64,000 nt of DNA from Comamonas sp. NLF-1-9 (GTDB taxonomy: Bacteria; Pseudomonadota; Gammaproteobacteria; Burkholderiales; Burkholderiaceae_C): assembly GCF_019195435.1 (NCBI RefSeq), contig NZ_CP078069.1, forward strand, positions 2,232,001 through 2,296,000, given 5' to 3'. The position numbers and the translations under genes are program-made. Under the pieces are notes generated by a model that worked only from the letters and a program-made list of their open reading frames with translations, ran no database searches and was not told the origin of the DNA. The first letter of the stretch is position 1, and each line of letters opens with the position of its first letter. Shown piece after piece: positions 1 to 64,000 of the stretch.

Positions 1-467
1 AGCAGCCAGCTTGCCAGCGGCCACAGCAGCGCCTCCAGCAGCGGCGCCAGCAGCGTCTCCCAGCCCGGCACTACACCCGAGCCGGCCAGGCGCAGCAGCA
101 GCTCCAGCAGGTGCGCGGCGGCAAACAGCGGCAAGAGCTGCAGCGCCTGCCAGAGCACGCCGAACCACAGCAGGCGCCGCTGCAGCAGCTGCACCGCGAA
201 CACCAGCAGGCAATAGACCAGCGCATGCTGGCCCAGCAGCGTGGACTGGTCCACGTCGATCGCCAGGCCGAGCACGAAGGCCGCGCCCATGCCCACGTCG
301 CGCGGCTGGTGCAGGCCCCAGAAGGCAAGCAACACCATCAGCCAGTCGGGCGTCCAGGTCACGCGCCCCAGCGGCAGCAGGTTCAGCGCCAGCGCCAGCA
401 CCAGGCTGGCCAGCATGAAGGCGGGGTTGACCGGCAGCAGCAGCTGCTGGCCCTTGGGCAGGATCAT
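1..467 (-). CDS. mreD: Rod shape-determining protein MreD (3' end outside window)
   Basis: This is the inner-membrane partner of MreC and MreB in the elongasome that directs lateral wall synthesis. Read from 467 leftwards it starts MILPKGQQLLLPVNPAFML and runs as a chain of hydrophobic segments to the window edge, typical of MreD, with about 155 codons visible. Its ATG (467-465) overlaps the mreC TGA (466-464), so the two are translationally coupled. The stop lies beyond base 1. The identification rests on hydrophobicity and position after mreBC, which is the conserved order. Confidence 0.9.
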   Translation of the reverse strand, partial: MILPKGQQLLLPVNPAFMLASLVLALALNLLPLGRVTWTPDWLMVLLAFWGLHQPRDVGMGAAFVLGLAIDVDQSTLLGQHALVYCLLVFAVQLLQRRLLWFGVLWQALQLLPLFAAAHLLELLLRLAGSGVVPGWETLLAPLLEALLWPLASWL

Positions 468-1408
468 GGCTGCCCCCGCTTGCGTTCACGCGGCGCGCCC
501 GTCGCCCGGGCAGCGGGCTGGGCCGGCTCGGCCTGCTCCTGGGCGCCCGGCTGAGGCAGGGGGCCGAGCACCAGCACCTGGCGCGCGCCGTACATCTGCG
601 CCAGTGGCGCGCAGTAGATGCGCGCAAAGGTCGAATCGGCACGCCGCTCGATGTGCACCACGCGCGCTACCGGCAGGCCGCCGGGGTAGACGCCGTCCAC
701 GCCGCTGGTGATGAGCAGGTCGCCCTCCTGCACGTCGGCATTGCCCGGCGTGAAGCGCAGCTCCATGCCGCCGCCGTGGCTGGTCAAGGGGTCGCCAAAC
801 GCGATGCTGCGCGCGCCGGTGCGCGCGTTGAGTACCGGTATGGTCTGGTCGCGGTCGATCAGCAGCGTCACTTCGCTGAGCGTGGCAAACACCCGCGTGA
901 CCTGCCCGAGCACGCCGCGCGCATCGAGCACCGGCGAGCCCGCCTGCAGCCCGGCGAGCTGCCCCTTGTCTATCGTCACCTTGCGGCTGTAGGGGTCGGC
1001 GGTGTCGTAGAGCACCTGCGCGGCGAGCGACGGCGGCTCGATGCGCGCACGCAGCGCCAGCAACTCGCGCAGCTGCGCGTTCTCGCGCTGCAGCAGGTCG
1101 GTCGCGCTGGCGCGCACCGCCATCTGCGCCATCTGCCGACGTGCCTCCTGCAGCGCCTGCTGGGCCTCGTCGAGCGACTGGAAATAGCCCGCGCCGCGCC
1201 CGGCAAACTCCACCGGCTGCAGCATCAGCCACTGCAAGGGGTAGATCACCACCGCCACCGCCTGGCGCAGCGGCTCGGTGACGTGAAAGCGCGCATCGGC
1301 CACCATGAAAAACAGCGCCAGGGCGCTGTAGATGACGAGGCGCGAGAGGGCCGAGGGCCCCTGCCGGAAAAAGGAAGGGGCCTTGCGCTCCAGGGTGCCC
1401 AGCGGCAT
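464..1408 (-). CDS. mreC: Rod shape-determining protein MreC
   Basis: A 314-residue bitopic inner-membrane scaffold that links MreB to the periplasmic wall-synthesis enzymes. One membrane segment lies near residues 25-45 (LVIYSALALFFMVADARF), followed by a coiled coil (about 65-110) and the beta-rich MreC core with ITSGVDGVYPGGLPVARV near the C-terminus. The tail after about 290 is low-complexity and rich in Ala, Pro and Glu. It starts 15 bp after the mreB stop and its own stop overlaps mreD, so mreBCD form one minus-strand unit. Confidence 0.96.
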   Translation of the reverse strand: MPLGTLERKAPSFFRQGPSALSRLVIYSALALFFMVADARFHVTEPLRQAVAVVIYPLQWLMLQPVEFAGRGAGYFQSLDEAQQALQEARRQMAQMAVRASATDLLQRENAQLRELLALRARIEPPSLAAQVLYDTADPYSRKVTIDKGQLAGLQAGSPVLDARGVLGQVTRVFATLSEVTLLIDRDQTIPVLNARTGARSIAFGDPLTSHGGGMELRFTPGNADVQEGDLLITSGVDGVYPGGLPVARVVHIERRADSTFARIYCAPLAQMYGARQVLVLGPLPQPGAQEQAEPAQPAARATGAPRERKRGQP

Positions 1409-1423
1409 GCGCGCGGCCCGGCG

Positions 1424-2671
<1,248 letters not shown>

Positions 2672-2971
2672 ATGGCCCTGACACCTGAAGACATCACCCG
2701 CATCGCGCGCCTGGCGCGGCTGGAGTTGACCGCGCCCGAAGCCCAACGCATGCGCGCCACGATCAACGACTTCTTTGCCATCGTGCAGCAGATGCGGGCG
2801 GTGGACACCACCGGGGTCAAGCCGCTTGCCCACCCGCTGGCGGCGGTGCAGCCAGTGGCGCTGCGCCTGATGCCCGACGAGGTGAGCGAGCCCGACCAGC
2901 GCGATGCCTGCCTGGCCAACGCGCCCGCGGCCGAGCGCGGGCTCTTTCTCGTGCCGCGCGTGATCGAGTAA
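2672..2971 (+). CDS. gatC: Asp-tRNA(Asn)/Glu-tRNA(Gln) amidotransferase subunit C
   Basis: A 99-residue linker subunit that stabilises GatA and clamps GatB in the transamidosome, which converts misacylated Glu-tRNA(Gln) or Asp-tRNA(Asn). The N-terminus [19 protein letters not shown] is diagnostic. The ATG at 2672 gives the usual family length; the frame is open 39 bp further upstream but those codons do not match the family. It is the first gene of gatCAB and gatA begins 4 bp after its stop. Confidence 0.95.
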
Positions 2972-2975
2972 GACC

Positions 2976-4466
2976 ATGACCGAACTGCACCGCATGGGCG
3001 TGGCGGCGCTGGCCGCCCAGTTGCGCGACAGGCGCATCAGCAGCGTGGAAGCCGCGCAGCACTTTCTGGCGCGCGCGCGCCGCCACCAGGCCCTGGCCAC
3101 CTTCCTGGCCATCGACGAGGAGGTGACGCTCGCCCAGGCGCGCGCGCAGGACGCGCTGATCGCGCGCGGCGCAGCCGGGCCGCTGGCCGGCGTGCCGGTC
3201 GCGCACAAGGACGTGTTCGTCACGCGCGACTTTCCCACCACCGCGGCAAGCCGCATGCTTGCCGGCTACCGCTCGCCGTTTGACGCGACCATCGTCTCGC
3301 GGCTGGCCGAGGCCGGCTGCGTGACGCTGGGCAAGCTCGCCTGCGACGAATTCGCCATGGGCGGCGCGAGCGAGAACGTGGGCGTGCCGGCGCTGGGTTT
3401 TGACGCGCCCCAACCGGTGCGCAACCCCTGGAACAGTACGCGCGTGCCCGGCGGCTCCTCGGGCGGCTCGGCCGCAGCCGTCGCCGCGCGCCTGGCGCCC
3501 GCCGCCACCGGCAGCGACACCGGCGGCTCCATCCGTCAGCCCGCGGGTTTTTGCGGCATCACCGGCATCAAGCCCACCTATGGCCGCGCCAGCCGCTACG
3601 GCATGATCGCCTACGCCTCCAGCCTGGACCAGGCCGGCGTCATGGGCACGAGCGCCGAGGACTGCGCGCTCCTGCTGAGCGCCATGTGCGGCCCCGACGT
3701 CCTGCGCGATGCCACCAGCGTGGACCGCCCGGCCGAGGACTACAGCCGGGCGCTGGCCCAGCCGCTCGCCGGCCTGCGCATCGGCGTGCCCGAGGAATTC
3801 TTCGGCGAGGGCCTGGCCGAGGACGTGCGCGCGGCGCTCGACGCGGCGCTGCAGCAATACGAAAGCCTGGGCGCGCGGCGCGTGCCCGTGCAACTGCCGC
3901 ACAGCCCGCTGGCGGTGCCGGTCTACTACATCATCAGCCCGGCCGAGGCGAGCTCCAACCTCTCGCGCTTCGATGGCGTGCGCTACGGCCACCGCGCGCA
4001 GCGCTACGGCGACCTGCTGGACATGTACCAGAAGAGCCGCGCCGAAGGCTTCGGCGAAGAGGTCAAGCGGCGCATCATGATAGGCACCTACGTGCTCTCC
4101 GAAGGCTATTACGACGCCTACTACCTGCAGGCGCAAAAAGTGCGCCGCCTGATCGCCGACGACTTCCAGCAGGCCTTCACCCAGTGTGACCTGATCGCCG
4201 GGCCGGTCGCGCCCACCGTGGCCCCCCTCATCGGCACGCAAAGCGACCCGGTGCAGACTTATCTGGCGGACATCTACACCCTGCCCGCCTCGCTTGCCGG
4301 GCTGCCCGGGCTGGCGCACCCCGCAGGCTTCGGCGCGCAAGGCATGCCCGTGGGCCTGCAGCTCGTCGCCAACCATTTTCAGGAAGGCCGACTGCTGGCC
4401 GCGGCGCACCGCTTCCAGCAGGCCACGGACCACCACCTGCAGCAGCCGGAGGGCTACGGAGCATGA
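2976..4466 (+). CDS. gatA: Asp-tRNA(Asn)/Glu-tRNA(Gln) amidotransferase subunit A
   Basis: A 496-residue amidase that releases ammonia from glutamine for the GatB reaction. It has the amidase signature with the Ser-cisSer-Lys triad: Lys in VAHKD (about residue 78), the [10 protein letters not shown] stretch (about 159-168) and the nucleophile Ser in [10 protein letters not shown] (about 185). It is the middle gene of gatCAB, and its last 4 bp overlap the gatB start, implying coupled synthesis of the complex. Confidence 0.97.
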
Positions 4467-5908
4467 ACGCAGCATTGATCAGCGGCTATGAGGTCGTGAT
4501 CGGTTTCGAGACCCATGCGCAACTGGACACGCAATCGAAGATCTTCAGCCGCGCCAGCACCGCCTTCGGCGCCGAGCCCAACACCCACGCAAGCCCCGTC
4601 GACCTGGCCCTGCCCGGCACGCTGCCGGTGATGAACCGCAAGGCGGTCGAGTGCGCGATCAAGCTGGGCCTGGCTCTGGGCTCGCACATCGCGCCGGAGA
4701 GCATTTTTGCGCGCAAGAATTATTTCTACCCCGACTTGCCCAAGGGCTACCAGATCAGCCAGTTCGAAATTCCCGTGGTGCAGGGCGGCAGCGTCTCTTT
4801 CTATCTGGGTGAGGAAAAGAAAACCGTGCGCCTGGTGCGCGCCCACCTGGAAGAAGACGCGGGCAAGAGCCTGCACGAGGACTTCATCGGCCAGTCGGGC
4901 ATAGACCTGAACCGCGCCGGCACGCCGCTGCTGGAGATCGTGACCGAGCCGGACATGCGCTCCAGCGCCGAAGCCGTGGCCTATGCCAAGGCGCTGCACC
5001 AGATCGTCACCTGGATAGGCATTTGCGACGGCAACATGCAGGAAGGGTCGTTTCGCTGCGACGCCAACGTGAGCGTGAGGAAGCCCGGCCAGCCACTGGG
5101 CACGCGCCGCGAGATCAAGAACCTGAACAGCTTCAGAAACATGCAGCAGGCGATCGACTACGAGATCCGCTGGCAGATCGAGCAGCTCGAGGACGGCCAC
5201 GCGATCCAGCAGGCCACGGTGCTGTTCAACCCCGACACCGGCGAGACGCGCGCCATGCGCAGCAAGGAAGATGCGGCCGACTACCGCTACTTCCCCGACC
5301 CCGACCTGCCACCGCTGGTGATCGCGCCCGAGTGGATTGCACAGGTGCAGGCAGACATGCCCGAGCTGCCCCAGCAGATGGCCGCGCGCTTCGTGCAGCA
5401 GTACGGCCTGCCCGAGTACGACGCGACCACGCTCACGCAAAGCCGGGCGATGGCGGCCTATTTTGAAGAGACGGCGCAGGCCTGCGGCCAGGCCAAGCTG
5501 GCGAGCAACTGGGTCATGGGCGAGATTTCACGGCGCCTGAACCAGGAAGAAATCGCCATGGAGGCGGTGAAGGTCGGCAGCGCGCAACTGGCCCGACTCA
5601 TTGCCCGCATCCGCGACGGCACCATCTCCAACAACGCCGGCAAGCAGGTGTTCGAGGCCCTGTGGAGCGGGCAAGGCACCGAGGTGGACGCGGTCATCGA
5701 GGCCCGCGGCCTCAAGCAGATGAACGACAGCGGGCTGCTCGAGAAGATCATCGACGAGGTGATCGCCGCGAACCCGGCCAATGTCGAGCAGTTCAAGGCG
5801 GGCAAGGACAAGGCCTTCAACGCGCTGGTCGGCCAGGTGATGAAGGCCAGCCGGGGCAAAGCCAACCCCCAGCAGGTCAACGAGATTTTGAAGGCCAAAT
5901 TGGCCTGA
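4463..5908 (+). CDS. gatB: Asp-tRNA(Asn)/Glu-tRNA(Gln) amidotransferase subunit B
   Basis: A 481-residue subunit that binds the mischarged tRNA, phosphorylates its side chain and transfers ammonia. It shows the GatB signature [10 protein letters not shown] at the start, the catalytic core with [13 protein letters not shown], and a C-terminal YqeY-like helical domain ending [16 protein letters not shown]. The start overlaps gatA by ATGA. The stop codon at 5906-5908 lies within a dispersed intergenic repeat that continues into the next gene. Confidence 0.97.
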
Positions 5909-5946
5909 AACGCTTGCCAGCCGTGCGCTGGCAGCTATCAAATCAG
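5901..5946 (-). repeat. Dispersed repeat family A, copy 1
   Basis: Read on the minus strand it is TTTGATAGCTGCCAGCGC followed by TGGCAAGCGTTTCAGGCC. It occupies the whole 34-bp gap between convergent gatB and the DUF4124 gene and includes both stop codons. The inverted GCGC/GCAAGCG arms could form a hairpin serving both converging transcripts. Six other copies occur in this window. Confidence 0.75.
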
Positions 5947-6632
5947 GGTTTGCCGGCCTTGGGCGACAAGGCTTCCTGCGCGGCCCGCTGCTGCGCCCAG
6001 AGCTGGCGCAGCTTGGCGAGCTCTTCGTCAAAACGCTCGTTGATGCGCTTCTTCTCTTCCTGCTTGGAGGCGATGAAGCGCTGCTGCTCGACGCTCGCCT
6101 GCTCGTTGTCGGCAAACTGGCGCTGCAGCTTCACCGGTGCCTGGTAGAGCGCGCCGTTGTAGAACTCCAGCTCTTCATCGAGGCGTTTGCGCTCGGCGCG
6201 CAGCTCTTCGATGCGCCGCTGGGCGACTTCGATCACCTCGTCGACCTGGCCGAGCGTGAGCTCGCGCTGCGCGCGGTGGCTGGCCACGTCGGGGTAGCGC
6301 GTGATCAGCACACGCTCGGCGCGGCGTTCGGCAATCTCCTGGGCGCGCGCCTGGGCGCGCTGGCGCCGCTCGGCCTCTTGCGCGGCGCGCTCGTGTTCGG
6401 TCAGCACCGGGCCTATGCGCCGGCGCTCGGCCCCGGAGGCGTCGAGCACGCGCTGCTCGCGGTCGCTGCATTCGGCAATGAAACGGTCGGAGGTGAGCTT
6501 GCGCCCGTTCTTGTCGATGCAGGTGTAGACCTCCAGGCCGGCCCCGCCCGCCGGCGCCTGCGCCAGCGCCGACGTGGCTACCGCCGCTGCAAGCACCATT
6601 GCCGCCCGGGCCACGCTGCGCACTGCTGTCAC
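5943..6632 (-). CDS. DUF4124 domain-containing periplasmic coiled-coil protein
   Basis: A 229-residue protein of unknown function. A signal peptide (VRSVARAAMVLAAAVATSALAQA) is followed by a DUF4124-type segment (VYTCIDKNGRKLTSDRFIAECSDREQ split across the N-terminal third) and then a long charged coiled coil rich in Arg, Glu and Gln. DUF4124 proteins are common, poorly characterised envelope proteins of proteobacteria. The start is taken as GTG at 6632, preceded by AAGGAAG at 7-nt spacing; a second GTG at 6623 is also possible. No ATG fits the signal peptide. It lies 14 bp after pyrE and may be co-transcribed with it. Confidence 0.8.
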   Translation of the reverse strand: MTAVRSVARAAMVLAAAVATSALAQAPAGGAGLEVYTCIDKNGRKLTSDRFIAECSDREQRVLDASGAERRRIGPVLTEHERAAQEAERRQRAQARAQEIAERRAERVLITRYPDVASHRAQRELTLGQVDEVIEVAQRRIEELRAERKRLDEELEFYNGALYQAPVKLQRQFADNEQASVEQQRFIASKQEEKKRINERFDEELAKLRQLWAQQRAAQEALSPKAGKP

Positions 6633-6646
6633 ACCCTCTTCCTTGT

Positions 6647-7345
6647 TCAGCCGGTCACGCCGTAGCGCGCCCGGTAAGCCAGTACCTTGTCGTGGTGCTG
6701 ACGCATGGGCGCGTCCGCACTGTCTGCCGCCAGATAATGCAGCAAATCCTGCAAGTTGGCGATAGCGCAAACCTTGAGGCCGAGCGCGTCGCGCACGTAC
6801 TGCACCGCGCTGTGGGGCACGTCCTGGCCGTTTTCCGTGGCCATCTCCTGGCGGTCGAGCGCAATCGCCATCGCGTGCGGCGTGGCACCGGCGCCACGAA
6901 TGAGCGCAATCGACTCGCGCGCCGCAGTGCCCGCGCTCATCACGTCGTCCACGATCAACACCCGGCCGCTGAGCGGCGCACCCACCAGCGTGCCGCCTTC
7001 GCCGTGGTCCTTGGCTTCCTTGCGGTTGTAGGCGAAGGGGCGGTTGTGCCCCAGGCGCGCAAGCTCCACCGACACCGCCGCCGCCAGCACGATGCCCTTG
7101 TAGGCGGGGCCGAAAACCATGTCGAATTCGATGCCGCTGGCCAGCAGCGCCCGTGCATAGAATTGCGCCAGCCGACCCAGCCTGGCGCCGTCGCAGAACA
7201 GGCCGGCATTGAAGAAATACGGGCTCATGCGCCCGGCCTTGGTCTTGAATTCACCAAAGCGCAGCACGCCGCATTCGAGTGCAAAACGCACGAACTCCTG
7301 CGCCAGCGCGTCCGCGCCTGCAGGCGCCACCGTTTGATCCGTCAT
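6647..7345 (-). CDS. pyrE: Orotate phosphoribosyltransferase
   Basis: A 232-residue enzyme of de novo pyrimidine synthesis that joins orotate and PRPP to give orotidine 5'-phosphate. The PRPP-binding motif [13 protein letters not shown] is at about residues 129-141 and the flexible catalytic loop [10 protein letters not shown] at about 109-118. The ATG at 7345 is the only candidate matching the family N-terminus and has GAGGG upstream. Its first bases overlap the divergent xth start codon, so each gene's promoter must lie in or beyond the other's coding sequence. Confidence 0.96.
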
Positions 7346-8156
7346 GCCAAAACCCTCATTCACCCTGACCAGCCTCAACCTCAACGGCATCCGCTCGGCC
7401 ACCTCCAAGGGGCTGACTCGGTGGCTGGAGGCACAGCGCCCGGATTGTATTTGCGTGCAGGAACTCAAGGCTCAGGCCGCCGACGTGCAGGGGCGCCTGG
7501 ACGAGCTGGCGGGCCTTAAGGGGCATTTTCACTTCGCCGAGAAGAAGGGCTATTCGGGCGTGGGCATCTACACCCGCCATGAACCGAGCGAGGTGCGCAC
7601 CGGCTTTGGCAGCCCCGAGTTCGACAGCGAGGGGCGCTGGGTGGAGCTGCGCTTTGACACGCCCGCGCGCAAGCTGTCCATCATCAGCAGCTATTTTCCG
7701 AGCGGCTCCTCCAGCCCCGAGCGCCAGGAGGCCAAGTACCGCTTTCTCGCGGCCATGGCGCCGCACCTGGCGCGCCTGAAGGCCGAGCGCGAGCTCATCG
7801 TCTGCGGCGACCTGAACATCGCCCACCAGAACATCGACCTGAAGAACTGGCGCAGCAACCAGAAGAACAGCGGCTTCCTGCCCGAAGAGCGCGCCTGGAT
7901 GACGCAACTGCTCTCGGGCGACGATGCAGCGGCGCTGGTGGACGTCTACCGCCGGCTGCACCCCGAGACCACCGCCGAGTGCTACACATGGTGGAGCAAC
8001 CGCGGCCAGGCCTGGGCGAACAACGTGGGCTGGCGCCTGGACTACCACGTGGCCACGCCGGCGCTGGCGGCGCTGGCGCGCTCGGCCGCGATCTACAAGG
8101 ACGAGCGCTTTTCCGACCACGCGCCGCTGACGGTGCACTACGAGCTCGCCCTGTAA
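7344..8156 (+). CDS. xth: Exodeoxyribonuclease III / AP endonuclease
   Basis: A 270-residue Mg-dependent exonuclease III family enzyme that cuts abasic sites and trims 3' ends in base-excision repair. Motifs in order: LNLNGIRS (11-18), CVQELKA with catalytic Glu at about 40, [26 protein letters not shown], and the C-terminal SDHAPL with catalytic His at about 259. An in-frame TGA 9 bp upstream leaves the ATG at 7344 as the only start. That ATG overlaps the pyrE start on the other strand. No clear Shine-Dalgarno sequence precedes it. Confidence 0.95.
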
Positions 8157-8195
8157 GCCGCGGCGGCACGACGGCCAGCGCCGCGGCGGCGGAAC

Positions 8196-9509
8196 TCAGC
8201 GCGCGTCACCCACGCCCAGGGGCGCGGGCGCGAGCTGGGTGATGCGCTTGAACAGCTCGGCGTAGCGGTTTGCCTCGCCGCTCCAGGGGTCGCCGTTGCG
8301 CGCAAAATCGGCATTGATGGCCTCCCACTCGGCGGGCGTGAACAAGCGCCGCGCGACCGGCAGGATTTCGCGCTCCTCGGTGCCCACGTGCGCCCATTCC
8401 TCGGCCACGTAGCGGCGCACCGCGTCGCGAAAGCCGGGAAAGCTCGCCGCCCCGCCCTGCACATAGCTGACCAGCGCGCGGTCGAGCCGGCTGGTCATGG
8501 CCACCGCGTCGTGGTGCTCGGCCTCCAGCCGATCGAGCTGGGCATCGAGCTCGCGCGTCTTGCTGCGCAGCAGCGCGAAGATCTGGTTCTCCTTGGGGTG
8601 ATGCACCTTGTCGGGCATCTCGGCGATGTATTCGATCAGGCTCGCCAGCAGCGTGAAATTGGGCTCGATCTGGGCGCTCTCTATGCCTTGCACGATGTGG
8701 CTCAAGGCATGCAGCACGGCGGCGATCGCGCGGTGCTCGTTCTGGATCACGTCGATCGCCGGGATGCGCTCGCGCACCGGCTTGGCGGCGGGCCGGCTCT
8801 CGGCGCCCGAGCCCGCGCCCAGCCAGCCCTCCAGGCGCTCGCGGTCGTGCAGCAGCGCGGCGCTGTCGCCGGCGTAGACGGCGCGCCCGCGCTCGAGCAC
8901 CAGCGCGTTTTCGGTGATCGGCAGAATCTGGCGCGCGTGCTGCTCCACCAGGATCACCGCCATGCTGGCCTGCTGCACCATGCCCTCGATGATGTGCAGC
9001 AGCTCCTGCGCGATCAAGGGCGCCAGGCCCTCCAGCGGCTCGTCAAGCAGCAGCATGCGCGGGTTGAGCATGAGCGCCCGCCCTATGGCCAGCATCTGGC
9101 GCTCGCCGCCCGAAAGCTGGTTGCCCATGTTGGCGCGCCGTTCGCGCAGACGCGGGAACAGCGCGTACACGCGCTCCAGGCCCCATTCGCCGGGGCGTTG
9201 CACCACCGTGAGGTTTTCCTCGACGGTGAGCGAGGGAAAGACGTCGCGCTGCTGCGGCACCCAGCCCAGGCCCAGGCGCGCACGCTCATGGCTGGGCATG
9301 CGCGTGATGTCCACGCCGCCAAAGACGATGCGCCCGCGGCGCAGGCGCGTGGCGCCCATCAGCGTGGTGAGCAGCGTGGTCTTGCCCATGCCGTTGCGCC
9401 CGAGCAGCGCCAGGCTGCCCCCGGCCGCGACGCTGAAGCCCAGCTCTTCGAGCACGATGGCATCGCCATAGCCGGCCCAGACGTTTTCCACCTGCAGCAG
9501 CTCAGGCAT
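8196..9509 (-). CDS. LivF-type ABC ATPase fused to a C-terminal hemerythrin (HHE) domain
   Basis: A 437-residue protein. Residues 1-235 are a LivF branched-chain-type ATPase: Walker A GRNGMGKTT (38-46), signature LSGGE (132-136), Walker B LLLDEP (153-158) and the switch His191. Normal LivF ends near 235-240. Here a linker (about 236-250) leads into a hemerythrin-like helical domain (about 251-425) with likely di-iron ligands in NEHR (His259), HHPKE (His303/304, Glu307), EHHD (His332/333) and HVGTEERE (His374, Glu379). No stop or frameshift separates the two parts. It is the last gene of the lig/liv operon and overlaps livG by 8 bp. An oxygen- or iron-responsive control of transport is inferred from the fusion alone. 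Confidence 0.9.
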   Translation of the reverse strand: MPELLQVENVWAGYGDAIVLEELGFSVAAGGSLALLGRNGMGKTTLLTTLMGATRLRRGRIVFGGVDITRMPSHERARLGLGWVPQQRDVFPSLTVEENLTVVQRPGEWGLERVYALFPRLRERRANMGNQLSGGERQMLAIGRALMLNPRMLLLDEPLEGLAPLIAQELLHIIEGMVQQASMAVILVEQHARQILPITENALVLERGRAVYAGDSAALLHDRERLEGWLGAGSGAESRPAAKPVRERIPAIDVIQNEHRAIAAVLHALSHIVQGIESAQIEPNFTLLASLIEYIAEMPDKVHHPKENQIFALLRSKTRELDAQLDRLEAEHHDAVAMTSRLDRALVSYVQGGAASFPGFRDAVRRYVAEEWAHVGTEEREILPVARRLFTPAEWEAINADFARNGDPWSGEANRYAELFKRITQLAPAPLGVGDAR

Positions 9510-10254
9510 GGGCTTCTCCCAGATAGACCTCGCGCACGCGCGGATGGCTGGCGATGACCTCGGGCGTGTCCTCCAGCAGCAGGCTGCCCGAAACCAGCAC
9601 CGAGATGCGCTCGGCAAAGCGAAACACCAGGTCCATGTCGTGCTCGATCAAGAGGATGGTCACCTCGCGCGGCAGCTGCGCTATCACCTCGAAGAGCTCG
9701 CGGCTCTCGCTCGTGGGCACGCCCGCAGCCGGCTCGTCCAGCAGCAGCACCTTGGGGCGCTGGGCCAGCGCCAGCGCGATCTCGATCAGCCGCTGGCGCC
9801 CGTAGGCGAGGTTGCGCGTCAGCGCATAGGCGTCGGCCAGCAGCCCCAGGCGCTGCAGGATGGCGGCCGCCTCGTCCAGCGCCTCGGCGCGCGCGGCCAG
9901 CGGCTTCCACCAGCGCGCGCCCAGACCCTGGCGCTCGGCGGCCGACAGCGCCACCGATTCGAGCACCGTCATGTCGCCAAACAACTGGTTGATCTGGAAG
10001 GTGCGCACCAGGCCGCGTCGGCAGCGCGCCCACTGGGCCATGGCGCTCACGTCCTCGCCCAGCAGCGTCACGCGGCCTTCGGTCGGCGTGAGGTAGCCGG
10101 TCAGCAGGTTGATCAAGGTGGTCTTGCCCGCGCCGTTGGGCCCGATCAAGGCGTGGCGTGCGCCGGCCTGCACGCTCAAGTTCACGTGGTCGGTGGCGAC
10201 GAAACCGCCAAATCGGCACACCAGATCGTGGGTCTGCAATACCGTGGTGCTCAT
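9502..10254 (-). CDS. livG: LIV-type ABC transporter ATPase LivG (aromatic-operon copy)
   Basis: A 250-residue ATPase of the hydrophobic amino-acid/aromatic acid (HAAT) ABC family. Walker A is GPNGAGKTT, with VRTFQINQLFGDMTV (a typical LivG Q-loop region), a degenerate signature around AYGRQR, Walker B LLLDEPAAG and the C-terminal REVYLGEA typical of LivG. The start at 10254 overlaps the livM stop by ATGA. Its position after mobA and the lig genes suggests the transporter imports a hydroxybenzoate or related aromatic acid, but substrate cannot be read from sequence. Confidence 0.93.
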   Translation of the reverse strand: MSTTVLQTHDLVCRFGGFVATDHVNLSVQAGARHALIGPNGAGKTTLINLLTGYLTPTEGRVTLLGEDVSAMAQWARCRRGLVRTFQINQLFGDMTVLESVALSAAERQGLGARWWKPLAARAEALDEAAAILQRLGLLADAYALTRNLAYGRQRLIEIALALAQRPKVLLLDEPAAGVPTSESRELFEVIAQLPREVTILLIEHDMDLVFRFAERISVLVSGSLLLEDTPEVIASHPRVREVYLGEAHA

Positions 10255-11303
10255 GGCGCGAGCTCCTGGCCGCGCTGGCGCGCGCGCTCGCGCCGCCGCT
10301 CGAGCCACTGCGCGGCCGTGCCCAGGATGCCGCCGCGCGCGAACATCACCAGCAACACCAGCGCCAGGCCGAGCCAGAACTGCCAGTACTGCGGGTTGAT
10401 GTCCGAGAGCAGGTGCTTGGCGACGATGAAGACGATGGCGCCGATCAGGCCGCCGTACAGGCGCCCGGTGCCGCCCAGGATCAGGATCAGGAGCAGGTCG
10501 GCCGAATTCTCGAAGCCCAGCACCGACAGCGAGACGAACTGGTTGGTCTGCGCGAGCACCGCGCCGGCCACGCCCGCATAGGCCGCGCCCAGCGTGTAGA
10601 CGGCCACCAGGCGGCGATGCACCGGCACCCCGAGCGCCGGCATGCGCTGCGCGTTCATCTGGATGCCGCGCAGGCTCTGGCCAAAGGGGGAATGCACGAT
10701 GCGCCGCGCCAGCCAGAACAGCAGGAACAGCACCGCTACCGCATAGAGGTAGCCCACGCGGCCATACATGTCGAACTCGAACAGGCCGAGGATGGGCTTG
10801 ATCTCCAGGCCCGGAATGCCGTCCACGCCGCCGGTGATGCGGGTGAACTTGTTGGCCAGTTCATAGAGCATGAGCGCCACGCCCAGCGTGACCATGAGCC
10901 GCGCCAGATCGCTGCCGCGCAGCACCAGAAAGCTGCTGAGAAACCCCAGCACCGCGGCAAACAGCGCGGCCAGCAGCAGCCCGGTGAGCGGATCGCCCAT
11001 GCCTCTGAGTCCCAGCAGGCCGACGGTGTAGGCGCCAACCCCGAAGAAGGCCGCGTGGCCCAGCGAGATGATGCCGGCGTAGCCGAAGATCAGGTCCAGC
11101 GAGAGCGCGAACAGGCCGGTGATCGCGATCTGGCTGAGCAGCAGGTAGTTGCCGGGAAACAGGAAGTAGGCCAGCACCGGCAGGCACCAGAACAGGTATT
11201 CCAGCGCATGCCAGCGGGCCGAGCGGCGCTGGCGCTGCAGCGTCTCGTGCAGCGCCGCGGGCGGGGCGTGCGCGGCCTTGCGGGGCACGGAGGGTGAGTT
11301 CAT
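10251..11303 (-). CDS. livM: LIV-type ABC transporter permease LivM (aromatic-operon copy)
   Basis: A 350-residue inner-membrane permease with a cytoplasmic N-terminal extension of about 30 residues and roughly 8-10 hydrophobic segments. It contains the LivM-type motifs FGYAGIISLGHAAFFGVGAY and LGGTGRLYGGLIGAIVF. It would pair with LivH as the translocation pore. It starts 9 bp after livH and overlaps livG at its stop, within the long minus-strand operon. Confidence 0.94.
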   Translation of the reverse strand: MNSPSVPRKAAHAPPAALHETLQRQRRSARWHALEYLFWCLPVLAYFLFPGNYLLLSQIAITGLFALSLDLIFGYAGIISLGHAAFFGVGAYTVGLLGLRGMGDPLTGLLLAALFAAVLGFLSSFLVLRGSDLARLMVTLGVALMLYELANKFTRITGGVDGIPGLEIKPILGLFEFDMYGRVGYLYAVAVLFLLFWLARRIVHSPFGQSLRGIQMNAQRMPALGVPVHRRLVAVYTLGAAYAGVAGAVLAQTNQFVSLSVLGFENSADLLLILILGGTGRLYGGLIGAIVFIVAKHLLSDINPQYWQFWLGLALVLLVMFARGGILGTAAQWLERRRERARQRGQELAP

Positions 11304-11312
11304 GTGCGTGCC

Positions 11313-12167
11313 TCAGTGGTGGGGACGGCCAAACAGACCTTGCGGGCGCAGGATCAGGATGAGGACCATGATGGCGTAGATGATGAAGGCGCCGATCTGC
11401 GGCACGTAGTACTTGCCCGCGACGTCGGCCACGCCCAGCAGCAGCGCCGCCCAGAGCGAGCCGAGGATGTTGCCGCCGCCGCCCACGGTGACGACGATCA
11501 GGAAGTACACCAGGTACTTGACCGGAAACTCGGGGTCCAGGCCGAGCATTTCCACGCCAAGCGCGCCGCCCAGGCCCGCCAGCGCCGAACCGAGCGCGAA
11601 GGTGAGCATGAACACCCGGTTCACGTCTATGCCCAGGCCGCGCGCCGTGCCCTGGTTGTCCACCGCCGCGCGCAGGCGCGCGCCGAACGGGGTGCGGATC
11701 ACCGACCACTGCAGCAGCGCCGCGACGATGAGGCCCGCGACCACGAGGAACAGCCGGTACACGCCGATGTCCACGCCCGGCAGGTGGATCTGCCCGGTGA
11801 GAAACTCGGGCAGGTGCAGCGGCTGCTGGCGCGCGCCGAAGAAGTAATGCGTTGCCGCGACCGCCATGAACACCAGGCCCAGCGAGAACAACACCTGGTC
11901 GAGCGCTGAGGCCTCGTACAGGCGCCGGTACAGCAGCCGCTCCAGCAGCACCCCGAGCAGGCCGGGTACGACGATGGCAAACGGAATGGTCGCGAGGAAG
12001 GGCAGACCCCAGTCATTGAGTAGCACCACGCAGACATAGCCGCCCACCATGGCGAACACCCCGTGCGCGAGGTTGACGAAGTTCATCAGCCCGAGCGTGA
12101 CCGACAGGCCGACGCTGATCAGAAACAGCAGCATGCCGAAGGCGATGCCGTCAAAAATGATCGTCAT
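11313..12167 (-). CDS. livH: LIV-type ABC transporter permease LivH (aromatic-operon copy)
   Basis: A 284-residue inner-membrane permease starting MTIIFDGIAFGMLLFLISVG, with LMNFVNLAHGVFAMVGGY, the LivH family motif near residues 27-45, and about eight membrane segments. It ends with LRPQGLFGRPHH, a typical LivH terminus. It is the first membrane component after the binding protein (65-bp gap), with livM 9 bp downstream. Confidence 0.94.
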   Translation of the reverse strand: MTIIFDGIAFGMLLFLISVGLSVTLGLMNFVNLAHGVFAMVGGYVCVVLLNDWGLPFLATIPFAIVVPGLLGVLLERLLYRRLYEASALDQVLFSLGLVFMAVAATHYFFGARQQPLHLPEFLTGQIHLPGVDIGVYRLFLVVAGLIVAALLQWSVIRTPFGARLRAAVDNQGTARGLGIDVNRVFMLTFALGSALAGLGGALGVEMLGLDPEFPVKYLVYFLIVVTVGGGGNILGSLWAALLLGVADVAGKYYVPQIGAFIIYAIMVLILILRPQGLFGRPHH

Positions 12168-12232
12168 GGTTCAAGCGCTGTGCGTGGGCGAGCGCCGGGC
12201 CGGCGCAGTGCGCGCGGCCCGGCGGCGTGGGC

Positions 12233-13411
12233 TTACTTGGCGACCTTGCCCGGGTCCTTGACCGCTTGCAGCGTGGCGAATTCCACGTTCTGCAGCTCGC
12301 CGCCGACCTCTTCGAGCTTGCGGATGTACTCGTTCTGGACCACGTCGCGCGTCTCGGCGTCGATCTGCACCGGGCCGCGCGGGCTCATCCATTGCATGCC
12401 CTTGGCCGCGGCCACGAAGGCCTCGCCCGTGGCATCACCCTTGGTTTTTTCCAGCACCTGGTAGATCAGGTGCATGCCGTCGTAGCCGCCCACGGACATG
12501 AAGTTCGGGCGGTCCTTGGGAAAGGCCTTCTTGTAGGCCGCGACATAGGCCTTGTTCTCGGCCGAGTCGTGCGCCTGCGAGTAGTGGAAGGCAGTGATCA
12601 GGCCGAGCGCCGAATTGCCCATGGCGGCGAGTTCGTTCTCGTCCGTCAGGTCGCCCGGGCCTATCGCCTGGATGCCGGCCTTGTCCAGGCCAAGCTCGCG
12701 AAAGCCCTTCATCAGCGCCACCATGGAGCTGCCCGGCGGCACGAAGGTGAACATGGCGTCGGGCTTGGCGTCCTTCACGCGCTCCAGGTAGGCGGCGTAG
12801 TCGGCGGTGTTCACCGGCGTGCGCACCTCGCCGACGATCTTGCCGCCGAGCTCGGTGAAGGTCTTCTTGAACTGGGTCTCGGCGTCGTGGCCGGGGCCAT
12901 AGTCGGCCACCAGCGTGTAGGCCGACTTGATGTTGTTCTCCGCCGCCCACTTGGCCATGGCCCACGAGCCCTGGGGCAGCGTCATCGAGACGCGCACGAT
13001 GTAGGGCGACTTTTCGGTGATCGAGGAGGTGGCGGCGTTCATCACGATCATAGGCACCTTGGCCTGGGTGGCCAGGGGCGCGACGGAGAAGGCGTTGGGC
13101 GTGAGGTCGAACCCGGCCAGGATGTCCACCTTGTCGTTGACCAGCAGCTCCTGCGCGGCGCGCTTGGCCACCTGCGGCGCCATGCCGGTGTCGTCCTTGA
13201 CGATGAGCTTGACCTTGCGCCCGGCCACGGTGTCGCCATGCTCGGCCATGTAGACGTCGATGCCGTGCTTGATCTGCTTGCCGTAGGCGGCAAACGGGCC
13301 GGACACCGACAGCACCAGGCCGATGGTCAAGTCCTTGGCCTGGGCCAGTCCTGCGCTGGCCAGCGCGGCGGCGACCAGCGTGGCCCGGATGGCGGTTTTG
13401 ATGGGTCGCAT
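12233..13411 (-). CDS. Periplasmic substrate-binding protein of LIV-type transporter
   Basis: A 392-residue type I periplasmic binding protein (peripla_BP_6/LivK-like). A signal peptide (MRPIKTAIRATLVAAALA, cleavage after GLAQA) is followed by DLTIGLVLSVSGPFAAYGKQ, the family's first strand and ligand loop. The ATG at 13411 has AGGAGAC four bases upstream. It lies 40 bp after mobA and precedes livHMGF, so it delivers ligand to this transporter. Co-transcription with 3-hydroxybenzoate and protocatechuate genes points to an aromatic acid ligand. That is inference. Confidence 0.92.
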   Translation of the reverse strand: MRPIKTAIRATLVAAALASAGLAQAKDLTIGLVLSVSGPFAAYGKQIKHGIDVYMAEHGDTVAGRKVKLIVKDDTGMAPQVAKRAAQELLVNDKVDILAGFDLTPNAFSVAPLATQAKVPMIVMNAATSSITEKSPYIVRVSMTLPQGSWAMAKWAAENNIKSAYTLVADYGPGHDAETQFKKTFTELGGKIVGEVRTPVNTADYAAYLERVKDAKPDAMFTFVPPGSSMVALMKGFRELGLDKAGIQAIGPGDLTDENELAAMGNSALGLITAFHYSQAHDSAENKAYVAAYKKAFPKDRPNFMSVGGYDGMHLIYQVLEKTKGDATGEAFVAAAKGMQWMSPRGPVQIDAETRDVVQNEYIRKLEEVGGELQNVEFATLQAVKDPGKVAK

Positions 13412-13451
13412 GAAAGTCTCCTTGGGGGTGGTGAAAGCAGAAAAAAGCGGC

Positions 13452-15344
13452 TCAGCCGCGCGGGCGCAAGATGGCGCCAAGGAAGGCCGCGAGCTCGGCC
13501 CTTGCGGCCAATGGCAGCACGTGCGCGACGTATTGGTCCGGGCGCACCAGAACCATGGCCCCGGCGCGGTCTATGCCGCGCAGCGCAAAGATGTCCTCGC
13601 CCGGCAGCGTGGCGAACACGTTCTCGTAGTCGACGAGCTGCCAGGGGCCTGTGCGCGGCTTGTAGGCCAGCGGCACCCGCTCGATAGCGACCGCCTCGTG
13701 CGGCTGCTGGTAGATGATCTTGATGTCGAACCAGGCGTTGTCGTCCAGCCCCGCCGGGGTGTGGGCGCGCACCGGCGACTCTGGCGCATCGGCCAGCCAG
13801 CGGCCCAGCGCGCCGGCCGCGGAATCCTCGCCGGCAGGTGGCGCGTCGGCAAACACGTACAGGCGCCAGCGCCCGTCGGCGCGCGCCTGGTGGCCCAGGT
13901 GCAGCGGCCGCGCGTCGGCCACGCGCACCACGCGCGCGGACTTGAAGCGCTTGCCGATCGCAAAACCCGTGGCCAGGTGCTGGTGCGTCGCCTCGCCGGT
14001 GATGGACGAGGGCGCGTACTGCGTCATGAAGCCCTGGGCAAATTCGGTGATCTGCGCGTAGGCCGCCTCGACCTCCTCGGGGCTGCCCAACTGCTCTGGC
14101 GGCGTGGCCATCATCGTGGCCCAGCGCTTGTCAAAGTCGATGATGTCCTGCCCTATGACCTGGCGCTCGGCCGAATAGCTGGCCAGCAGGCTCTCGGGGC
14201 TGCGCCCTTCGAGCACGTGCGCGAGCTTCCAACCGAGGTTGAAGCCGTCCTGCATGGACACGTTCATGCCCTGCCCGGCCTTGGCGCTGTGGGTGTGCGC
14301 GGCGTCGCCGGCGATGAACACCCGCGGCGCGCGCACGCCGCGCTGCTCTGCCGGCACGTCGTCAAAGCGGTCGCACACGCGGTGGCCGACCTCGTACACG
14401 CTGTACCAGGCGACGTGGCGCACGTCGAGCGTGTAGGGGCGCAAGATGGCCTGGGCGCGCGCAATGGTCTGCTCTACCGTGGTCTGGCGCACCGCAGCGC
14501 CGGCGCCGGGCTGCACCTCGCCCAGATCGACGTAGAGCCGGAACATGAAGCCGCCTTCGCGCGGAATCAGGAGAATGCTGCCGCCCTCGCCCGACTTGAT
14601 CACGCACTTGGTGCGCACGTCGGGAAAGTCGGTCACCGCCAGCAGGTCGATCACGCCCCAGGCGTGGTTGGAGGTGCTGCCCTGGAATTCGCAGCCCACG
14701 GCGCGGCGCACGCGGCTGTGCGCGCCGTCGGTGCCGACCAGATAGCGCGCGCGCACCGTGCGCATCTGGCCTTCGTGTTCCCCGGCGGTGTGGCGCAGAG
14801 TCGCGCTGACAGGGTATTCGCCGTGCCGGGCAAGCTGCAGATCCTGCAGCTCCAGCCCGTAGTCCACCTGCATGCGCGTGGGCGCGCGCTGCATGAATTG
14901 GGCAAAGTAGTCGAGCACGCGCGCCTGGTTGACCAGGATGTGCGGGTATTCGCTCACGCCGTGCTCGTCCTCGGGCTCGCGCGTGGCGCGCACGATGCGC
15001 GCGGGATCCTGCGGGTCGGGCTTCCAGAACACGGTCTGCGTCACCTCGCAGCCTTCGGCGACGATTTCATCGGCAAAGCCGAAGGCCTCGAAGGTCTCGA
15101 CGCTGCGCTTCTGGATACCGTCGGCCTGACCGATCGCAAGGCGCGCGGCGCGCCGGTCGATGATGCGCGTGCGGATGCCGGCAAACTGCGACAGCTGCGC
15201 CGCCACGATCATGCCGGCCGGCCCCGCGCCGACGATGAGCACGTCCAGCTCTTCGGGCAATTGCGTGGGGCGGTCCAGCCCGACGCCGGCGGCGGGCTGC
15301 ACGCGCGGGTCGCTGGAGACGTAGCCGTGGTGGTGAAACTGCAT
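13452..15344 (-). CDS. mobA: FAD-dependent aromatic hydroxylase, probably 3-hydroxybenzoate 4-monooxygenase
   Basis: A 630-residue class A flavoprotein monooxygenase of the phenol 2-monooxygenase/MobA group. It has the FAD dinucleotide fold [10 protein letters not shown] (about 37-46), the NAD(P)H/FAD motif LVGTDGAHSRVRRAVG, the flavin motif GDAAHTHSAKAGQGMNVSMQD split around residue 330, and a C-terminal thioredoxin-like domain ending near 630. The length is close to MobA (about 640). Position between ligC and an ABC transporter in a protocatechuate 4,5-cleavage operon supports 3-hydroxybenzoate to protocatechuate. Phenol 2-monooxygenase is the main alternative, but phenol is handled by the multicomponent enzyme elsewhere in this window. 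Confidence 0.82.
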   Translation of the reverse strand: MQFHHHGYVSSDPRVQPAAGVGLDRPTQLPEELDVLIVGAGPAGMIVAAQLSQFAGIRTRIIDRRAARLAIGQADGIQKRSVETFEAFGFADEIVAEGCEVTQTVFWKPDPQDPARIVRATREPEDEHGVSEYPHILVNQARVLDYFAQFMQRAPTRMQVDYGLELQDLQLARHGEYPVSATLRHTAGEHEGQMRTVRARYLVGTDGAHSRVRRAVGCEFQGSTSNHAWGVIDLLAVTDFPDVRTKCVIKSGEGGSILLIPREGGFMFRLYVDLGEVQPGAGAAVRQTTVEQTIARAQAILRPYTLDVRHVAWYSVYEVGHRVCDRFDDVPAEQRGVRAPRVFIAGDAAHTHSAKAGQGMNVSMQDGFNLGWKLAHVLEGRSPESLLASYSAERQVIGQDIIDFDKRWATMMATPPEQLGSPEEVEAAYAQITEFAQGFMTQYAPSSITGEATHQHLATGFAIGKRFKSARVVRVADARPLHLGHQARADGRWRLYVFADAPPAGEDSAAGALGRWLADAPESPVRAHTPAGLDDNAWFDIKIIYQQPHEAVAIERVPLAYKPRTGPWQLVDYENVFATLPGEDIFALRGIDRAGAMVLVRPDQYVAHVLPLAARAELAAFLGAILRPRG

Positions 15345-15399
15345 GGAAGTGTGGCTCCGGTCAGGGCGGGCGCTGGCGGGGTCGGCGCGATGAAAAGCC

Positions 15400-16356
15400 T
15401 CAGGCGGCGAGCTGGCGCTCGAGCAGGTCGAGCACCTCGTAGCAGGGCAGCACCTGGGCCACGCTGGCATTGGGCTCGCGCCCCTCGCGGATGGCAGCAA
15501 AGAATTCGCGGTCCTGCAGCTCGATGCCGTTCATCGAGACGTCCACCTGGCTCACGTCGATTTTCTCGTCGCGCCCGTTGCTCAGATCGTCGTAGCGCGC
15601 GACGTAGGTGCCGCTGTCGCCGATGTAGCGAAAGAAGGTGCCCAGCGGCCCGTCGTTGTTGAACGACAGCGACAGCGTGCAGATCGCGCCATTGGCCGCC
15701 TTGAGCTGGATGCTCATGTCCATGGCGATGCCCAGCTCGGGATGGATGGGGCCCTGCAGCGCATGCGCCTGCACGATGGGGCTGCCCGCCTGCCAGGCAA
15801 ACAAGTCCACGGTGTGCGCCGCATGGTGCCAGAGCAGGTGGTCGGTCCAGGAGCGCGGCTGGCCCAGCGCATTGGTGTTGCTGCGCCGAAAGAAATAGGT
15901 CTGCACATCCATCTGCTGGATTTGCAGCTCGCCCGCGGCGATGCGCCGGTGCACCCACTGGTGGCTGGGGTTGAAGCGGCGCGTGTGCCCGACCATGGCC
16001 ACCTTGCCGCTCTTGCGCTGCGCCTGCGCCACCTGCTGGCCGTCGGCGAGCTTGTCGCACAGCGGGATTTCCACCTGCACGTGCTTGCCCGCCTCCAGGC
16101 ACTGGATGGCCTGGGCCGCATGCATCTGCGTGGGCGTGCACAGGATGACCGCGTCCACATCGGGGCGCGCCAGCACCTCGGCCAGATCGGTGCCGGCGTG
16201 GGCAATGCCGTACTTGCGCGCCACCTCCTCGGTGGGGGCAAGGCGCCGCCCGACGAGCGCGACCACTTGCACGCCCTCGATCTGGCGCATGCCTTCCAGA
16301 TGCTTGATGCCGAAGGCCCCGGCACCGACCAGGGCGACCTTGATGGGAGTGTTCAT
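15400..16356 (-). CDS. ligC: 4-Carboxy-2-hydroxymuconate-6-semialdehyde dehydrogenase
   Basis: A 318-residue Gfo/Idh/MocA-fold oxidoreductase. The N-terminal Rossmann motif is VALVGAGAFGIKHLEG and the EIPLCDKLADG segment lies at the domain junction. It oxidises the ring-cleavage product (hemiacetal form of 4-carboxy-2-hydroxymuconate-6-semialdehyde) with NAD(P)+ to 2-pyrone-4,6-dicarboxylate. The direct genetic context ligA-ligB-ligC fits LigC/PmdC. Start ATG 16356; a family A repeat fills the gap upstream. Confidence 0.92.
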   Translation of the reverse strand: MNTPIKVALVGAGAFGIKHLEGMRQIEGVQVVALVGRRLAPTEEVARKYGIAHAGTDLAEVLARPDVDAVILCTPTQMHAAQAIQCLEAGKHVQVEIPLCDKLADGQQVAQAQRKSGKVAMVGHTRRFNPSHQWVHRRIAAGELQIQQMDVQTYFFRRSNTNALGQPRSWTDHLLWHHAAHTVDLFAWQAGSPIVQAHALQGPIHPELGIAMDMSIQLKAANGAICTLSLSFNNDGPLGTFFRYIGDSGTYVARYDDLSNGRDEKIDVSQVDVSMNGIELQDREFFAAIREGREPNASVAQVLPCYEVLDLLERQLAA

Positions 16357-16367
16357 TTCTTTCCCTT

Positions 16368-17715
<1,348 letters not shown>

Positions 17716-17727
17716 GGCGTACTCCTT

Positions 17728-18645
17728 TCAGTGCGCTTCGGGCCAGTACAGGCGCATCGGGTTGTCGACCAGCAGCTTGCGTTGCAGCTCGGCCGTGGGC
17801 GCGATGTGCGGGATGAAATCGACCAGCAGCCCGTCGTCGGGCATGTGCTGCTTGAGATTGGGGTGCGGCCAGTCGGTGCCCCAGAGCACGCGGTCGGGAA
17901 ACTCCTGCACCACGCGGCGCGCAAACGGCACCACGTCGCGGTAGGCGGCCTGCTCGCCATGCAGGGCGGGCGGGCCGCTTACCGACAGGCGCTCGGGGCA
18001 GCTCACCTTGCTCCAGACGTTGGCGTGCTCGCGCATGAACTTGAGGAAGAGCGCGAATTGCGCGCTGTCCACGCCCTTGGCGACGTCGGGGCGGCCCATG
18101 TGGTCGACCACGACGGTGGTGGGCAGCGCGCTGAAGAAGTCCCAAAGCTCGGGCAGGTCTGCCGCCTCGAAGTAGATCACCACATGCCAGCCCAGCGGGC
18201 GGATGCGCTCGGCAATTTCCATCAGCTCTTCGCGCGGCGTGAAGTCCACGAGGCGCTTGACGAAGTTGAAGCGCACGCCGCGCACGCCGGCCGCATGCAG
18301 GCGCTGCAATTCTTCGTCGCTCACGCCGCGGCGCACCGTGGCGACGCCGCGCGCGCGGCCGCCCGCGGCCTGCAGTGCGTCGACCAGCGCGCGGTTGTCC
18401 GCGCCGTGGCAGGTGGCCTGCACGATGACGTTGCGCGCAAAGCCCAGGTGATCGCGCAGCGCAAACAGCTCGGCCTTGCCCGCGTCGCAGGGCGTGTATT
18501 TGCGCTCGCTGGCGTAGGGGAATTCATCGCCCGGGCCGAAGACGTGGCAATGCGCATCGACCGCGCCCGGCGGGAGTTGAAAGCGCGGACGCGACGGGTT
18601 TTGGTACCAGTCGAGCCAGCCGGGGGTTTTTTCAAAGCGGCTCAT
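17728..18645 (-). CDS. ligI: 2-Pyrone-4,6-dicarboxylate hydrolase
   Basis: A 305-residue amidohydrolase-fold lactonase that opens 2-pyrone-4,6-dicarboxylate to 4-oxalomesaconate. It has GAVDAHCHVFGP (His-x-His metal-binding motif), VVDHMGRPD, and the late WGTDWPHPN motif with catalytic Asp. The start at 18645 overlaps the DUF1932 dehydrogenase stop by 4 bp. The Pmd equivalent is PmdD. Confidence 0.94.
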   Translation of the reverse strand: MSRFEKTPGWLDWYQNPSRPRFQLPPGAVDAHCHVFGPGDEFPYASERKYTPCDAGKAELFALRDHLGFARNVIVQATCHGADNRALVDALQAAGGRARGVATVRRGVSDEELQRLHAAGVRGVRFNFVKRLVDFTPREELMEIAERIRPLGWHVVIYFEAADLPELWDFFSALPTTVVVDHMGRPDVAKGVDSAQFALFLKFMREHANVWSKVSCPERLSVSGPPALHGEQAAYRDVVPFARRVVQEFPDRVLWGTDWPHPNLKQHMPDDGLLVDFIPHIAPTAELQRKLLVDNPMRLYWPEAH

Positions 18646-19568
18646 GCATTGCCTCTCTCGAGATGGGCGAGCAGCCGGTCGGCCTCGGCGCGCCAGTCGG
18701 CGCTGCGCGCAAAACCCGGGCTGCCGCGCTCGCCAAACACGCCGGCGTCGGCCAGGTCGGCAATCCAGGCCTGGCGCTCGGCCGCGCCCTCGGCGATGAA
18801 GGCGGGCAGGCCGGCTTCGCGCACCGTGCGCGCACACTGCTGCATCTCCTCGCTGCGCCGGCGGCCGTGTTCGATCACGCGCTGAAAGAAGTACGCGCCC
18901 TGGCGCTCCCAGTCGATGCCGGGAAAGGTTTCGGCCAGCGAGGCGAGCACCGCGTCTTGCACACCGTAGTGGCGCGCCGCGGCAAAGCTTTCTATCAGCA
19001 TGGCTTCGAGCCCCTTGATCACCACGCTGCGGCACATCTTGGTGGCCGAGGCGACGCCCAGGCGCTCGCTGGCGAGCGTTGCGGCAAAGCCCAGGGGCTT
19101 GAGCTGCGCGGCAAGCTCACCGGCATGCGCGCCGCCGAGCAGCAGCGGCACGCGGATGCGGTGCGGCGGCACGCTGCTCATGACCGCGCCTTCGACATAG
19201 CGCCCGCCGGCGCCGTCGATCAGCGCCCCCGCCTGCTGCTTGGCGCCGGGCGAGGCGGAATTGAAATCCAGATAAAAGGTGCCGGCCTTGAGCGCGGGCG
19301 CGCAGGCGCGCGCAGCCTGCAGCGTCTGGCTGGCGGTGACGGCGCAGATCAGCAGATCGCTGCGCGCGGCCAGCTCGGCGTGGCCTGCGGCAAGCTGCAC
19401 ACCCTGGGCGGCGGCGTGGGCCTGCAGCGCAGCGGCGCCGCTGCCCGCGAGCTTGAGGTCGTAGGCGCAGACCGCCAGCGCCTGCGCGCGCAGGTCTTCG
19501 GCCAGGATGCGCCCGACCTCGCCGTAGCCCACGAGGCCTATGCTCCAGTTGCGTGCAGACGCAGTCAT
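18642..19568 (-). CDS. NAD(P)-dependent oxidoreductase with DUF1932 C-terminal domain
   Basis: A 308-residue protein of the 6-phosphogluconate/3-hydroxyisobutyrate dehydrogenase type. The Rossmann motif IGLVGYGEVGRILAEDL is at residues 9-25 and the C-terminal helical half has the DUF1932 pattern SATKMCRSVVIKGLEAMLIE. The reaction is unknown. It lies between ligK and ligI with tight spacing and 4-bp overlap, so it is expressed with protocatechuate catabolism. It may act on a pathway acid or a side product. No step of the known pathway requires it. Confidence 0.85.
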   Translation of the reverse strand: MTASARNWSIGLVGYGEVGRILAEDLRAQALAVCAYDLKLAGSGAAALQAHAAAQGVQLAAGHAELAARSDLLICAVTASQTLQAARACAPALKAGTFYLDFNSASPGAKQQAGALIDGAGGRYVEGAVMSSVPPHRIRVPLLLGGAHAGELAAQLKPLGFAATLASERLGVASATKMCRSVVIKGLEAMLIESFAAARHYGVQDAVLASLAETFPGIDWERQGAYFFQRVIEHGRRRSEEMQQCARTVREAGLPAFIAEGAAERQAWIADLADAGVFGERGSPGFARSADWRAEADRLLAHLERGNA

Positions 19569-19585
19569 GGCGCGCGCTTCCTGCT

Positions 19586-20269
19586 TCAATCGATGTAGCG
19601 CAAACCGGCCTTGGCCAGGCCCTCGCGCATCTTGTAGTAGTCCAGGCCGAGCACGCCGCTGGCGAAGATCTCGCGCTTGCCGCCCTCGTTGTCCTCGCGC
19701 TTTTGCGCCGCTTGCAGCGTGGCGCCGGCGCGCTCGCGCGGCACGCAGACGACGCCGTCGTCGTCGGCCACGACCACGTCGCCCGGGCGCACCCACATGC
19801 CGGCGCAGACCACGGGGATATTGACCGAGCCCAGCGTTGCCTTGATCGTGCCCTTGGAGGAAATCGCGCGGCTCCAGACCGGAAAGCCCATCTCCTGCAG
19901 CGTGCGCACGTCGCGCACACCGGCGTCGATGATGAGGGCACGCGCGCCCTGCGCCTTGAAGCTGGTGGCCAGCAGGTCGCCAAAATAGCCGTCGGTGCAT
20001 TCGCTGGTCACGCCCGCGACCACGACGTCGCCCGGGCGGATCTGTTCGGCCGCGACGTGCAGCATCCAGTTGTCGCCGGGCTGCAGCAGCACCGTCACGG
20101 CCGTGCCCGAGACGCGCGCGCCCGGGTAGATGGGACGCATATAGGGTTTGAGCAGCCCCACTTTGCCCAGCGCCTCGTGCACCGTGGCGCTGCCGTAGTG
20201 CGCCAGCGCGTCGGCGCTGGCCCGGTCGGCACGCTCGATGTTGCGATAGACCACGCCCAGTTCGTACAT
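19586..20269 (-). CDS. ligK: 4-Carboxy-4-hydroxy-2-oxoadipate aldolase / oxaloacetate decarboxylase
   Basis: A 227-residue class II (HMG/CHA) pyruvate aldolase of the RraA-like fold that splits 4-carboxy-4-hydroxy-2-oxoadipate into pyruvate and oxaloacetate. Features: [12 protein letters not shown] at the N-terminus, [30 protein letters not shown] with the catalytic Arg, and DDDGVVCVP. Length matches LigK/PmdF (227-228). It precedes the DUF1932 gene by 17 bp. Confidence 0.95.
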
Positions 20270-20293
20270 TGTCAACTCCGTTTCCGTTTCTTC

Positions 20294-20386
20294 CTGCCCC
20301 TCTGGGGGAGGCTTGGGGTGGTGGCGAGCACCTGGCGTTGTGGCCCGCAAGCCCCCATCCCTGCCTTCCCCCAGAGGGGGAAGGTG
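20294..20386. repeat. C/G-run palindromic repeat family B, locus 1
   Basis: An inverted-repeat pair in the 124-bp gap between ligJ and ligK. The left arm is CCCCTCTGGGGGAGG, the right arm CTTCCCCCAGAGGGGGAAG, separated by about 60 bp. Related elements lie at 43813-43925, 44868-44897 and 48600-48748. Strong RNA stem-loops are expected, so it may affect mRNA processing or partial termination within the operon. Confidence 0.7.
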
Positions 20387-20393
20387 CCTTGAT

Positions 20394-21422
20394 TCACAAA
20401 CCGCGCGCCTTGAGCCGCGCATCCAGGCGCGTGAACACGCGCCGCGCGTTGCCTTCGTAGACCAGGTGCTTCTCCTCGGGCGTGAGGTTCTGCGTCGCCT
20501 CGACATAGCGGCGGGTGTCGTCGTAGTAATGCCCGGTCTCGGGGTCGATGCCGCGCACCGCGCCGATCATTTCGCTGGCGAACAAGATGTTCTTCACCGG
20601 GATCACCTCGGTCAGCAGGTTGATGCCCGGCTGGTGGTAGACGCAGGTGTCGAAATAGACGTTGTTCAGCAGGTGCTCGTCGAGCAGCGGTTTCTTGAGC
20701 TCTTGCGCCAGACCCCGGTAGCGCCCCCAGTGGTAGGGCGCGGCGCCGCCGCCGTGCGGAATCAGGAACTTGAGCGTGGGGAAATCCTTGAACAAGTCGC
20801 CCTGGATGAGCTGCATCACCGCCGTGGTGTCGGCATTGATGTAGTGCGCGCCGGTGGTGTGAAAGCAGGCATTGCAGCTGGTGCTCACGTGGATCATTGC
20901 GGGGATGTCGTGCTCGACCATCTTCTCGTAGATCGGATACCAGTGGCGGTCGGTCAAGGGCGGGCTGCTCCAGTGCCCGCCCGAGGGGTCGGGGTTGAGG
21001 TTGATGCCGACGGCGCCGTACTCGCGCACGCACTTTTCAAGTTCGGGGATGCAGCTGGCCGGGTCAACGCCGGGCGACTGCGGCAGCATAGCCGCAGGCA
21101 CGAAGTGCTCGGGGAAGAGCGCACTCACGCGGTGGCACAGCTCGTTGCAGATCGCGGCCCAGGTGCTCGAGGTCTGGAAGTCACCGATGTGGTGCGCCAT
21201 GAAGCTCGCGCGCGGGCTGAAGATGGTCAGGTCGCTGCCGCGCTCCTGCATCAGGCGCAACTGGTTTTTTTCGATGCTCTCGCGGATCTCGTCGTCGCTG
21301 ATGCTGAGCTCCGAAGCGCGGGGCGACGAACTGGCGTCGGCAAGCGCGGCAATCTGCCGCTGGCGCCACTCGCCCAGCGCCGCGGGTGCGGTGGTGTAGT
21401 GGCCGTGCACGTCGATGATCAT
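20394..21422 (-). CDS. ligJ: 4-Oxalomesaconate hydratase
   Basis: A 342-residue amidohydrolase-superfamily hydratase that adds water to 4-oxalomesaconate to give 4-carboxy-4-hydroxy-2-oxoadipate. It has [13 protein letters not shown] at the N-terminus (metal-binding HGH), [20 protein letters not shown], and [15 protein letters not shown]. The length agrees with LigJ/PmdE (about 341). The ATG at 21422 is chosen over one 36 bp upstream because MIIDVHGHY is the conserved family start. Confidence 0.94.
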
Positions 21423-21436
21423 GAAGGGTTTGCCTC

Positions 21437-22156
21437 TCAAGAATGGTCTGCCGCGCACAACGGCTGCATGCCGTGGCGGCGCAGGGCCGGCGCGCTGGCG
21501 GCGCTGGCAAGAAAGTCGAGAAACCGGCGCGCCGCCTGGCCGTCGCGGCAGCCGGAGACCAGCGCGCCGGAAAAGACGGTGTCGATCGCCACGGCCGCGG
21601 GCAGCGCGCCGACCACGCTGGCGCCCGGCACCTGCATCAATTCGCTGAACTGCTGAAAGCCGAGGGCGGCCTCGCCGCGCGCAAGCAGCTGCGCCACCGG
21701 CACGCCAGGGCGCGCCTGCACCAGGCGGCGCTCAAGCGCGTCGCCCACGCCCCAGCGCGCAAACAGGCGCAGCACGGCGGTGCCGCTCGGGCCGGTGGAG
21801 TAGCCGATGCTCGGCGCCGCGAGCACCGCCGCCCGCAGCGCGGCCTCGCTGGAGATGTCCGGCAGCGGCGCGCCCGCGGGCACGGCGACGGCGGTGCTGC
21901 TGCGCACCCAGTCGACCTTGCTGCCTGCGAGCGCGTGGCCGCTGGCGAGCAGCCGGTCGATGGCGTCGCTGGCCAGCAGCACCAGGTCGAGCGCCTCGCC
22001 GGCCTGCACGCGGCGCGCGGCGTCCACGCCGCCGACCGACTGCAGCGCCAGCGGCGTGCCGCCCTGCTGCTGCCAGGCCTGCACCCGCTCGGCCAGCACG
22101 GCGCGCGTGGCCATCGAAGAGATGGCGCGCAGGGGGGCAGGGGCGGCGGCGTGCAT
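21437..22156 (-). CDS. ModA-like substrate-binding-domain protein
   Basis: A 239-residue protein of the molybdate/extracellular solute-binding fold (PBP-like), with AISSMATRAVLAERVQAW near the N-terminus and a FSGALVSGCRDG stretch late in the chain. No signal peptide is visible, so it may be cytoplasmic. It is the first gene of the lig operon, 14 bp before ligJ and divergent from a LysR gene. A binding or sensing role is possible; alternatives are an isomerase-like or transport accessory role. Function not known. Confidence 0.75.
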   Translation of the reverse strand: MHAAAPAPLRAISSMATRAVLAERVQAWQQQGGTPLALQSVGGVDAARRVQAGEALDLVLLASDAIDRLLASGHALAGSKVDWVRSSTAVAVPAGAPLPDISSEAALRAAVLAAPSIGYSTGPSGTAVLRLFARWGVGDALERRLVQARPGVPVAQLLARGEAALGFQQFSELMQVPGASVVGALPAAVAIDTVFSGALVSGCRDGQAARRFLDFLASAASAPALRRHGMQPLCAADHS

Positions 22157-22263
22157 GGCAGGGGCAGAAAAATGCTTTGCCAAGGATTGTGGACAGCTAG
22201 ACTCCGGCGAACAAGTCGATATCGGCACTAGCAGTTAGAACAAAACGGCATACCCGGGCTTCC
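22157..22263. promoter_or_regulatory. Divergent promoter region of the lig operon and its LysR regulator
   Basis: A 107-bp gap between the divergent ModA-like and LysR genes. It contains the more AT-rich segment AATGCTTTGCCAAGGATTGT and two CTAG-flanked half sites near 22196 and 22229. A LysR-type operator is expected here from gene arrangement, but no single T-N11-A box stands out. Confidence 0.45.
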
Positions 22264-23175
22264 ATGGACCTGAAACAGCTCGAATACTTCGTGCGCGTGG
22301 CCGAACTGGGCAGCTTCACCCGCGCGGCCCAGGCGCTGGGGGTGGCGCAGCCGGCGCTCAGCCGCCAGGTGCGCGCCCTGGAGCTGGAGCTGCGCGAAAC
22401 CCTGCTTGCGCGCACCGGCCGCGGCGTGCTGCCGACCGACGCCGGGCTGCGCCTGCTGGAGCACGGCCACGCCATCCTGCAGAGCGTGGCGCATGCGCGC
22501 GACGACCTCAAGAGCCGCCGCGGCGAGCCCGTGGGCCGCGTGACCGTGGGCCTGCCGCCCAGCCTGGCCCGGCGACTCACGCCACTGTTGATCGAGCGCT
22601 TTCGCCGCGAGATGCCCAAGGCGCGGCTGGAGATCGTCGAAGCGTTTTCCGTCACCATCGCAGAGTGGCTGGGCAGCGCGCGCATGGACCTGGGCTTGGT
22701 GTATTCGCCCGCCAGCCACCCGCAGATGCAGGCCGAGCCGGTGCTGGAAGAGCGCCTGTGCCTGATCGGCCCGAGCGGCAGCCTGCCGCTTGCGGGCGGC
22801 GTGGCCTTTGCCGAGCTGGCGCGCTACCCGCTGGTCATGCCCCAGCGCAACCAGATCTTTCGCAAGCTGATGGAGGCCCAGGCGACGCTCGCCCACGTCA
22901 AGCTCGACGTGGTCTGGGAGGTTTCCAGTGTGCCCGTCATCCTCGACCTGGTGCGCGCCGGCTACGGCTACGCCGCACTCACCGACAGCGCGCTGCGCGG
23001 CGAGGGCTCGGCCGAGGGCCTCATGGAAGCGCCGCTGCATTCACCCCACGTGGTGAGCACGCTGTGCGTGGTGCAACCCGCCACCAAGGGCGCAACGCCG
23101 CTGCTGCAGCGCACCGCCGAGCTGCTGCGGCGCCTGAGCCTGCGCGTGTGCGCGCTGGAAAGCGGCCACCTGTAG
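22264..23175 (+). CDS. LysR-family regulator, probable activator of the lig/pmd operon
   Basis: A 303-residue LysR-type regulator. The N-terminal winged helix-turn-helix is MDLKQLEYFVRVAELGSF through RAAQALGVAQPALSRQVRALE, then a substrate-binding domain of periplasmic-binding fold (about 90-295). Divergent transcription from the lig operon, across a 107-bp gap, is the classic layout for a pathway-specific LysR activator responding to protocatechuate or an intermediate. The effector is inferred. Confidence 0.88.
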   Translation: MDLKQLEYFVRVAELGSFTRAAQALGVAQPALSRQVRALELELRETLLARTGRGVLPTDAGLRLLEHGHAILQSVAHARDDLKSRRGEPVGRVTVGLPPSLARRLTPLLIERFRREMPKARLEIVEAFSVTIAEWLGSARMDLGLVYSPASHPQMQAEPVLEERLCLIGPSGSLPLAGGVAFAELARYPLVMPQRNQIFRKLMEAQATLAHVKLDVVWEVSSVPVILDLVRAGYGYAALTDSALRGEGSAEGLMEAPLHSPHVVSTLCVVQPATKGATPLLQRTAELLRRLSLRVCALESGHL

Positions 23176-23200
23176 TGCTGGTGCGGCGGCGCGCCGGCGC

Positions 23201-25310
<2,110 letters not shown>

Positions 25311-25336
25311 AGCGGCGGCGCGGCACAATCGCCGCC

Positions 25337-25975
25337 ATGCTGCACTACCACACCATCCCCGTCACGCCGTTCGCGCAGAACTGCTCGCTCGTCTGGTGCG
25401 CGCAGAGCCTGCAGGCGGCCGTCATCGACCCGGGCGGCGACCTGGAACACATCCTGAGCGAGGTGCGCGCGCGCCAGCTCAAGCTGCAAGCCATCTGGCT
25501 CACCCATGCGCACATCGACCATGCGGGCGGCGCCGGCGAGCTCAGCGAGCGCCTCAGCCTGCCCATCATCGGCCCGCACGAGGGCGACCAGTTCTGGATC
25601 GACGCGCTGCCCCAGCAAAGCGCGATGTTCGGCTTTCCGGCGGCGCAGCCCTTCACGCCCACGCGCTGGCTGCACGACCTGGACACGGTCACGATCGGGG
25701 AGGAGACGCTCAGCGTGCGCCACTGCCCCGGCCACACGCCCGGCCACGTGGTGTTTCATGCGCCGCAAATCCAGCGCTGCTTCGTCGGCGACGTGCTGTT
25801 TGCGGGCAGCATAGGGCGCACCGACTTTCCCCAGGGCAACCACGAGCAGCTCATCGCCAGCATCACCGGGCGGCTGTGGCCCATGGGCGACGAGACCGTG
25901 TTCATCCCCGGCCACGGGCCCGAGAGCAGCTTCGGGCGCGAGCGGCGCAGCAACCCTTACGTGGGCGGCACCTGA
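25337..25975 (+). CDS. MBL-fold hydrolase (glyoxalase II-like, YcbL type)
   Basis: A 212-residue metallo-beta-lactamase-fold protein. The metal-binding motif is LTHAHIDHAGG (about 59-69); further metal-binding His occur in CPGHTPGHVVFH, GDVLFAGSIGRTD (bridging Asp) and IPGHGPESSFGRE. Short glyoxalase II-like proteins of this length hydrolyse thioesters such as S-lactoylglutathione, but substrate is not determined here. It is 26 bp after pobA and could be co-transcribed with it. Confidence 0.88.
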   Translation: MLHYHTIPVTPFAQNCSLVWCAQSLQAAVIDPGGDLEHILSEVRARQLKLQAIWLTHAHIDHAGGAGELSERLSLPIIGPHEGDQFWIDALPQQSAMFGFPAAQPFTPTRWLHDLDTVTIGEETLSVRHCPGHTPGHVVFHAPQIQRCFVGDVLFAGSIGRTDFPQGNHEQLIASITGRLWPMGDETVFIPGHGPESSFGRERRSNPYVGGT

Positions 25976-26067
25976 GGCCGTTTTCAACCCGTGCCCCGGG
26001 GCAGCGCCGCGGGGTTGGTGCCTACACCATCATGGGTTGGAACCGCGCAGGCGCCTATACTCGCGCC

Positions 26068-28127
<2,060 letters not shown>

Positions 28128-28204
28128 GCCGCCCCGATGGCCTTGCTCGGGGGCGAGGCACAATGCCCGCCCTTGGGGAACGGCCCCGCCATGATCGATC
28201 CGAC

Positions 28205-29086
28205 ATGAACGACACACCACACTGGCGCTTGAATCCGGCCGAGCTGGCCGAGCTGGCCGCAAGCGACGCCCGCCGCGCGCTGGCCGAGGACGTGGGCGAT
28301 GGTGACCTCACCGCCGCCCTCATCGCGCCGGACCAGACCGCCCGCGCGCGCGTGCTGCTGCGCGAGGACGCGGTGCTCTGCGGCCTGCCCTGGTTCGAGG
28401 CCGTGGTGCGCCAGATGGCGCCGGGCGCGCGCATCACCCGCCTGGCAGGCGAAGGCACGCACTGCCGCGCGGGCAGCTTCGTGATCGAAGTGGCTGGCCA
28501 CGCACGCGCGCTGCTCACGGCCGAGCGCACGGCACTGAACTTCCTGCAACTCTTGAGCGGCGTCGCCACGCGCACCGCCGAGCACGTGGCAGCCGTTGAA
28601 GGCACGGCGGCGCGCATCGTCGATACGCGCAAGACCCTGCCCGGCCTGCGCCTGGCGCAGAAATACGCAGTGGGCGTGGGCGGCGGGCTGAACCACCGCA
28701 TCGGCCTGTTCGACGCCATCCTGATCAAGGAAAACCACATCGCCGCCGCCGGCGGTGTGGTGCAGGCGCTGGCGGCCGCGCGTGCGCAGGGCGCGCAGGC
28801 CAAATTCATCGAGATCGAGGTCGAGACGCTGGCGCAACTGGACGAGGCGCTGGCGCACGGCGCGCGCATGGTGTTGCTGGACAACATGGACCTGCCCACG
28901 CTGCACGAGGCGGTGCGGCGCAACCGGGCGCTGGGCACGCGCGCGGCGGTGCTGGAAATCTCCGGCGGCGTGCAGCTCGATGGCCTGCGCGCGCTGGCCG
29001 AGACCGGGGTCGATCGCATCTCGATCGGCGCGCTGACCAAGGACGTGAAGGCGACCGATTTCTCCTGGCGCCTGGTCAAGGATTGA
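28205..29086 (+). CDS. nadC: Nicotinate-nucleotide diphosphorylase (carboxylating)
   Basis: A 293-residue quinolinate phosphoribosyltransferase that converts quinolinate and PRPP to nicotinate mononucleotide in NAD synthesis. It has [14 protein letters not shown] near the N-terminus, [20 protein letters not shown] (active-site Arg and Lys), [18 protein letters not shown] and the C-terminal [12 protein letters not shown]. Followed 4 bp later by nadA. Confidence 0.96.
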
Positions 29087-29090
29087 TGTC

Positions 29091-30230
29091 ATGAGCGAAC
29101 ACCTGATAGACGTGGAATACGAGCAGCCCGTGGCGCTGGACGTGCAGCGGGCGAAAGAGGCGCTGGCCGCTTGCGACACGCGCCGCGCCTGGGCGCGCGT
29201 GCCGCCCGAGCTCACGCCCCAAGAGCGCCATGCAACCAAGGAGCGCATCCGCCGCCTGCTGCGCGAGAAGAACGCGGTCATGGTCTCGCACTACTACGTG
29301 CACCCGGACCTGCAGGAACTGGCCGAGGAAACCGGCGGCATCGTCAGCGATTCGCTGGAGATGGCGCGCTTCGGGCGCGACCACGCGGCGCAGACGCTCG
29401 TCGTCTCGGGCGTGCGCTTCATGGGCGAGACGGCCAAGATTCTCTCGCCGGGCAAGCGCATCCTGATGCCCGACCTGGACGCCACCTGCTCGCTCGATCT
29501 GGGCTGCCCGATCGACGCGTTCTCCGCCTTCTGCGACGCCCACCCCGAGCGCACCGTGGTCGTCTACGCCAACACCAGCGCGGCCGTGAAGGCGCGCTCG
29601 GACTGGCTGGTCACGTCGAGCTGCGCGCTCGACATCGTGCGTGCGCTCTCGGCCGCCGGACAGAAAATCCTCTGGGCGCCCGACCGGCACCTGGGCGAAT
29701 ACATCCGCCGCGAAACCGGCGCCGACATGGTGATGTGGAACGGCGCCTGCATCGTGCACGACGAGTTCAAGGCCGTCGAGTTGCAGTTGATGAAAGAGCA
29801 GCACCCACAGGCCAAGGTGCTGGTACACCCCGAGTCGCCCCCTGCCGTGATCGCACTGGCCGATGCCGTGGGCTCGACCTCGGCCATCCTGGCGGCCGCC
29901 GCGCGCATGGACGCACCCGAATTCATCGTCGCCACCGACATCGGCCTGATGCACCAGTTGCGCGCACGCAACCCGGGCAAGGTCTTCATCGAGGCGCCGA
30001 CGGCGGGCAACGGCGCCACCTGCAAGAGCTGCGCACACTGCCCGTGGATGGCGATGAACAGCCTGGCGGGCGTGGCGCGGGCGCTGGAGACGGGCAGCGG
30101 CGAAGTTCACGTCGACCCCACGCTGGGCCTGCGCGCGCGCGTGCCGATCGATCGCATGCTGGCCTTCACCGCCGGGCTCAAGCAGGGACATGCGCCCGGC
30201 GCGCTCGTCGCCGGGATCGGTGCAGCCTGA
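29091..30230 (+). CDS. nadA: Quinolinate synthase NadA
   Basis: A 379-residue [4Fe-4S] enzyme that condenses iminoaspartate with dihydroxyacetone phosphate to quinolinate. Cluster Cys candidates: Cys133 or Cys139 in [13 protein letters not shown] and Cys311/314/317 in [14 protein letters not shown]. The motif [16 protein letters not shown] is the first triplicated-domain motif. Its partners nadC (upstream) and nadB (opposite strand, 32.1-33.7 kb) complete the aspartate-to-NaMN pathway here. Confidence 0.96.
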
Positions 30231-30243
30231 TGTTTTCATTCCG

Positions 30244-30297
30244 AAATTGATAGCTGTTTGCGCTTGATGGACAAGGGCCAGAGGCCGATTTGAATCA
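30244..30297 (+). repeat. Dispersed repeat family A, copy 3
   Basis: Contains AAATTGATAGCTGTTTGCGC, then TTGATGGACAA as small hairpin arms, then AGAGGCCGATTTGAATC. It fills the gap between nadA and the pabB-pabC fusion gene. The TTG start of that gene (30290-30292) lies within this copy, and AGAGG (30280-30284) at 5-nt spacing would act as its ribosome-binding site. Confidence 0.8.
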
Positions 30298-32101
30298 AAC
30301 TTTTCCATTTGCACGCATCGACTTCGCCCAGCCGCTTGAGCCCGATGCGCCGCGCCTGCGTGCCGCGTTCGGCGCGCCGCGCGAGGTGCTCGTGGCGCAG
30401 GCCCCAGGCGAGGTGCGCGAGCTGCTGCGCGCGGTGGACGCCGCCGCGCGCCAGGGCCGCTGGTGCGTGGGTTACCTGCGCTACGAAGCCGCTGCGGCGT
30501 TCGATGCGGCGCTCACGACGCACGAGGCCGACGGGCCGCTCGCCTGGTTCGCCGTGCACGATGGGCCGCGGGCATGGCCCGAGGCGGCCGCGCCCGACGA
30601 GGCAGCGGCGCCCCACCGGATTCAATGGACGGAGGAGAGCGGGCGCGCGACGTTCGACGCCGCCATCGCCCGCATCCACGCGGCCATCGCGGCCGGCGAG
30701 CTTTATCAGGTCAACCACACCGCGCCGCTTGGCGGACACTTGCAGGGCAGCCCCGCCGCGCTCTTCGCCGCGCTGCAGCGCGCGCAGCCCGGCGGCTACG
30801 GCGCGCACATCGACGCGGGCGATGTGCAAATCCTCTCGGTCTCGCCCGAGCTGTTCTTCGACTGGCGCGATGGCCCCGAAGGCGGCGAAATCCTCGCGCG
30901 CCCGATGAAGGGCACGGCGGCGCGCGGCCGCACGCCCGAGGAGGACGCGGCGCAGGCCGCGCACCTGCGCACCTCGCCCAAGGAGCGCGCCGAGAACGTG
31001 ATGATCGTCGACCTGCTGCGCAACGACCTCTCGCGCATCGCCACGGCGCACGGCGTGCGCGTGCCCGCGCTGTTCGCCACCGAGGCGCTGCCCACGGTCT
31101 GGCAGATGAGCTCGGACGTGCGCGCGCGCACGCGAGCGGGGCTTGATCTGGCGCAGGTCTTCGCGGCGCTGTTTCCGTGCGGCTCGGTCACCGGCGCGCC
31201 CAAGGTGAGCGCGATGCGCATGATCCGCGCGCTCGAACCCGGGCCGCGCGGCGTCTATTGCGGCGCCGTCGGCGTGGTGCGGCCGCACGGCGCGCCGGAC
31301 GCGAGCGGGCGCCACCACGTCGCGGCCACCTTCAACGTGCCGATCCGCACCGTAGTGTTGCACCAGCCATCGGCCAGCGGCTGGGCGCTGCGCTGCGGCA
31401 TCGGCAGCGGCATCACGGCAGACGCCACCGCCGAAGCCGAATGGCAGGAATGGCGCCACAAGCGCGCCTTCCTCGTGCGGGCCAGCACGCCCTTCGAGCT
31501 GCTGCAAACGCTGGCGCTGCGCGCCGGCCAGTGGGGCCACGCGCCGCAGCACCTGCAGCGCATGGCCGAGGCGGCGGCGCACTTCGGCTTTGCCTGGCAC
31601 GAGGATGAGGTCTGGCGCGCGCTCGATGCCACCGCGCAGGCACACCCGCAAGGCGACTGGCGCGTGCGCCTGCTGCTCGATGCAGCGGGCCAGCCACGCA
31701 CGCAGGCCGCCCCGCTCGCGCCCACGGCCGAGCCGGTGCGCCTGGCGCTGGCCGATCGCCCCTTCCTTGCCGCGCAGGGCGAATTCACGCGCCACAAAAC
31801 CACGCGGCGCGAGCCCTACGCGGCCTTTGCACCCACGGCGCCGGGCGTGTTCGACACCGTGCTGTTCAACGACGCGGGCGAGATCACCGAGGGCACCTTC
31901 GGCAACGTCGCCGCGCTCATCGATGGCCGCTGGATCACCCCGCCGCTCACCTGCGGCCTGCTGCCCGGCGTGGGCCGCGCGCTGGCGATTGAGCAGGGGC
32001 GCGTCGTTGAGGCCGTGCTGCGCGTGCAAGACGTGCCGCGCGTGCAGGCCTGGGCTTTCGTCAACAGCCTGCGCGGCTGGCTCGCGGCCACCCTGGACTG
32101 A
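30290..32101 (+). CDS. pabB: Aminodeoxychorismate synthase component I fused to aminodeoxychorismate lyase (PabB-PabC)
   Basis: A 603-residue fusion for p-aminobenzoate (folate) synthesis. Residues about 1-355 are a chorismate-utilising PabB domain: ARPMKGTAARGRTPEEDA (about 203), MIVDLLRNDLSRIA, PCGSVTGAPKVSAM and CGIGSGITADATAEAEW. Residues about 370-603 are a PLP-dependent class IV lyase (PabC): HKTTRREPY with the PLP Lys, FNDAGEITEGTFGNVAA and CGLLPGVGR. Such fusions are known in proteobacteria. No ATG or GTG is close, and the TTG start falls inside a dispersed repeat, so the exact N-terminus is less certain than the rest. Confidence 0.92.
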   Translation: MNQTFPFARIDFAQPLEPDAPRLRAAFGAPREVLVAQAPGEVRELLRAVDAAARQGRWCVGYLRYEAAAAFDAALTTHEADGPLAWFAVHDGPRAWPEAAAPDEAAAPHRIQWTEESGRATFDAAIARIHAAIAAGELYQVNHTAPLGGHLQGSPAALFAALQRAQPGGYGAHIDAGDVQILSVSPELFFDWRDGPEGGEILARPMKGTAARGRTPEEDAAQAAHLRTSPKERAENVMIVDLLRNDLSRIATAHGVRVPALFATEALPTVWQMSSDVRARTRAGLDLAQVFAALFPCGSVTGAPKVSAMRMIRALEPGPRGVYCGAVGVVRPHGAPDASGRHHVAATFNVPIRTVVLHQPSASGWALRCGIGSGITADATAEAEWQEWRHKRAFLVRASTPFELLQTLALRAGQWGHAPQHLQRMAEAAAHFGFAWHEDEVWRALDATAQAHPQGDWRVRLLLDAAGQPRTQAAPLAPTAEPVRLALADRPFLAAQGEFTRHKTTRREPYAAFAPTAPGVFDTVLFNDAGEITEGTFGNVAALIDGRWITPPLTCGLLPGVGRALAIEQGRVVEAVLRVQDVPRVQAWAFVNSLRGWLAATLD

Positions 32102-32106
32102 ACCGA

Positions 32107-33693
32107 TCAGGCCCCGCCCGGCACCAGGATGGTGGGCGCGGCCGGCGCGGCCAGTTCGGGCCAGTCGCGGCTGAAATGCAGGCCGCGGCTTTCGTGGCGC
32201 GCCTGCGCCGAGCGCACGATGAGCTCGGCCACTTGCACCAGGTTGCGCAGCTCCAGCAGGTCGCGCGTGACGTGGAACTGGCCGTAGAACTCGTGAATCT
32301 CGCTCTTGAGCAGCGCAATGCGGTGCATCGCGCGTTCCAGCCGCTTGTTGGTGCGCACGATGCCGACGTAGTCCCACATGAAGCGGCGCAGCTCGTCCCA
32401 GTTGTGCGAGATGACCACGGCCTCGTCGGCGTCCTGCACGCGACTGTCGTCCCAGGCGGGCAATACCAGGCGCTCGCCAGCGGGCGCGGCCGCGATGCTT
32501 TGCGCCGCCGCCTGCGCGAACACCATGCATTCGAGCAGCGAGTTGCTCGCCAGCCGGTTGGCGCCGTGCAGCCCGGTGCAGGCCGCCTCGCCGATGGCGT
32601 ACAGGCCCCGCAGATCGGTGCGCCCGTGCAGATCGGTGAGGACGCCGCCGCAGGTGTAGTGCGCGGCCGGCACCACGGGAATGGGCTCGCGCGTGATGTC
32701 GATGCCAAGCCCCGCGCAGTGCGCGAGGATGTTGGGAAAGTGCTCGTGCAAAAACTCCGGGCTGCGCTGCGAGATGTCCAGGTACACGCAATCGAGGCCG
32801 TGCTTCTTCATCTCGAAGTCGATGGCGCGCGCCACCACGTCGCGCGGCGCGAGTTCCGCGCGCTCATCGTGGCGCGGCATGAAGCGTTCGCCGCCGAGCG
32901 CGGCGGGCAGCACCAGGCGCCCGCCCTCGCCGCGCACCGCTTCGCTGATCAAAAAGGACTTGGCATGCGGGTGGTACAGGCAGGTCGGGTGAAACTGGAT
33001 GAACTCCATGTTGGCCACGCGGCAGCCCGCACGCCAGGCGGCAGCGATGCCATCGCCCGTCGAGGTATCGGGGTTGGTGGTGTAGAGGTAGACCTTGCCC
33101 GCGCCGCCGGTGGCCAGAATCGTATGCGGCGCGCGGAAGGTGCGCACCGTGTCGCTGGCTTGATCGAGCGCGTACAACCCGAGGCAGGCCTGACCGAGGT
33201 GCCCCAGCTTGCGCGCGGTGATCAGATCGACCAGCGTGTGCTGCTCGAACACCGTGATGCCGGGTGTGGCGTGCACCGCGTCGATGAGCGTGCGCTGCAC
33301 CGCCGCGCCGGTGGCGTCCTGCGCATGCACGATGCGCCGCTCGCTGTGCCCGCCCTCGCGCGTCAGGTGCAACTGCCCCTCTTCCAGGGAAAACGCCACG
33401 CCCAGCGCGCGCAGCCAGGCGATGCACTCGGGCGCCTGCTCGACCACCAGCCGCGTGGCGTCGGGCGCGCACAGACCGGCGCCGGCGATGAAGGTGTCGT
33501 GCACGTGCGCCTCGAAGCTGTCGCCCTCGCCCAGCACGGCGGCGATGCCGCCCTGCGCCCACTGGCTCGATCCATCCTCGATTGCACGTTTGGTGAGCAG
33601 CGCCACGCGGTGCGTCGGCGCCAGGCGCAGCGCTGCGCTCAGGCCCGCCAGGCCGCTGCCCACGATCACTACATCAAAGTCGAGTTCCTGCAC
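32107..33693 (-). CDS. nadB: L-Aspartate oxidase NadB
   Basis: A 528-residue flavoprotein that oxidises L-aspartate to iminoaspartate for NadA. It has VVIVGSGLAGLSAALRL (FAD fold), SSQWAQGGIAA, HPTCLYHP, the covalent-type motif region HYTCGGV, and GLHGANRLASNSLLECMVF. The start is GTG at 33693, giving the usual family length; no nearby ATG is in frame with the conserved N-terminus and the Shine-Dalgarno is weak. It ends 5 bp from the convergent pabB-pabC stop. Confidence 0.94.
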   Translation of the reverse strand: MQELDFDVVIVGSGLAGLSAALRLAPTHRVALLTKRAIEDGSSQWAQGGIAAVLGEGDSFEAHVHDTFIAGAGLCAPDATRLVVEQAPECIAWLRALGVAFSLEEGQLHLTREGGHSERRIVHAQDATGAAVQRTLIDAVHATPGITVFEQHTLVDLITARKLGHLGQACLGLYALDQASDTVRTFRAPHTILATGGAGKVYLYTTNPDTSTGDGIAAAWRAGCRVANMEFIQFHPTCLYHPHAKSFLISEAVRGEGGRLVLPAALGGERFMPRHDERAELAPRDVVARAIDFEMKKHGLDCVYLDISQRSPEFLHEHFPNILAHCAGLGIDITREPIPVVPAAHYTCGGVLTDLHGRTDLRGLYAIGEAACTGLHGANRLASNSLLECMVFAQAAAQSIAAAPAGERLVLPAWDDSRVQDADEAVVISHNWDELRRFMWDYVGIVRTNKRLERAMHRIALLKSEIHEFYGQFHVTRDLLELRNLVQVAELIVRSAQARHESRGLHFSRDWPELAAPAAPTILVPGGA

Positions 33694-33989
33694 GAGATAT
33701 TGGCCCCGGATTGCGTTGTCGAAAACACCCCCGATGCGTGACACGCCGCGCGGGCCGCGCGACTTTACGCCCGGCACGCCGCAGCCCGGCGCATATCCAT
33801 ATGCCCGAGTCCGGGTCGCCCCCGATGGCACGGGACACCGGGGCGTACACTCGCGCCACTTGTCACGCCCCGCCATGCTGACCCACCAGTCACTGACCCG
33901 TCGGCGCCGCTTCATCACGCGGCTGCGCCACTGCGGCCCGCCCAAGGGATGCCCTCATCGCCATCCCCCGCTTGCCTGGAGCCGTACCC

Positions 33990-35645
33990 GTGACCTTCTC
34001 CTTTCGCCCCCGCCTCATCGACGCCCTCAAGGGCTATGACCGCGCGCGCCTCGTCGCCGACATCGGCGCGGGCCTGACGGTTGCCGTCGTCGCGCTGCCG
34101 CTGGCCATGGCCTTTGCCATCGCCTCCGGGCTCAAGCCCGAGGCAGGCATCTTCACCACCATCATCGCGGGCTTTCTGGTCGCGCTGCTGGGCGGCAGCC
34201 GGGTGCAGATCGGCGGGCCGGCGGGCGCCTTCATCGTCATCGTCTACGGCATCGTGCAGCAGTACGGCGTAGGCAATCTCATCATTGCCACGGCGCTGTC
34301 GGGCGTGCTGCTGTTTCTGATGGGTCTGTTCAAGCTGGGCACGCTGGTGCGCTTCATTCCGGTGGCGGTGATCACCGGCTTTACCAACGGCATTGCGGTG
34401 CTGATTGCGCTGTCGCAGATCAAGGATTTTCTGGGCCTGCAGGTGGCCAGCATGCCGGCGGACTTCTTCGGCATCCTGGGCGCGCTCTGGGAGCACGCGC
34501 ACACGATGAACCCTTGGGCGCTGGGCACTGCGCTCGCGAGCCTGGCGGTGATCGTGGCCTGGCAGCACTGGATGCCCTCGCTGGGCGCGCGCGCGCCGTT
34601 CTCGGGCAAGCTCAACATCGTGCCCGGTGCCATCGTCGCGCTGGTACTGGCCACGGCCGCGGCGGCGCTGTTCAAGCTGCCGGTGGAGACCATAGGCAGT
34701 CGCTTTGGCGGCATTCCGGCCACGCTGCCGGCGCTGGAGCTGCCGGACTTTTCCTGGGAGTCGGCGCGTTTTCTGCTGATGCCCGCGGTGACGCTGGCAC
34801 TGCTGGGCGCGATCGAGTCGCTGCTGTGCGCGCGCGTGGCCGACGGCATCATCGGCGACCGCCACGACCCCAACCAGGAGCTGATGGCCCAGGGCGTGGC
34901 CAACTTCGTCGTGCCCTTCTTTGGCGGCATGCCGGCCACCGGCACAATCGCGCGCACCGTCACCAACGTCAAGAGCGGCGCCACCAGCCCCGTCGCGGGC
35001 ATGGTGCATGCGCTGGTGCTGCTGGCTGTGATCCTCGTCGCCGCGCCGCTGGCCAGCTCGATTCCGCTGGCCTGCCTGGCCGCGATCCTCATGCACGTGG
35101 CCTGGAACATGGGCGAGTGGCGCGCCTTTGCCCATCTGGGGCGCTTTCGCGCGCCCTACGGCGCTACGCTGCTGGCGGTGTTCCTGCTGACCGTGGTGTT
35201 TGACCTGACGGTGGCGGTGCAGGTAGGCATCCTCGCCTCGTGCGCGGTATTCATCTACCGCATGGCCCATCTCACCCACGCCGAGCGCCTGGCGCTGCCG
35301 GCGCTGGCCGCAGCGCCGCAAGTGCAGGCCTGGCGCTTGCAGGGGGCCTTGTTCTTCGGCTCGACCACCGCGCTGGAAGACCTGTCGGCACGCCTGCCCG
35401 CGCGTGTGCTGGTGCTGGACCTGGCAAGCCTGCTCTACATGGACAGCACCGGCAAGGAAACGCTCAAGGCGCTGCTCGCCCAGTGCGCCCAGCAGGGCGT
35501 GCGCCCGCTCCTGGCGGGCCTCGGCGGCCAGCCGCTGGCGCTGGTGCAGCGCAGCGGCCTGCATGCGCAGCTCGCGCCCAATCTCTACCCCGATCTGGCG
35601 CAGGCGGTGCAGGCGGCGCTCTTGATTTCGGGCCAGGGCAACTAG
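33990..35645 (+). CDS. SulP-family inorganic anion transporter with STAS domain
   Basis: A 551-residue membrane protein with 10-12 hydrophobic segments and a C-terminal STAS domain (about 425-545: LVLDLASLLYMDSTGKETLK, the STAS nucleotide-binding-like loop). It has the SulP motif GGSRVQIGGPAGAFIVIVYG and ATGTIARTVTNVKSGATSPVAGM. Substrates in the family include sulfate, bicarbonate and dicarboxylates; the substrate is not determined here. The start is GTG at 33990 with CTGGAG upstream; a TTG at 33972 is an alternative. Confidence 0.9.
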   Translation: MTFSFRPRLIDALKGYDRARLVADIGAGLTVAVVALPLAMAFAIASGLKPEAGIFTTIIAGFLVALLGGSRVQIGGPAGAFIVIVYGIVQQYGVGNLIIATALSGVLLFLMGLFKLGTLVRFIPVAVITGFTNGIAVLIALSQIKDFLGLQVASMPADFFGILGALWEHAHTMNPWALGTALASLAVIVAWQHWMPSLGARAPFSGKLNIVPGAIVALVLATAAAALFKLPVETIGSRFGGIPATLPALELPDFSWESARFLLMPAVTLALLGAIESLLCARVADGIIGDRHDPNQELMAQGVANFVVPFFGGMPATGTIARTVTNVKSGATSPVAGMVHALVLLAVILVAAPLASSIPLACLAAILMHVAWNMGEWRAFAHLGRFRAPYGATLLAVFLLTVVFDLTVAVQVGILASCAVFIYRMAHLTHAERLALPALAAAPQVQAWRLQGALFFGSTTALEDLSARLPARVLVLDLASLLYMDSTGKETLKALLAQCAQQGVRPLLAGLGGQPLALVQRSGLHAQLAPNLYPDLAQAVQAALLISGQGN

Positions 35646-35649
35646 CCCG

Positions 35650-35928
35650 CCGCAGACGGCGCGCCCCGGCAAGCTGCTGACCGACCTGGTGCAGGCGGCG
35701 GACGCGCCAAAGAAGTACGAAGACCTGGGCGACCCCAAGCGAAAGGGGCACATCGTCATGGCCGATCCGGCGACGCAGCCGTCGACCGTCTTTTGGCTGG
35801 TGGGCCTGAAGGAAAGAGTATTCGCGGCGGTGCCCGCCTGGATGAACTTCGTCGAGGCGCTGGCCGCCAAGCAGCCGATGTTCGTCGCCTCCTTCGGCCC
35901 CACGCGCACGCATGCGGACCAATGTGCC
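35650..35928 (+). pseudogene. Relic of an ABC transporter solute-binding protein gene
   Basis: In one plus-strand frame the stretch reads PGKLLTDLVQAADAPKKYED, LGDPKRKGHIVMADPATQP, STVFWLVGLKE and FVEALAAKQPMFVASFGPT, an internal piece of a family 1 (Fe3+/thiamine-type) extracellular solute-binding protein. There is no start, no signal peptide and no C-terminal half; after FGPTRTHAD the match stops near 35925, a few bases from the livM stop at 35932. It looks like a leftover of a deletion between sulP and the livM end. About 90 of roughly 330 residues survive. Confidence 0.65.
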
Positions 35929-35931
35929 GGC

Positions 35932-36921
35932 TCACCCCGCCGGCGGCCCCAGGCGGCGGCGCACCGGAAACAGCTCCCAGCCGAGGTAGCGCGTCCACAA
36001 CCCCCAGAGACCGCGCTCGAAAAACAGCATGACGACCATGGTGCTCACGCCCAGCGTGATCAGGTAGATGCTGCCCAGGTCCGCCAGCCATTCGCGCAGC
36101 AGGAAATAGGCGATGGTGCCGATGATCGGCCCCTCCAGCGTGCCTATGCCGCCTATCACCACGATGAAGAACATGGTGGTGGTCCAATCGATGGAGAACG
36201 CCGGATCGGGCGCCACGCGCAACTTGGTGATGAAGAGCAGCGCGCCGGTCATCGCGCAGACCCCGGCGGCCGCCACCCACACCGCCCATTTGATGCGCGC
36301 CACGCGCACGCCCAGGCTGCGCGAGGCGCGCTCCGAATCGCGCACCGCCATCAGCGCCAGGCCCCAGCGCGAGCGCAGCAGCAGATAAACCGCCAGCGTC
36401 GCCCCCGCGCCCAATGCCAGCGCCCACCACAGCGTGAGTCCCATGCGCGTGGCCACGTTCATGCCCATCACCGTCTTGGCCACGCTGGTGCCCGAGCCGC
36501 CGCTCACGAAGGGCAGGTTGGCCATGACGAGGCGAAACACCTCCGCCACCACCCAGGTGCCTATGGCGAAGTGCGCGCCGCTCAGGCGAAACACCAGCGG
36601 CGCCACCAGCGCGCCGGCCAGCGCGCCCACCACGCCGGCAATCGGAATCACCCAGAAGGCGCCCAGCCCCGCCTGCAGCCCGAAGACCACCAGCGCATAC
36701 GCGCCCAGGCCTATGAAGCCCTGCTGGCCGACCGACAGCAGGCCGCCGTAGCCGGCCAGCAGATTCCACATCTGGGCCAGCGCCAGCATGGCCAGCACCT
36801 CGGTGGCCAGCGCCAGCGTGGCGCGTTCGGCCCACCAGGGCATGCTGGCGATGGCGACGATGGCCAGCACGCCGATGACGGCGGCCACGCGGGCGGGCAG
36901 CAGATCGCGCTTCATCGTCAT
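35932..36921 (-). CDS. livM: LIV-type ABC transporter permease LivM (phenol-operon copy)
   Basis: A 329-residue inner-membrane permease with about nine hydrophobic segments, LLAGYGGLLSVGQQGFIGLGAY (split over residues 53-74) and VVIGGIGTLEGPIIGTIAYF. The start at 36921 (MTMKRD) overlaps the livH stop by ATGA. It is the last gene of the long minus-strand block that begins with dmpK. Its sequence differs clearly from the other livM in this window, so the two transporters are not a recent duplication. Confidence 0.93.
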   Translation of the reverse strand: MTMKRDLLPARVAAVIGVLAIVAIASMPWWAERATLALATEVLAMLALAQMWNLLAGYGGLLSVGQQGFIGLGAYALVVFGLQAGLGAFWVIPIAGVVGALAGALVAPLVFRLSGAHFAIGTWVVAEVFRLVMANLPFVSGGSGTSVAKTVMGMNVATRMGLTLWWALALGAGATLAVYLLLRSRWGLALMAVRDSERASRSLGVRVARIKWAVWVAAAGVCAMTGALLFITKLRVAPDPAFSIDWTTTMFFIVVIGGIGTLEGPIIGTIAYFLLREWLADLGSIYLITLGVSTMVVMLFFERGLWGLWTRYLGWELFPVRRRLGPPAG

Positions 36922-37793
36922 CGGTCCCGCGTGGCAGGGAACAAGCCCTGGGGCCGCGCCCAGAGAATGCCCAGAAACGCCAGATGCCCGGCCAGCGTGC
37001 CCCAGCCCGGATCCAGCCGCGAGCCTATGGCCTGGGCCACGCCCAGCACCACGCCGCCGGCCACCGTGCCCCAGAGCGAGCCCAGGCCGCCGATGATCAC
37101 CGCCTCGAAGGCGTAGATCAGCCGCGCCGGCCCGTCCGAGGGACTGACCGTGGTGCGCATCACCAGAAAGGCGCCGGCCAGCGCCACCATGGCGCTGCCG
37201 AACACCATGGCCAGCGCGTAGACGTGCTTGCGGTTGACGCCCATGAGCGAGGCGGTGTCCGCATCGTCCGATGTCGCGCGAAACGAGCGGCCCATGGCGG
37301 TGCGCCGAAACAGCCATTGCAGCGCCGCGATGCAGGCCAGGCCCACGAGCATCACCAGCAGCGGCAGCACCCCGACGTTCACCTGGCCGCCCAGCCCCCA
37401 GGTGGCTGTGGCCAGCGGCCCCACGTCCACGCTGCGCACGTCGGCAGAGAACACCGCCTGCAGGCTCTCGCGGATCACGATGGACAGCCCGAAGGTCAGC
37501 AGCAGCGGGCGCAGCATGTCCGCGCCCAGAGTGCGGTTGAACACCAGGCGCTGCGCCGCATAGCCGAGGGCGCTGAGCACGCAGACCACCAGCACGACGG
37601 TGAGCGCCATCGGCAGCCGCAGGTAGTTGGCGCCGACGATGGTCGCGTAGCTGGCCAGCACGATCATGTCGCCATGGGCGATGTTGATCATGCGCATCAC
37701 GCCAAAGCTGATCGACAGGCCGGCGGCAAACAGCGCGTACAGCCCGCCCAGCAAGACGCCCTGCAGCAGGGTATTGAGCCACTCCGCGATCAT
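36918..37793 (-). CDS. livH: LIV-type ABC transporter permease LivH (phenol-operon copy)
   Basis: A 291-residue permease beginning MIAEWLNTLLQGVLLGGLYA, with the LivH motif GVMRMINIAHGDMIVLASYA and IIGGLGSLWGTVAGGVVLG. About eight membrane segments are expected. It overlaps livF (4 bp) at its start and livM at its stop. Confidence 0.93.
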   Translation of the reverse strand: MIAEWLNTLLQGVLLGGLYALFAAGLSISFGVMRMINIAHGDMIVLASYATIVGANYLRLPMALTVVLVVCVLSALGYAAQRLVFNRTLGADMLRPLLLTFGLSIVIRESLQAVFSADVRSVDVGPLATATWGLGGQVNVGVLPLLVMLVGLACIAALQWLFRRTAMGRSFRATSDDADTASLMGVNRKHVYALAMVFGSAMVALAGAFLVMRTTVSPSDGPARLIYAFEAVIIGGLGSLWGTVAGGVVLGVAQAIGSRLDPGWGTLAGHLAFLGILWARPQGLFPATRDR

Positions 37794-38509
37794 GGCGCTG
37801 CCCCCGCCGCAGCGCCAAAATAGGCCTGCGCGATCTGCTCGCGCGTGAGCTCAACGGGCGCGCCCGCCAGCACCACACGCCCTTCGCGCATGCACACCAC
37901 ATGCCGGGCCACGCCCAGGGCCTGGCTGATGTCCTGCTCGACCACGATGACCGAGACGCCCTGCGCGCACACCGTCGGCAGCGCGCGGTAGATGTCGCGC
38001 ACCACCACCGGCGCCAGGCCCAGGGAGAGCTCGTCGCACAGCAGCAGGCGCGGATTGCTCATCAGCGCGCGCCCGAGCGCCACCATCTGCTGCTGCCCGC
38101 CCGAAAGTTCGGTGGCCGGGCGCGCGCGAAAGTCGCTCAGGATGGGGAACAGCGCATACACCGCCGCCAGGTCCCAGGGGCCGGGCCGGCGCACGTAAGC
38201 GCCCATCTGCAGGTTCTCCTGCACGCTCAGGCTGGGAAAGAGCCGCCGCCCCTCGGGCACCAGCGCAATGCCGGCCGCGCACACCTGGTGCGCGGGCAGA
38301 CCGCCGATGGTGCGGCCGTCGAAGCGTACGCTGCCCGAGCGCAGCGCCAGCGCCCCCGCCAGGGTGCGCAGCAGCGTGGACTTGCCCGCGCCATTGGCGC
38401 CGATGATGGCCAGCACCTCGCCCTCGGGCAGATTCAGGTCTATGCCGTGCAGCGCCTGAAAGTCTCCATAGCCCGCGCTCAGGCCCTGCACCTGCAGCAG
38501 CGCGCTCAT
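37790..38509 (-). CDS. livF: LIV-type ABC transporter ATPase LivF (phenol-operon copy)
   Basis: A 239-residue ATPase of normal LivF length: Walker A GANGAGKST (about 37-45), PEGRRLFPSLSVQENL (typical LivF), signature LSGGQQQ, Walker B LLLCDELSLGL and VVEQD. The Walker B box has Cys before Asp-Glu, within family variation. Unlike the LivF of the other cluster it has no extra domain, a useful contrast. Overlaps livG and livH by 4 bp each. Confidence 0.94.
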   Translation of the reverse strand: MSALLQVQGLSAGYGDFQALHGIDLNLPEGEVLAIIGANGAGKSTLLRTLAGALALRSGSVRFDGRTIGGLPAHQVCAAGIALVPEGRRLFPSLSVQENLQMGAYVRRPGPWDLAAVYALFPILSDFRARPATELSGGQQQMVALGRALMSNPRLLLCDELSLGLAPVVVRDIYRALPTVCAQGVSVIVVEQDISQALGVARHVVCMREGRVVLAGAPVELTREQIAQAYFGAAAGAAP

Positions 38510-39261
38510 GCGGCGGCCTCCTCGCCAAGGTCTATGCCCATGTAGATTTCGCGCACCGCCGGCTCGTTCATCACGTCCTGGGGCGCACCCTCGGTCACCT
38601 TGCGCCCGAAGTCCAGCGCCACCAGCCGACCGACCACCGCCACCAGCGCATGCACGATGTGCTCTATCCAGATCAGCGTCACGCCGCTGGCGTGGATGGC
38701 GCGAATGGTCTGCAGCAGCGCATGCACCTCCTGCTCGGTGAGGCCCCCGGCGATCTCGTCGAGCAGCAGCAGGCGCGGGCGGCTGGCCAGCGCGCGCGCC
38801 AGCTCCAGGCGCTTGCGGTCGAGCAGCGGCAGCGCGCCAGCCAGGCGGTCGGCCTTGTCCAGCAGCCCGGTCTGCGCGAGCACCTGGCGCGCCTGCACGC
38901 GCGCGGCCTTCTCGCCCGCGCCGGCGCCGAAGATCGCCCCGACGAGCACGTTCTCGAACACCGTCAGGCCGCCAAAGGGCTGGGGTACCTGGTAGGTGCG
39001 CGCGATGCCGGCGCGGCAGCGCTCCTGCGCCGACAGCCCGGTGAGCTCGCGCCCGGCAAAAAGCACCTGGCCGCCATTGGGCGCGATGTCGCCAGCTATC
39101 AGATTCATGAGCGTGGTCTTGCCCGCGCCGTTGGGCCCGATCACGCCCAGCGCTTCGCCTTCGGCCACCTGCAGGTCGAGCCCGTCGACCACGCGCAGCG
39201 CGCCGAAGCGGCGGCTGAGCGCGCGCAGCTCCAGCAGCGGGGCGCCCTCGTGCGCGGCCAT
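38506..39261 (-). CDS. livG: LIV-type ABC transporter ATPase LivG (phenol-operon copy)
   Basis: A 251-residue ATPase with Walker A GPNGAGKTT, ARTYQVPQPFGGLTVFENV (LivG region), Walker B LLLLDEIAGGL and the terminal REIYMG. The ATG at 39261 is preferred to one 24 bp upstream because GAGG precedes it and it lies 4 bp after the binding-protein stop. The Walker B Glu is present although Pro is replaced by Ile (DEIAGG). Confidence 0.92.
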   Translation of the reverse strand: MAAHEGAPLLELRALSRRFGALRVVDGLDLQVAEGEALGVIGPNGAGKTTLMNLIAGDIAPNGGQVLFAGRELTGLSAQERCRAGIARTYQVPQPFGGLTVFENVLVGAIFGAGAGEKAARVQARQVLAQTGLLDKADRLAGALPLLDRKRLELARALASRPRLLLLDEIAGGLTEQEVHALLQTIRAIHASGVTLIWIEHIVHALVAVVGRLVALDFGRKVTEGAPQDVMNEPAVREIYMGIDLGEEAAA

Positions 39262-39265
39262 GGCC

Positions 39266-40522
39266 TCAGATCGGCTTGAGCTCACCGCCCACCGGCACCA
39301 TGCGGGCCTGGCTGTTTTCCACGATCACGAGATCAAAGCCCTCGCCCTTCTTGTGCCACTGGCCGCCCGCAAGCGGCGTCTTGCTGACCGAAGGCACCGG
39401 CCCCTTGGTGAAGTTGACGTGGCCGACGATGGTGGCGAGATCGGTCGCGCGCAGCGCGTCGCGAATCGACTCAGGCCCCTTGCCGCCGCTCTTCTTGAGC
39501 GCCGCCAGCGCCACCTCGAACAGCGAATGCTTGAAGCCCAGCGTCATGTTCCAGGGCTTGCCCGTGGCCCTGGTGTAGGCGGCGGCCAGCTCGGCCGCGC
39601 TCTGGCCGGTGAGCGAGCTCTTGAACGGGTGCTGGGGCGACCACCAGACCTCGACCGACAGCCCGTCGCTGCGCGGCCCGAAGGCCTGCACCGCGGCCGG
39701 GAATTCCGTTGCCTTGGCCACGGTGACGATCTTGGGCTTGAAGCCTTGCTGCGCGCACTGCGCCCAGAAGTTGCCGAAGTCCGGCGGCGGCACCACGCCG
39801 GTGACGATCTCCACGCCGGCCTTCTTGAATTCGGTGATGTAGCTGGTGAAGTTGTCGTTCGGGCTCTGGTAGCGGCCGGGGTCGACGAACTTGAGCTTCT
39901 TGGCGCCCGCGACGGCGGGAAAGCCCATCTTGGCGTCGCCCCAGGCGTTGCCGTCGGGGTCGTTGGGCCAGAGCGCGCCCACGGTGCGGTTGGTCGGCAG
40001 CTTGTCCCAGATGCCGGTGAACACGCCGATGATGTCCTCCAGCCCCCAGAAGAAGTGGTTGGTCCACTCGAAGCCCTTCTTGGGGTCGCCGCCGCGGCCG
40101 AAAAAGTGCGGCTGCCAGGGCGTGTCGTTGGTCACGCAGGGCACGCCGTTGAGCTCGCACTGGTCAGCCACCGGGTTGGTGGTCTCGGGCGTGCAGCCGG
40201 AGACGACGATGTCCACCTTGTCCTTCATGATCAGGTCGCCGGTGACGTCGGCCGCGCGCGCCGCGCTGGACTGCGAGTCCTTGTAGATGATCTCCACCGC
40301 GTAGTTCTTGCCGCCGCTCTGGATGCCGCCCGCTACCAGCTTGCGTATCGCCTCCAGCGTGAATGGATCGGGTTCGGCAAACACCGACAGCGGCCCGGTT
40401 TGCGGCGCCACGTAGCCGATCTTGAAGGTCTGGGCCGCATGCACCCAGGGTGCGGGCAGCAGGCCGGCGGCAGCGATGCCGCCCAGGGTGCCGAGCGCGC
40501 GGCGGCGTGAGGTCTGGGTCAT
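39266..40522 (-). CDS. Periplasmic substrate-binding protein of LIV-type transporter (phenol-operon copy)
   Basis: A 418-residue type I periplasmic binding protein. The N-terminus MTQTSRRRALGTLGGIAAAG resembles a Tat signal (SRRRALG), with cleavage likely after WVHAA. Then QTFKIGYVAPQTGPLSVFAE, the first ligand-binding loop. It lies 22 bp after dmpH and before livGFHM, so this transporter is attached to the 3' end of the phenol operon. Ligand unknown; an aromatic or a ring-cleavage acid is inferred from context. Confidence 0.9.
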   Translation of the reverse strand: MTQTSRRRALGTLGGIAAAGLLPAPWVHAAQTFKIGYVAPQTGPLSVFAEPDPFTLEAIRKLVAGGIQSGGKNYAVEIIYKDSQSSAARAADVTGDLIMKDKVDIVVSGCTPETTNPVADQCELNGVPCVTNDTPWQPHFFGRGGDPKKGFEWTNHFFWGLEDIIGVFTGIWDKLPTNRTVGALWPNDPDGNAWGDAKMGFPAVAGAKKLKFVDPGRYQSPNDNFTSYITEFKKAGVEIVTGVVPPPDFGNFWAQCAQQGFKPKIVTVAKATEFPAAVQAFGPRSDGLSVEVWWSPQHPFKSSLTGQSAAELAAAYTRATGKPWNMTLGFKHSLFEVALAALKKSGGKGPESIRDALRATDLATIVGHVNFTKGPVPSVSKTPLAGGQWHKKGEGFDLVIVENSQARMVPVGGELKPI

Positions 40523-40544
40523 CTTCCTGTCTCCTTGTGGTGGT

Positions 40545-41333
40545 TCAGACAAAGCGCAGGGACACGCTGCCCATGCCCTGCATCCTGAGCGTGACGTGGT
40601 CGCCCGCCTGCACCGCGACGGCTTCGGTCGCGCCGCCCGAGAGGATGAGCGAGCCTGCGGGCAGGCTCTTGCCGCGGCGCCCCAGGTGGTTGACCAGCAT
40701 GGCCACGGCGGCGGCCGGGTGGCCGAGCACGGCGGCGCCCGCGCCCAGGGCCACGGGCACGCCGTTCTTTTCCAGCACGAGGCCGGTGGTGCGCAAGTCC
40801 ACGCTGCGCGCGTCCACTGCCTGCCCGCCGACGACGAAGCGCGCGGCCGAGGTGTTGTCGGCCACCACGCTCTTGAGGTCGAACTTGAAGTCGCGGTAGC
40901 GGCTGTCGATGACCTCGATGCCGGGCAGCACCACGTCGCTGGCGGCCAGCACGCTGGCGATGCTGCAGCCCGGGCCGGTGAGTTCGGTGCGGGTGACGAA
41001 GCAGATCTCGGGCTCTACCTTGGGGTGGATCAGTTCGCTCACCTTGACCTCGCCGCCGTCGGGCACGGTGAACTCGTCGACCAGGAAGCCGAACACCGGG
41101 TCGGTCACGCCCATCTGGCGCATCTTGGCGTGCGAAGTCAGGCCCGCCTTGTAGCCGGCGACGCGCGCGCCGCCCTTGAGCTTGGCCGCGAGGATGCGGT
41201 CCTGGATGGCGTAGGCGTCGTCCCAGTCCATCTCGGGGTGCTCGTCGGTGATCTTGGGCGTGTCGCGCGCCTCGCGCTGGCAGGCGTGCAGGTGCTTGGC
41301 AAGCTGGTCCAGGGTTTTGGAAGAAAGAGCCAT
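40545..41333 (-). CDS. dmpH: 2-Oxo-3-hexenedioate decarboxylase (4-oxalocrotonate decarboxylase)
   Basis: A 262-residue member of the fumarylacetoacetase/hydratase-decarboxylase family that decarboxylates 2-oxo-3-hexenedioate to 2-oxopent-4-dienoate, in the dehydrogenase branch of catechol meta-cleavage. Motifs: VAGYKAGLTS, VEPEICFVTRTEL (metal-binding Glu), GIEVIDSRYRDFKF. It is close in sequence to dmpE in this window, as the two enzymes are paralogous and act as a complex. Separated from dmpG by a chemoreceptor gene. Confidence 0.9.
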   Translation of the reverse strand: MALSSKTLDQLAKHLHACQREARDTPKITDEHPEMDWDDAYAIQDRILAAKLKGGARVAGYKAGLTSHAKMRQMGVTDPVFGFLVDEFTVPDGGEVKVSELIHPKVEPEICFVTRTELTGPGCSIASVLAASDVVLPGIEVIDSRYRDFKFDLKSVVADNTSAARFVVGGQAVDARSVDLRTTGLVLEKNGVPVALGAGAAVLGHPAAAVAMLVNHLGRRGKSLPAGSLILSGGATEAVAVQAGDHVTLRMQGMGSVSLRFV

Positions 41334-41361
41334 GGGTTTGAAGTCCGAAGCGATGAAAAAA

Positions 41362-42744
41362 TCAGGAAGCGCGAACCAGCGCGGCGGCCGGCAGCGCCTG
41401 CTTGGCCGCGTCGTAGGCCTGGCGCACCGCGCCGGGGATGAAGCTGCGCACCTCGTCAAAACGCCCGGCCTGGGCCAGCGCCAGCGCCTGGCCGCGCACC
41501 CGGCGGTAGTGCGCCAGCGCGTCGGCAAAGCCGCGCGCCGCATCGGCGGCCTGGGCCCGGCGCCCGGCGCGCTGCTGCCAGCGCTGCCAGGCAGCGTCCA
41601 GGCGCTGGTCGAGCTGGGCAATGCGCTGCAGCACCGGCGCCAGTTCTGCGCCCGAAGCCGAGTTCATCACCAAGATGTTGCAGGCGCGCATCTCCTCTAT
41701 GCAGTCGGTGAGCACGTCCACCTCGCGCTGGCTGGCGAGCAGCGCGCTGGTGTCCTGCTTGAGTTCGCCGATCAGGCCTTGCACCACGCGCAGCTGGGCG
41801 TTGCTCTTGCCCACCCATTCGAGCGACTGGCCGGCGGCCGAGGCCAGCCGGCGTGCGCCATCGACCAGGCGCTCGCTCACCGCGTCCTGGGTCTGCGCCG
41901 CCTCGGCCATGTGGCGCGCGGCCTGCAGGGTGCGGTCCGAGCGCGCGCGAATGTCGGCCAGCGCGGCGCCGGTCTCGCGCGTGCGCTGCACGCTCTCATG
42001 CACGCCCTCGAGCACGGTCTTGAGGTGAGCGTCGGCCGCGGCCGCGCTGCTGGTAATGCCGGCAATCGTCTGCTGGATCTGCTGCGTCGCCTCGCCGGTG
42101 CGCACCGCGAGCTTGCGCACCTCGTCGGCCACCACTGCAAAGCCCTTGCCCTGCTCGCCCGCGCGCGCCGCCTCCACCGCGGCGTTGAGCGAGAGCAGGT
42201 TGGTCTGCATGGTGACGTTCTGAATGACCGCCAGCATCCCCTTGATCTCCTGCGTGTGGCGCATCACCTCGCGAAAGCGCGCCTCCAGCCCCTGGGCCGA
42301 TTGCGCCAGCGCCTCGATGCCGCTGGCCGCATGGTGCAGCAGGGTGTCGCCCTGCTCGGCCAGGCCGTGCATGCTGCCGACCTCTTCGTGCGTCACCTCG
42401 GCGGACTGCACCACGGTCTGCACGCTGGCCGACAGCGCATCGACCTCGTCGTGCAGGCCGGCGAGCAGGCTCTGCTGCTCGCGCGAGGTAGCCACGACGC
42501 GGGTGAAGGAGGACATCATGCCGGCGTTCTCCGCTATCACCGCCAGCGCGTGGCGGTCGGCGCGCGCGGCCGCGTCCGGGGCCAGGCCGCGCAGGGAGCG
42601 CGGGCGCAGCAAGGCCGTCAGGCACAGCAGCAACAGCGCCAGCAGCGCCCAGGGCTGCAGCGCCGGCCAGGGCGCGAGCGGCGAGGCCAGCGCGGCCAGT
42701 GCCAGCGCCAGCGCCGCTGCAAGGAAAGCCGCTGCCCGCTGCAC
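41362..42744 (-). CDS. Methyl-accepting chemotaxis protein with C-terminal helical sensor-like region
   Basis: A 460-residue chemoreceptor. Two membrane segments (about 5-22 and 32-48) are separated by a very short loop, so no periplasmic sensor is present. The MCP signalling core [19 protein letters not shown] through [18 protein letters not shown] is at about 174-216. The C-terminus (about 340-460) is helical and has the [19 protein letters not shown] and [19 protein letters not shown] patterns seen in 4-helix-bundle (4HB) MCP sensor domains, which normally lie N-terminal. The start is GTG with GAGG upstream, 9 bp after dmpG. Co-transcription suggests a role in chemotaxis to phenol or a metabolite. 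Confidence 0.88.
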
Positions 42745-42753
42745 GCCAGCGCC

Positions 42754-43788
42754 TCAGGCCACCTTCAGCCCGCGCTGGCGCGCGAGCGTGAGAGCGGTGT
42801 CTTCGATCATGTCTTCCTGCCCGCCGACGCAGCCGCGGCGGCCCATCTCGACGAGGATTTCGCGCGCGGGCACGCCGTACTTCTTTTCGGCGCGCTTGGC
42901 GAACAAGAGGAAGGAGCCATAGACGCCCGCATAGCCCAGCGTGAGCGCGTCGCGGTCGATGCGGATGGGGAAGTCCATCATCGGCACGATCAGGTCTTCG
43001 GCCACGTCCTGGATCTTGAACACGTCGACGCCGGTGTGCACGCCCATCAGGTCGAGCACCGCAACCAGCACCTCCATAGGCGTATTGCCCGCGCCCGCGC
43101 CCAGTCCCGCCGACGCGGCGTCCACGCGGTTGGCGCCCATCTCGATCGCGGTGATCGAATTGGCCACGCCCATGGCCAGGTTGTGGTGGGCGTGAAAACC
43201 CAGCTCGGTTTCGGGCTTGAGCGCCTCGCGCACCGCACCGAGCTTGGCGCGCACGTCATCGGGCAGCATGTGGCCGGCCGAGTCGGTGACGTAGATGCAG
43301 TTGGCGCCGTAGCCCTCCATCAACCTAGCCTGCCTGACCAGCCCGGCTGCATCGTTCATGTGGCTCATCATCAGAAAGCCCACGGTGTCCATGCCGAGCT
43401 TGCGCGCCATGGTGATGTGTTGCTCGGACACATCCGCCTCGGTGCAGTGCGTGGCCACGCGGATGGTGTGCACGCCGAGCTCGTGCGCCATCTTCAGGTG
43501 GTCGACGGTGCCTATGCCGGGCAGCAGCAGCGCCGAGACCTTGGCCTGTTTCATCAAGGGGATGACGGCGCTCAGGTATTGCTCGTCGGTGTGCGCGGCA
43601 AAGCCGTAGTTGACCGAATCGCCGCCCAGGCCGTCGCCGTGGGTGACCTCGATCAGCGGCATGCCGGCCGCGTCCAGCGCGGTGGCGATGCTCTTCATCT
43701 GCTCGATGCTGATCTGGTGCTGCTTGGGGTGCATGCCGTCGCGCAGCGCCATTTCGTGCAGCGTGACTTTCTTGCCTTGGATGCTCAT
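42754..43788 (-). CDS. dmpG: 4-Hydroxy-2-oxovalerate aldolase
   Basis: A 344-residue HMGL-like TIM-barrel aldolase that splits 4-hydroxy-2-oxovalerate to pyruvate and acetaldehyde, channelling acetaldehyde to DmpF. It has [15 protein letters not shown] (metal and catalytic Arg/Asp), [15 protein letters not shown] (metal His pair) and [15 protein letters not shown]. The ATG at 43788 is chosen because AGAGG is 8 nt upstream; an ATG two codons earlier is also possible. Confidence 0.95.
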
Positions 43789-43812
43789 GTTCATGTCCTC
43801 TTTGTCTTGAAC

Positions 43813-43925
43813 TCCTTCCCCCTTTGGGGGAAGGTGGGGATGGGGGCTTGGGCTCAAGCAAGACAACTTGCCTGTGCGGGCGCTGCTGGCCCCCACGCCT
43901 GCCCTCCCCCAGCGGGGGAGGGAGA
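43813..43925. repeat. C/G-run palindromic repeat family B, locus 2
   Basis: Arms CTTCCCCCTTTGGGGGAAG and CCTCCCCCAGCGGGGGAGG flank about 70 bp in the 145-bp gap between dmpG and dmpF. It has the same architecture as loci 1 and 4, including the GTGGGGATGGGGGC / GCCCCCACG secondary arms. Expected to form strong stem-loops within the operon mRNA. Confidence 0.7.
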
Positions 43926-43933
43926 AAAATCCG

Positions 43934-44848
43934 TCAAGCGGCGACGGGCTCCAGCGTCAGGCGCCCGGCCAGAATCTCTTCGGCAAACATCTCGGCGGTG
44001 CGCGCCGCAGCGGCGGTCATGATGTCCAGATTGCCCGAGTACTTGGGCAGGTAGTCGCCCAGGCCCTCGACCTCCAGGTACATCGAGACGCGCTTGCCGT
44101 CGAACACCGGGCCGTTGACCATGCGGTAGCCGGGCACGTATTTCTGCACCTCGGCCATCATCTCCTCGATGCTTTTGCGAATCGCCGCCTCGTCGGGCTC
44201 GGTCTCTGTCAGGCAGTGCACGGTGTCGCGCATGATGAGCGGCGGCTCGGCCGGGTTGATGATGATGATGGCCTTGCCTTTCTTCGCGCCGCCCACGCGC
44301 TCGATCGCGCCCGCGGTGGTGCGGGTGAATTCGTCGATGTTCTTGCGCGTGCCCGGGCCGGCCGATTTGCTCGACACGGTGGCGACGATCTCGGCATAGG
44401 CCACGGGTTGCACGCGGCTCACCGCGTTGACCATGGGAATCGTCGCCTGGCCGCCGCAGGTGACCATGTTGACGTTCATCTCCTGCTTGCCCACATGCGC
44501 CTTGAGGTTGACCGGCGGCACGCAGTAGGGACCAATCGCCGCGGGCGTGAGGTCGACCATCATCGCGCCCTCGGCAATCACCTTGCGCGAGTTTTCCGCA
44601 TGCACGTAGGCGCTGGTGGCGTCAAAGACGATCTGCACGCCATCCGCCTTGATGTGCGGCACCAGGCCATCGACGCCCTGGTCGGTGGTCTTGATGCCCA
44701 TCTCGCGCGCGCGCTTGAGGCCGTCGGACGTGGGGTCTATGCCGACCATCCACACCGGCTCCAGCACCGGGCTGCGCTGCAATTTCGCCAGCAGATCGGT
44801 GCCGATGTTGCCGGGGCCGATCAGGGCGCATTTCACTTTTTTGCTCAT
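43934..44848 (-). CDS. dmpF: Acetaldehyde dehydrogenase (acylating)
   Basis: A 304-residue CoA-dependent dehydrogenase making acetyl-CoA from acetaldehyde with NAD+. N-terminal Rossmann motif [17 protein letters not shown], catalytic Cys in [10 protein letters not shown], and a C-terminal dimerisation half. It acts with DmpG as a channelling complex. It lies between two family B repeat elements. Confidence 0.95.
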
Positions 44849-44867
44849 ACCAACACTCCTTGTCTAT

Positions 44868-44897
44868 CCAGCCCTCTCCCCAACGGGGCGAGGGAGA
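44868..44897. repeat. C/G-run palindromic repeat family B, locus 3 (half copy)
   Basis: A single palindromic arm, CCCTCTCCCCAACGGGGCGAGGG, in the 52-bp gap between dmpF and dmpE, resembling one arm of loci 1, 2 and 4. A single hairpin is expected. Confidence 0.55.
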
Positions 44898-44900
44898 AAT

Positions 44901-45683
44901 TCAAACGAAACGCACGCCGCAGCCGCCGATGCCGCCTATCGTCACGCGCAGGTTGTCGCCGCTCTTTACCGGCACCATGGCGGCAAGCGAGCCCGAGAGC
45001 ACGACCTCGCCCGCCTCCAGCGCAGTGCCGTGCGCGCCCAGGGTGTTGGCCAGCCACGCCACGGCGTTGGCCGGGTGGCCCAGCGCTGCGGCGCCCGCGC
45101 CGGTGGCGACGATCTCGCCGTTCTTCTCCAGCACCATGCCGCAGGTGCTCAGGTCCACGTCGCGCACATCGACCAGCCGGTCACCGAGCACGAAGACGCC
45201 GCAGGAGGCGTTGTCGGCCACGGTGTCCTGGATCTTGATCTTCCAGTCCTCGATGCGCGAATCGACGATCTCGAAGCACACCATCACGCCCTCGGTGGCG
45301 GCGAGCACATCGGCCACGCTCACGCCCGGGCCCTGAAGCCGCTTCTTGAGCACGAAGGCGATCTCGCCCTCGGCCTTGGGCTGGATCAGGCGGTTCATCG
45401 GGATCGATTCGCCCTCGTTGTAGACCATGGCGTCGGTGAGCCAGCCGAAGTCGGGCTGGAACACGCCCAGCATGTCCATCACCGCCTTGCTGGTCACGCC
45501 GATCTTCTTGCCGATCACGCGCTCGCCCGCGGCCAGGCGCAGCTTCATGAGCTGCTGCTGGATGGCGTAGGCATCGTCAATAGTGATCTCGGGGTGGCGC
45601 TGGCTCAGCGGCGCCAGCACGCTGCAGTCGCTGAGCGCCTGGTGCAGCTCGCGGCCCAGTCGCTTGTGGGTGGCAGGGGTCAT
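44901..45683 (-). CDS. dmpE: 2-Oxopent-4-dienoate hydratase
   Basis: A 260-residue enzyme adding water to 2-oxopent-4-dienoate to give 4-hydroxy-2-oxovalerate. It has IGKKIGVTSKAVMDMLG, AEGEIAFVLKKRL (metal-binding Glu pair) and CFEIVDSRIEDWKIK. Paralogous to dmpH. The ATG at 45683 matches the family N-terminus better than one 24 bp upstream. Confidence 0.93.
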   Translation of the reverse strand: MTPATHKRLGRELHQALSDCSVLAPLSQRHPEITIDDAYAIQQQLMKLRLAAGERVIGKKIGVTSKAVMDMLGVFQPDFGWLTDAMVYNEGESIPMNRLIQPKAEGEIAFVLKKRLQGPGVSVADVLAATEGVMVCFEIVDSRIEDWKIKIQDTVADNASCGVFVLGDRLVDVRDVDLSTCGMVLEKNGEIVATGAGAAALGHPANAVAWLANTLGAHGTALEAGEVVLSGSLAAMVPVKSGDNLRVTIGGIGGCGVRFV

Positions 45684-45708
45684 GGGTTTCTCGTCTCTAC
45701 GTTTCAAT

Positions 45709-46581
45709 TCAACGGGGCAGCGGCAGGGGCTCGTCGGGCCCGGCCTCGGCTAGAAAGTCGCCCACCAGCCGGGCGAAGCGCGCGCTCTGCTCGATCTGCG
45801 TCCAGTGGCCGCAGCGCCCGTAGACGTGCAGTTGCGCCCGCGCCAGCAAGGCGGTGAGGCGATAGGCATTTTCCAGCGGTATGACCTGGTCCTCGCGGCC
45901 GTGCACGATCAGGGTTTCGTGCGGGATGCGGCGCAGGTCGGCCTCGCTGCTGGCCAGCGCCTGCACCCAGCGCTGGCGCGGCGCGGGGAACATGGCGGCA
46001 AACGATTCCTGAAAGCCCGGGCGGATGCTGGCTTCGTAGCGCAACTGCGCCAGCTCGTCGCTGACCAGCGCGCGGTCGAAGGCAAAGATGTCGAGCAAGG
46101 CGCGCATCGCGGCCACCGAGGGCTGGTAGCCCCAGACCGCGTCCAGCCCTGGAGTGAGCGCAAACGGCACGCCCACGCTGCCCATGAGCACCAGGCGGCG
46201 CACGCGCTCGGGGTGGCGTATGGCCAGCGCCAGCGCGAGTCCACCGCCAAAGGAATTGCCGACGATGTCGGCGCGCTCGATCTGCAGCGCATCGAGCAGC
46301 CCCACGGCCTGGCGCACCCAGGCATCCATGCCATAGACGAAGCCGGCCGGGCGCTCGCTGTAGCCAAAGCCTGCCATGTCCGGTGCGATCACGCGCCTGT
46401 GCTGCGCCAGCGCCGGCATCACCGTGCGCCAGTTGGCCCAGGCCGAAACGCCCGGGCCCGAGCCGTGGATCAGCAGCACCGGCGCGCCACTGCCACTGTC
46501 GTGGTAGTTGGTGCGCAGGCCCGCGGCATCGATGCTGCGGGCGATTTCCGGGTTGGTTGGGGCGCCGGGGGTCTTGCTCAT
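45709..46581 (-). CDS. dmpD: 2-Hydroxymuconate semialdehyde hydrolase
   Basis: A 290-residue alpha/beta hydrolase that cleaves 2-hydroxymuconate semialdehyde to 2-oxopent-4-dienoate and formate. The catalytic triad is visible: Ser110 in GNSFGGG, Asp in HGREDQVIP, and His in CGHWTQIE; oxyanion HGSGPGV. It gives the hydrolytic branch next to the dehydrogenase branch of dmpC and dmpH. Confidence 0.93.
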   Translation of the reverse strand: MSKTPGAPTNPEIARSIDAAGLRTNYHDSGSGAPVLLIHGSGPGVSAWANWRTVMPALAQHRRVIAPDMAGFGYSERPAGFVYGMDAWVRQAVGLLDALQIERADIVGNSFGGGLALALAIRHPERVRRLVLMGSVGVPFALTPGLDAVWGYQPSVAAMRALLDIFAFDRALVSDELAQLRYEASIRPGFQESFAAMFPAPRQRWVQALASSEADLRRIPHETLIVHGREDQVIPLENAYRLTALLARAQLHVYGRCGHWTQIEQSARFARLVGDFLAEAGPDEPLPLPR

Positions 46582-46602
46582 CGCGTTCTTGGATTACTCT
46601 TG

Positions 46603-46650
46603 TTTTGATAGCTTGCAACGCCTGACTGGCAAGCGTTTGAGCCAGATTTT
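46603..46650 (+). repeat. Dispersed repeat family A, copy 4
   Basis: Contains TTTTGATAGCTTGCAACGCC, then TGACTGGCAAGCGTTTGAGC and CAGATTTT. It fills the 71-bp gap between dmpD and dmpC. The left arm is degenerate compared with other copies, so the hairpin is weaker. Confidence 0.7.
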
Positions 46651-46652
46651 GC

Positions 46653-48113
46653 TTACAACTTCACCATCACGTTGCGCAGCTCGGTATAGAACTCGAGCGA
46701 GTGCACGCCGCCCTCGCGCCCTATGCCCGATTGCTTGGAGCCGCCAAAAGGCGTGCGCAGGTCGCGCAGGAACCAGCTGTTGATCCAGGCCAGGCCTACC
46801 TCTATGCCCTGGGCCATGCGGTTGGCGCGGCCTATGTCCTGGGTGAAGATGGCCGTGGCCAGGCCGTAGCGGTTGGCGTTGACCTTGGCCAGCACCTCGT
46901 CCTCGGTATCAAAGGGCGCGATGTGGCAGCAGGGGCCGAAGATTTCCTCGGTGATCACGCTGGCCGTCTCCGGCAAGCCGGTCCAGATGGTGGGCTGCAC
47001 CCAGCAGCCGTCCTTGAGCGCTTCGGGCATCTCGGGCACGCCGCCGCCGGTGACCACGGTTGCGCCTTCATCGACCGCCTTCTGGTAGTAGCCCAGCACC
47101 TTGGCCTGGTGTTCCTTGCTGATCAGCGGGCCTATCCTGGTGGCGGCATCAAACGGCAGGCCGGGCGTCATGGCCTCGGCCTTGCCCTTGAGCGCGGCGA
47201 CGAACTTGTCGAACAGCGCGCGCTGCACGTACACGCGCTCGGTACCCAGGCAGACCTGTCCGCAGTTTTCGAAGGCGGCGCGCGTGACGGTGTCCACCGC
47301 CACCTGAAAGTCGCAGTCGTCGAACACCACGGCGGCGTTCTTGCCGCCCAGCTCCAGCGACACCGGGCGTATGCCCTCGGCCGCGGCTTTCATGATGGCC
47401 GTGCCGGTGCGCGTCTCGCCGGTGAAGGTGATGCCGTTGACGTCGGGGTGGCGCGTGAGGAATTCGCCGGCCGAATCGGGCCCGAAGCCGTGCACTACGT
47501 TGTACACGCCGGCGGGCATGCCTACGGCATTCATCACCTCGCCCAACAGGGTGGCGGTGGCCGGGGTTTCCTCGCTGGGTTTCACGACCACGGTGTTGCC
47601 GCAGGCGAGCGCCGGGCCGACCTTCCACGTCATCAAAAGCAGCGGCAGGTTCCACGGGCAGACCACGGCGATCACGCCGCGCGGCGTGCGCACGCCGTAG
47701 GACAGCGCCGTCTTGCCGTCGTGCGTGCGCATGTTGAAGGATTCGGTCGACACGCTCTTGATGGTGTCGATGAAGATCTGGAAATTGGCCGCGCCGCGCG
47801 GGATGTCCACGTGCGATGCGAGGTGGTTGGGCTTGCCGGTGTCGGCAATCTCGGCCTGCAGAAAGTCGTCAAAGCGCTGGTTGATGCCGGCGGCCAGTGC
47901 GTCGAGCAGCTTGCAGCGCTCCAGCACCGACATGCGGCCCCAATCGCCCTTGAGCGCCGCCTTGGCCGCCGCCACCGCCGCGTTCACCTCGGGCTGGCCC
48001 GCTTCCCAGACCTGGCCTATGAGGCTGTTGTCCACCGGGTTGCGGTTTTCGAAGCGCTTGCCGCTGGCGTTTCTCACGTATTCGCCATTGATGAAGTTCA
48101 GAAACTCTTTCAT
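46653..48113 (-). CDS. dmpC: 2-Hydroxymuconic semialdehyde dehydrogenase
   Basis: A 486-residue NAD+-dependent aldehyde dehydrogenase making 2-hydroxymuconate (4-oxalocrotonate, enol form) from the semialdehyde. It has PWNLPLLLMTWKVGPALACG, the catalytic Glu motif LELGGKNA and the catalytic Cys in NCGQVCLGTERVYV. It begins the 4-oxalocrotonate branch; the tautomerase normally acting next is not encoded nearby. Confidence 0.95.
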   Translation of the reverse strand: MKEFLNFINGEYVRNASGKRFENRNPVDNSLIGQVWEAGQPEVNAAVAAAKAALKGDWGRMSVLERCKLLDALAAGINQRFDDFLQAEIADTGKPNHLASHVDIPRGAANFQIFIDTIKSVSTESFNMRTHDGKTALSYGVRTPRGVIAVVCPWNLPLLLMTWKVGPALACGNTVVVKPSEETPATATLLGEVMNAVGMPAGVYNVVHGFGPDSAGEFLTRHPDVNGITFTGETRTGTAIMKAAAEGIRPVSLELGGKNAAVVFDDCDFQVAVDTVTRAAFENCGQVCLGTERVYVQRALFDKFVAALKGKAEAMTPGLPFDAATRIGPLISKEHQAKVLGYYQKAVDEGATVVTGGGVPEMPEALKDGCWVQPTIWTGLPETASVITEEIFGPCCHIAPFDTEDEVLAKVNANRYGLATAIFTQDIGRANRMAQGIEVGLAWINSWFLRDLRTPFGGSKQSGIGREGGVHSLEFYTELRNVMVKL

Positions 48114-48150
48114 GTGCTGCTCTCGTTGTGTTCAAACTGCTCTGAACCTG

Positions 48151-48579
48151 TCACTGATCCAAACCCAGCGCGACCAGGGCCGCGCGGGCACATTCGGCGT
48201 CCTGCTCGGCCGAGCCGCCCGAGACGCCGATGCCGCCGATGAGCACGCCCGCCTCGCGCATCGGCAGGCCGCCGCCAAAAACCACGTTGCGCGGGCGCAC
48301 CGGCATGCCCAGGCGCAGCGCCTCGTCGCCCCGGAGCAATTCGCCCCACTGCGCCGTGGCAAAGCCGAAACCGGCGGCCGTGTAGGCCTTGTCGATGGCG
48401 ATGTCCACCGAATGCAAAAACGCGCCGGGCATGCGCAAAAAGGCCGCGAGGACGCCCGAGGCGTCGGTCACCGCCGCGTTGATGCGTATGCCCAACTCCT
48501 GCGCCTTGGCCACCGCCGCGACGACGGCGGCGTTGGCCGCCTCGGCGGTAATGGCGCGTTGTTCGACGCTGTGATTCAT
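48151..48579 (-). CDS. GlcG/HbpS-like protein in phenol operon
   Basis: A 142-residue GlcG/HbpS (DUF336) family protein with INAAVTDASGVLAAFLRM, SVDIAIDKAYTAAGFG and the Gly-rich GGIGVSGGSAEQDAECARAAL. Homologues occur in other phenol/catechol meta-cleavage operons, but their role is not settled; HbpS-type members bind haem. It lies between dmpB and dmpC, 37 bp from dmpC. No signal peptide is visible. Confidence 0.82.
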   Translation of the reverse strand: MNHSVEQRAITAEAANAAVVAAVAKAQELGIRINAAVTDASGVLAAFLRMPGAFLHSVDIAIDKAYTAAGFGFATAQWGELLRGDEALRLGMPVRPRNVVFGGGLPMREAGVLIGGIGVSGGSAEQDAECARAALVALGLDQ

Positions 48580-48599
48580 GCAACTCTCCGATAGCGAAC

Positions 48600-48748
48600 T
48601 CCCACCCTTTGGGGGCGAGGGCGGACAACTTCTCCCTCCCCCTCTGGGGGAGGGTTGGGGTGGGGGCCAGGGGCGTATCCAAACCCCGGAGCTGGCCATG
48701 GCCGCTGCCCCCATCCCGGCCTTCCCCCACAGGGGGAAGGGGAGGGAC
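48600..48748. repeat. C/G-run palindromic repeat family B, locus 4
   Basis: The longest locus. It has a small CCACCCTTTGGGGGCGAGGG arm, then CCCTCCCCCTCTGGGGGAGGG, then after about 60 bp CCTTCCCCCACAGGGGGAAGG. It fills almost all of the 172-bp gap between the GlcG-like gene and dmpB. It is built on the same inner arm pair (GGGGTGGGGGC / GCCCCCATC) as loci 1 and 2. Confidence 0.7.
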
Positions 48749-48751
48749 CGC

Positions 48752-49678
48752 TCAGGTCACCACGCTCAGGAAGGCTTCATTGAGCTTGCGGTCGTGGTAG
48801 AAGATGCCCGCGCCCACTTCGTCCCAGGTCCAGGTGATGGGCTTCATGTCCGGGTAGTGGTCGTAGCCGCCGCTGAAGGTCTCCAGCCGGTTGCCCGAGG
48901 GCTCGAAGAAATAAATCGTCGTGCCGTTGGTGATGCCGTGGCGGGTTGGGCCGATGTCGATGGACACGCGGTTCTTGCTCATGATGTCGGCCGCACGCAG
49001 CACCTGCTCCCAGCTGCCGAGCTGGAAGGACACGTGGTGCAGCTTGTCCTTTTCGCCGTGGCGCACGATGGCGATGTCGTGCGCCTTGGCGCTGCAGGTG
49101 AGCCACACCGCCAGGTCGGTCTTCCCGTCTTCCAGCTTGACGCGCTCGACCAGAGTGAAGCCCAGCACCTTGGTGAACAAGTCCAGCGCACCTTCGAGGT
49201 CGTCGCCGTAGATCAGGCAGTGGTCCAGGCGGATGGGCAGGATGCCCGGCTGGTCGATCACGTCCATGTCGGGGTTGGTCGTGCCGCAGGCGCTGCCGGT
49301 GTCGGTCTTGTCGGCGTACAGCTCTATGGTGTGGCCCGTGGGGATCTTGAAGCGCACGCGCTCGCCGGTCTCCAGCAGGTCGCCGGCGGGCATGCGCTCG
49401 GTCTGCACGCCATAGGCTTGCAGCTTCTTGTCGAAGTCTTCGAGCGTGGCCTGGTCGAGCACCTTGAAGCCGAAGAAATCCATGCCCGCCTGATCGGCCT
49501 GGCGCAGGATGACGCTGTTGTGGTCGCGCTCGGCGCGGGTCTTGAAATAGGCCCGGCCCTGCTTGTCGCGGCCCTGGTACTGCAGGCCCATGACGTCGGT
49601 GTACCACTTCACCGATTCTTCCAGGTCCAGCACGCGTATCTGCGCATGCCCTGGACGCAAAACACCGGTCAATGCCAT
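48752..49678 (-). CDS. dmpB: Catechol 2,3-dioxygenase
   Basis: A 308-residue type I extradiol dioxygenase with two vicinal-oxygen-chelate domains that opens catechol to 2-hydroxymuconic semialdehyde. Fe(II) ligands fit His153 (LDHCLIYG), the His in KLHHVSFQL (about 214-215) and Glu266 (RLETFSGG). Length equals XylE/DmpB (307). The start at 49678 gives MALTGVLRPGHAQIRVLDL. Preceded 20 bp upstream by dmpQ, whose product reactivates this enzyme. Confidence 0.96.
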   Translation of the reverse strand: MALTGVLRPGHAQIRVLDLEESVKWYTDVMGLQYQGRDKQGRAYFKTRAERDHNSVILRQADQAGMDFFGFKVLDQATLEDFDKKLQAYGVQTERMPAGDLLETGERVRFKIPTGHTIELYADKTDTGSACGTTNPDMDVIDQPGILPIRLDHCLIYGDDLEGALDLFTKVLGFTLVERVKLEDGKTDLAVWLTCSAKAHDIAIVRHGEKDKLHHVSFQLGSWEQVLRAADIMSKNRVSIDIGPTRHGITNGTTIYFFEPSGNRLETFSGGYDHYPDMKPITWTWDEVGAGIFYHDRKLNEAFLSVVT

Positions 49679-49698
49679 AGCGATCTCCTTCTTGACTT

Positions 49699-50046
49699 TC
49701 AGGTTGGGTAAACGGGGGTGGTGCCGGTCGTGGGCGCTGGCCGGCAAACGTTTTTCTTCATCGCGCCGAGCACGCTCACGCTCAGGTCGCTGGTGGGTTT
49801 GATGCAGCACGAGAGCACGCGGCCCGCGGCCTCGTCTTCGGCGCTCACGTGCGCGCGGCTCATTACCCGCTGCGAGTAGCTGCCCGATTCGACCTGCACC
49901 TTGCACACGCCGCAGCCGCCGTTGCGACAGCCCACGGGAATGCCCTTCTTGCCCAGGGCTTCCATGCCCTTGAGCACCGAGCGCTCGTCCGGGCAGCGGT
50001 AGCTCTCCCCGGTGTCGACGATGGTGACGGTGTGGTAGGCGGGCAT
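49699..50046 (-). CDS. dmpQ: Plant-type [2Fe-2S] ferredoxin, catechol dioxygenase reactivation (DmpQ/XylT)
   Basis: A 115-residue [2Fe-2S] ferredoxin with the Cys pattern in VGCRNGGCGVCKVQ and a later Cys in VLSCCIKP. XylT/DmpQ proteins reduce the Fe(III) of inactivated catechol 2,3-dioxygenase. It sits between dmpP (4-bp gap) and dmpB, the conserved order. The tail after about 100 is Pro/Thr-rich. Confidence 0.92.
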   Translation of the reverse strand: MPAYHTVTIVDTGESYRCPDERSVLKGMEALGKKGIPVGCRNGGCGVCKVQVESGSYSQRVMSRAHVSAEDEAAGRVLSCCIKPTSDLSVSVLGAMKKNVCRPAPTTGTTPVYPT

Positions 50047-50050
50047 TGCT

Positions 50051-51118
50051 TCAGACCCGGTGGAACAGCGGGCTGCGCACCTGCTGCGCGTCGGCCGCGG
50101 AGATGAACTTTTCGGTGTAGATGTCGCGCTCGAACAAGCGCCCCTGCATCAGCGTGGTGATGCAGGCTTCGATCATCAAGGGCGGGCCGCACAGATAGGC
50201 CTTGTGACCGCGAAAGTCGTTGCCAAAGTGCGCCTTGGCCGCGTCGTGCACGAAGCCGCGCGCGCCGCTCCAGCCGCTGCCTTCGGGCTCGCTTGAGAGC
50301 GCGGCGACGTAGGTGAAATTGGGGTGCTCTGCCGCCAGGCGGGTGAACTCGTCGTGGTGGTAGAGCTCTTCGCGCGAGCGCGCGCCGTTGATCAGCGTGA
50401 TCGGCTTGTCGCAGCCGCTCTCGAGCAGCTCAAGCACCATGGAGCAGGGGCTGGACAAGCCCGAGCCGCCGGCCAGGAACAGATAGCCCAGGCCCTCCTT
50501 GTCGTGCGCGCTGCGGCGCACGAAGAAGCGCCCGTAGGGGCCGGCCAGCTGCACGCGCTCGCCCGCCTTGAGCTGCTCGTGCACCCAGCCGGTGCCGCGC
50601 CCGCCCGGCACGTGGCGCACGTTGAGCTCAATCTCGTGCGCGCGCGCCGGGCTGCTGGCGATGGAGAAGGCGCGCGCGCCGTGCTCGCCCGGGATCTTCA
50701 GGTTGATGTACTGCCCGGCCTGGAATTCGATGGGCGCATCGAGCTCGATCCACACGCCCTTGATGGTGGGCGTGAGGTTCTCGATGCGCGTGACGGTGCC
50801 GCCGTAGTCCTGCACCAGCAGATTGCGCGCGTCGGGTTCTTCGTCCACTTCGGCTTCGATGACCACGTCGGACTCGAGCATGGCGCAGCAGGCGAGCGCC
50901 TTGCCCTCTTCACGCTCGTACTCCATCAAGGCAAAGCTGCTGGCTTCGCCATGGTCGATCTCGCCATCGAGCACCTGGATCTTGCAGGTGCCGCACAGCC
51001 CGTGGCAGCAGGCGTGGGGCAGGTAGATGCCGGCGCGCAGTGCGGCGTCCAGGATGGTCTGACCGTCCTCGACGTCCAGCGTCTGGCCCAGGGGTTCGAT
51101 GGTCAGTTGGTAGCTCAT
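50051..51118 (-). CDS. dmpP: Phenol hydroxylase reductase component P5
   Basis: A 355-residue NADH oxidoreductase. The N-terminal [2Fe-2S] domain (ACCHGLCGTCKIQ, with the fourth Cys in LACCAML) is followed by FAD (RAFSIASSPA) and NAD (LAGGSGLSSP) domains. It transfers electrons to the diiron oxygenase DmpLNO. Start ATG 51118; a family A repeat separates it from dmpO. Confidence 0.95.
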   Translation of the reverse strand: MSYQLTIEPLGQTLDVEDGQTILDAALRAGIYLPHACCHGLCGTCKIQVLDGEIDHGEASSFALMEYEREEGKALACCAMLESDVVIEAEVDEEPDARNLLVQDYGGTVTRIENLTPTIKGVWIELDAPIEFQAGQYINLKIPGEHGARAFSIASSPARAHEIELNVRHVPGGRGTGWVHEQLKAGERVQLAGPYGRFFVRRSAHDKEGLGYLFLAGGSGLSSPCSMVLELLESGCDKPITLINGARSREELYHHDEFTRLAAEHPNFTYVAALSSEPEGSGWSGARGFVHDAAKAHFGNDFRGHKAYLCGPPLMIEACITTLMQGRLFERDIYTEKFISAADAQQVRSPLFHRV

Positions 51119-51136
51119 ACGACTCGGTTGACTTCG

Positions 51137-51184
51137 ATTTTCATAGCTGCCAGCGCTTGCCGGTCAAGCGCTGGCGCCATGTTT
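51137..51184 (+). repeat. Dispersed repeat family A, copy 5
   Basis: Contains TTTTCATAGCTGCCAGCGC, then CTTG-CCGGT-CAAG hairpin and CGCTGGCGCCATGTTT. It fills the 80-bp gap between dmpP and dmpO, inside the phenol hydroxylase genes. The arms CCAGCGCTTG and CAAGCGCTGG are perfect 10-bp complements, the most symmetric copy in the window. Confidence 0.82.
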
Positions 51185-51198
51185 CACTCAGATTTCGC

Positions 51199-51555
51199 TC
51201 AGAAGCCGCTGCCGCCCAGCCCGGTCAGGCCCGGGGTGCGAAAGCGGATCACGCTCTTGTGGCCCATGCCGTTGTCGGCCATGGTCTTGGCCATGTCCGG
51301 AGTGAAGGGTTTGCCCGAATCAAACCATTCGACCTTGTCCCAGGCAATCTTCGCGAAGTCCGGGTGCGCGCTGTACATGTCGGGCAGCACCTTGTTCACG
51401 AAGTCGCCAAACACCGTGTCGGGCGGCATGGGCACGCAATGGGGCGCGCAGAACATCTTGTGGTCGTCCCAGCCCACGTAGAGCAGCGGGGCGGGGAATT
51501 TCTCGGGGGCATCCTTCGCTTCGAATTCGTAGGTACCCAGGGATACGACGGCCAT
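51199..51555 (-). CDS. dmpO: Phenol hydroxylase component P4 (gamma oxygenase subunit)
   Basis: A 118-residue small subunit of the (alpha-beta-gamma)2 diiron oxygenase. It begins MAVVSLGTYEFEAKDAPEKF and includes LLYVGWDDHKMFCAPHCVPM, characteristic of DmpO/PhlE. It is 18 bp after dmpN. Confidence 0.94.
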   Translation of the reverse strand: MAVVSLGTYEFEAKDAPEKFPAPLLYVGWDDHKMFCAPHCVPMPPDTVFGDFVNKVLPDMYSAHPDFAKIAWDKVEWFDSGKPFTPDMAKTMADNGMGHKSVIRFRTPGLTGLGGSGF

Positions 51556-51573
51556 GGTGGTGTCTCCTTGTGC

Positions 51574-53121
51574 TCAGTTCGTGGTGGCCTGGGCGCGCCA
51601 GGTGTCGAAGTTCTTCTTGTCCTGCGAGTCGGCGTAGTCCAGGTTGTCGCGGCCGAACTCCATCTTGTAGTAGCGCAGCACTTCCATGAGCGGGTCGAAG
51701 TCGGGCTTGGTCGGATCGACGTCCTCGGGGAAGCAGTTGCCCTGGTAGATCTGGTGCACCGGCAGCCAGCTCTGCTTGAACTTCTCGGGCTCGTTGTCGA
51801 AGATGTGCTTGCAGCCGTCGGAGCAGAAGTGGTACTTCATGCCCTTGTAGTCGCTCTCGCGGTAGGCGATCTTGGTCGGGTCGTCGGGCTCGACGAAGTG
51901 CATCGGCACCTGGCAGACCTGGCACAGCATGGGCAGCGTCTTGTTGTAGAAGCGCCGGCCTTCCTTTTGCTCCTTGGCGTAGTGCTCCCACAGCGGGCGG
52001 TAGTACTTGTCGAAGCTGTCCGGGTACTTGGCGGAGAGCCACTTCATGTCCTCTTCGCTCGGCGCCCAGGTGTGGAAAGGGGCGGCCGCGCCGTAGTTGT
52101 AGAACACGTTCCAGGCCATGTGCGAGAGGTGGTCCTTTTCCTTGCAGGCCTGCTCCCAGCCCAGCGGCACCTTGACGCCGTAGCGCGCCAGGTCGCGAAA
52201 CAGCGCGCCGCCGTTTTCCTCGGCGTAGATCTCCCAGGCTTCCTTCCAGCTCATCACGCGCTTGGGCAGCATGTAGTCCATCATCATGGCCACAAGGGTG
52301 AGCACGCGGTAGCCGCGCCAGAACCACTTGTCTATCCACTTCTGCACGATGGGCAGGTTGTCCGGGTCTTGTTCGAGCACGAACTTGATGACTTCCAGGC
52401 CCAGCGTCATGTGGCGCGATTCGTCTGACTGCGCCGAGAAGCCGAAGGCCATGGCGCCCATGTCGCCGTTGTAGGCCGCGCCGCTGATGAAGGGCACGAA
52501 CAGCAGGTTGGTCAGCACGTACTCGAAGGCAAAGCTGATCGAGAGGATGTACTCGAACGGCCCGGAAGTGACCGCGTCTTCGAAGAAGCTCTTGGGCACA
52601 CTGAGGTACCACACGCGGTGGTGCATGTGCTGCCAGTCCTGGAAGCCGTTGTAGTACTTGTTGTAGTTGCTCATCGCATGGATCTGCGTCTGAGCGTGGC
52701 GGATCTCGTCGAGCGACTGCATCTGGCAGGCCACGCGCGGGCCCGCGCCCTGGAACTGGCGCCCGAGAATGGCAAAGCCCTTGTGCGACATGTACTCCAG
52801 CGGCGAGACGCCGGTGAGGAACAGTTTCAGCGTGTTGATGTAGCGCGCGTCGGTCACGCCCAGGTGGCCGTTGTTCTGCGCAAACGCATCGAGGATGGCG
52901 TAGAGCTTGCGCTCCTTCTCGCCCTGGTATTTCCAGTAGGCGTCCATCGTCATGCGAAAGGGGTCTTCGAACTTGTCCCAGTCGTGGATCTTGATGCCCT
53001 CGTATTCGAGGTAGGGGTAGATGTCCTTGAGCGACTGGTAGCTCGGCGTCCAGTTCAGGTCGCGGGTCATGCGGTTGTAGCGCTCTTTCAGACCCAGCTT
53101 CTTGCTGACTTTCATGTCCAT
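51574..53121 (-). CDS. dmpN: Phenol hydroxylase component P3 (alpha, catalytic diiron subunit)
   Basis: A 515-residue diiron monooxygenase that hydroxylates phenol to catechol. The two Glu-x-x-His motifs DEIRH (Glu139, His142) and DESRH (Glu234, His237) plus Glu109 and Glu200 fit the carboxylate-bridged diiron centre. A Zn-like Cys/His motif (LCQVCQVP, HFCSDGCKHIF) follows near residue 400. The start at 53121 has GAGGAGA upstream; an in-frame ATG two codons later is a weaker option. Confidence 0.96.
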   Translation of the reverse strand: MDMKVSKKLGLKERYNRMTRDLNWTPSYQSLKDIYPYLEYEGIKIHDWDKFEDPFRMTMDAYWKYQGEKERKLYAILDAFAQNNGHLGVTDARYINTLKLFLTGVSPLEYMSHKGFAILGRQFQGAGPRVACQMQSLDEIRHAQTQIHAMSNYNKYYNGFQDWQHMHHRVWYLSVPKSFFEDAVTSGPFEYILSISFAFEYVLTNLLFVPFISGAAYNGDMGAMAFGFSAQSDESRHMTLGLEVIKFVLEQDPDNLPIVQKWIDKWFWRGYRVLTLVAMMMDYMLPKRVMSWKEAWEIYAEENGGALFRDLARYGVKVPLGWEQACKEKDHLSHMAWNVFYNYGAAAPFHTWAPSEEDMKWLSAKYPDSFDKYYRPLWEHYAKEQKEGRRFYNKTLPMLCQVCQVPMHFVEPDDPTKIAYRESDYKGMKYHFCSDGCKHIFDNEPEKFKQSWLPVHQIYQGNCFPEDVDPTKPDFDPLMEVLRYYKMEFGRDNLDYADSQDKKNFDTWRAQATTN

Positions 53122-53154
53122 GATTGGTCTCCTCGGGTTGGATGTTCTGGGGAC

Positions 53155-53433
53155 TCAGTGAATCCAGCTCAGGACGAACTCGTCGTCGGATTCATCGATG
53201 TTGCCGGTCAGCGTGATCAGGTTCACGTGCAGCTCCTGCAGGTCGAAGTCGCGCCCGATCTCCTGCTCGATGGTGCTTTTGCGCACCACCAGGCGCCCGG
53301 GCACATTGATCTTGACCATGGCCGGCTGCTCGTCGAGCTGGGCGCCGGGGTTGTCCATCAGGATGGCGTCGATGATGGGACGCGTCTCCTCATTGCGCTG
53401 CAGCGCGATGAAGACGTTGGGCACTTGGGTCAT
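53155..53433 (-). CDS. dmpM: Phenol hydroxylase component P2 (effector/coupling protein)
   Basis: A 92-residue cofactor-free coupling protein (MmoB/DmpM family) that tunes the diiron oxygenase. It begins MTQVPNVFIALQRNEETRPI and has KINVPGRLVVRKSTIEQEIG, both typical. It lies between dmpL and dmpN with short gaps. Confidence 0.94.
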   Translation of the reverse strand: MTQVPNVFIALQRNEETRPIIDAILMDNPGAQLDEQPAMVKINVPGRLVVRKSTIEQEIGRDFDLQELHVNLITLTGNIDESDDEFVLSWIH

Positions 53434-53473
53434 CTCGTCTGTCTCCTTGCTTGTGAATGCGGCGGACGGGCGC

Positions 53474-54466
53474 TTACACCGCCAGGCCGGCCTTGGCCAT
53501 GCGGGCGTCGAGCTGGGCGCGCACGCGCGAGAGCGCCTCGCCGGCCTCCTCGCCCAGCGCGAGCTGGGCCACGGGCATCAGCGCTTCTTGCGCACGGTCT
53601 GCCCAGTGCGCGTACCACTCTTGGAGCTGGGCCTTGTTCTCGGCGCTTTCGGCGGCGGTGGCCTTGACCACGGCATCGACCCATTTGCTGGTCTCGGGGA
53701 ACCATTCGGCCGGAAAGCGCGTGAGCATGGAGATCGTCGGCCCCGCGCGCTCATTGAGCTTGCGGTCCACCTCGCGGTAGGCCAGGCCGAAGAGCAGGCC
53801 GTCGAGCGCCATGTTCTGCGCCACGAAGTTCTCGAACCAGTCCTTGATGACGAAGCTGTCTTCCACGTATTTGCGCAGCGGCTGCCACGCCGGGGCGTTG
53901 AGCCAGGCGTGCTTGCCCGCTTCGAGCTCGGCCTCGTTGCCCATGAGCAGGCCAAGGCGCGTGAGGTATTGGGCGATGCCGAGCTGGTCCATGCTGGCGT
54001 AGAGGCTGGCCTGCGTGATCGCGGTGCCATAGCCGTAGGCGCTCTGGTAGCCGCCGTTCAGGTTGCCGCCCCAGGCGACGTGGCGCAGCGGAATGTAGAA
54101 ATCCAGCGCCGCGCGGCGCGCGCCGTCGTCGTAGCTCTCGGCCAGGCCGCGGCTCTCGACGAAGTCGAAGTCGCTCTCGGCCGTCTCCTGCATGCGTGCG
54201 CGCGCCTGGGTGTAGCTGCCGTAGTAGTACTGGCGCGGGTCCTTGAGCACGTACCAGTCGCGCATCTTGATCGCGGTGCGACGCTCGTCGAACATCTCGC
54301 GCTCGGGATCCCACGTGGGGCGGTAGTGGAAGTTGGTCGTGCCCTGCACGCCCATGGTCGCCTCGACGTAGCGCGAGGCCGCCTTGTCGGCCCCGAGGTA
54401 GTCGGCAATGTGGTTGTAGGTCTGGCGCAGCGGCTGGATGCTGACGGTACGCAGATCGATTTGCAT
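53474..54466 (-). CDS. dmpL: Phenol hydroxylase component P1 (beta oxygenase subunit)
   Basis: A 330-residue beta subunit of the diiron oxygenase. It begins MQIDLRTVSIQPLRQTYNHI and carries the family sequence RYVEATMGVQGTTNFHYRP. It lacks the full diiron ligand set, as expected. Follows dmpK by 43 bp. Confidence 0.94.
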   Translation of the reverse strand: MQIDLRTVSIQPLRQTYNHIADYLGADKAASRYVEATMGVQGTTNFHYRPTWDPEREMFDERRTAIKMRDWYVLKDPRQYYYGSYTQARARMQETAESDFDFVESRGLAESYDDGARRAALDFYIPLRHVAWGGNLNGGYQSAYGYGTAITQASLYASMDQLGIAQYLTRLGLLMGNEAELEAGKHAWLNAPAWQPLRKYVEDSFVIKDWFENFVAQNMALDGLLFGLAYREVDRKLNERAGPTISMLTRFPAEWFPETSKWVDAVVKATAAESAENKAQLQEWYAHWADRAQEALMPVAQLALGEEAGEALSRVRAQLDARMAKAGLAV

Positions 54467-54509
54467 GAAACAGGTCTCCTCGTTTTGAAATGAAAGGGGG
54501 GCGGGCAGG

Positions 54510-54803
54510 TCAGGTCACATCTCGAAAGTGCCGCTCGCGCGCATCGCGCAGGTTCCAGTCCCAGTGCGCGTCCAGACTGTCCTGTTCGTGCTGGGGCAGG
54601 CGCCCATGCGTGGGCCGCACGCCCTGCATCTGGCAGAAATCCTCGAACTCCGCGCGTGGCAGGATCAATTCGACGTACAGGTCGGGTTCGCCCGCGGCAA
54701 ACTCGAACTCGACCAGACCATTGCGGTGCTCCTCCACGATGCGGATGAAGCGCAGCGACACGTCAAAGTGCTCGGGGGTGGGGGTTTGGGCTGCTTCGGT
54801 CAT
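54510..54803 (-). CDS. dmpK: Phenol hydroxylase assembly component P0
   Basis: A 97-residue protein required for assembly of active phenol hydroxylase in Pseudomonas (DmpK). It has FDVSLRFIRIVEEHRNGLV, EFEFAAGEPDLYVELILPRA and EFEDFCQMQGV, matching the family. The ATG at 54803 gives MTEAAQTPTPEHF, similar to the Pseudomonas DmpK start; upstream in-frame ATGs at 54809 and 54815 lie inside or beyond the sigma-54 promoter. No Shine-Dalgarno precedes 54803, and the expected transcript start is at about 54804, so this may be a leaderless or nearly leaderless gene. Confidence 0.87.
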   Translation of the reverse strand: MTEAAQTPTPEHFDVSLRFIRIVEEHRNGLVEFEFAAGEPDLYVELILPRAEFEDFCQMQGVRPTHGRLPQHEQDSLDAHWDWNLRDARERHFRDVT

Positions 54804-54814
54804 GCCCATGAGCA

Positions 54815-54830
54815 TGCAGCAAGCGTGCCA
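54815..54830 (-). promoter_or_regulatory. Sigma-54 promoter of the phenol operon
   Basis: On the minus strand TGGCACGCTTGCTGCA matches the -24/-12 consensus, with the GG and GC pairs 10 bp apart. The C of the -12 element at 54816 places transcription start near 54804, next to dmpK. The divergent gene is a sigma-54 activator, which supports the call. Confidence 0.72.
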
Positions 54831-54896
54831 GTTATCGAGAAAATGCCAGAAAGCCCTGAAACTCCCGGGTAAACCCCTAAGCCGCCCGGGCCCAAC

Positions 54897-54965
54897 TTGA
54901 GGAATATCAAATATTCGCAAGTCTGCAGGCCAGGGTCTTGCGTTTTGAGTTGATCATTTGCATCA
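54897..54965. promoter_or_regulatory. Candidate DmpR/XylR upstream activating sites
   Basis: Two candidate activator sites: TTGATCATTTGCATCA (54950-54965), resembling the TTGATCAATTGATCAA consensus in its left half, about 145-160 bp upstream of the expected start; and TTGAGGAATATCAA (54897-54910), a shorter inverted repeat about 95-105 bp upstream. Distances suit an activator that loops to sigma-54 polymerase. The right halves are imperfect, so this is a proposal. Confidence 0.45.
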
Positions 54966-55041
54966 TTGCTGCACCCGGGATTTCATGATTTCGTGAATTT
55001 CCGACAACCCAGCGCTTCGACTTATCGAGATTTGGACGCCC

Positions 55042-56742
55042 ATGCCCACCACCCTGCCCTCGGATGCCGACCTGCGCCGCCAGGTGCGCTTCTCCTCGGC
55101 CGACGGGCGCATCTGGCTGGCCGGCCAGCGCATGGTGTTGATGCATGCGGCCTCGCTCGGCACGCTGCGCCGCGAAATGGTGCAGGCGCTAGGGCTGGCG
55201 GCCACGCGCCGGCTGCTGCTGCGCGCGGGCTATGCCTCGGGCGAGCGCGACGCCGCACTGGCACGGCGCTTGCGTGCGGACGAGGACGTTTTCTCGATGT
55301 TTGCCGTGGGGCCGCAATTGCACATGCTCGAAGGTGCTGTCCAGGTCACGCCGGAACTGCTGCAGCTCGATGTCGGCGAAGGGCGCTTTCACGGCATCTT
55401 CCGCTGGGACCATTCCTGGGAGGTGGAGTCGCACCTGCGCGACTTCGGGCCGCAGAAAGACCCGGTGTGCTGGATGCTGCTGGGCTATGCCTCGGGCTAT
55501 ACCAGCGCCTTCATGGGGCGCCCCGTGCTCTACAAGGAGGTCGCCTGCGTGGGCAGCGGCCATGCGCACTGCCGCATCGAGGGCTGGCCGCTGGCCGATT
55601 GGCCCGATGGCGAGGGCGAACTGCTGGCGCGCGACTACGACAGCGACGCGCTGCCGCCGAGCGAGGGCACGCCCGCCGTCGCTGCCTGGTTCAGCCGCAT
55701 GCCGGCCGACGACGCGCCCGAAACCCCGGTGGACGCGCTGGGCCCGCTGATCGGGCGCGCGCCGGGCTTCACCGCCGCCACCACGCTGCTGCGCAAGGCC
55801 GCCGACACCCAGGTGACCGTGCTGCTGACCGGAGAGACCGGCACCGGCAAGGAGCGCTTTGCGCGCGCCCTGCACGCGCTGGGCCCGCGCGCGGCCAAGC
55901 CCTTCGTGGCGGTGAACTGCGCGGCGCTGCCCGGTGAGCTGGTCGAATCCGAACTCTTTGGCACCGAAAGAGGCGCCTACACCGGCGCCGACGCCGCGCG
56001 CGCCGGGCGCTTTGAGCGCGCGCACGGCGGCACGCTGTTTCTGGACGAGCTCGGCGAGCTGCCGCTGCCGGCGCAGGCCAAGCTCTTGCGCGTGCTGCAG
56101 GACGGCCAGGTGGAGCGCCTGGGCTCCGCGCAGCCGCGCCAGGTGGACGTGCGCCTGGTCGCCGCCACCCATGTGGACTTGCTGGAGGCGGTGCGCGCCG
56201 GGCGTTTTCGCGAAGACTTGTACTACCGCATCAACGTCTATCCGATCCGCATCCCGCCGCTGCGCGAGCGCAAGCAGGACATCGAGGCCTTTGCCCAGCA
56301 CCTGCTGCAGCGCTTTGCCAGCCAGCACGACAAGCATGTGAACGGCTTTACCGACGAGGCGCTGCTGGCGCTGCGCGAATACGCCTGGCCGGGCAATGTG
56401 CGCGAGATGGAAAACCTGATCGAGCGCGGCGTGATCCTGGCCGACGTGGGCCAGCCGCTGCAGGCGCAGCACCTGTTCGCCCAGCACGCCCGACTCACCG
56501 ACAGCGCCGGCGCGCACACACTGGAAGCCTCCGGGCGCCTGCGCTCAGCCCAGGCCAAACCGGCGGGCGGCGCACTGCTGGAGCAGGTGCTGGGCCAGGG
56601 CCTGGGTCTGCAGCAGATGGAGCGCAGCCTGATCGAGGAAGCCGTGGCGCGCAGCAAGGGCAACCTGTCGGCGGCGGCGCGGCTCTTGGGCATCACGCGC
56701 GCGCAACTGAGTTACCGCCTGAGCAAAATTCGAGAAAGCTGA
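55042..56742 (+). CDS. dmpR: Sigma-54-dependent phenol-responsive activator (DmpR/AphR type)
   Basis: A 566-residue activator. The N-terminal XylR_N/V4R effector-binding domain (about 1-210) has a Cys/His cluster in [12 protein letters not shown] and [15 protein letters not shown]. The AAA+ domain (about 233-470) has Walker A GETGTGKE (264-271), the sigma-54 loop GAYTGA (311-316) and Walker [12 protein letters not shown] Fis-type HTH follows ([19 protein letters not shown]). It is divergent from dmpK, the usual place for the phenol sensor. The GAFTGA loop has Tyr at position 3, as in several working activators. Confidence 0.94.
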
Positions 56743-56747
56743 GCCCC

Positions 56748-57503
56748 ATGGCCAAACGCAGCATCACCCCCAAGCATCCCGGCGCCAACGGCGAGAGTGG
56801 CGGCGCGCGCACGCTGATCGAGCGCGCCTACGAACAACTGCGCGCCGACATCATCGAAGGACGCCTGGCGCCCGGCGAGAAGCTGCGCGTGGAGCACCTC
56901 AAGGACCACTACGAGGTCAGCGCCGGCACGCTGCGCGAGGCCATCACCCGCTTGGTGAGCGACGCGCTCGTCGTCGCCGAGGGCCAGCGCGGTTTTCGCG
57001 TGGCTCCGATCGCGCTGGAAGAGCTCGAAGACATCACCCGACTGCGCGTGCAGATCGAGACCGAGGCGCTGCGCCAGTCCATCCAGGCGGGCGACGGCGC
57101 CTGGCGCGAGGCGGTGCACGCTGCCTACGCCGCGCTGTCGGACGCCGAGCCCATCGTGCCCGCACGCCGACGCGAATGGGAGCTCTTGAACCTGCGCTTT
57201 CACGAGGCGCTGCTCTCGGGCCACGCCTCACCGTGGACGCTGCGCGTGCTGCGCCTGCTCTCGCGCCACAGCGAGCGCTACCGCAGCGTGGGCATGCACC
57301 TGCCGGGCAGCCAGCGCGAAGTGCATGCCGAGCACACCGAGATCTACGAATACGCGATGGCCGGCCAAGAGGCGCGCGCCGCGCTGGCGCTGGAGGCGCA
57401 CATTCGCGCCACGCCCGACGCGCTGATCCGCGCGCTGCGCGAGGGCCGCATCACCCTGCCCAGCGCCGACGCCCACCAGGTCGGCGAGGCGCTGCTGGCC
57501 TGA
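56748..57503 (+). CDS. GntR/FadR-family regulator, probable repressor of the phenol operon (AphS type)
   Basis: A 251-residue GntR protein with an N-terminal winged helix (RAYEQLRADIIEGRLAPGEK, YEVSAGTLREAITRLVSD) and a C-terminal FCD effector domain (about 95-235). It begins 5 bp after the dmpR stop and is likely co-transcribed with it. In Comamonas testosteroni TA441 a GntR-type repressor (AphS) silences phenol genes in the presence of the activator AphR, so this pair is a plausible equivalent. Confidence 0.87.
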   Translation: MAKRSITPKHPGANGESGGARTLIERAYEQLRADIIEGRLAPGEKLRVEHLKDHYEVSAGTLREAITRLVSDALVVAEGQRGFRVAPIALEELEDITRLRVQIETEALRQSIQAGDGAWREAVHAAYAALSDAEPIVPARRREWELLNLRFHEALLSGHASPWTLRVLRLLSRHSERYRSVGMHLPGSQREVHAEHTEIYEYAMAGQEARAALALEAHIRATPDALIRALREGRITLPSADAHQVGEALLA

Positions 57504-57612
57504 TTCCAGGCTCCAGCGCAAGCAGTGACCGTGCGGGCTTCGCTTGCCGCGCGCCAGCACGGACTGCGCGTGGCCTTCGCGTGCTCGATGGCACGGGTAA
57601 TGCAGTGGGTCG

Positions 57613-58422
57613 CTACTGCTGCACCCGCCGGGCTCGCGCCTGCTCGTACAGCGGCTGCACCTTGGACAGGTTCTTCTGCAAGCTGGCGATGCGCTCCGGC
57701 CCGCTCGGGTGGGTGGAGAGAAAGCCCACGCCGCCCGCGCCGCTGGCCTCGGCCATCTTGCGCCACAGGCTCACCGCGGCCTGCGGGTCGTAGCCGGCGC
57801 GCGCGGCAAGCTCCAGGCCGACCAGGTCGGCCTCGCTCTCGTCGGAGCGGCTGAACTTGAGCGTGAGCAGCTGCCCGCCCAGATGCGCCGCCATGCGCCC
57901 CAGGTCGCCCAGCCCGAGCAGCTGCGCGCCGAGGTTGATGCCGATGTTCGTCGCCTGCGTCTTGGCCAGGCGTTCGCGCGCATGCTCGCGCAGCGCATGC
58001 GCCATCTCGTGGCCCATCACCATCGCAATCTCGTCTTCGCTGAGCCGCAGGCGATCGAGGATGCCGGTGTAGAAGGCGATCTTGCCGCCCGGCATGCAAA
58101 AGGCGTTGATTTCGCGGCTGCGGATCAGGTTGACCTCCCAGCGCCAGGCGCGGGCGCGCTCGTTCCACTGCAGCGCAAAAGGGATCAGGCGGCGCGCCAC
58201 CGCATGCAATTGCAGCAGCTGCGCGTCTTGCGTGCGCGCCAGCGCCCCTTGGCGGCGCGCCTGTGCCAGCAGCTCGGCGTATTGCTCGTCGGCGGCGCGC
58301 TCCAGCGTCTGCGCCGGCACCAGCCGCGCCATGGGCGAGGCAGAGCCCACGTCCACCTGCGCGAGCGCAGAGCCCGTCGCCAGGCTGCCCAGCCCGAGCA
58401 CGAATGCGCGCCGTCCCACCAT
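57613..58422 (-). CDS. M48-family metalloprotease
   Basis: A 269-residue secreted or periplasmic zinc protease. A signal peptide (MVGRRAFVLGLGSLATGSALA) precedes the M48 domain with the HExxH motif in MGHEMAHALREHARER (His138, Glu139, His142) and the third ligand in ESEADLVG. It resembles BepA/YcaL-type proteases of the outer-membrane quality system. The ATG at 58422 has AGGAAGA upstream; another in-frame ATG is at 58470. Confidence 0.9.
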   Translation of the reverse strand: MVGRRAFVLGLGSLATGSALAQVDVGSASPMARLVPAQTLERAADEQYAELLAQARRQGALARTQDAQLLQLHAVARRLIPFALQWNERARAWRWEVNLIRSREINAFCMPGGKIAFYTGILDRLRLSEDEIAMVMGHEMAHALREHARERLAKTQATNIGINLGAQLLGLGDLGRMAAHLGGQLLTLKFSRSDESEADLVGLELAARAGYDPQAAVSLWRKMAEASGAGGVGFLSTHPSGPERIASLQKNLSKVQPLYEQARARRVQQ

Positions 58423-58466
58423 CTGCCGTCTTCCTGCTTTCGTCTCTTGTCTCTTGCCCTGAAACT

Positions 58467-59354
58467 TCATTGTGCCGCGCCGGCCCTGAGTTCGGCGCGC
58501 ACCACCATCAACAACCCGGCGACCACGCCGGCCAGCCCCAGCCAGGCGGCGAGCGGCTGAAACTCGCCGACGACCAGCACCGCCAGCACGAAGGCCGTCA
58601 CCGGCTCGGCCAGGGCCAGCGTCACGCCGGTAGCGCCGGATATGTGGCGCAGCCCGCTGGAAAACAGCAGATAGGCCAGGCCCGTGCTCACCAGCCCGAG
58701 GAACAGCACCACGCCCCAGCTGCCGCCGAGCGCGGGCAGCGGCCCGCTGAGCCACCACGCGGCGGGCACCGACAGCAGCCCGGCGAGGCCGAACACACCC
58801 AGGTTGGTCCAGGCCGCGCCCAGATGCAGCACCAGGCCCTTGTTCAGCAAGGTGTAGCTGGCATAGGACAGGCCCGCCGTCAGGCACAGCGCCACGCCCG
58901 CGGGCGTGAGCTGCAGTTGCTCGCCCTGGGCCAGCGTCATCAGCGCGCCGCTGGCCACGCTCACCAGGGTGCCCAGCCACCACAGCGGCGGCGGCAGACG
59001 CCCTTGAACCAGGGTCTGGATCAAGCCGGCCCAGATCGGCGCGCTGCCCACGGCAATCGCCGTGCCCAGCGCCACGCCGCTGGCGCGCACGCCGGCAAAG
59101 AAGCTCAGGTTGTAGGCCGCGATGCAGCCCGCAGCCAACAGCAGCCGGGGCCAGGGCCAAGGCCCGCGCCGCAGCGGCGCGCGCAGCGCCAGCAGCACGA
59201 AGAAGCCCGCCGCCAGCGCCACCCGCAGCGCCCCCACCCAATACGAGGACAGCCCCGAGGGCGCGAGCGCTTGCGCCGTGCCGGTGCTGCCCCAGAGCAT
59301 GGCGGCAAGCAGCACCAGCACAAGGCCGCGCGAGGAAGCAGGAGATGTCGCCAT
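58467..59354 (-). CDS. EamA-family (DMT) transporter
   Basis: A 295-residue membrane protein with ten hydrophobic segments in two EamA repeats (about 10-140 and 150-290). LLAAMLWGSTGTAQALAPSG is the first repeat start and EPVTAFVLAVLVVGE lies in the second. DMT exporters handle amino acids, metabolites or drugs; substrate unknown. It lies 44 bp upstream of the M48 gene on the same strand. Confidence 0.88.
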   Translation of the reverse strand: MATSPASSRGLVLVLLAAMLWGSTGTAQALAPSGLSSYWVGALRVALAAGFFVLLALRAPLRRGPWPWPRLLLAAGCIAAYNLSFFAGVRASGVALGTAIAVGSAPIWAGLIQTLVQGRLPPPLWWLGTLVSVASGALMTLAQGEQLQLTPAGVALCLTAGLSYASYTLLNKGLVLHLGAAWTNLGVFGLAGLLSVPAAWWLSGPLPALGGSWGVVLFLGLVSTGLAYLLFSSGLRHISGATGVTLALAEPVTAFVLAVLVVGEFQPLAAWLGLAGVVAGLLMVVRAELRAGAAQ

Positions 59355-59462
59355 GAAAGCAGTGGAAGGGGCACGGGCCGCAAGCAAGGGGCGAAATATC
59401 CCACAAACCGGGAGCGCTCCAGCGGTCGTGCGCGCGTGCTCATGCAGCGGGCGACACTCTTC

Positions 59463-59509
59463 GTTTCATAGCTGTCAGCGCTGTACCAGCAAGCTTTTGG
59501 GCCGCTTTT
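59463..59509 (+). repeat. Dispersed repeat family A, copy 6
   Basis: Contains TTTCATAGCTGTCAGCGC, then TGTACCAGCAAGCTTTTGGG and CCGCTTTT. It lies in the 600-bp gene-poor stretch. The right arm is CAAGCTTT rather than CAAGCGTT, so the hairpin is weaker than in copies 2 and 5. Confidence 0.72.
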
Positions 59510-59629
59510 CATGCATGAGGCAAGCCAGGGCGCCAGGCATGGGCGTGCGTGCGACGCCGGTGCAGCGCCAGTGTGGCGCCGAGGGCGCAGGGGGAGGCGG
59601 GGCCGCCGCTTGAGCTGCCCCGGCGTAGA

Positions 59630-59664
59630 GAACGGGCGCCGCGCCCCGCGCGGGGCACCCGTTC
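59630..59664. terminator. Hairpin downstream of a gene relic
   Basis: An outer stem GAACGGG/CCCGTTC encloses an inner palindrome GCCCCGCGCGGGGC. It lies 11 bp beyond the stop of the minus-strand relic at 59676-59783. There is no run of T afterwards in either direction, so intrinsic termination is uncertain. Confidence 0.4.
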
Positions 59665-59675
59665 GATCAGGCACT

Positions 59676-59783
59676 TCAGCTCTTGCGCAGCTCTTGCGGC
59701 TTGGTGAAAGTCATCGCGCGCTGCGGGTTGTTCTTGAGGATGTCGCCGATGACACCCGCGCTGACCCTGGCTTGCGCCTGCAA
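59676..59783 (-). pseudogene. Short C-terminal relic of an unrecognised gene
   Basis: A 35-codon minus-strand stretch reads LQAQARVSAGVIGDILKNN then PQRAMTFTKPQELRKS and a stop. It looks protein-like, with balanced composition unlike the Arg/Ala-rich shadow frames around it, and a hairpin follows the stop. A TGA in frame shortly upstream blocks extension, so only the C-terminus of a former gene may remain. I do not recognise the parent family. Confidence 0.35.
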
Positions 59784-59954
59784 GGCACGCAGGCATGATC
59801 AAAAACCGAGAAAACGGGCAGGAAAGACTTGAACATTTCCCGAATTGCCTGAAAAACGGGCAGTCGTGCCGCTTTGTCAGCTTCACCCCCAGGGTGGACT
59901 GGAAGAGGCGGTTTTCAGCAGTTCCCGGATGCGTCCGCGCCTTTGCCGACGAGG

Positions 59955-60989
<1,035 letters not shown>

Positions 60990-61074
60990 GCGGCGATTGT
61001 AGGAAGGCAAGGCGGCGCGCGTGCCGGACAATAGACGCCGCGCCGGGTCGCCACGACCCCATCGGAGTTTTTGA

Positions 61075-61126
61075 AAGAAATCGGGCTCAGACGCTTGTCC
61101 AGCAAGCGCCAGCAGCTATCTTTCGG
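61075..61126 (-). repeat. Dispersed repeat family A, copy 7
   Basis: On the minus strand: CCGAAAGATAGCTGCTGGCG, then CTTG-CTGGA-CAAG hairpin, then CGTCTGAGCCCGATTTCTTT. It lies between metH and recQ, ending 12 bp before the recQ TTG start, so it forms most of the recQ leader. Confidence 0.78.
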
Positions 61127-61137
61127 GTAGTATCTTC

Positions 61138-63003
61138 TTGCCTTCTTCACTCTCCATCCTGCACGAGGTTTTCGGCTACGAGGCTTTCCGTGGCCCGCAG
61201 GCGGACATCGTCGATCACGTGATTGCGGGCGGTGACGCGCTGGTGCTCATGCCCACGGGCGGTGGCAAGAGCCTGTGCTATCAGATTCCGGCGATTGCGC
61301 GCCAGCGCGCGGGCCGCGGCATCAGCATCGTGGTCTCGCCGCTGATCGCGCTGATGCACGACCAGGTGGGGGCGCTGCGCGAGGCGGGCGTGGCCGCGGC
61401 CTTTCTGAACTCCACGCTGGACTGGCCGCAGACGCTGAAAGTCGAGCAGCAAATGGCCGCGGGCGAGCTCACGCTGCTGTACGCCGCGCCCGAGCGCGTG
61501 ATGACCGAGCGCTTCCTCGGGCTGCTGGACGACTTGCATGCGCGCGACCAGCTGGCGCTGCTGGCCATTGACGAAGCGCACTGCGTGAGCCAGTGGGGCC
61601 ACGACTTTCGCCCCGAGTACCGCCAGCTGGCGCTGCTGGCCCGGCGCTATGGCGGCGTGCCACGCATCGCGCTCACCGCCACCGCCGATGCCGTCACGCG
61701 CGCCGACATCGTCGACGGGCTGCAGCTGCAGACCGCACGCCGGTTCATCAGCAGTTTTGACCGGCCCAACATCCGCTACCGCGTCGAGGAAAAGAAGGAG
61801 CCGCTGGCCCAGTTGCTGCGCTTCATCGAGCACGAGCACGCGCACGAGGCCGGCATCGTCTACTGCCAGTCGCGCCGGCGGGTGGAAGAAATGGCCCAGG
61901 CGCTGGCCGAGGCGGGCATAGAGGCGCTGCCCTACCACGCCGGCATGCCGGCCGAGCTGCGCCAGAGCCACCAGGACCGCTTTCTGCGCGAAGACGGCAT
62001 CGTGATGGTGGCGACCATCGCCTTCGGCATGGGCATAGACAAGCCGGACGTGCGCTTCGTCGCGCACGTAGACATGCCGCGCAACATCGAAGGCTATTAC
62101 CAGGAAACCGGGCGCGCCGGGCGCGACGGCCTGGCAGCCGACGCCTGGATGATCTACGGCCTGCAGGACGTGGTGAACCAGCGGCGCATGATCGACGAGG
62201 GCGAGGCGGCCGAGGAGTTCAAGGCGGTGCTGCGCGGCAAGCTCGACGCGCTGCTGGCGCTGGCCGAAGCCACCGACTGCCGGCGCCAGCGACTGCTGCA
62301 GTATTTCGGCGAGGCCTCCGGGCCCTGTGGCAATTGCGACAACTGCCTGCACCCGCCCGCCGTCTGGGACGGCACCGACGCCGCCCGCAAGCTGCTGTCC
62401 ACCATCTACCGCGTGCATCAGGCCAGCGGCCTGAGCTTTGGCATGGGGCATCTGATGGACATCGTGCGCGGCCACGCGAGCGACAAGGTGCGCCAGTTTG
62501 CTCACGAAAAGCTGTCCACCTTCGGCGTGGGCAGCGACTACAGCGAGCGCCAGCTGCGCGCCGTGCTGCGCCAGCTGCTCGCGCTGGGCGCGGTCGAAGT
62601 ACACCGCGTGCTGCTCGACGGCGGGCGCGGCTTTGACACGCTGACCCTGGGCAGCCAGGCGCGGGCGCTGCTGCGCGGCGAACAACAGGTGCTGCTGCGC
62701 CAGTCCAGCGCCGCAGCCCGCAGCAAGGGGCGCTCGCGGCGCTCTGGCGTGGCGGCGGCTGCGGCCACGCTCGACCCCCAGGCCCAGGTGCGCTTCATCA
62801 ACCTCAAGGCCTGGCGCGCCGAGATCGCGCGCGAGCACAGCCTGCCCGCCTACGTGGTGTTTCAGGACACGACGCTTGCCGCGATCGCCGAGCGCAATCC
62901 GCGCGCCTTGCCTGACCTGGCGGGCATTGCCGGCATGGGCGCCAAACGCCTGGACGCTTATGGCGCGCAAGTCATTGCGGTATGCCGCTCGGCGCAAGGC
63001 TGA
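61138..63003 (+). CDS. recQ: ATP-dependent DNA helicase RecQ
   Basis: A 621-residue 3'-5' helicase for recombination and replication repair. Motifs: Walker A MPTGGGKSLCYQIP, motif II IDEAHCVSQWGHDFRPEY, motif III LTATA, motif VI YYQETGRAGRDG, then the zinc-binding Cys in CRRQRLLQYFGEA and CGNCDNC, an RQC winged helix, and an HRDC domain (about 535-615). The start is TTG at 61138, the first start candidate after an in-frame TGA at 61072; no ATG or GTG lies between. No strong Shine-Dalgarno is present. Confidence 0.95.
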   Translation: MPSSLSILHEVFGYEAFRGPQADIVDHVIAGGDALVLMPTGGGKSLCYQIPAIARQRAGRGISIVVSPLIALMHDQVGALREAGVAAAFLNSTLDWPQTLKVEQQMAAGELTLLYAAPERVMTERFLGLLDDLHARDQLALLAIDEAHCVSQWGHDFRPEYRQLALLARRYGGVPRIALTATADAVTRADIVDGLQLQTARRFISSFDRPNIRYRVEEKKEPLAQLLRFIEHEHAHEAGIVYCQSRRRVEEMAQALAEAGIEALPYHAGMPAELRQSHQDRFLREDGIVMVATIAFGMGIDKPDVRFVAHVDMPRNIEGYYQETGRAGRDGLAADAWMIYGLQDVVNQRRMIDEGEAAEEFKAVLRGKLDALLALAEATDCRRQRLLQYFGEASGPCGNCDNCLHPPAVWDGTDAARKLLSTIYRVHQASGLSFGMGHLMDIVRGHASDKVRQFAHEKLSTFGVGSDYSERQLRAVLRQLLALGAVEVHRVLLDGGRGFDTLTLGSQARALLRGEQQVLLRQSSAAARSKGRSRRSGVAAAAATLDPQAQVRFINLKAWRAEIAREHSLPAYVVFQDTTLAAIAERNPRALPDLAGIAGMGAKRLDAYGAQVIAVCRSAQG

Positions 63004-63186
63004 ATCGGCGCGGTTTTTTCACGATTGTGTTGCGTATTGCACGATTTCCCTGAAAAAACCGCTTGCGCCGCCCCGCGAATTGCAGAACAGTAACGTATTG
63101 GTGGGCGTGCGCCTGCCAAGAAGGTTACGGTGATCCGTCGGTTTTCGCGCATAGGGCTTCTTAGGTGATTCACTGGTGGCGGTTTC

Positions 63187-63225
63187 GGGACTCCGTGGTT
63201 CCATTTTTTGTTTATTAGGAGTCCC
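63187..63225 (+). promoter_or_regulatory. Leader hairpin that encloses the ribosome-binding site of the RRM gene
   Basis: GGGACTCC (63187-63194) and GGAGTCCC (63218-63225) are perfect complements with a 23-nt T-rich loop. The right arm contains the Shine-Dalgarno sequence AGGAG of the RRM gene (ATG 63231). When folded the site would be masked, so translation may depend on temperature, a trans factor or binding of the protein itself. RRM cold-shock proteins are often leader-regulated; that link is inference. Confidence 0.65.
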
Positions 63226-63230
63226 ATTTC

Positions 63231-63638
63231 ATGGGCAACAAACTGTACGTCGGCAATCTGCCTTATTCGGTGCGCGACGAAGATCTGCAACAGGCCTTTG
63301 GCCAATTCGGCGCAGTCACCAGCGCCAAGGTCATGATGGAGCGCGACACCGGTCGCTCCAAGGGCTTTGGCTTCGTCGAAATGGGCAGCGACGCCGAGGC
63401 GCAGCAGGCCATCAACGGCATGAACGGCCAGCCTCTGGGCGGACGCAGCCTGGTGGTCAATGAAGCCCGTCCGATGGAGCCGCGCCCGCCGCGCTCCGGC
63501 GGCTTTGGCGGCGGCCGCAGCGGCGGCGGTGGCTTCGGTGGCGGCCGCGGTGAAGGCGGCGGCGGTTTTCGCAGCCCCTACGGCGGCGGTGGACGCAACG
63601 GCGGTGGCCGCGGCGGCTACGACGGCGGCGGTTACTGA
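63231..63638 (+). CDS. Glycine-rich RRM RNA-binding protein
   Basis: A 135-residue protein. One RRM domain (about 3-80) has RNP2 LYVGNL (5-10) and RNP1 KGFGFVEM, followed by a Gly/Arg/Tyr-rich tail (about 88-135) like cold-inducible glycine-rich RNA-binding proteins. It acts in the cytoplasm, likely on mRNA; target not known. The long leader (about 220 bp) contains a hairpin that hides the ribosome-binding site. Confidence 0.94.
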   Translation: MGNKLYVGNLPYSVRDEDLQQAFGQFGAVTSAKVMMERDTGRSKGFGFVEMGSDAEAQQAINGMNGQPLGGRSLVVNEARPMEPRPPRSGGFGGGRSGGGGFGGGRGEGGGGFRSPYGGGGRNGGGRGGYDGGGY

Positions 63639-63728
63639 TACCGGTCTGACATTCACCCGTAGAGCGCGGCACACCACGCCCGCGCTGCGTGGCAAGGCGA
63701 AGCGGCGCGGGCCGCTCGCCCTGCTTGC

Positions 63729-63753
63729 AAAGGCTCCTGCGGGAGCCTTTTTG
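63729..63753 (+). terminator. Rho-independent terminator after the RRM gene
   Basis: Stem AAAGGCTCC / GGAGCCTTT with a TGCG loop, followed by a short T run (TTTTTG). It lies 90 bp after the RRM gene stop and 40 bp before the convergent SDR gene stop at 63793, so it may end transcripts from both sides. Confidence 0.85.
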
Positions 63754-63792
63754 CTGTCTGGACAAAGTGCGCGGACAAAAGGACGTTGAGGC

Positions 63793-64000
63793 CTACTCGC
63801 CCGCGCGCCGCTTGCGCGGCTGGGCCGCCATCAGGCGGTCGAACACCCGGTTGGGCAGCAGCGGCAAGAGCCGCGCGAGCAAGCCCATCTGCCAGGGGAT
63901 GACGCAATAGCTCGCGCGCCCGGCGATCGCGCGGCGCGCGCGCAGGGCAAATTCCGGCGCATCGAGCAAGAACGGCATGGCATAGCGATTGCGCGCGGTC
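63793..64000 (-). CDS. Short-chain dehydrogenase/reductase (C-terminal part only)
   Basis: The visible 69 codons (ending RVFDRLMAAQPRKRRAGE) show RYAMPFLLDAPEFALRARRA and IPWQMGLLARLLPLLPN, typical of the C-terminus of SDR-family oxidoreductases. The N-terminus with the NAD(P) motif lies beyond base 64000. It is convergent with the RRM gene. Substrate unknown. Confidence 0.75.
   Translation of the reverse strand, partial: TARNRYAMPFLLDAPEFALRARRAIAGRASYCVIPWQMGLLARLLPLLPNRVFDRLMAAQPRKRRAGE

Follow-up and report, generated by a model that had tools for sequence, protein, structure and literature searches.

A LivF ATPase with a hemerythrin-like C-terminal domain in an aromatic-acid operon of Comamonas

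The window analyzed here, a 64,000-nucleotide stretch of the Comamonas sp. NLF-1-9 genome, encodes a protein in which the ATPase of a LIV-type ABC importer (LivF) is joined, in a single frame, to a hemerythrin-like (HHE) domain. The fusion gene lies next to the other genes of the importer and to genes for ring cleavage. As the leading explanation, held tentatively, we propose that HHE is a regulatory domain of an aromatic-acid importer that responds to redox state, NO, or O2; gene structure, sequence conservation, the tie to livF, and selection on the domain are observed directly, whereas we infer the iron binding, the signal, and the effect on transport. The fusion gene, its parts, and the surrounding operon comprise the following features:

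8196..9509, minus strand: livF::HHE fusion gene, 437 aa, a single open frame of 437 codons with an ATG start
8805..9509, minus strand: LivF ATPase domain, residues 1-235
8769..8816, minus strand: low-confidence linker, residues 232-247 (pLDDT <50, weak conservation)
8232..8762, minus strand: HHE (hemerythrin-like) helical domain, residues 250-426 (PF01814 and predicted helices)
9502..10269, minus strand: livG ATPase (family-model matches)
10251..11303, minus strand: livM permease (family-model matches)
11313..12167, minus strand: livH permease (family-model matches)
12233..13408, minus strand: livK binding protein (best solved match 4ey3/4eyg/4eyk, E 3.3e-133)
13452..15344, minus strand: FAD hydroxylase, phenol 2-monooxygenase family (NF006144, 982 bits)
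15400..16356, minus strand: ligC-like dehydrogenase (PF01408, PF19858)
16401..17273, minus strand: ligB, class III extradiol dioxygenase beta subunit (PF02900, NF009903)
17350..17715, minus strand: ligA, protocatechuate 4,5-dioxygenase alpha subunit (TIGR02792, PF07746)
17731..18645, minus strand: ligI-like hydrolase (conserved synteny; NCBIfam match below cut-off)
19589..20278, minus strand: ligK aldolase (TIGR02798, 400 bits vs 304.5)
20397..21422, minus strand: ligJ-like hydratase (conserved synteny; no NCBIfam match at E 1e-40)

An earlier note on this DNA described residues 1-235 as a complete LivF followed by an in-frame C-terminal domain, and the intact 437-codon frame together with both Pfam matches bears this out. 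The two families that it had named were found in the fusion protein: ABC_tran (PF00005) at residues 20-159 (E 2.9e-29) and Hemerythrin (PF01814) at residues 252-385 (E 6.5e-14, 52.9 bits, above the gathering cut-off of 25.3). Walker A, Q-loop, signature (LSGGE), Walker B, and H-loop are kept in all family proteins that cover them, with the single exception of T44S; by these motifs and its livKHMG partners, the protein is a predicted LIV/HAAT ABC importer ATPase (LivF). The full-length structural model predicts helices in the HHE part at residues 250-277, 285-317, 322-333, 335-389, 392-405, and 415-426. The best 50 matches of a full-length fold search were all ABC chains covering residues 1-245, and PDB sequence searches with the HHE domain yielded no relatives (best E 0.51, unrelated chains).

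Compared with G657, G487, L006, and L014, in that order, dN/dS was 0.10, 0.34, 0.37, and 0.28 for the HHE part, 0.11, 0.24, 0.24, and 0.23 for the ATPase part, and 2.1, 0.9, 0.8, and 0.5 for the linker (19 codons). The HHE domain is under purifying selection and evolves somewhat faster than the ATPase in three of the four comparisons; its values of 0.10-0.37 rule out decaying passenger sequence. Across the fused proteins, the linker span between positions 230 and 258 amounts to 25-40 residues.

The names LigA, LigB, and LigK are backed by curated models, and those of the ligC-like, ligI-like, and ligJ-like genes, as well as the MobA-like label of the FAD hydroxylase (13452..15344), are ones that we presume to apply. 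The structures matched by LivK are, we take it, those of a Rhodopseudomonas binding protein solved with aromatic acids. The LIV transporter probably imports lignin-type (protocatechuate-type) aromatic acids, and the evidence supports the earlier placement of the LivF-HHE fusion within an operon for the O2-dependent breakdown of aromatic acids. In 11 of the 13 genomes found to carry the fusion, the gene order is, as far as the locus extends, ligJ-K-(U)-I-A-B-C-(mobA)-livKHMG-livF::HHE; L006 (with two livK genes) and L007 begin at ligI, and L013 and L017 lie on contigs too short for this comparison.

The window contains a second LIV system (36939-39237), near matches to catechol meta-cleavage (DmpE/DmpH-like) proteins at 40548-45608, with neither an HHE domain nor an adjoining HHE match. 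Genome-wide, 14 LivF-like places and five HHE places coincide as one pair only. The fusion is therefore specific to one cluster in this genome, as the earlier note had it; elsewhere, the LivF/HHE pairing is widespread in the form of two genes. One HHE paralog in the same genome (L148 9466-10119), with no LIV match nearby, adjoins rpoA and genes for ribosomal proteins, with a SpoIIE-like phosphatase gene facing it (gene names judged by eye).

When residues 236-437 were searched against proteins, 53 matches (query included) came back: 51 form the family, and two (P0052 and P0053) are universal-stress-protein fusions with a related HHE domain. Fused length (at least 400 aa) was reached by 46 of the 51, the query included, and five entries are shorter. 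Scanning the genome collection, we obtained 79 loci: 11 fused, 1 split, 33 with a stand-alone HHE gene after livF, and 34 other. Together with the window's genome and G657, the fused loci represent 13 distinct genomes, G487 and L007 being taken as one genome and likewise G352 and L009. The homolog survey that the earlier note had suggested thus finds the fusion in 13 genomes and 46 proteins. Because 13 distinct genomes carry it, 11 of them with the same lig and livKHMG genes, an assembly or sequencing error joining two genes is ruled out. Five further loci (L032, L033, L044, L051, and L056) were rejected as fusions: the HHE frame is open for >400 codons, but the livF match is in another frame, and they were classed as adjacent. 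Longer HHE proteins of ~340 aa occur in other contexts at nine loci (L052, L054, L057-L060, L062, L064, and L066; cluster 17).

The LivF-HHE fusion is rare. In a survey of the order, 59/399 genomes matched the HHE profile at 1e-15, and the 30 matches with DNA included two fused and two livF-adjacent cases. A family survey matched 57/399 genomes at 1e-40; 19 new loci with DNA yielded two fused and five adjacent cases. Among the 30 LivF loci with DNA from the survey of the family (own locus included), 23 lack any HHE of their own closer than 1.5 kb. Across the class, a LivF search of little weight, with just seven candidates scored per genome, found the fusion in the own genome alone among 369.

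The separate HHE gene that directly follows livF in 33/79 loci has ~195 codons. Adding seven adjacent loci from the later surveys to these 33, we measured 40 loci; in 37 of them, the distance from the livF stop to the HHE start is -4 to +34 nt (the exceptions are L035, which overlaps and has no assigned start, and L021 and L047, with longer gaps), and in 9/40 the two genes share a frame. This spacing points to co-transcription of livF and HHE. The operons concerned are of gentisate, Rieske-oxygenase, and benzoate/catechol types. The L021 operon encodes a 3-hydroxybenzoate 6-monooxygenase and a maleylacetoacetate-isomerase-like GST above model cut-offs, along with a gentisate dioxygenase (254 vs 442 bits) and a fumarylacetoacetate-hydrolase-family match that are both below; that of L051 encodes a Rieske oxygenase and a glutamine-synthetase-like protein, and that of L037 combines a catechol meta-cleavage enzyme (TIGR03218) with what looks by eye like a ferredoxin oxidoreductase. 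HHE genes here share their operons with an aromatic-acid ABC transporter, as in the systems described in the accessible part of PMC6449761. Two loci differ in layout. In a Castellaniella MAG (L015 7168-10555), a MobA-like hydroxylase gene sits between livF and a stand-alone HHE gene and so splits the parts of the fusion; on a 3.5-kb contig without any LIV match (L022 2530-3518), a stand-alone HHE gene directly precedes a gentisate-dioxygenase-like gene.

An HHE tree was built from 101 rows (quick search, SH-aLRT support only), leaving out twelve near-identical Vibrio-type rows (L071-L082) and L065, a partial HHE match counted as adjacent. Fifteen fused rows, the split L015, L022, and 25 adjacent rows form one group (support 93). 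Nine other adjacent rows and one further row cluster apart (93) within a group of 50 rows (97), and two of these nine, placed in the LivF tree, are far from the rest, with a very different LivF. The trees support the view that livF-HHE adjacency occurs in two different LIV lineages. Two congeners, G778 and G584, retain a complete lig-liv operon in which LivF is 246 aa long and HHE is missing; loss of the domain, with the operon retained, follows from their nesting inside the fused group of the LivF tree (96 and 100). At their loci (L179 and L180), LivF ends in a 15-residue linker-like tail, followed by an aldo/keto-reductase-like frame (by eye). By HHE, L017 belongs with the remaining fusions (93); the LivF tree leaves it unplaced. 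The history probably comprised one fusion event, one loss, and one split.

The HHE domain contains a putative di-iron site, with the following predicted ligands:

8733..8735, minus strand: predicted iron ligand H259, invariant in 51/51 proteins and 101/101 alignment rows
8589..8603, minus strand: predicted ligands H303 and E307 (HHPKE), invariant
8514..8516, minus strand: predicted ligand H332, invariant
8373..8390, minus strand: predicted ligands H374 with E378 or E379 (H374 and E379 in 101/101 rows, E378 in 96/101)

Eight residues, H259, H303, H304, E307, H332, H374, E378, and E379, are all kept in 51/51 database proteins, and in the full-length model, the predicted ligands sit in predicted helices. 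Among the ligands proposed earlier, H259, H303, E307, H332, and H374 were right, and H333 is no candidate (His in 1/15 fused rows). The E379 of that list is invariant in the 51 proteins, yet so is E378 (H+4), which matches YtfE E208 by spacing; the bridging Glu could be E378, by YtfE spacing, or E379, which is kept in more rows.

The canonical O2-binding hemerythrin motif, as given in the accessible text of PMC9388753, is H-HxxxE-HxxxH-HxxxxD, with five His, Glu, and Asp. Position 336 is His in 0/51 proteins and 3/101 of the wider rows, and Glu (H374+5) replaces Asp in all; because His336 is missing and the last acid is Glu, this five-His motif is absent, and the earlier claim of O2 sensing in the classical hemerythrin manner is unsupported. 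YtfE, according to the parts of PMC9268430 and PMC9052748 available to us, has the ligands H84, H129, E133, H160, H204, and E208 and is reported as an iron donor and as reducing nitrite to NO. The ligand spacing in HHE is 44/29/42 vs 45/31/44 in YtfE, with HxxxE occurring twice, a pattern match at the level of sequence. The residue preceding H332 is Glu in 15/15 fused rows, like E159 of YtfE, and D, E, or Q in adjacent rows. The predicted site of four His and two Glu thus resembles that of YtfE/RIC, which handles NO, nitrite, and iron. NCBIfam, which we assume to hold a RIC model, gave no match to a curated RIC model at E 0.01; the sole row was NF053874, at 15.7 bits against a cut-off of 190. 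The Pfam scan of the fusion protein detected no ScdA-type N-terminal domain.

NirS (E <1e-140) or NirK (above cut-off) was identified in 10 of the 11 fused genomes tested, L013 and L017 being outside the 11, vs 70/190 in the order (Fisher p 5e-4); the order sample has NirS in 50/190 and NirK in 20/190, with no genome in both listings. G1158 has neither enzyme, and the NirS match of G1151 contains one stop. NirS or NirK is also present in the split genome, L015, and in 7/7 adjacent-locus genomes, a biased choice of hand-picked, mostly named isolates; adding these seven lowers the Fisher p to 1.6e-6, with kinship among genomes ignored. Because NirS is also found in the HHE-free congeners G778 and G584 and in G720, which is without this LIV system, the denitrifier link may reflect shared ancestry. 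Denitrification was not borne out as a divider of HHE-bearing from HHE-free congeners, as 6/6 tested genus members have NirS. The association lends weak support to an NO or redox function.

If HHE is a regulatory domain, it would be a built-in accessory of the aromatic-acid LIV (HAAT-type) importer, with a predicted di-iron center of the YtfE/RIC kind held at the C terminus of LivF. LivF activity would change with the redox or ligand state of this center (NO, nitrite-derived NO, or O2): as long as LigAB and the FAD hydroxylase, both dependent on O2, can process protocatechuate-type acids, these would be imported, and import would drop in a denitrifying cell that has little O2 and much NO. The HHE protein that relatives make separately would act in trans. 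We favor a role at the transporter because of the livF association in two LIV lineages and the physical fusion, and NO or redox over classical O2 binding because of the four-His site and the denitrifying hosts. Of the earlier oxygen-sensor reading, the link between domain and transporter is supported, and classical O2 binding is not. Retention of the operon without the domain in two congeners fits a regulatory or accessory function and speaks against a core function in transport. We count against regulation the loss in G778 and G584, the 23/30 LivF loci without HHE, the split in L015, the faster evolution of HHE than of the ATPase in three of four comparisons, and NirS in the HHE-free congeners.

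It is possible, if rather doubtful, that the protein is a gas- or redox-gated ABC importer, the di-iron domain sensing NO and/or O2 and directly switching aromatic-acid uptake; elsewhere, a separate HHE subunit would exert the control, defining a general class of LIV importers with a di-iron partner. We know of no other ABC importer controlled by a di-iron center, so that, if the domain gates transport, this would be the first one known to us. Denitrifiers degrading lignin-type aromatics would then couple carbon uptake to O2 or NO status at the level of the protein. The proposal offers a testable role for the unexplained hemerythrin-type genes of aromatic operons, and the split, fused, and domain-lost forms can be compared directly for this purpose.

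We consider it unlikely that HHE instead serves the Fe(II)-dependent ring-cleaving dioxygenases of the operon (LigAB and gentisate dioxygenase) by iron repair or NO handling, its link to LivF setting membrane place and dose without control of transport. LigAB and gentisate dioxygenases use Fe(II), and the operons encode dioxygenases of both kinds (the gentisate match being below the model cut-off). The gene order in L022 and the mostly denitrifying hosts point the same way, as does the four-His/two-Glu pattern, spaced as in YtfE, the iron donor and nitrite reducer reported in the available parts of PMC9268430 and PMC9052748. However, the HHE gene follows livF in 33/79 loci, the fusion partner is LivF rather than a dioxygenase, and NCBIfam gave no RIC match at E 0.01.

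Alternatively, adjacent, co-expressed, independent proteins could have been joined by stop loss, HHE working alone as before, which we regard as improbable. The short gaps (37/40 adjacent loci), the frame common to both genes in 9/40, the variable, near-neutral linker, the separate parts in L015, and the loss of the domain in two congeners speak for such a passenger, but livF adjacency in two LIV lineages needs a reason, and 13 genomes have retained the fusion, the span from position 230 to 258 staying at 25-40 residues. An oxygen store, scavenger, or carrier that binds O2 close to the membrane and supplies or buffers the oxygenases encoded by these operons, as suggested for the COG3945 protein of benzoate operons in the accessible part of PMC6449761, is very improbable, given that the canonical O2-binding motif is absent and that one domain per transporter would make a small store.

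Compared with known systems, LivF/HAAT-type importer ATPases (PF00005; 1ji0) lack the C-terminal HHE domain of ~175 residues found here. The importer ATPases MalK, MetN, and ModC have C-terminal regulatory domains; an extra C-terminal domain is thus shared with LivF-HHE, but the fold differs, and the signal is presumably a metal or gas. YtfE/RIC, to the extent described in the sources at hand, is similar in its four His and two Glu, two HxxxE motifs, and ligand spacing, whereas the fusion protein has no NCBIfam RIC match and no ScdA-type N-terminal domain and is joined to an ATPase. In hemerythrin-coupled sensors (chemotaxis proteins and c-di-GMP enzymes; PMC9388753, accessible text), a hemerythrin-type domain is likewise joined to another functional domain, but the hemerythrin described there carries the five-His O2-binding motif that LivF-HHE lacks.

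No LivF-hemerythrin fusion was found in the literature searched, which excluded subscription journals and supplements. PMC4919030 presents 56 hemerythrin domain architectures in figures that could list an ABC fusion, and its accessible text does not contain "ABC." The closest system is that of PMC6449761, the accessible part of which does not mention a LivF fusion: in benzoate operons of Rhodocyclales and Rhodoferax, a COG3945 hemerythrin-type gene lies beside the benzoate ABC transporter, and its role is called unclear, with an oxygen store or scavenger suggested. The separate-gene association is therefore partly in print, and L037-type loci resemble, partly by eye, the BenR-regulated operon described there. 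Both systems encode a hemerythrin-type protein with an aromatic-acid ABC transporter; the protein is separate in the benzoate operons, whereas here it is fused to LivF and tied to protocatechuate.
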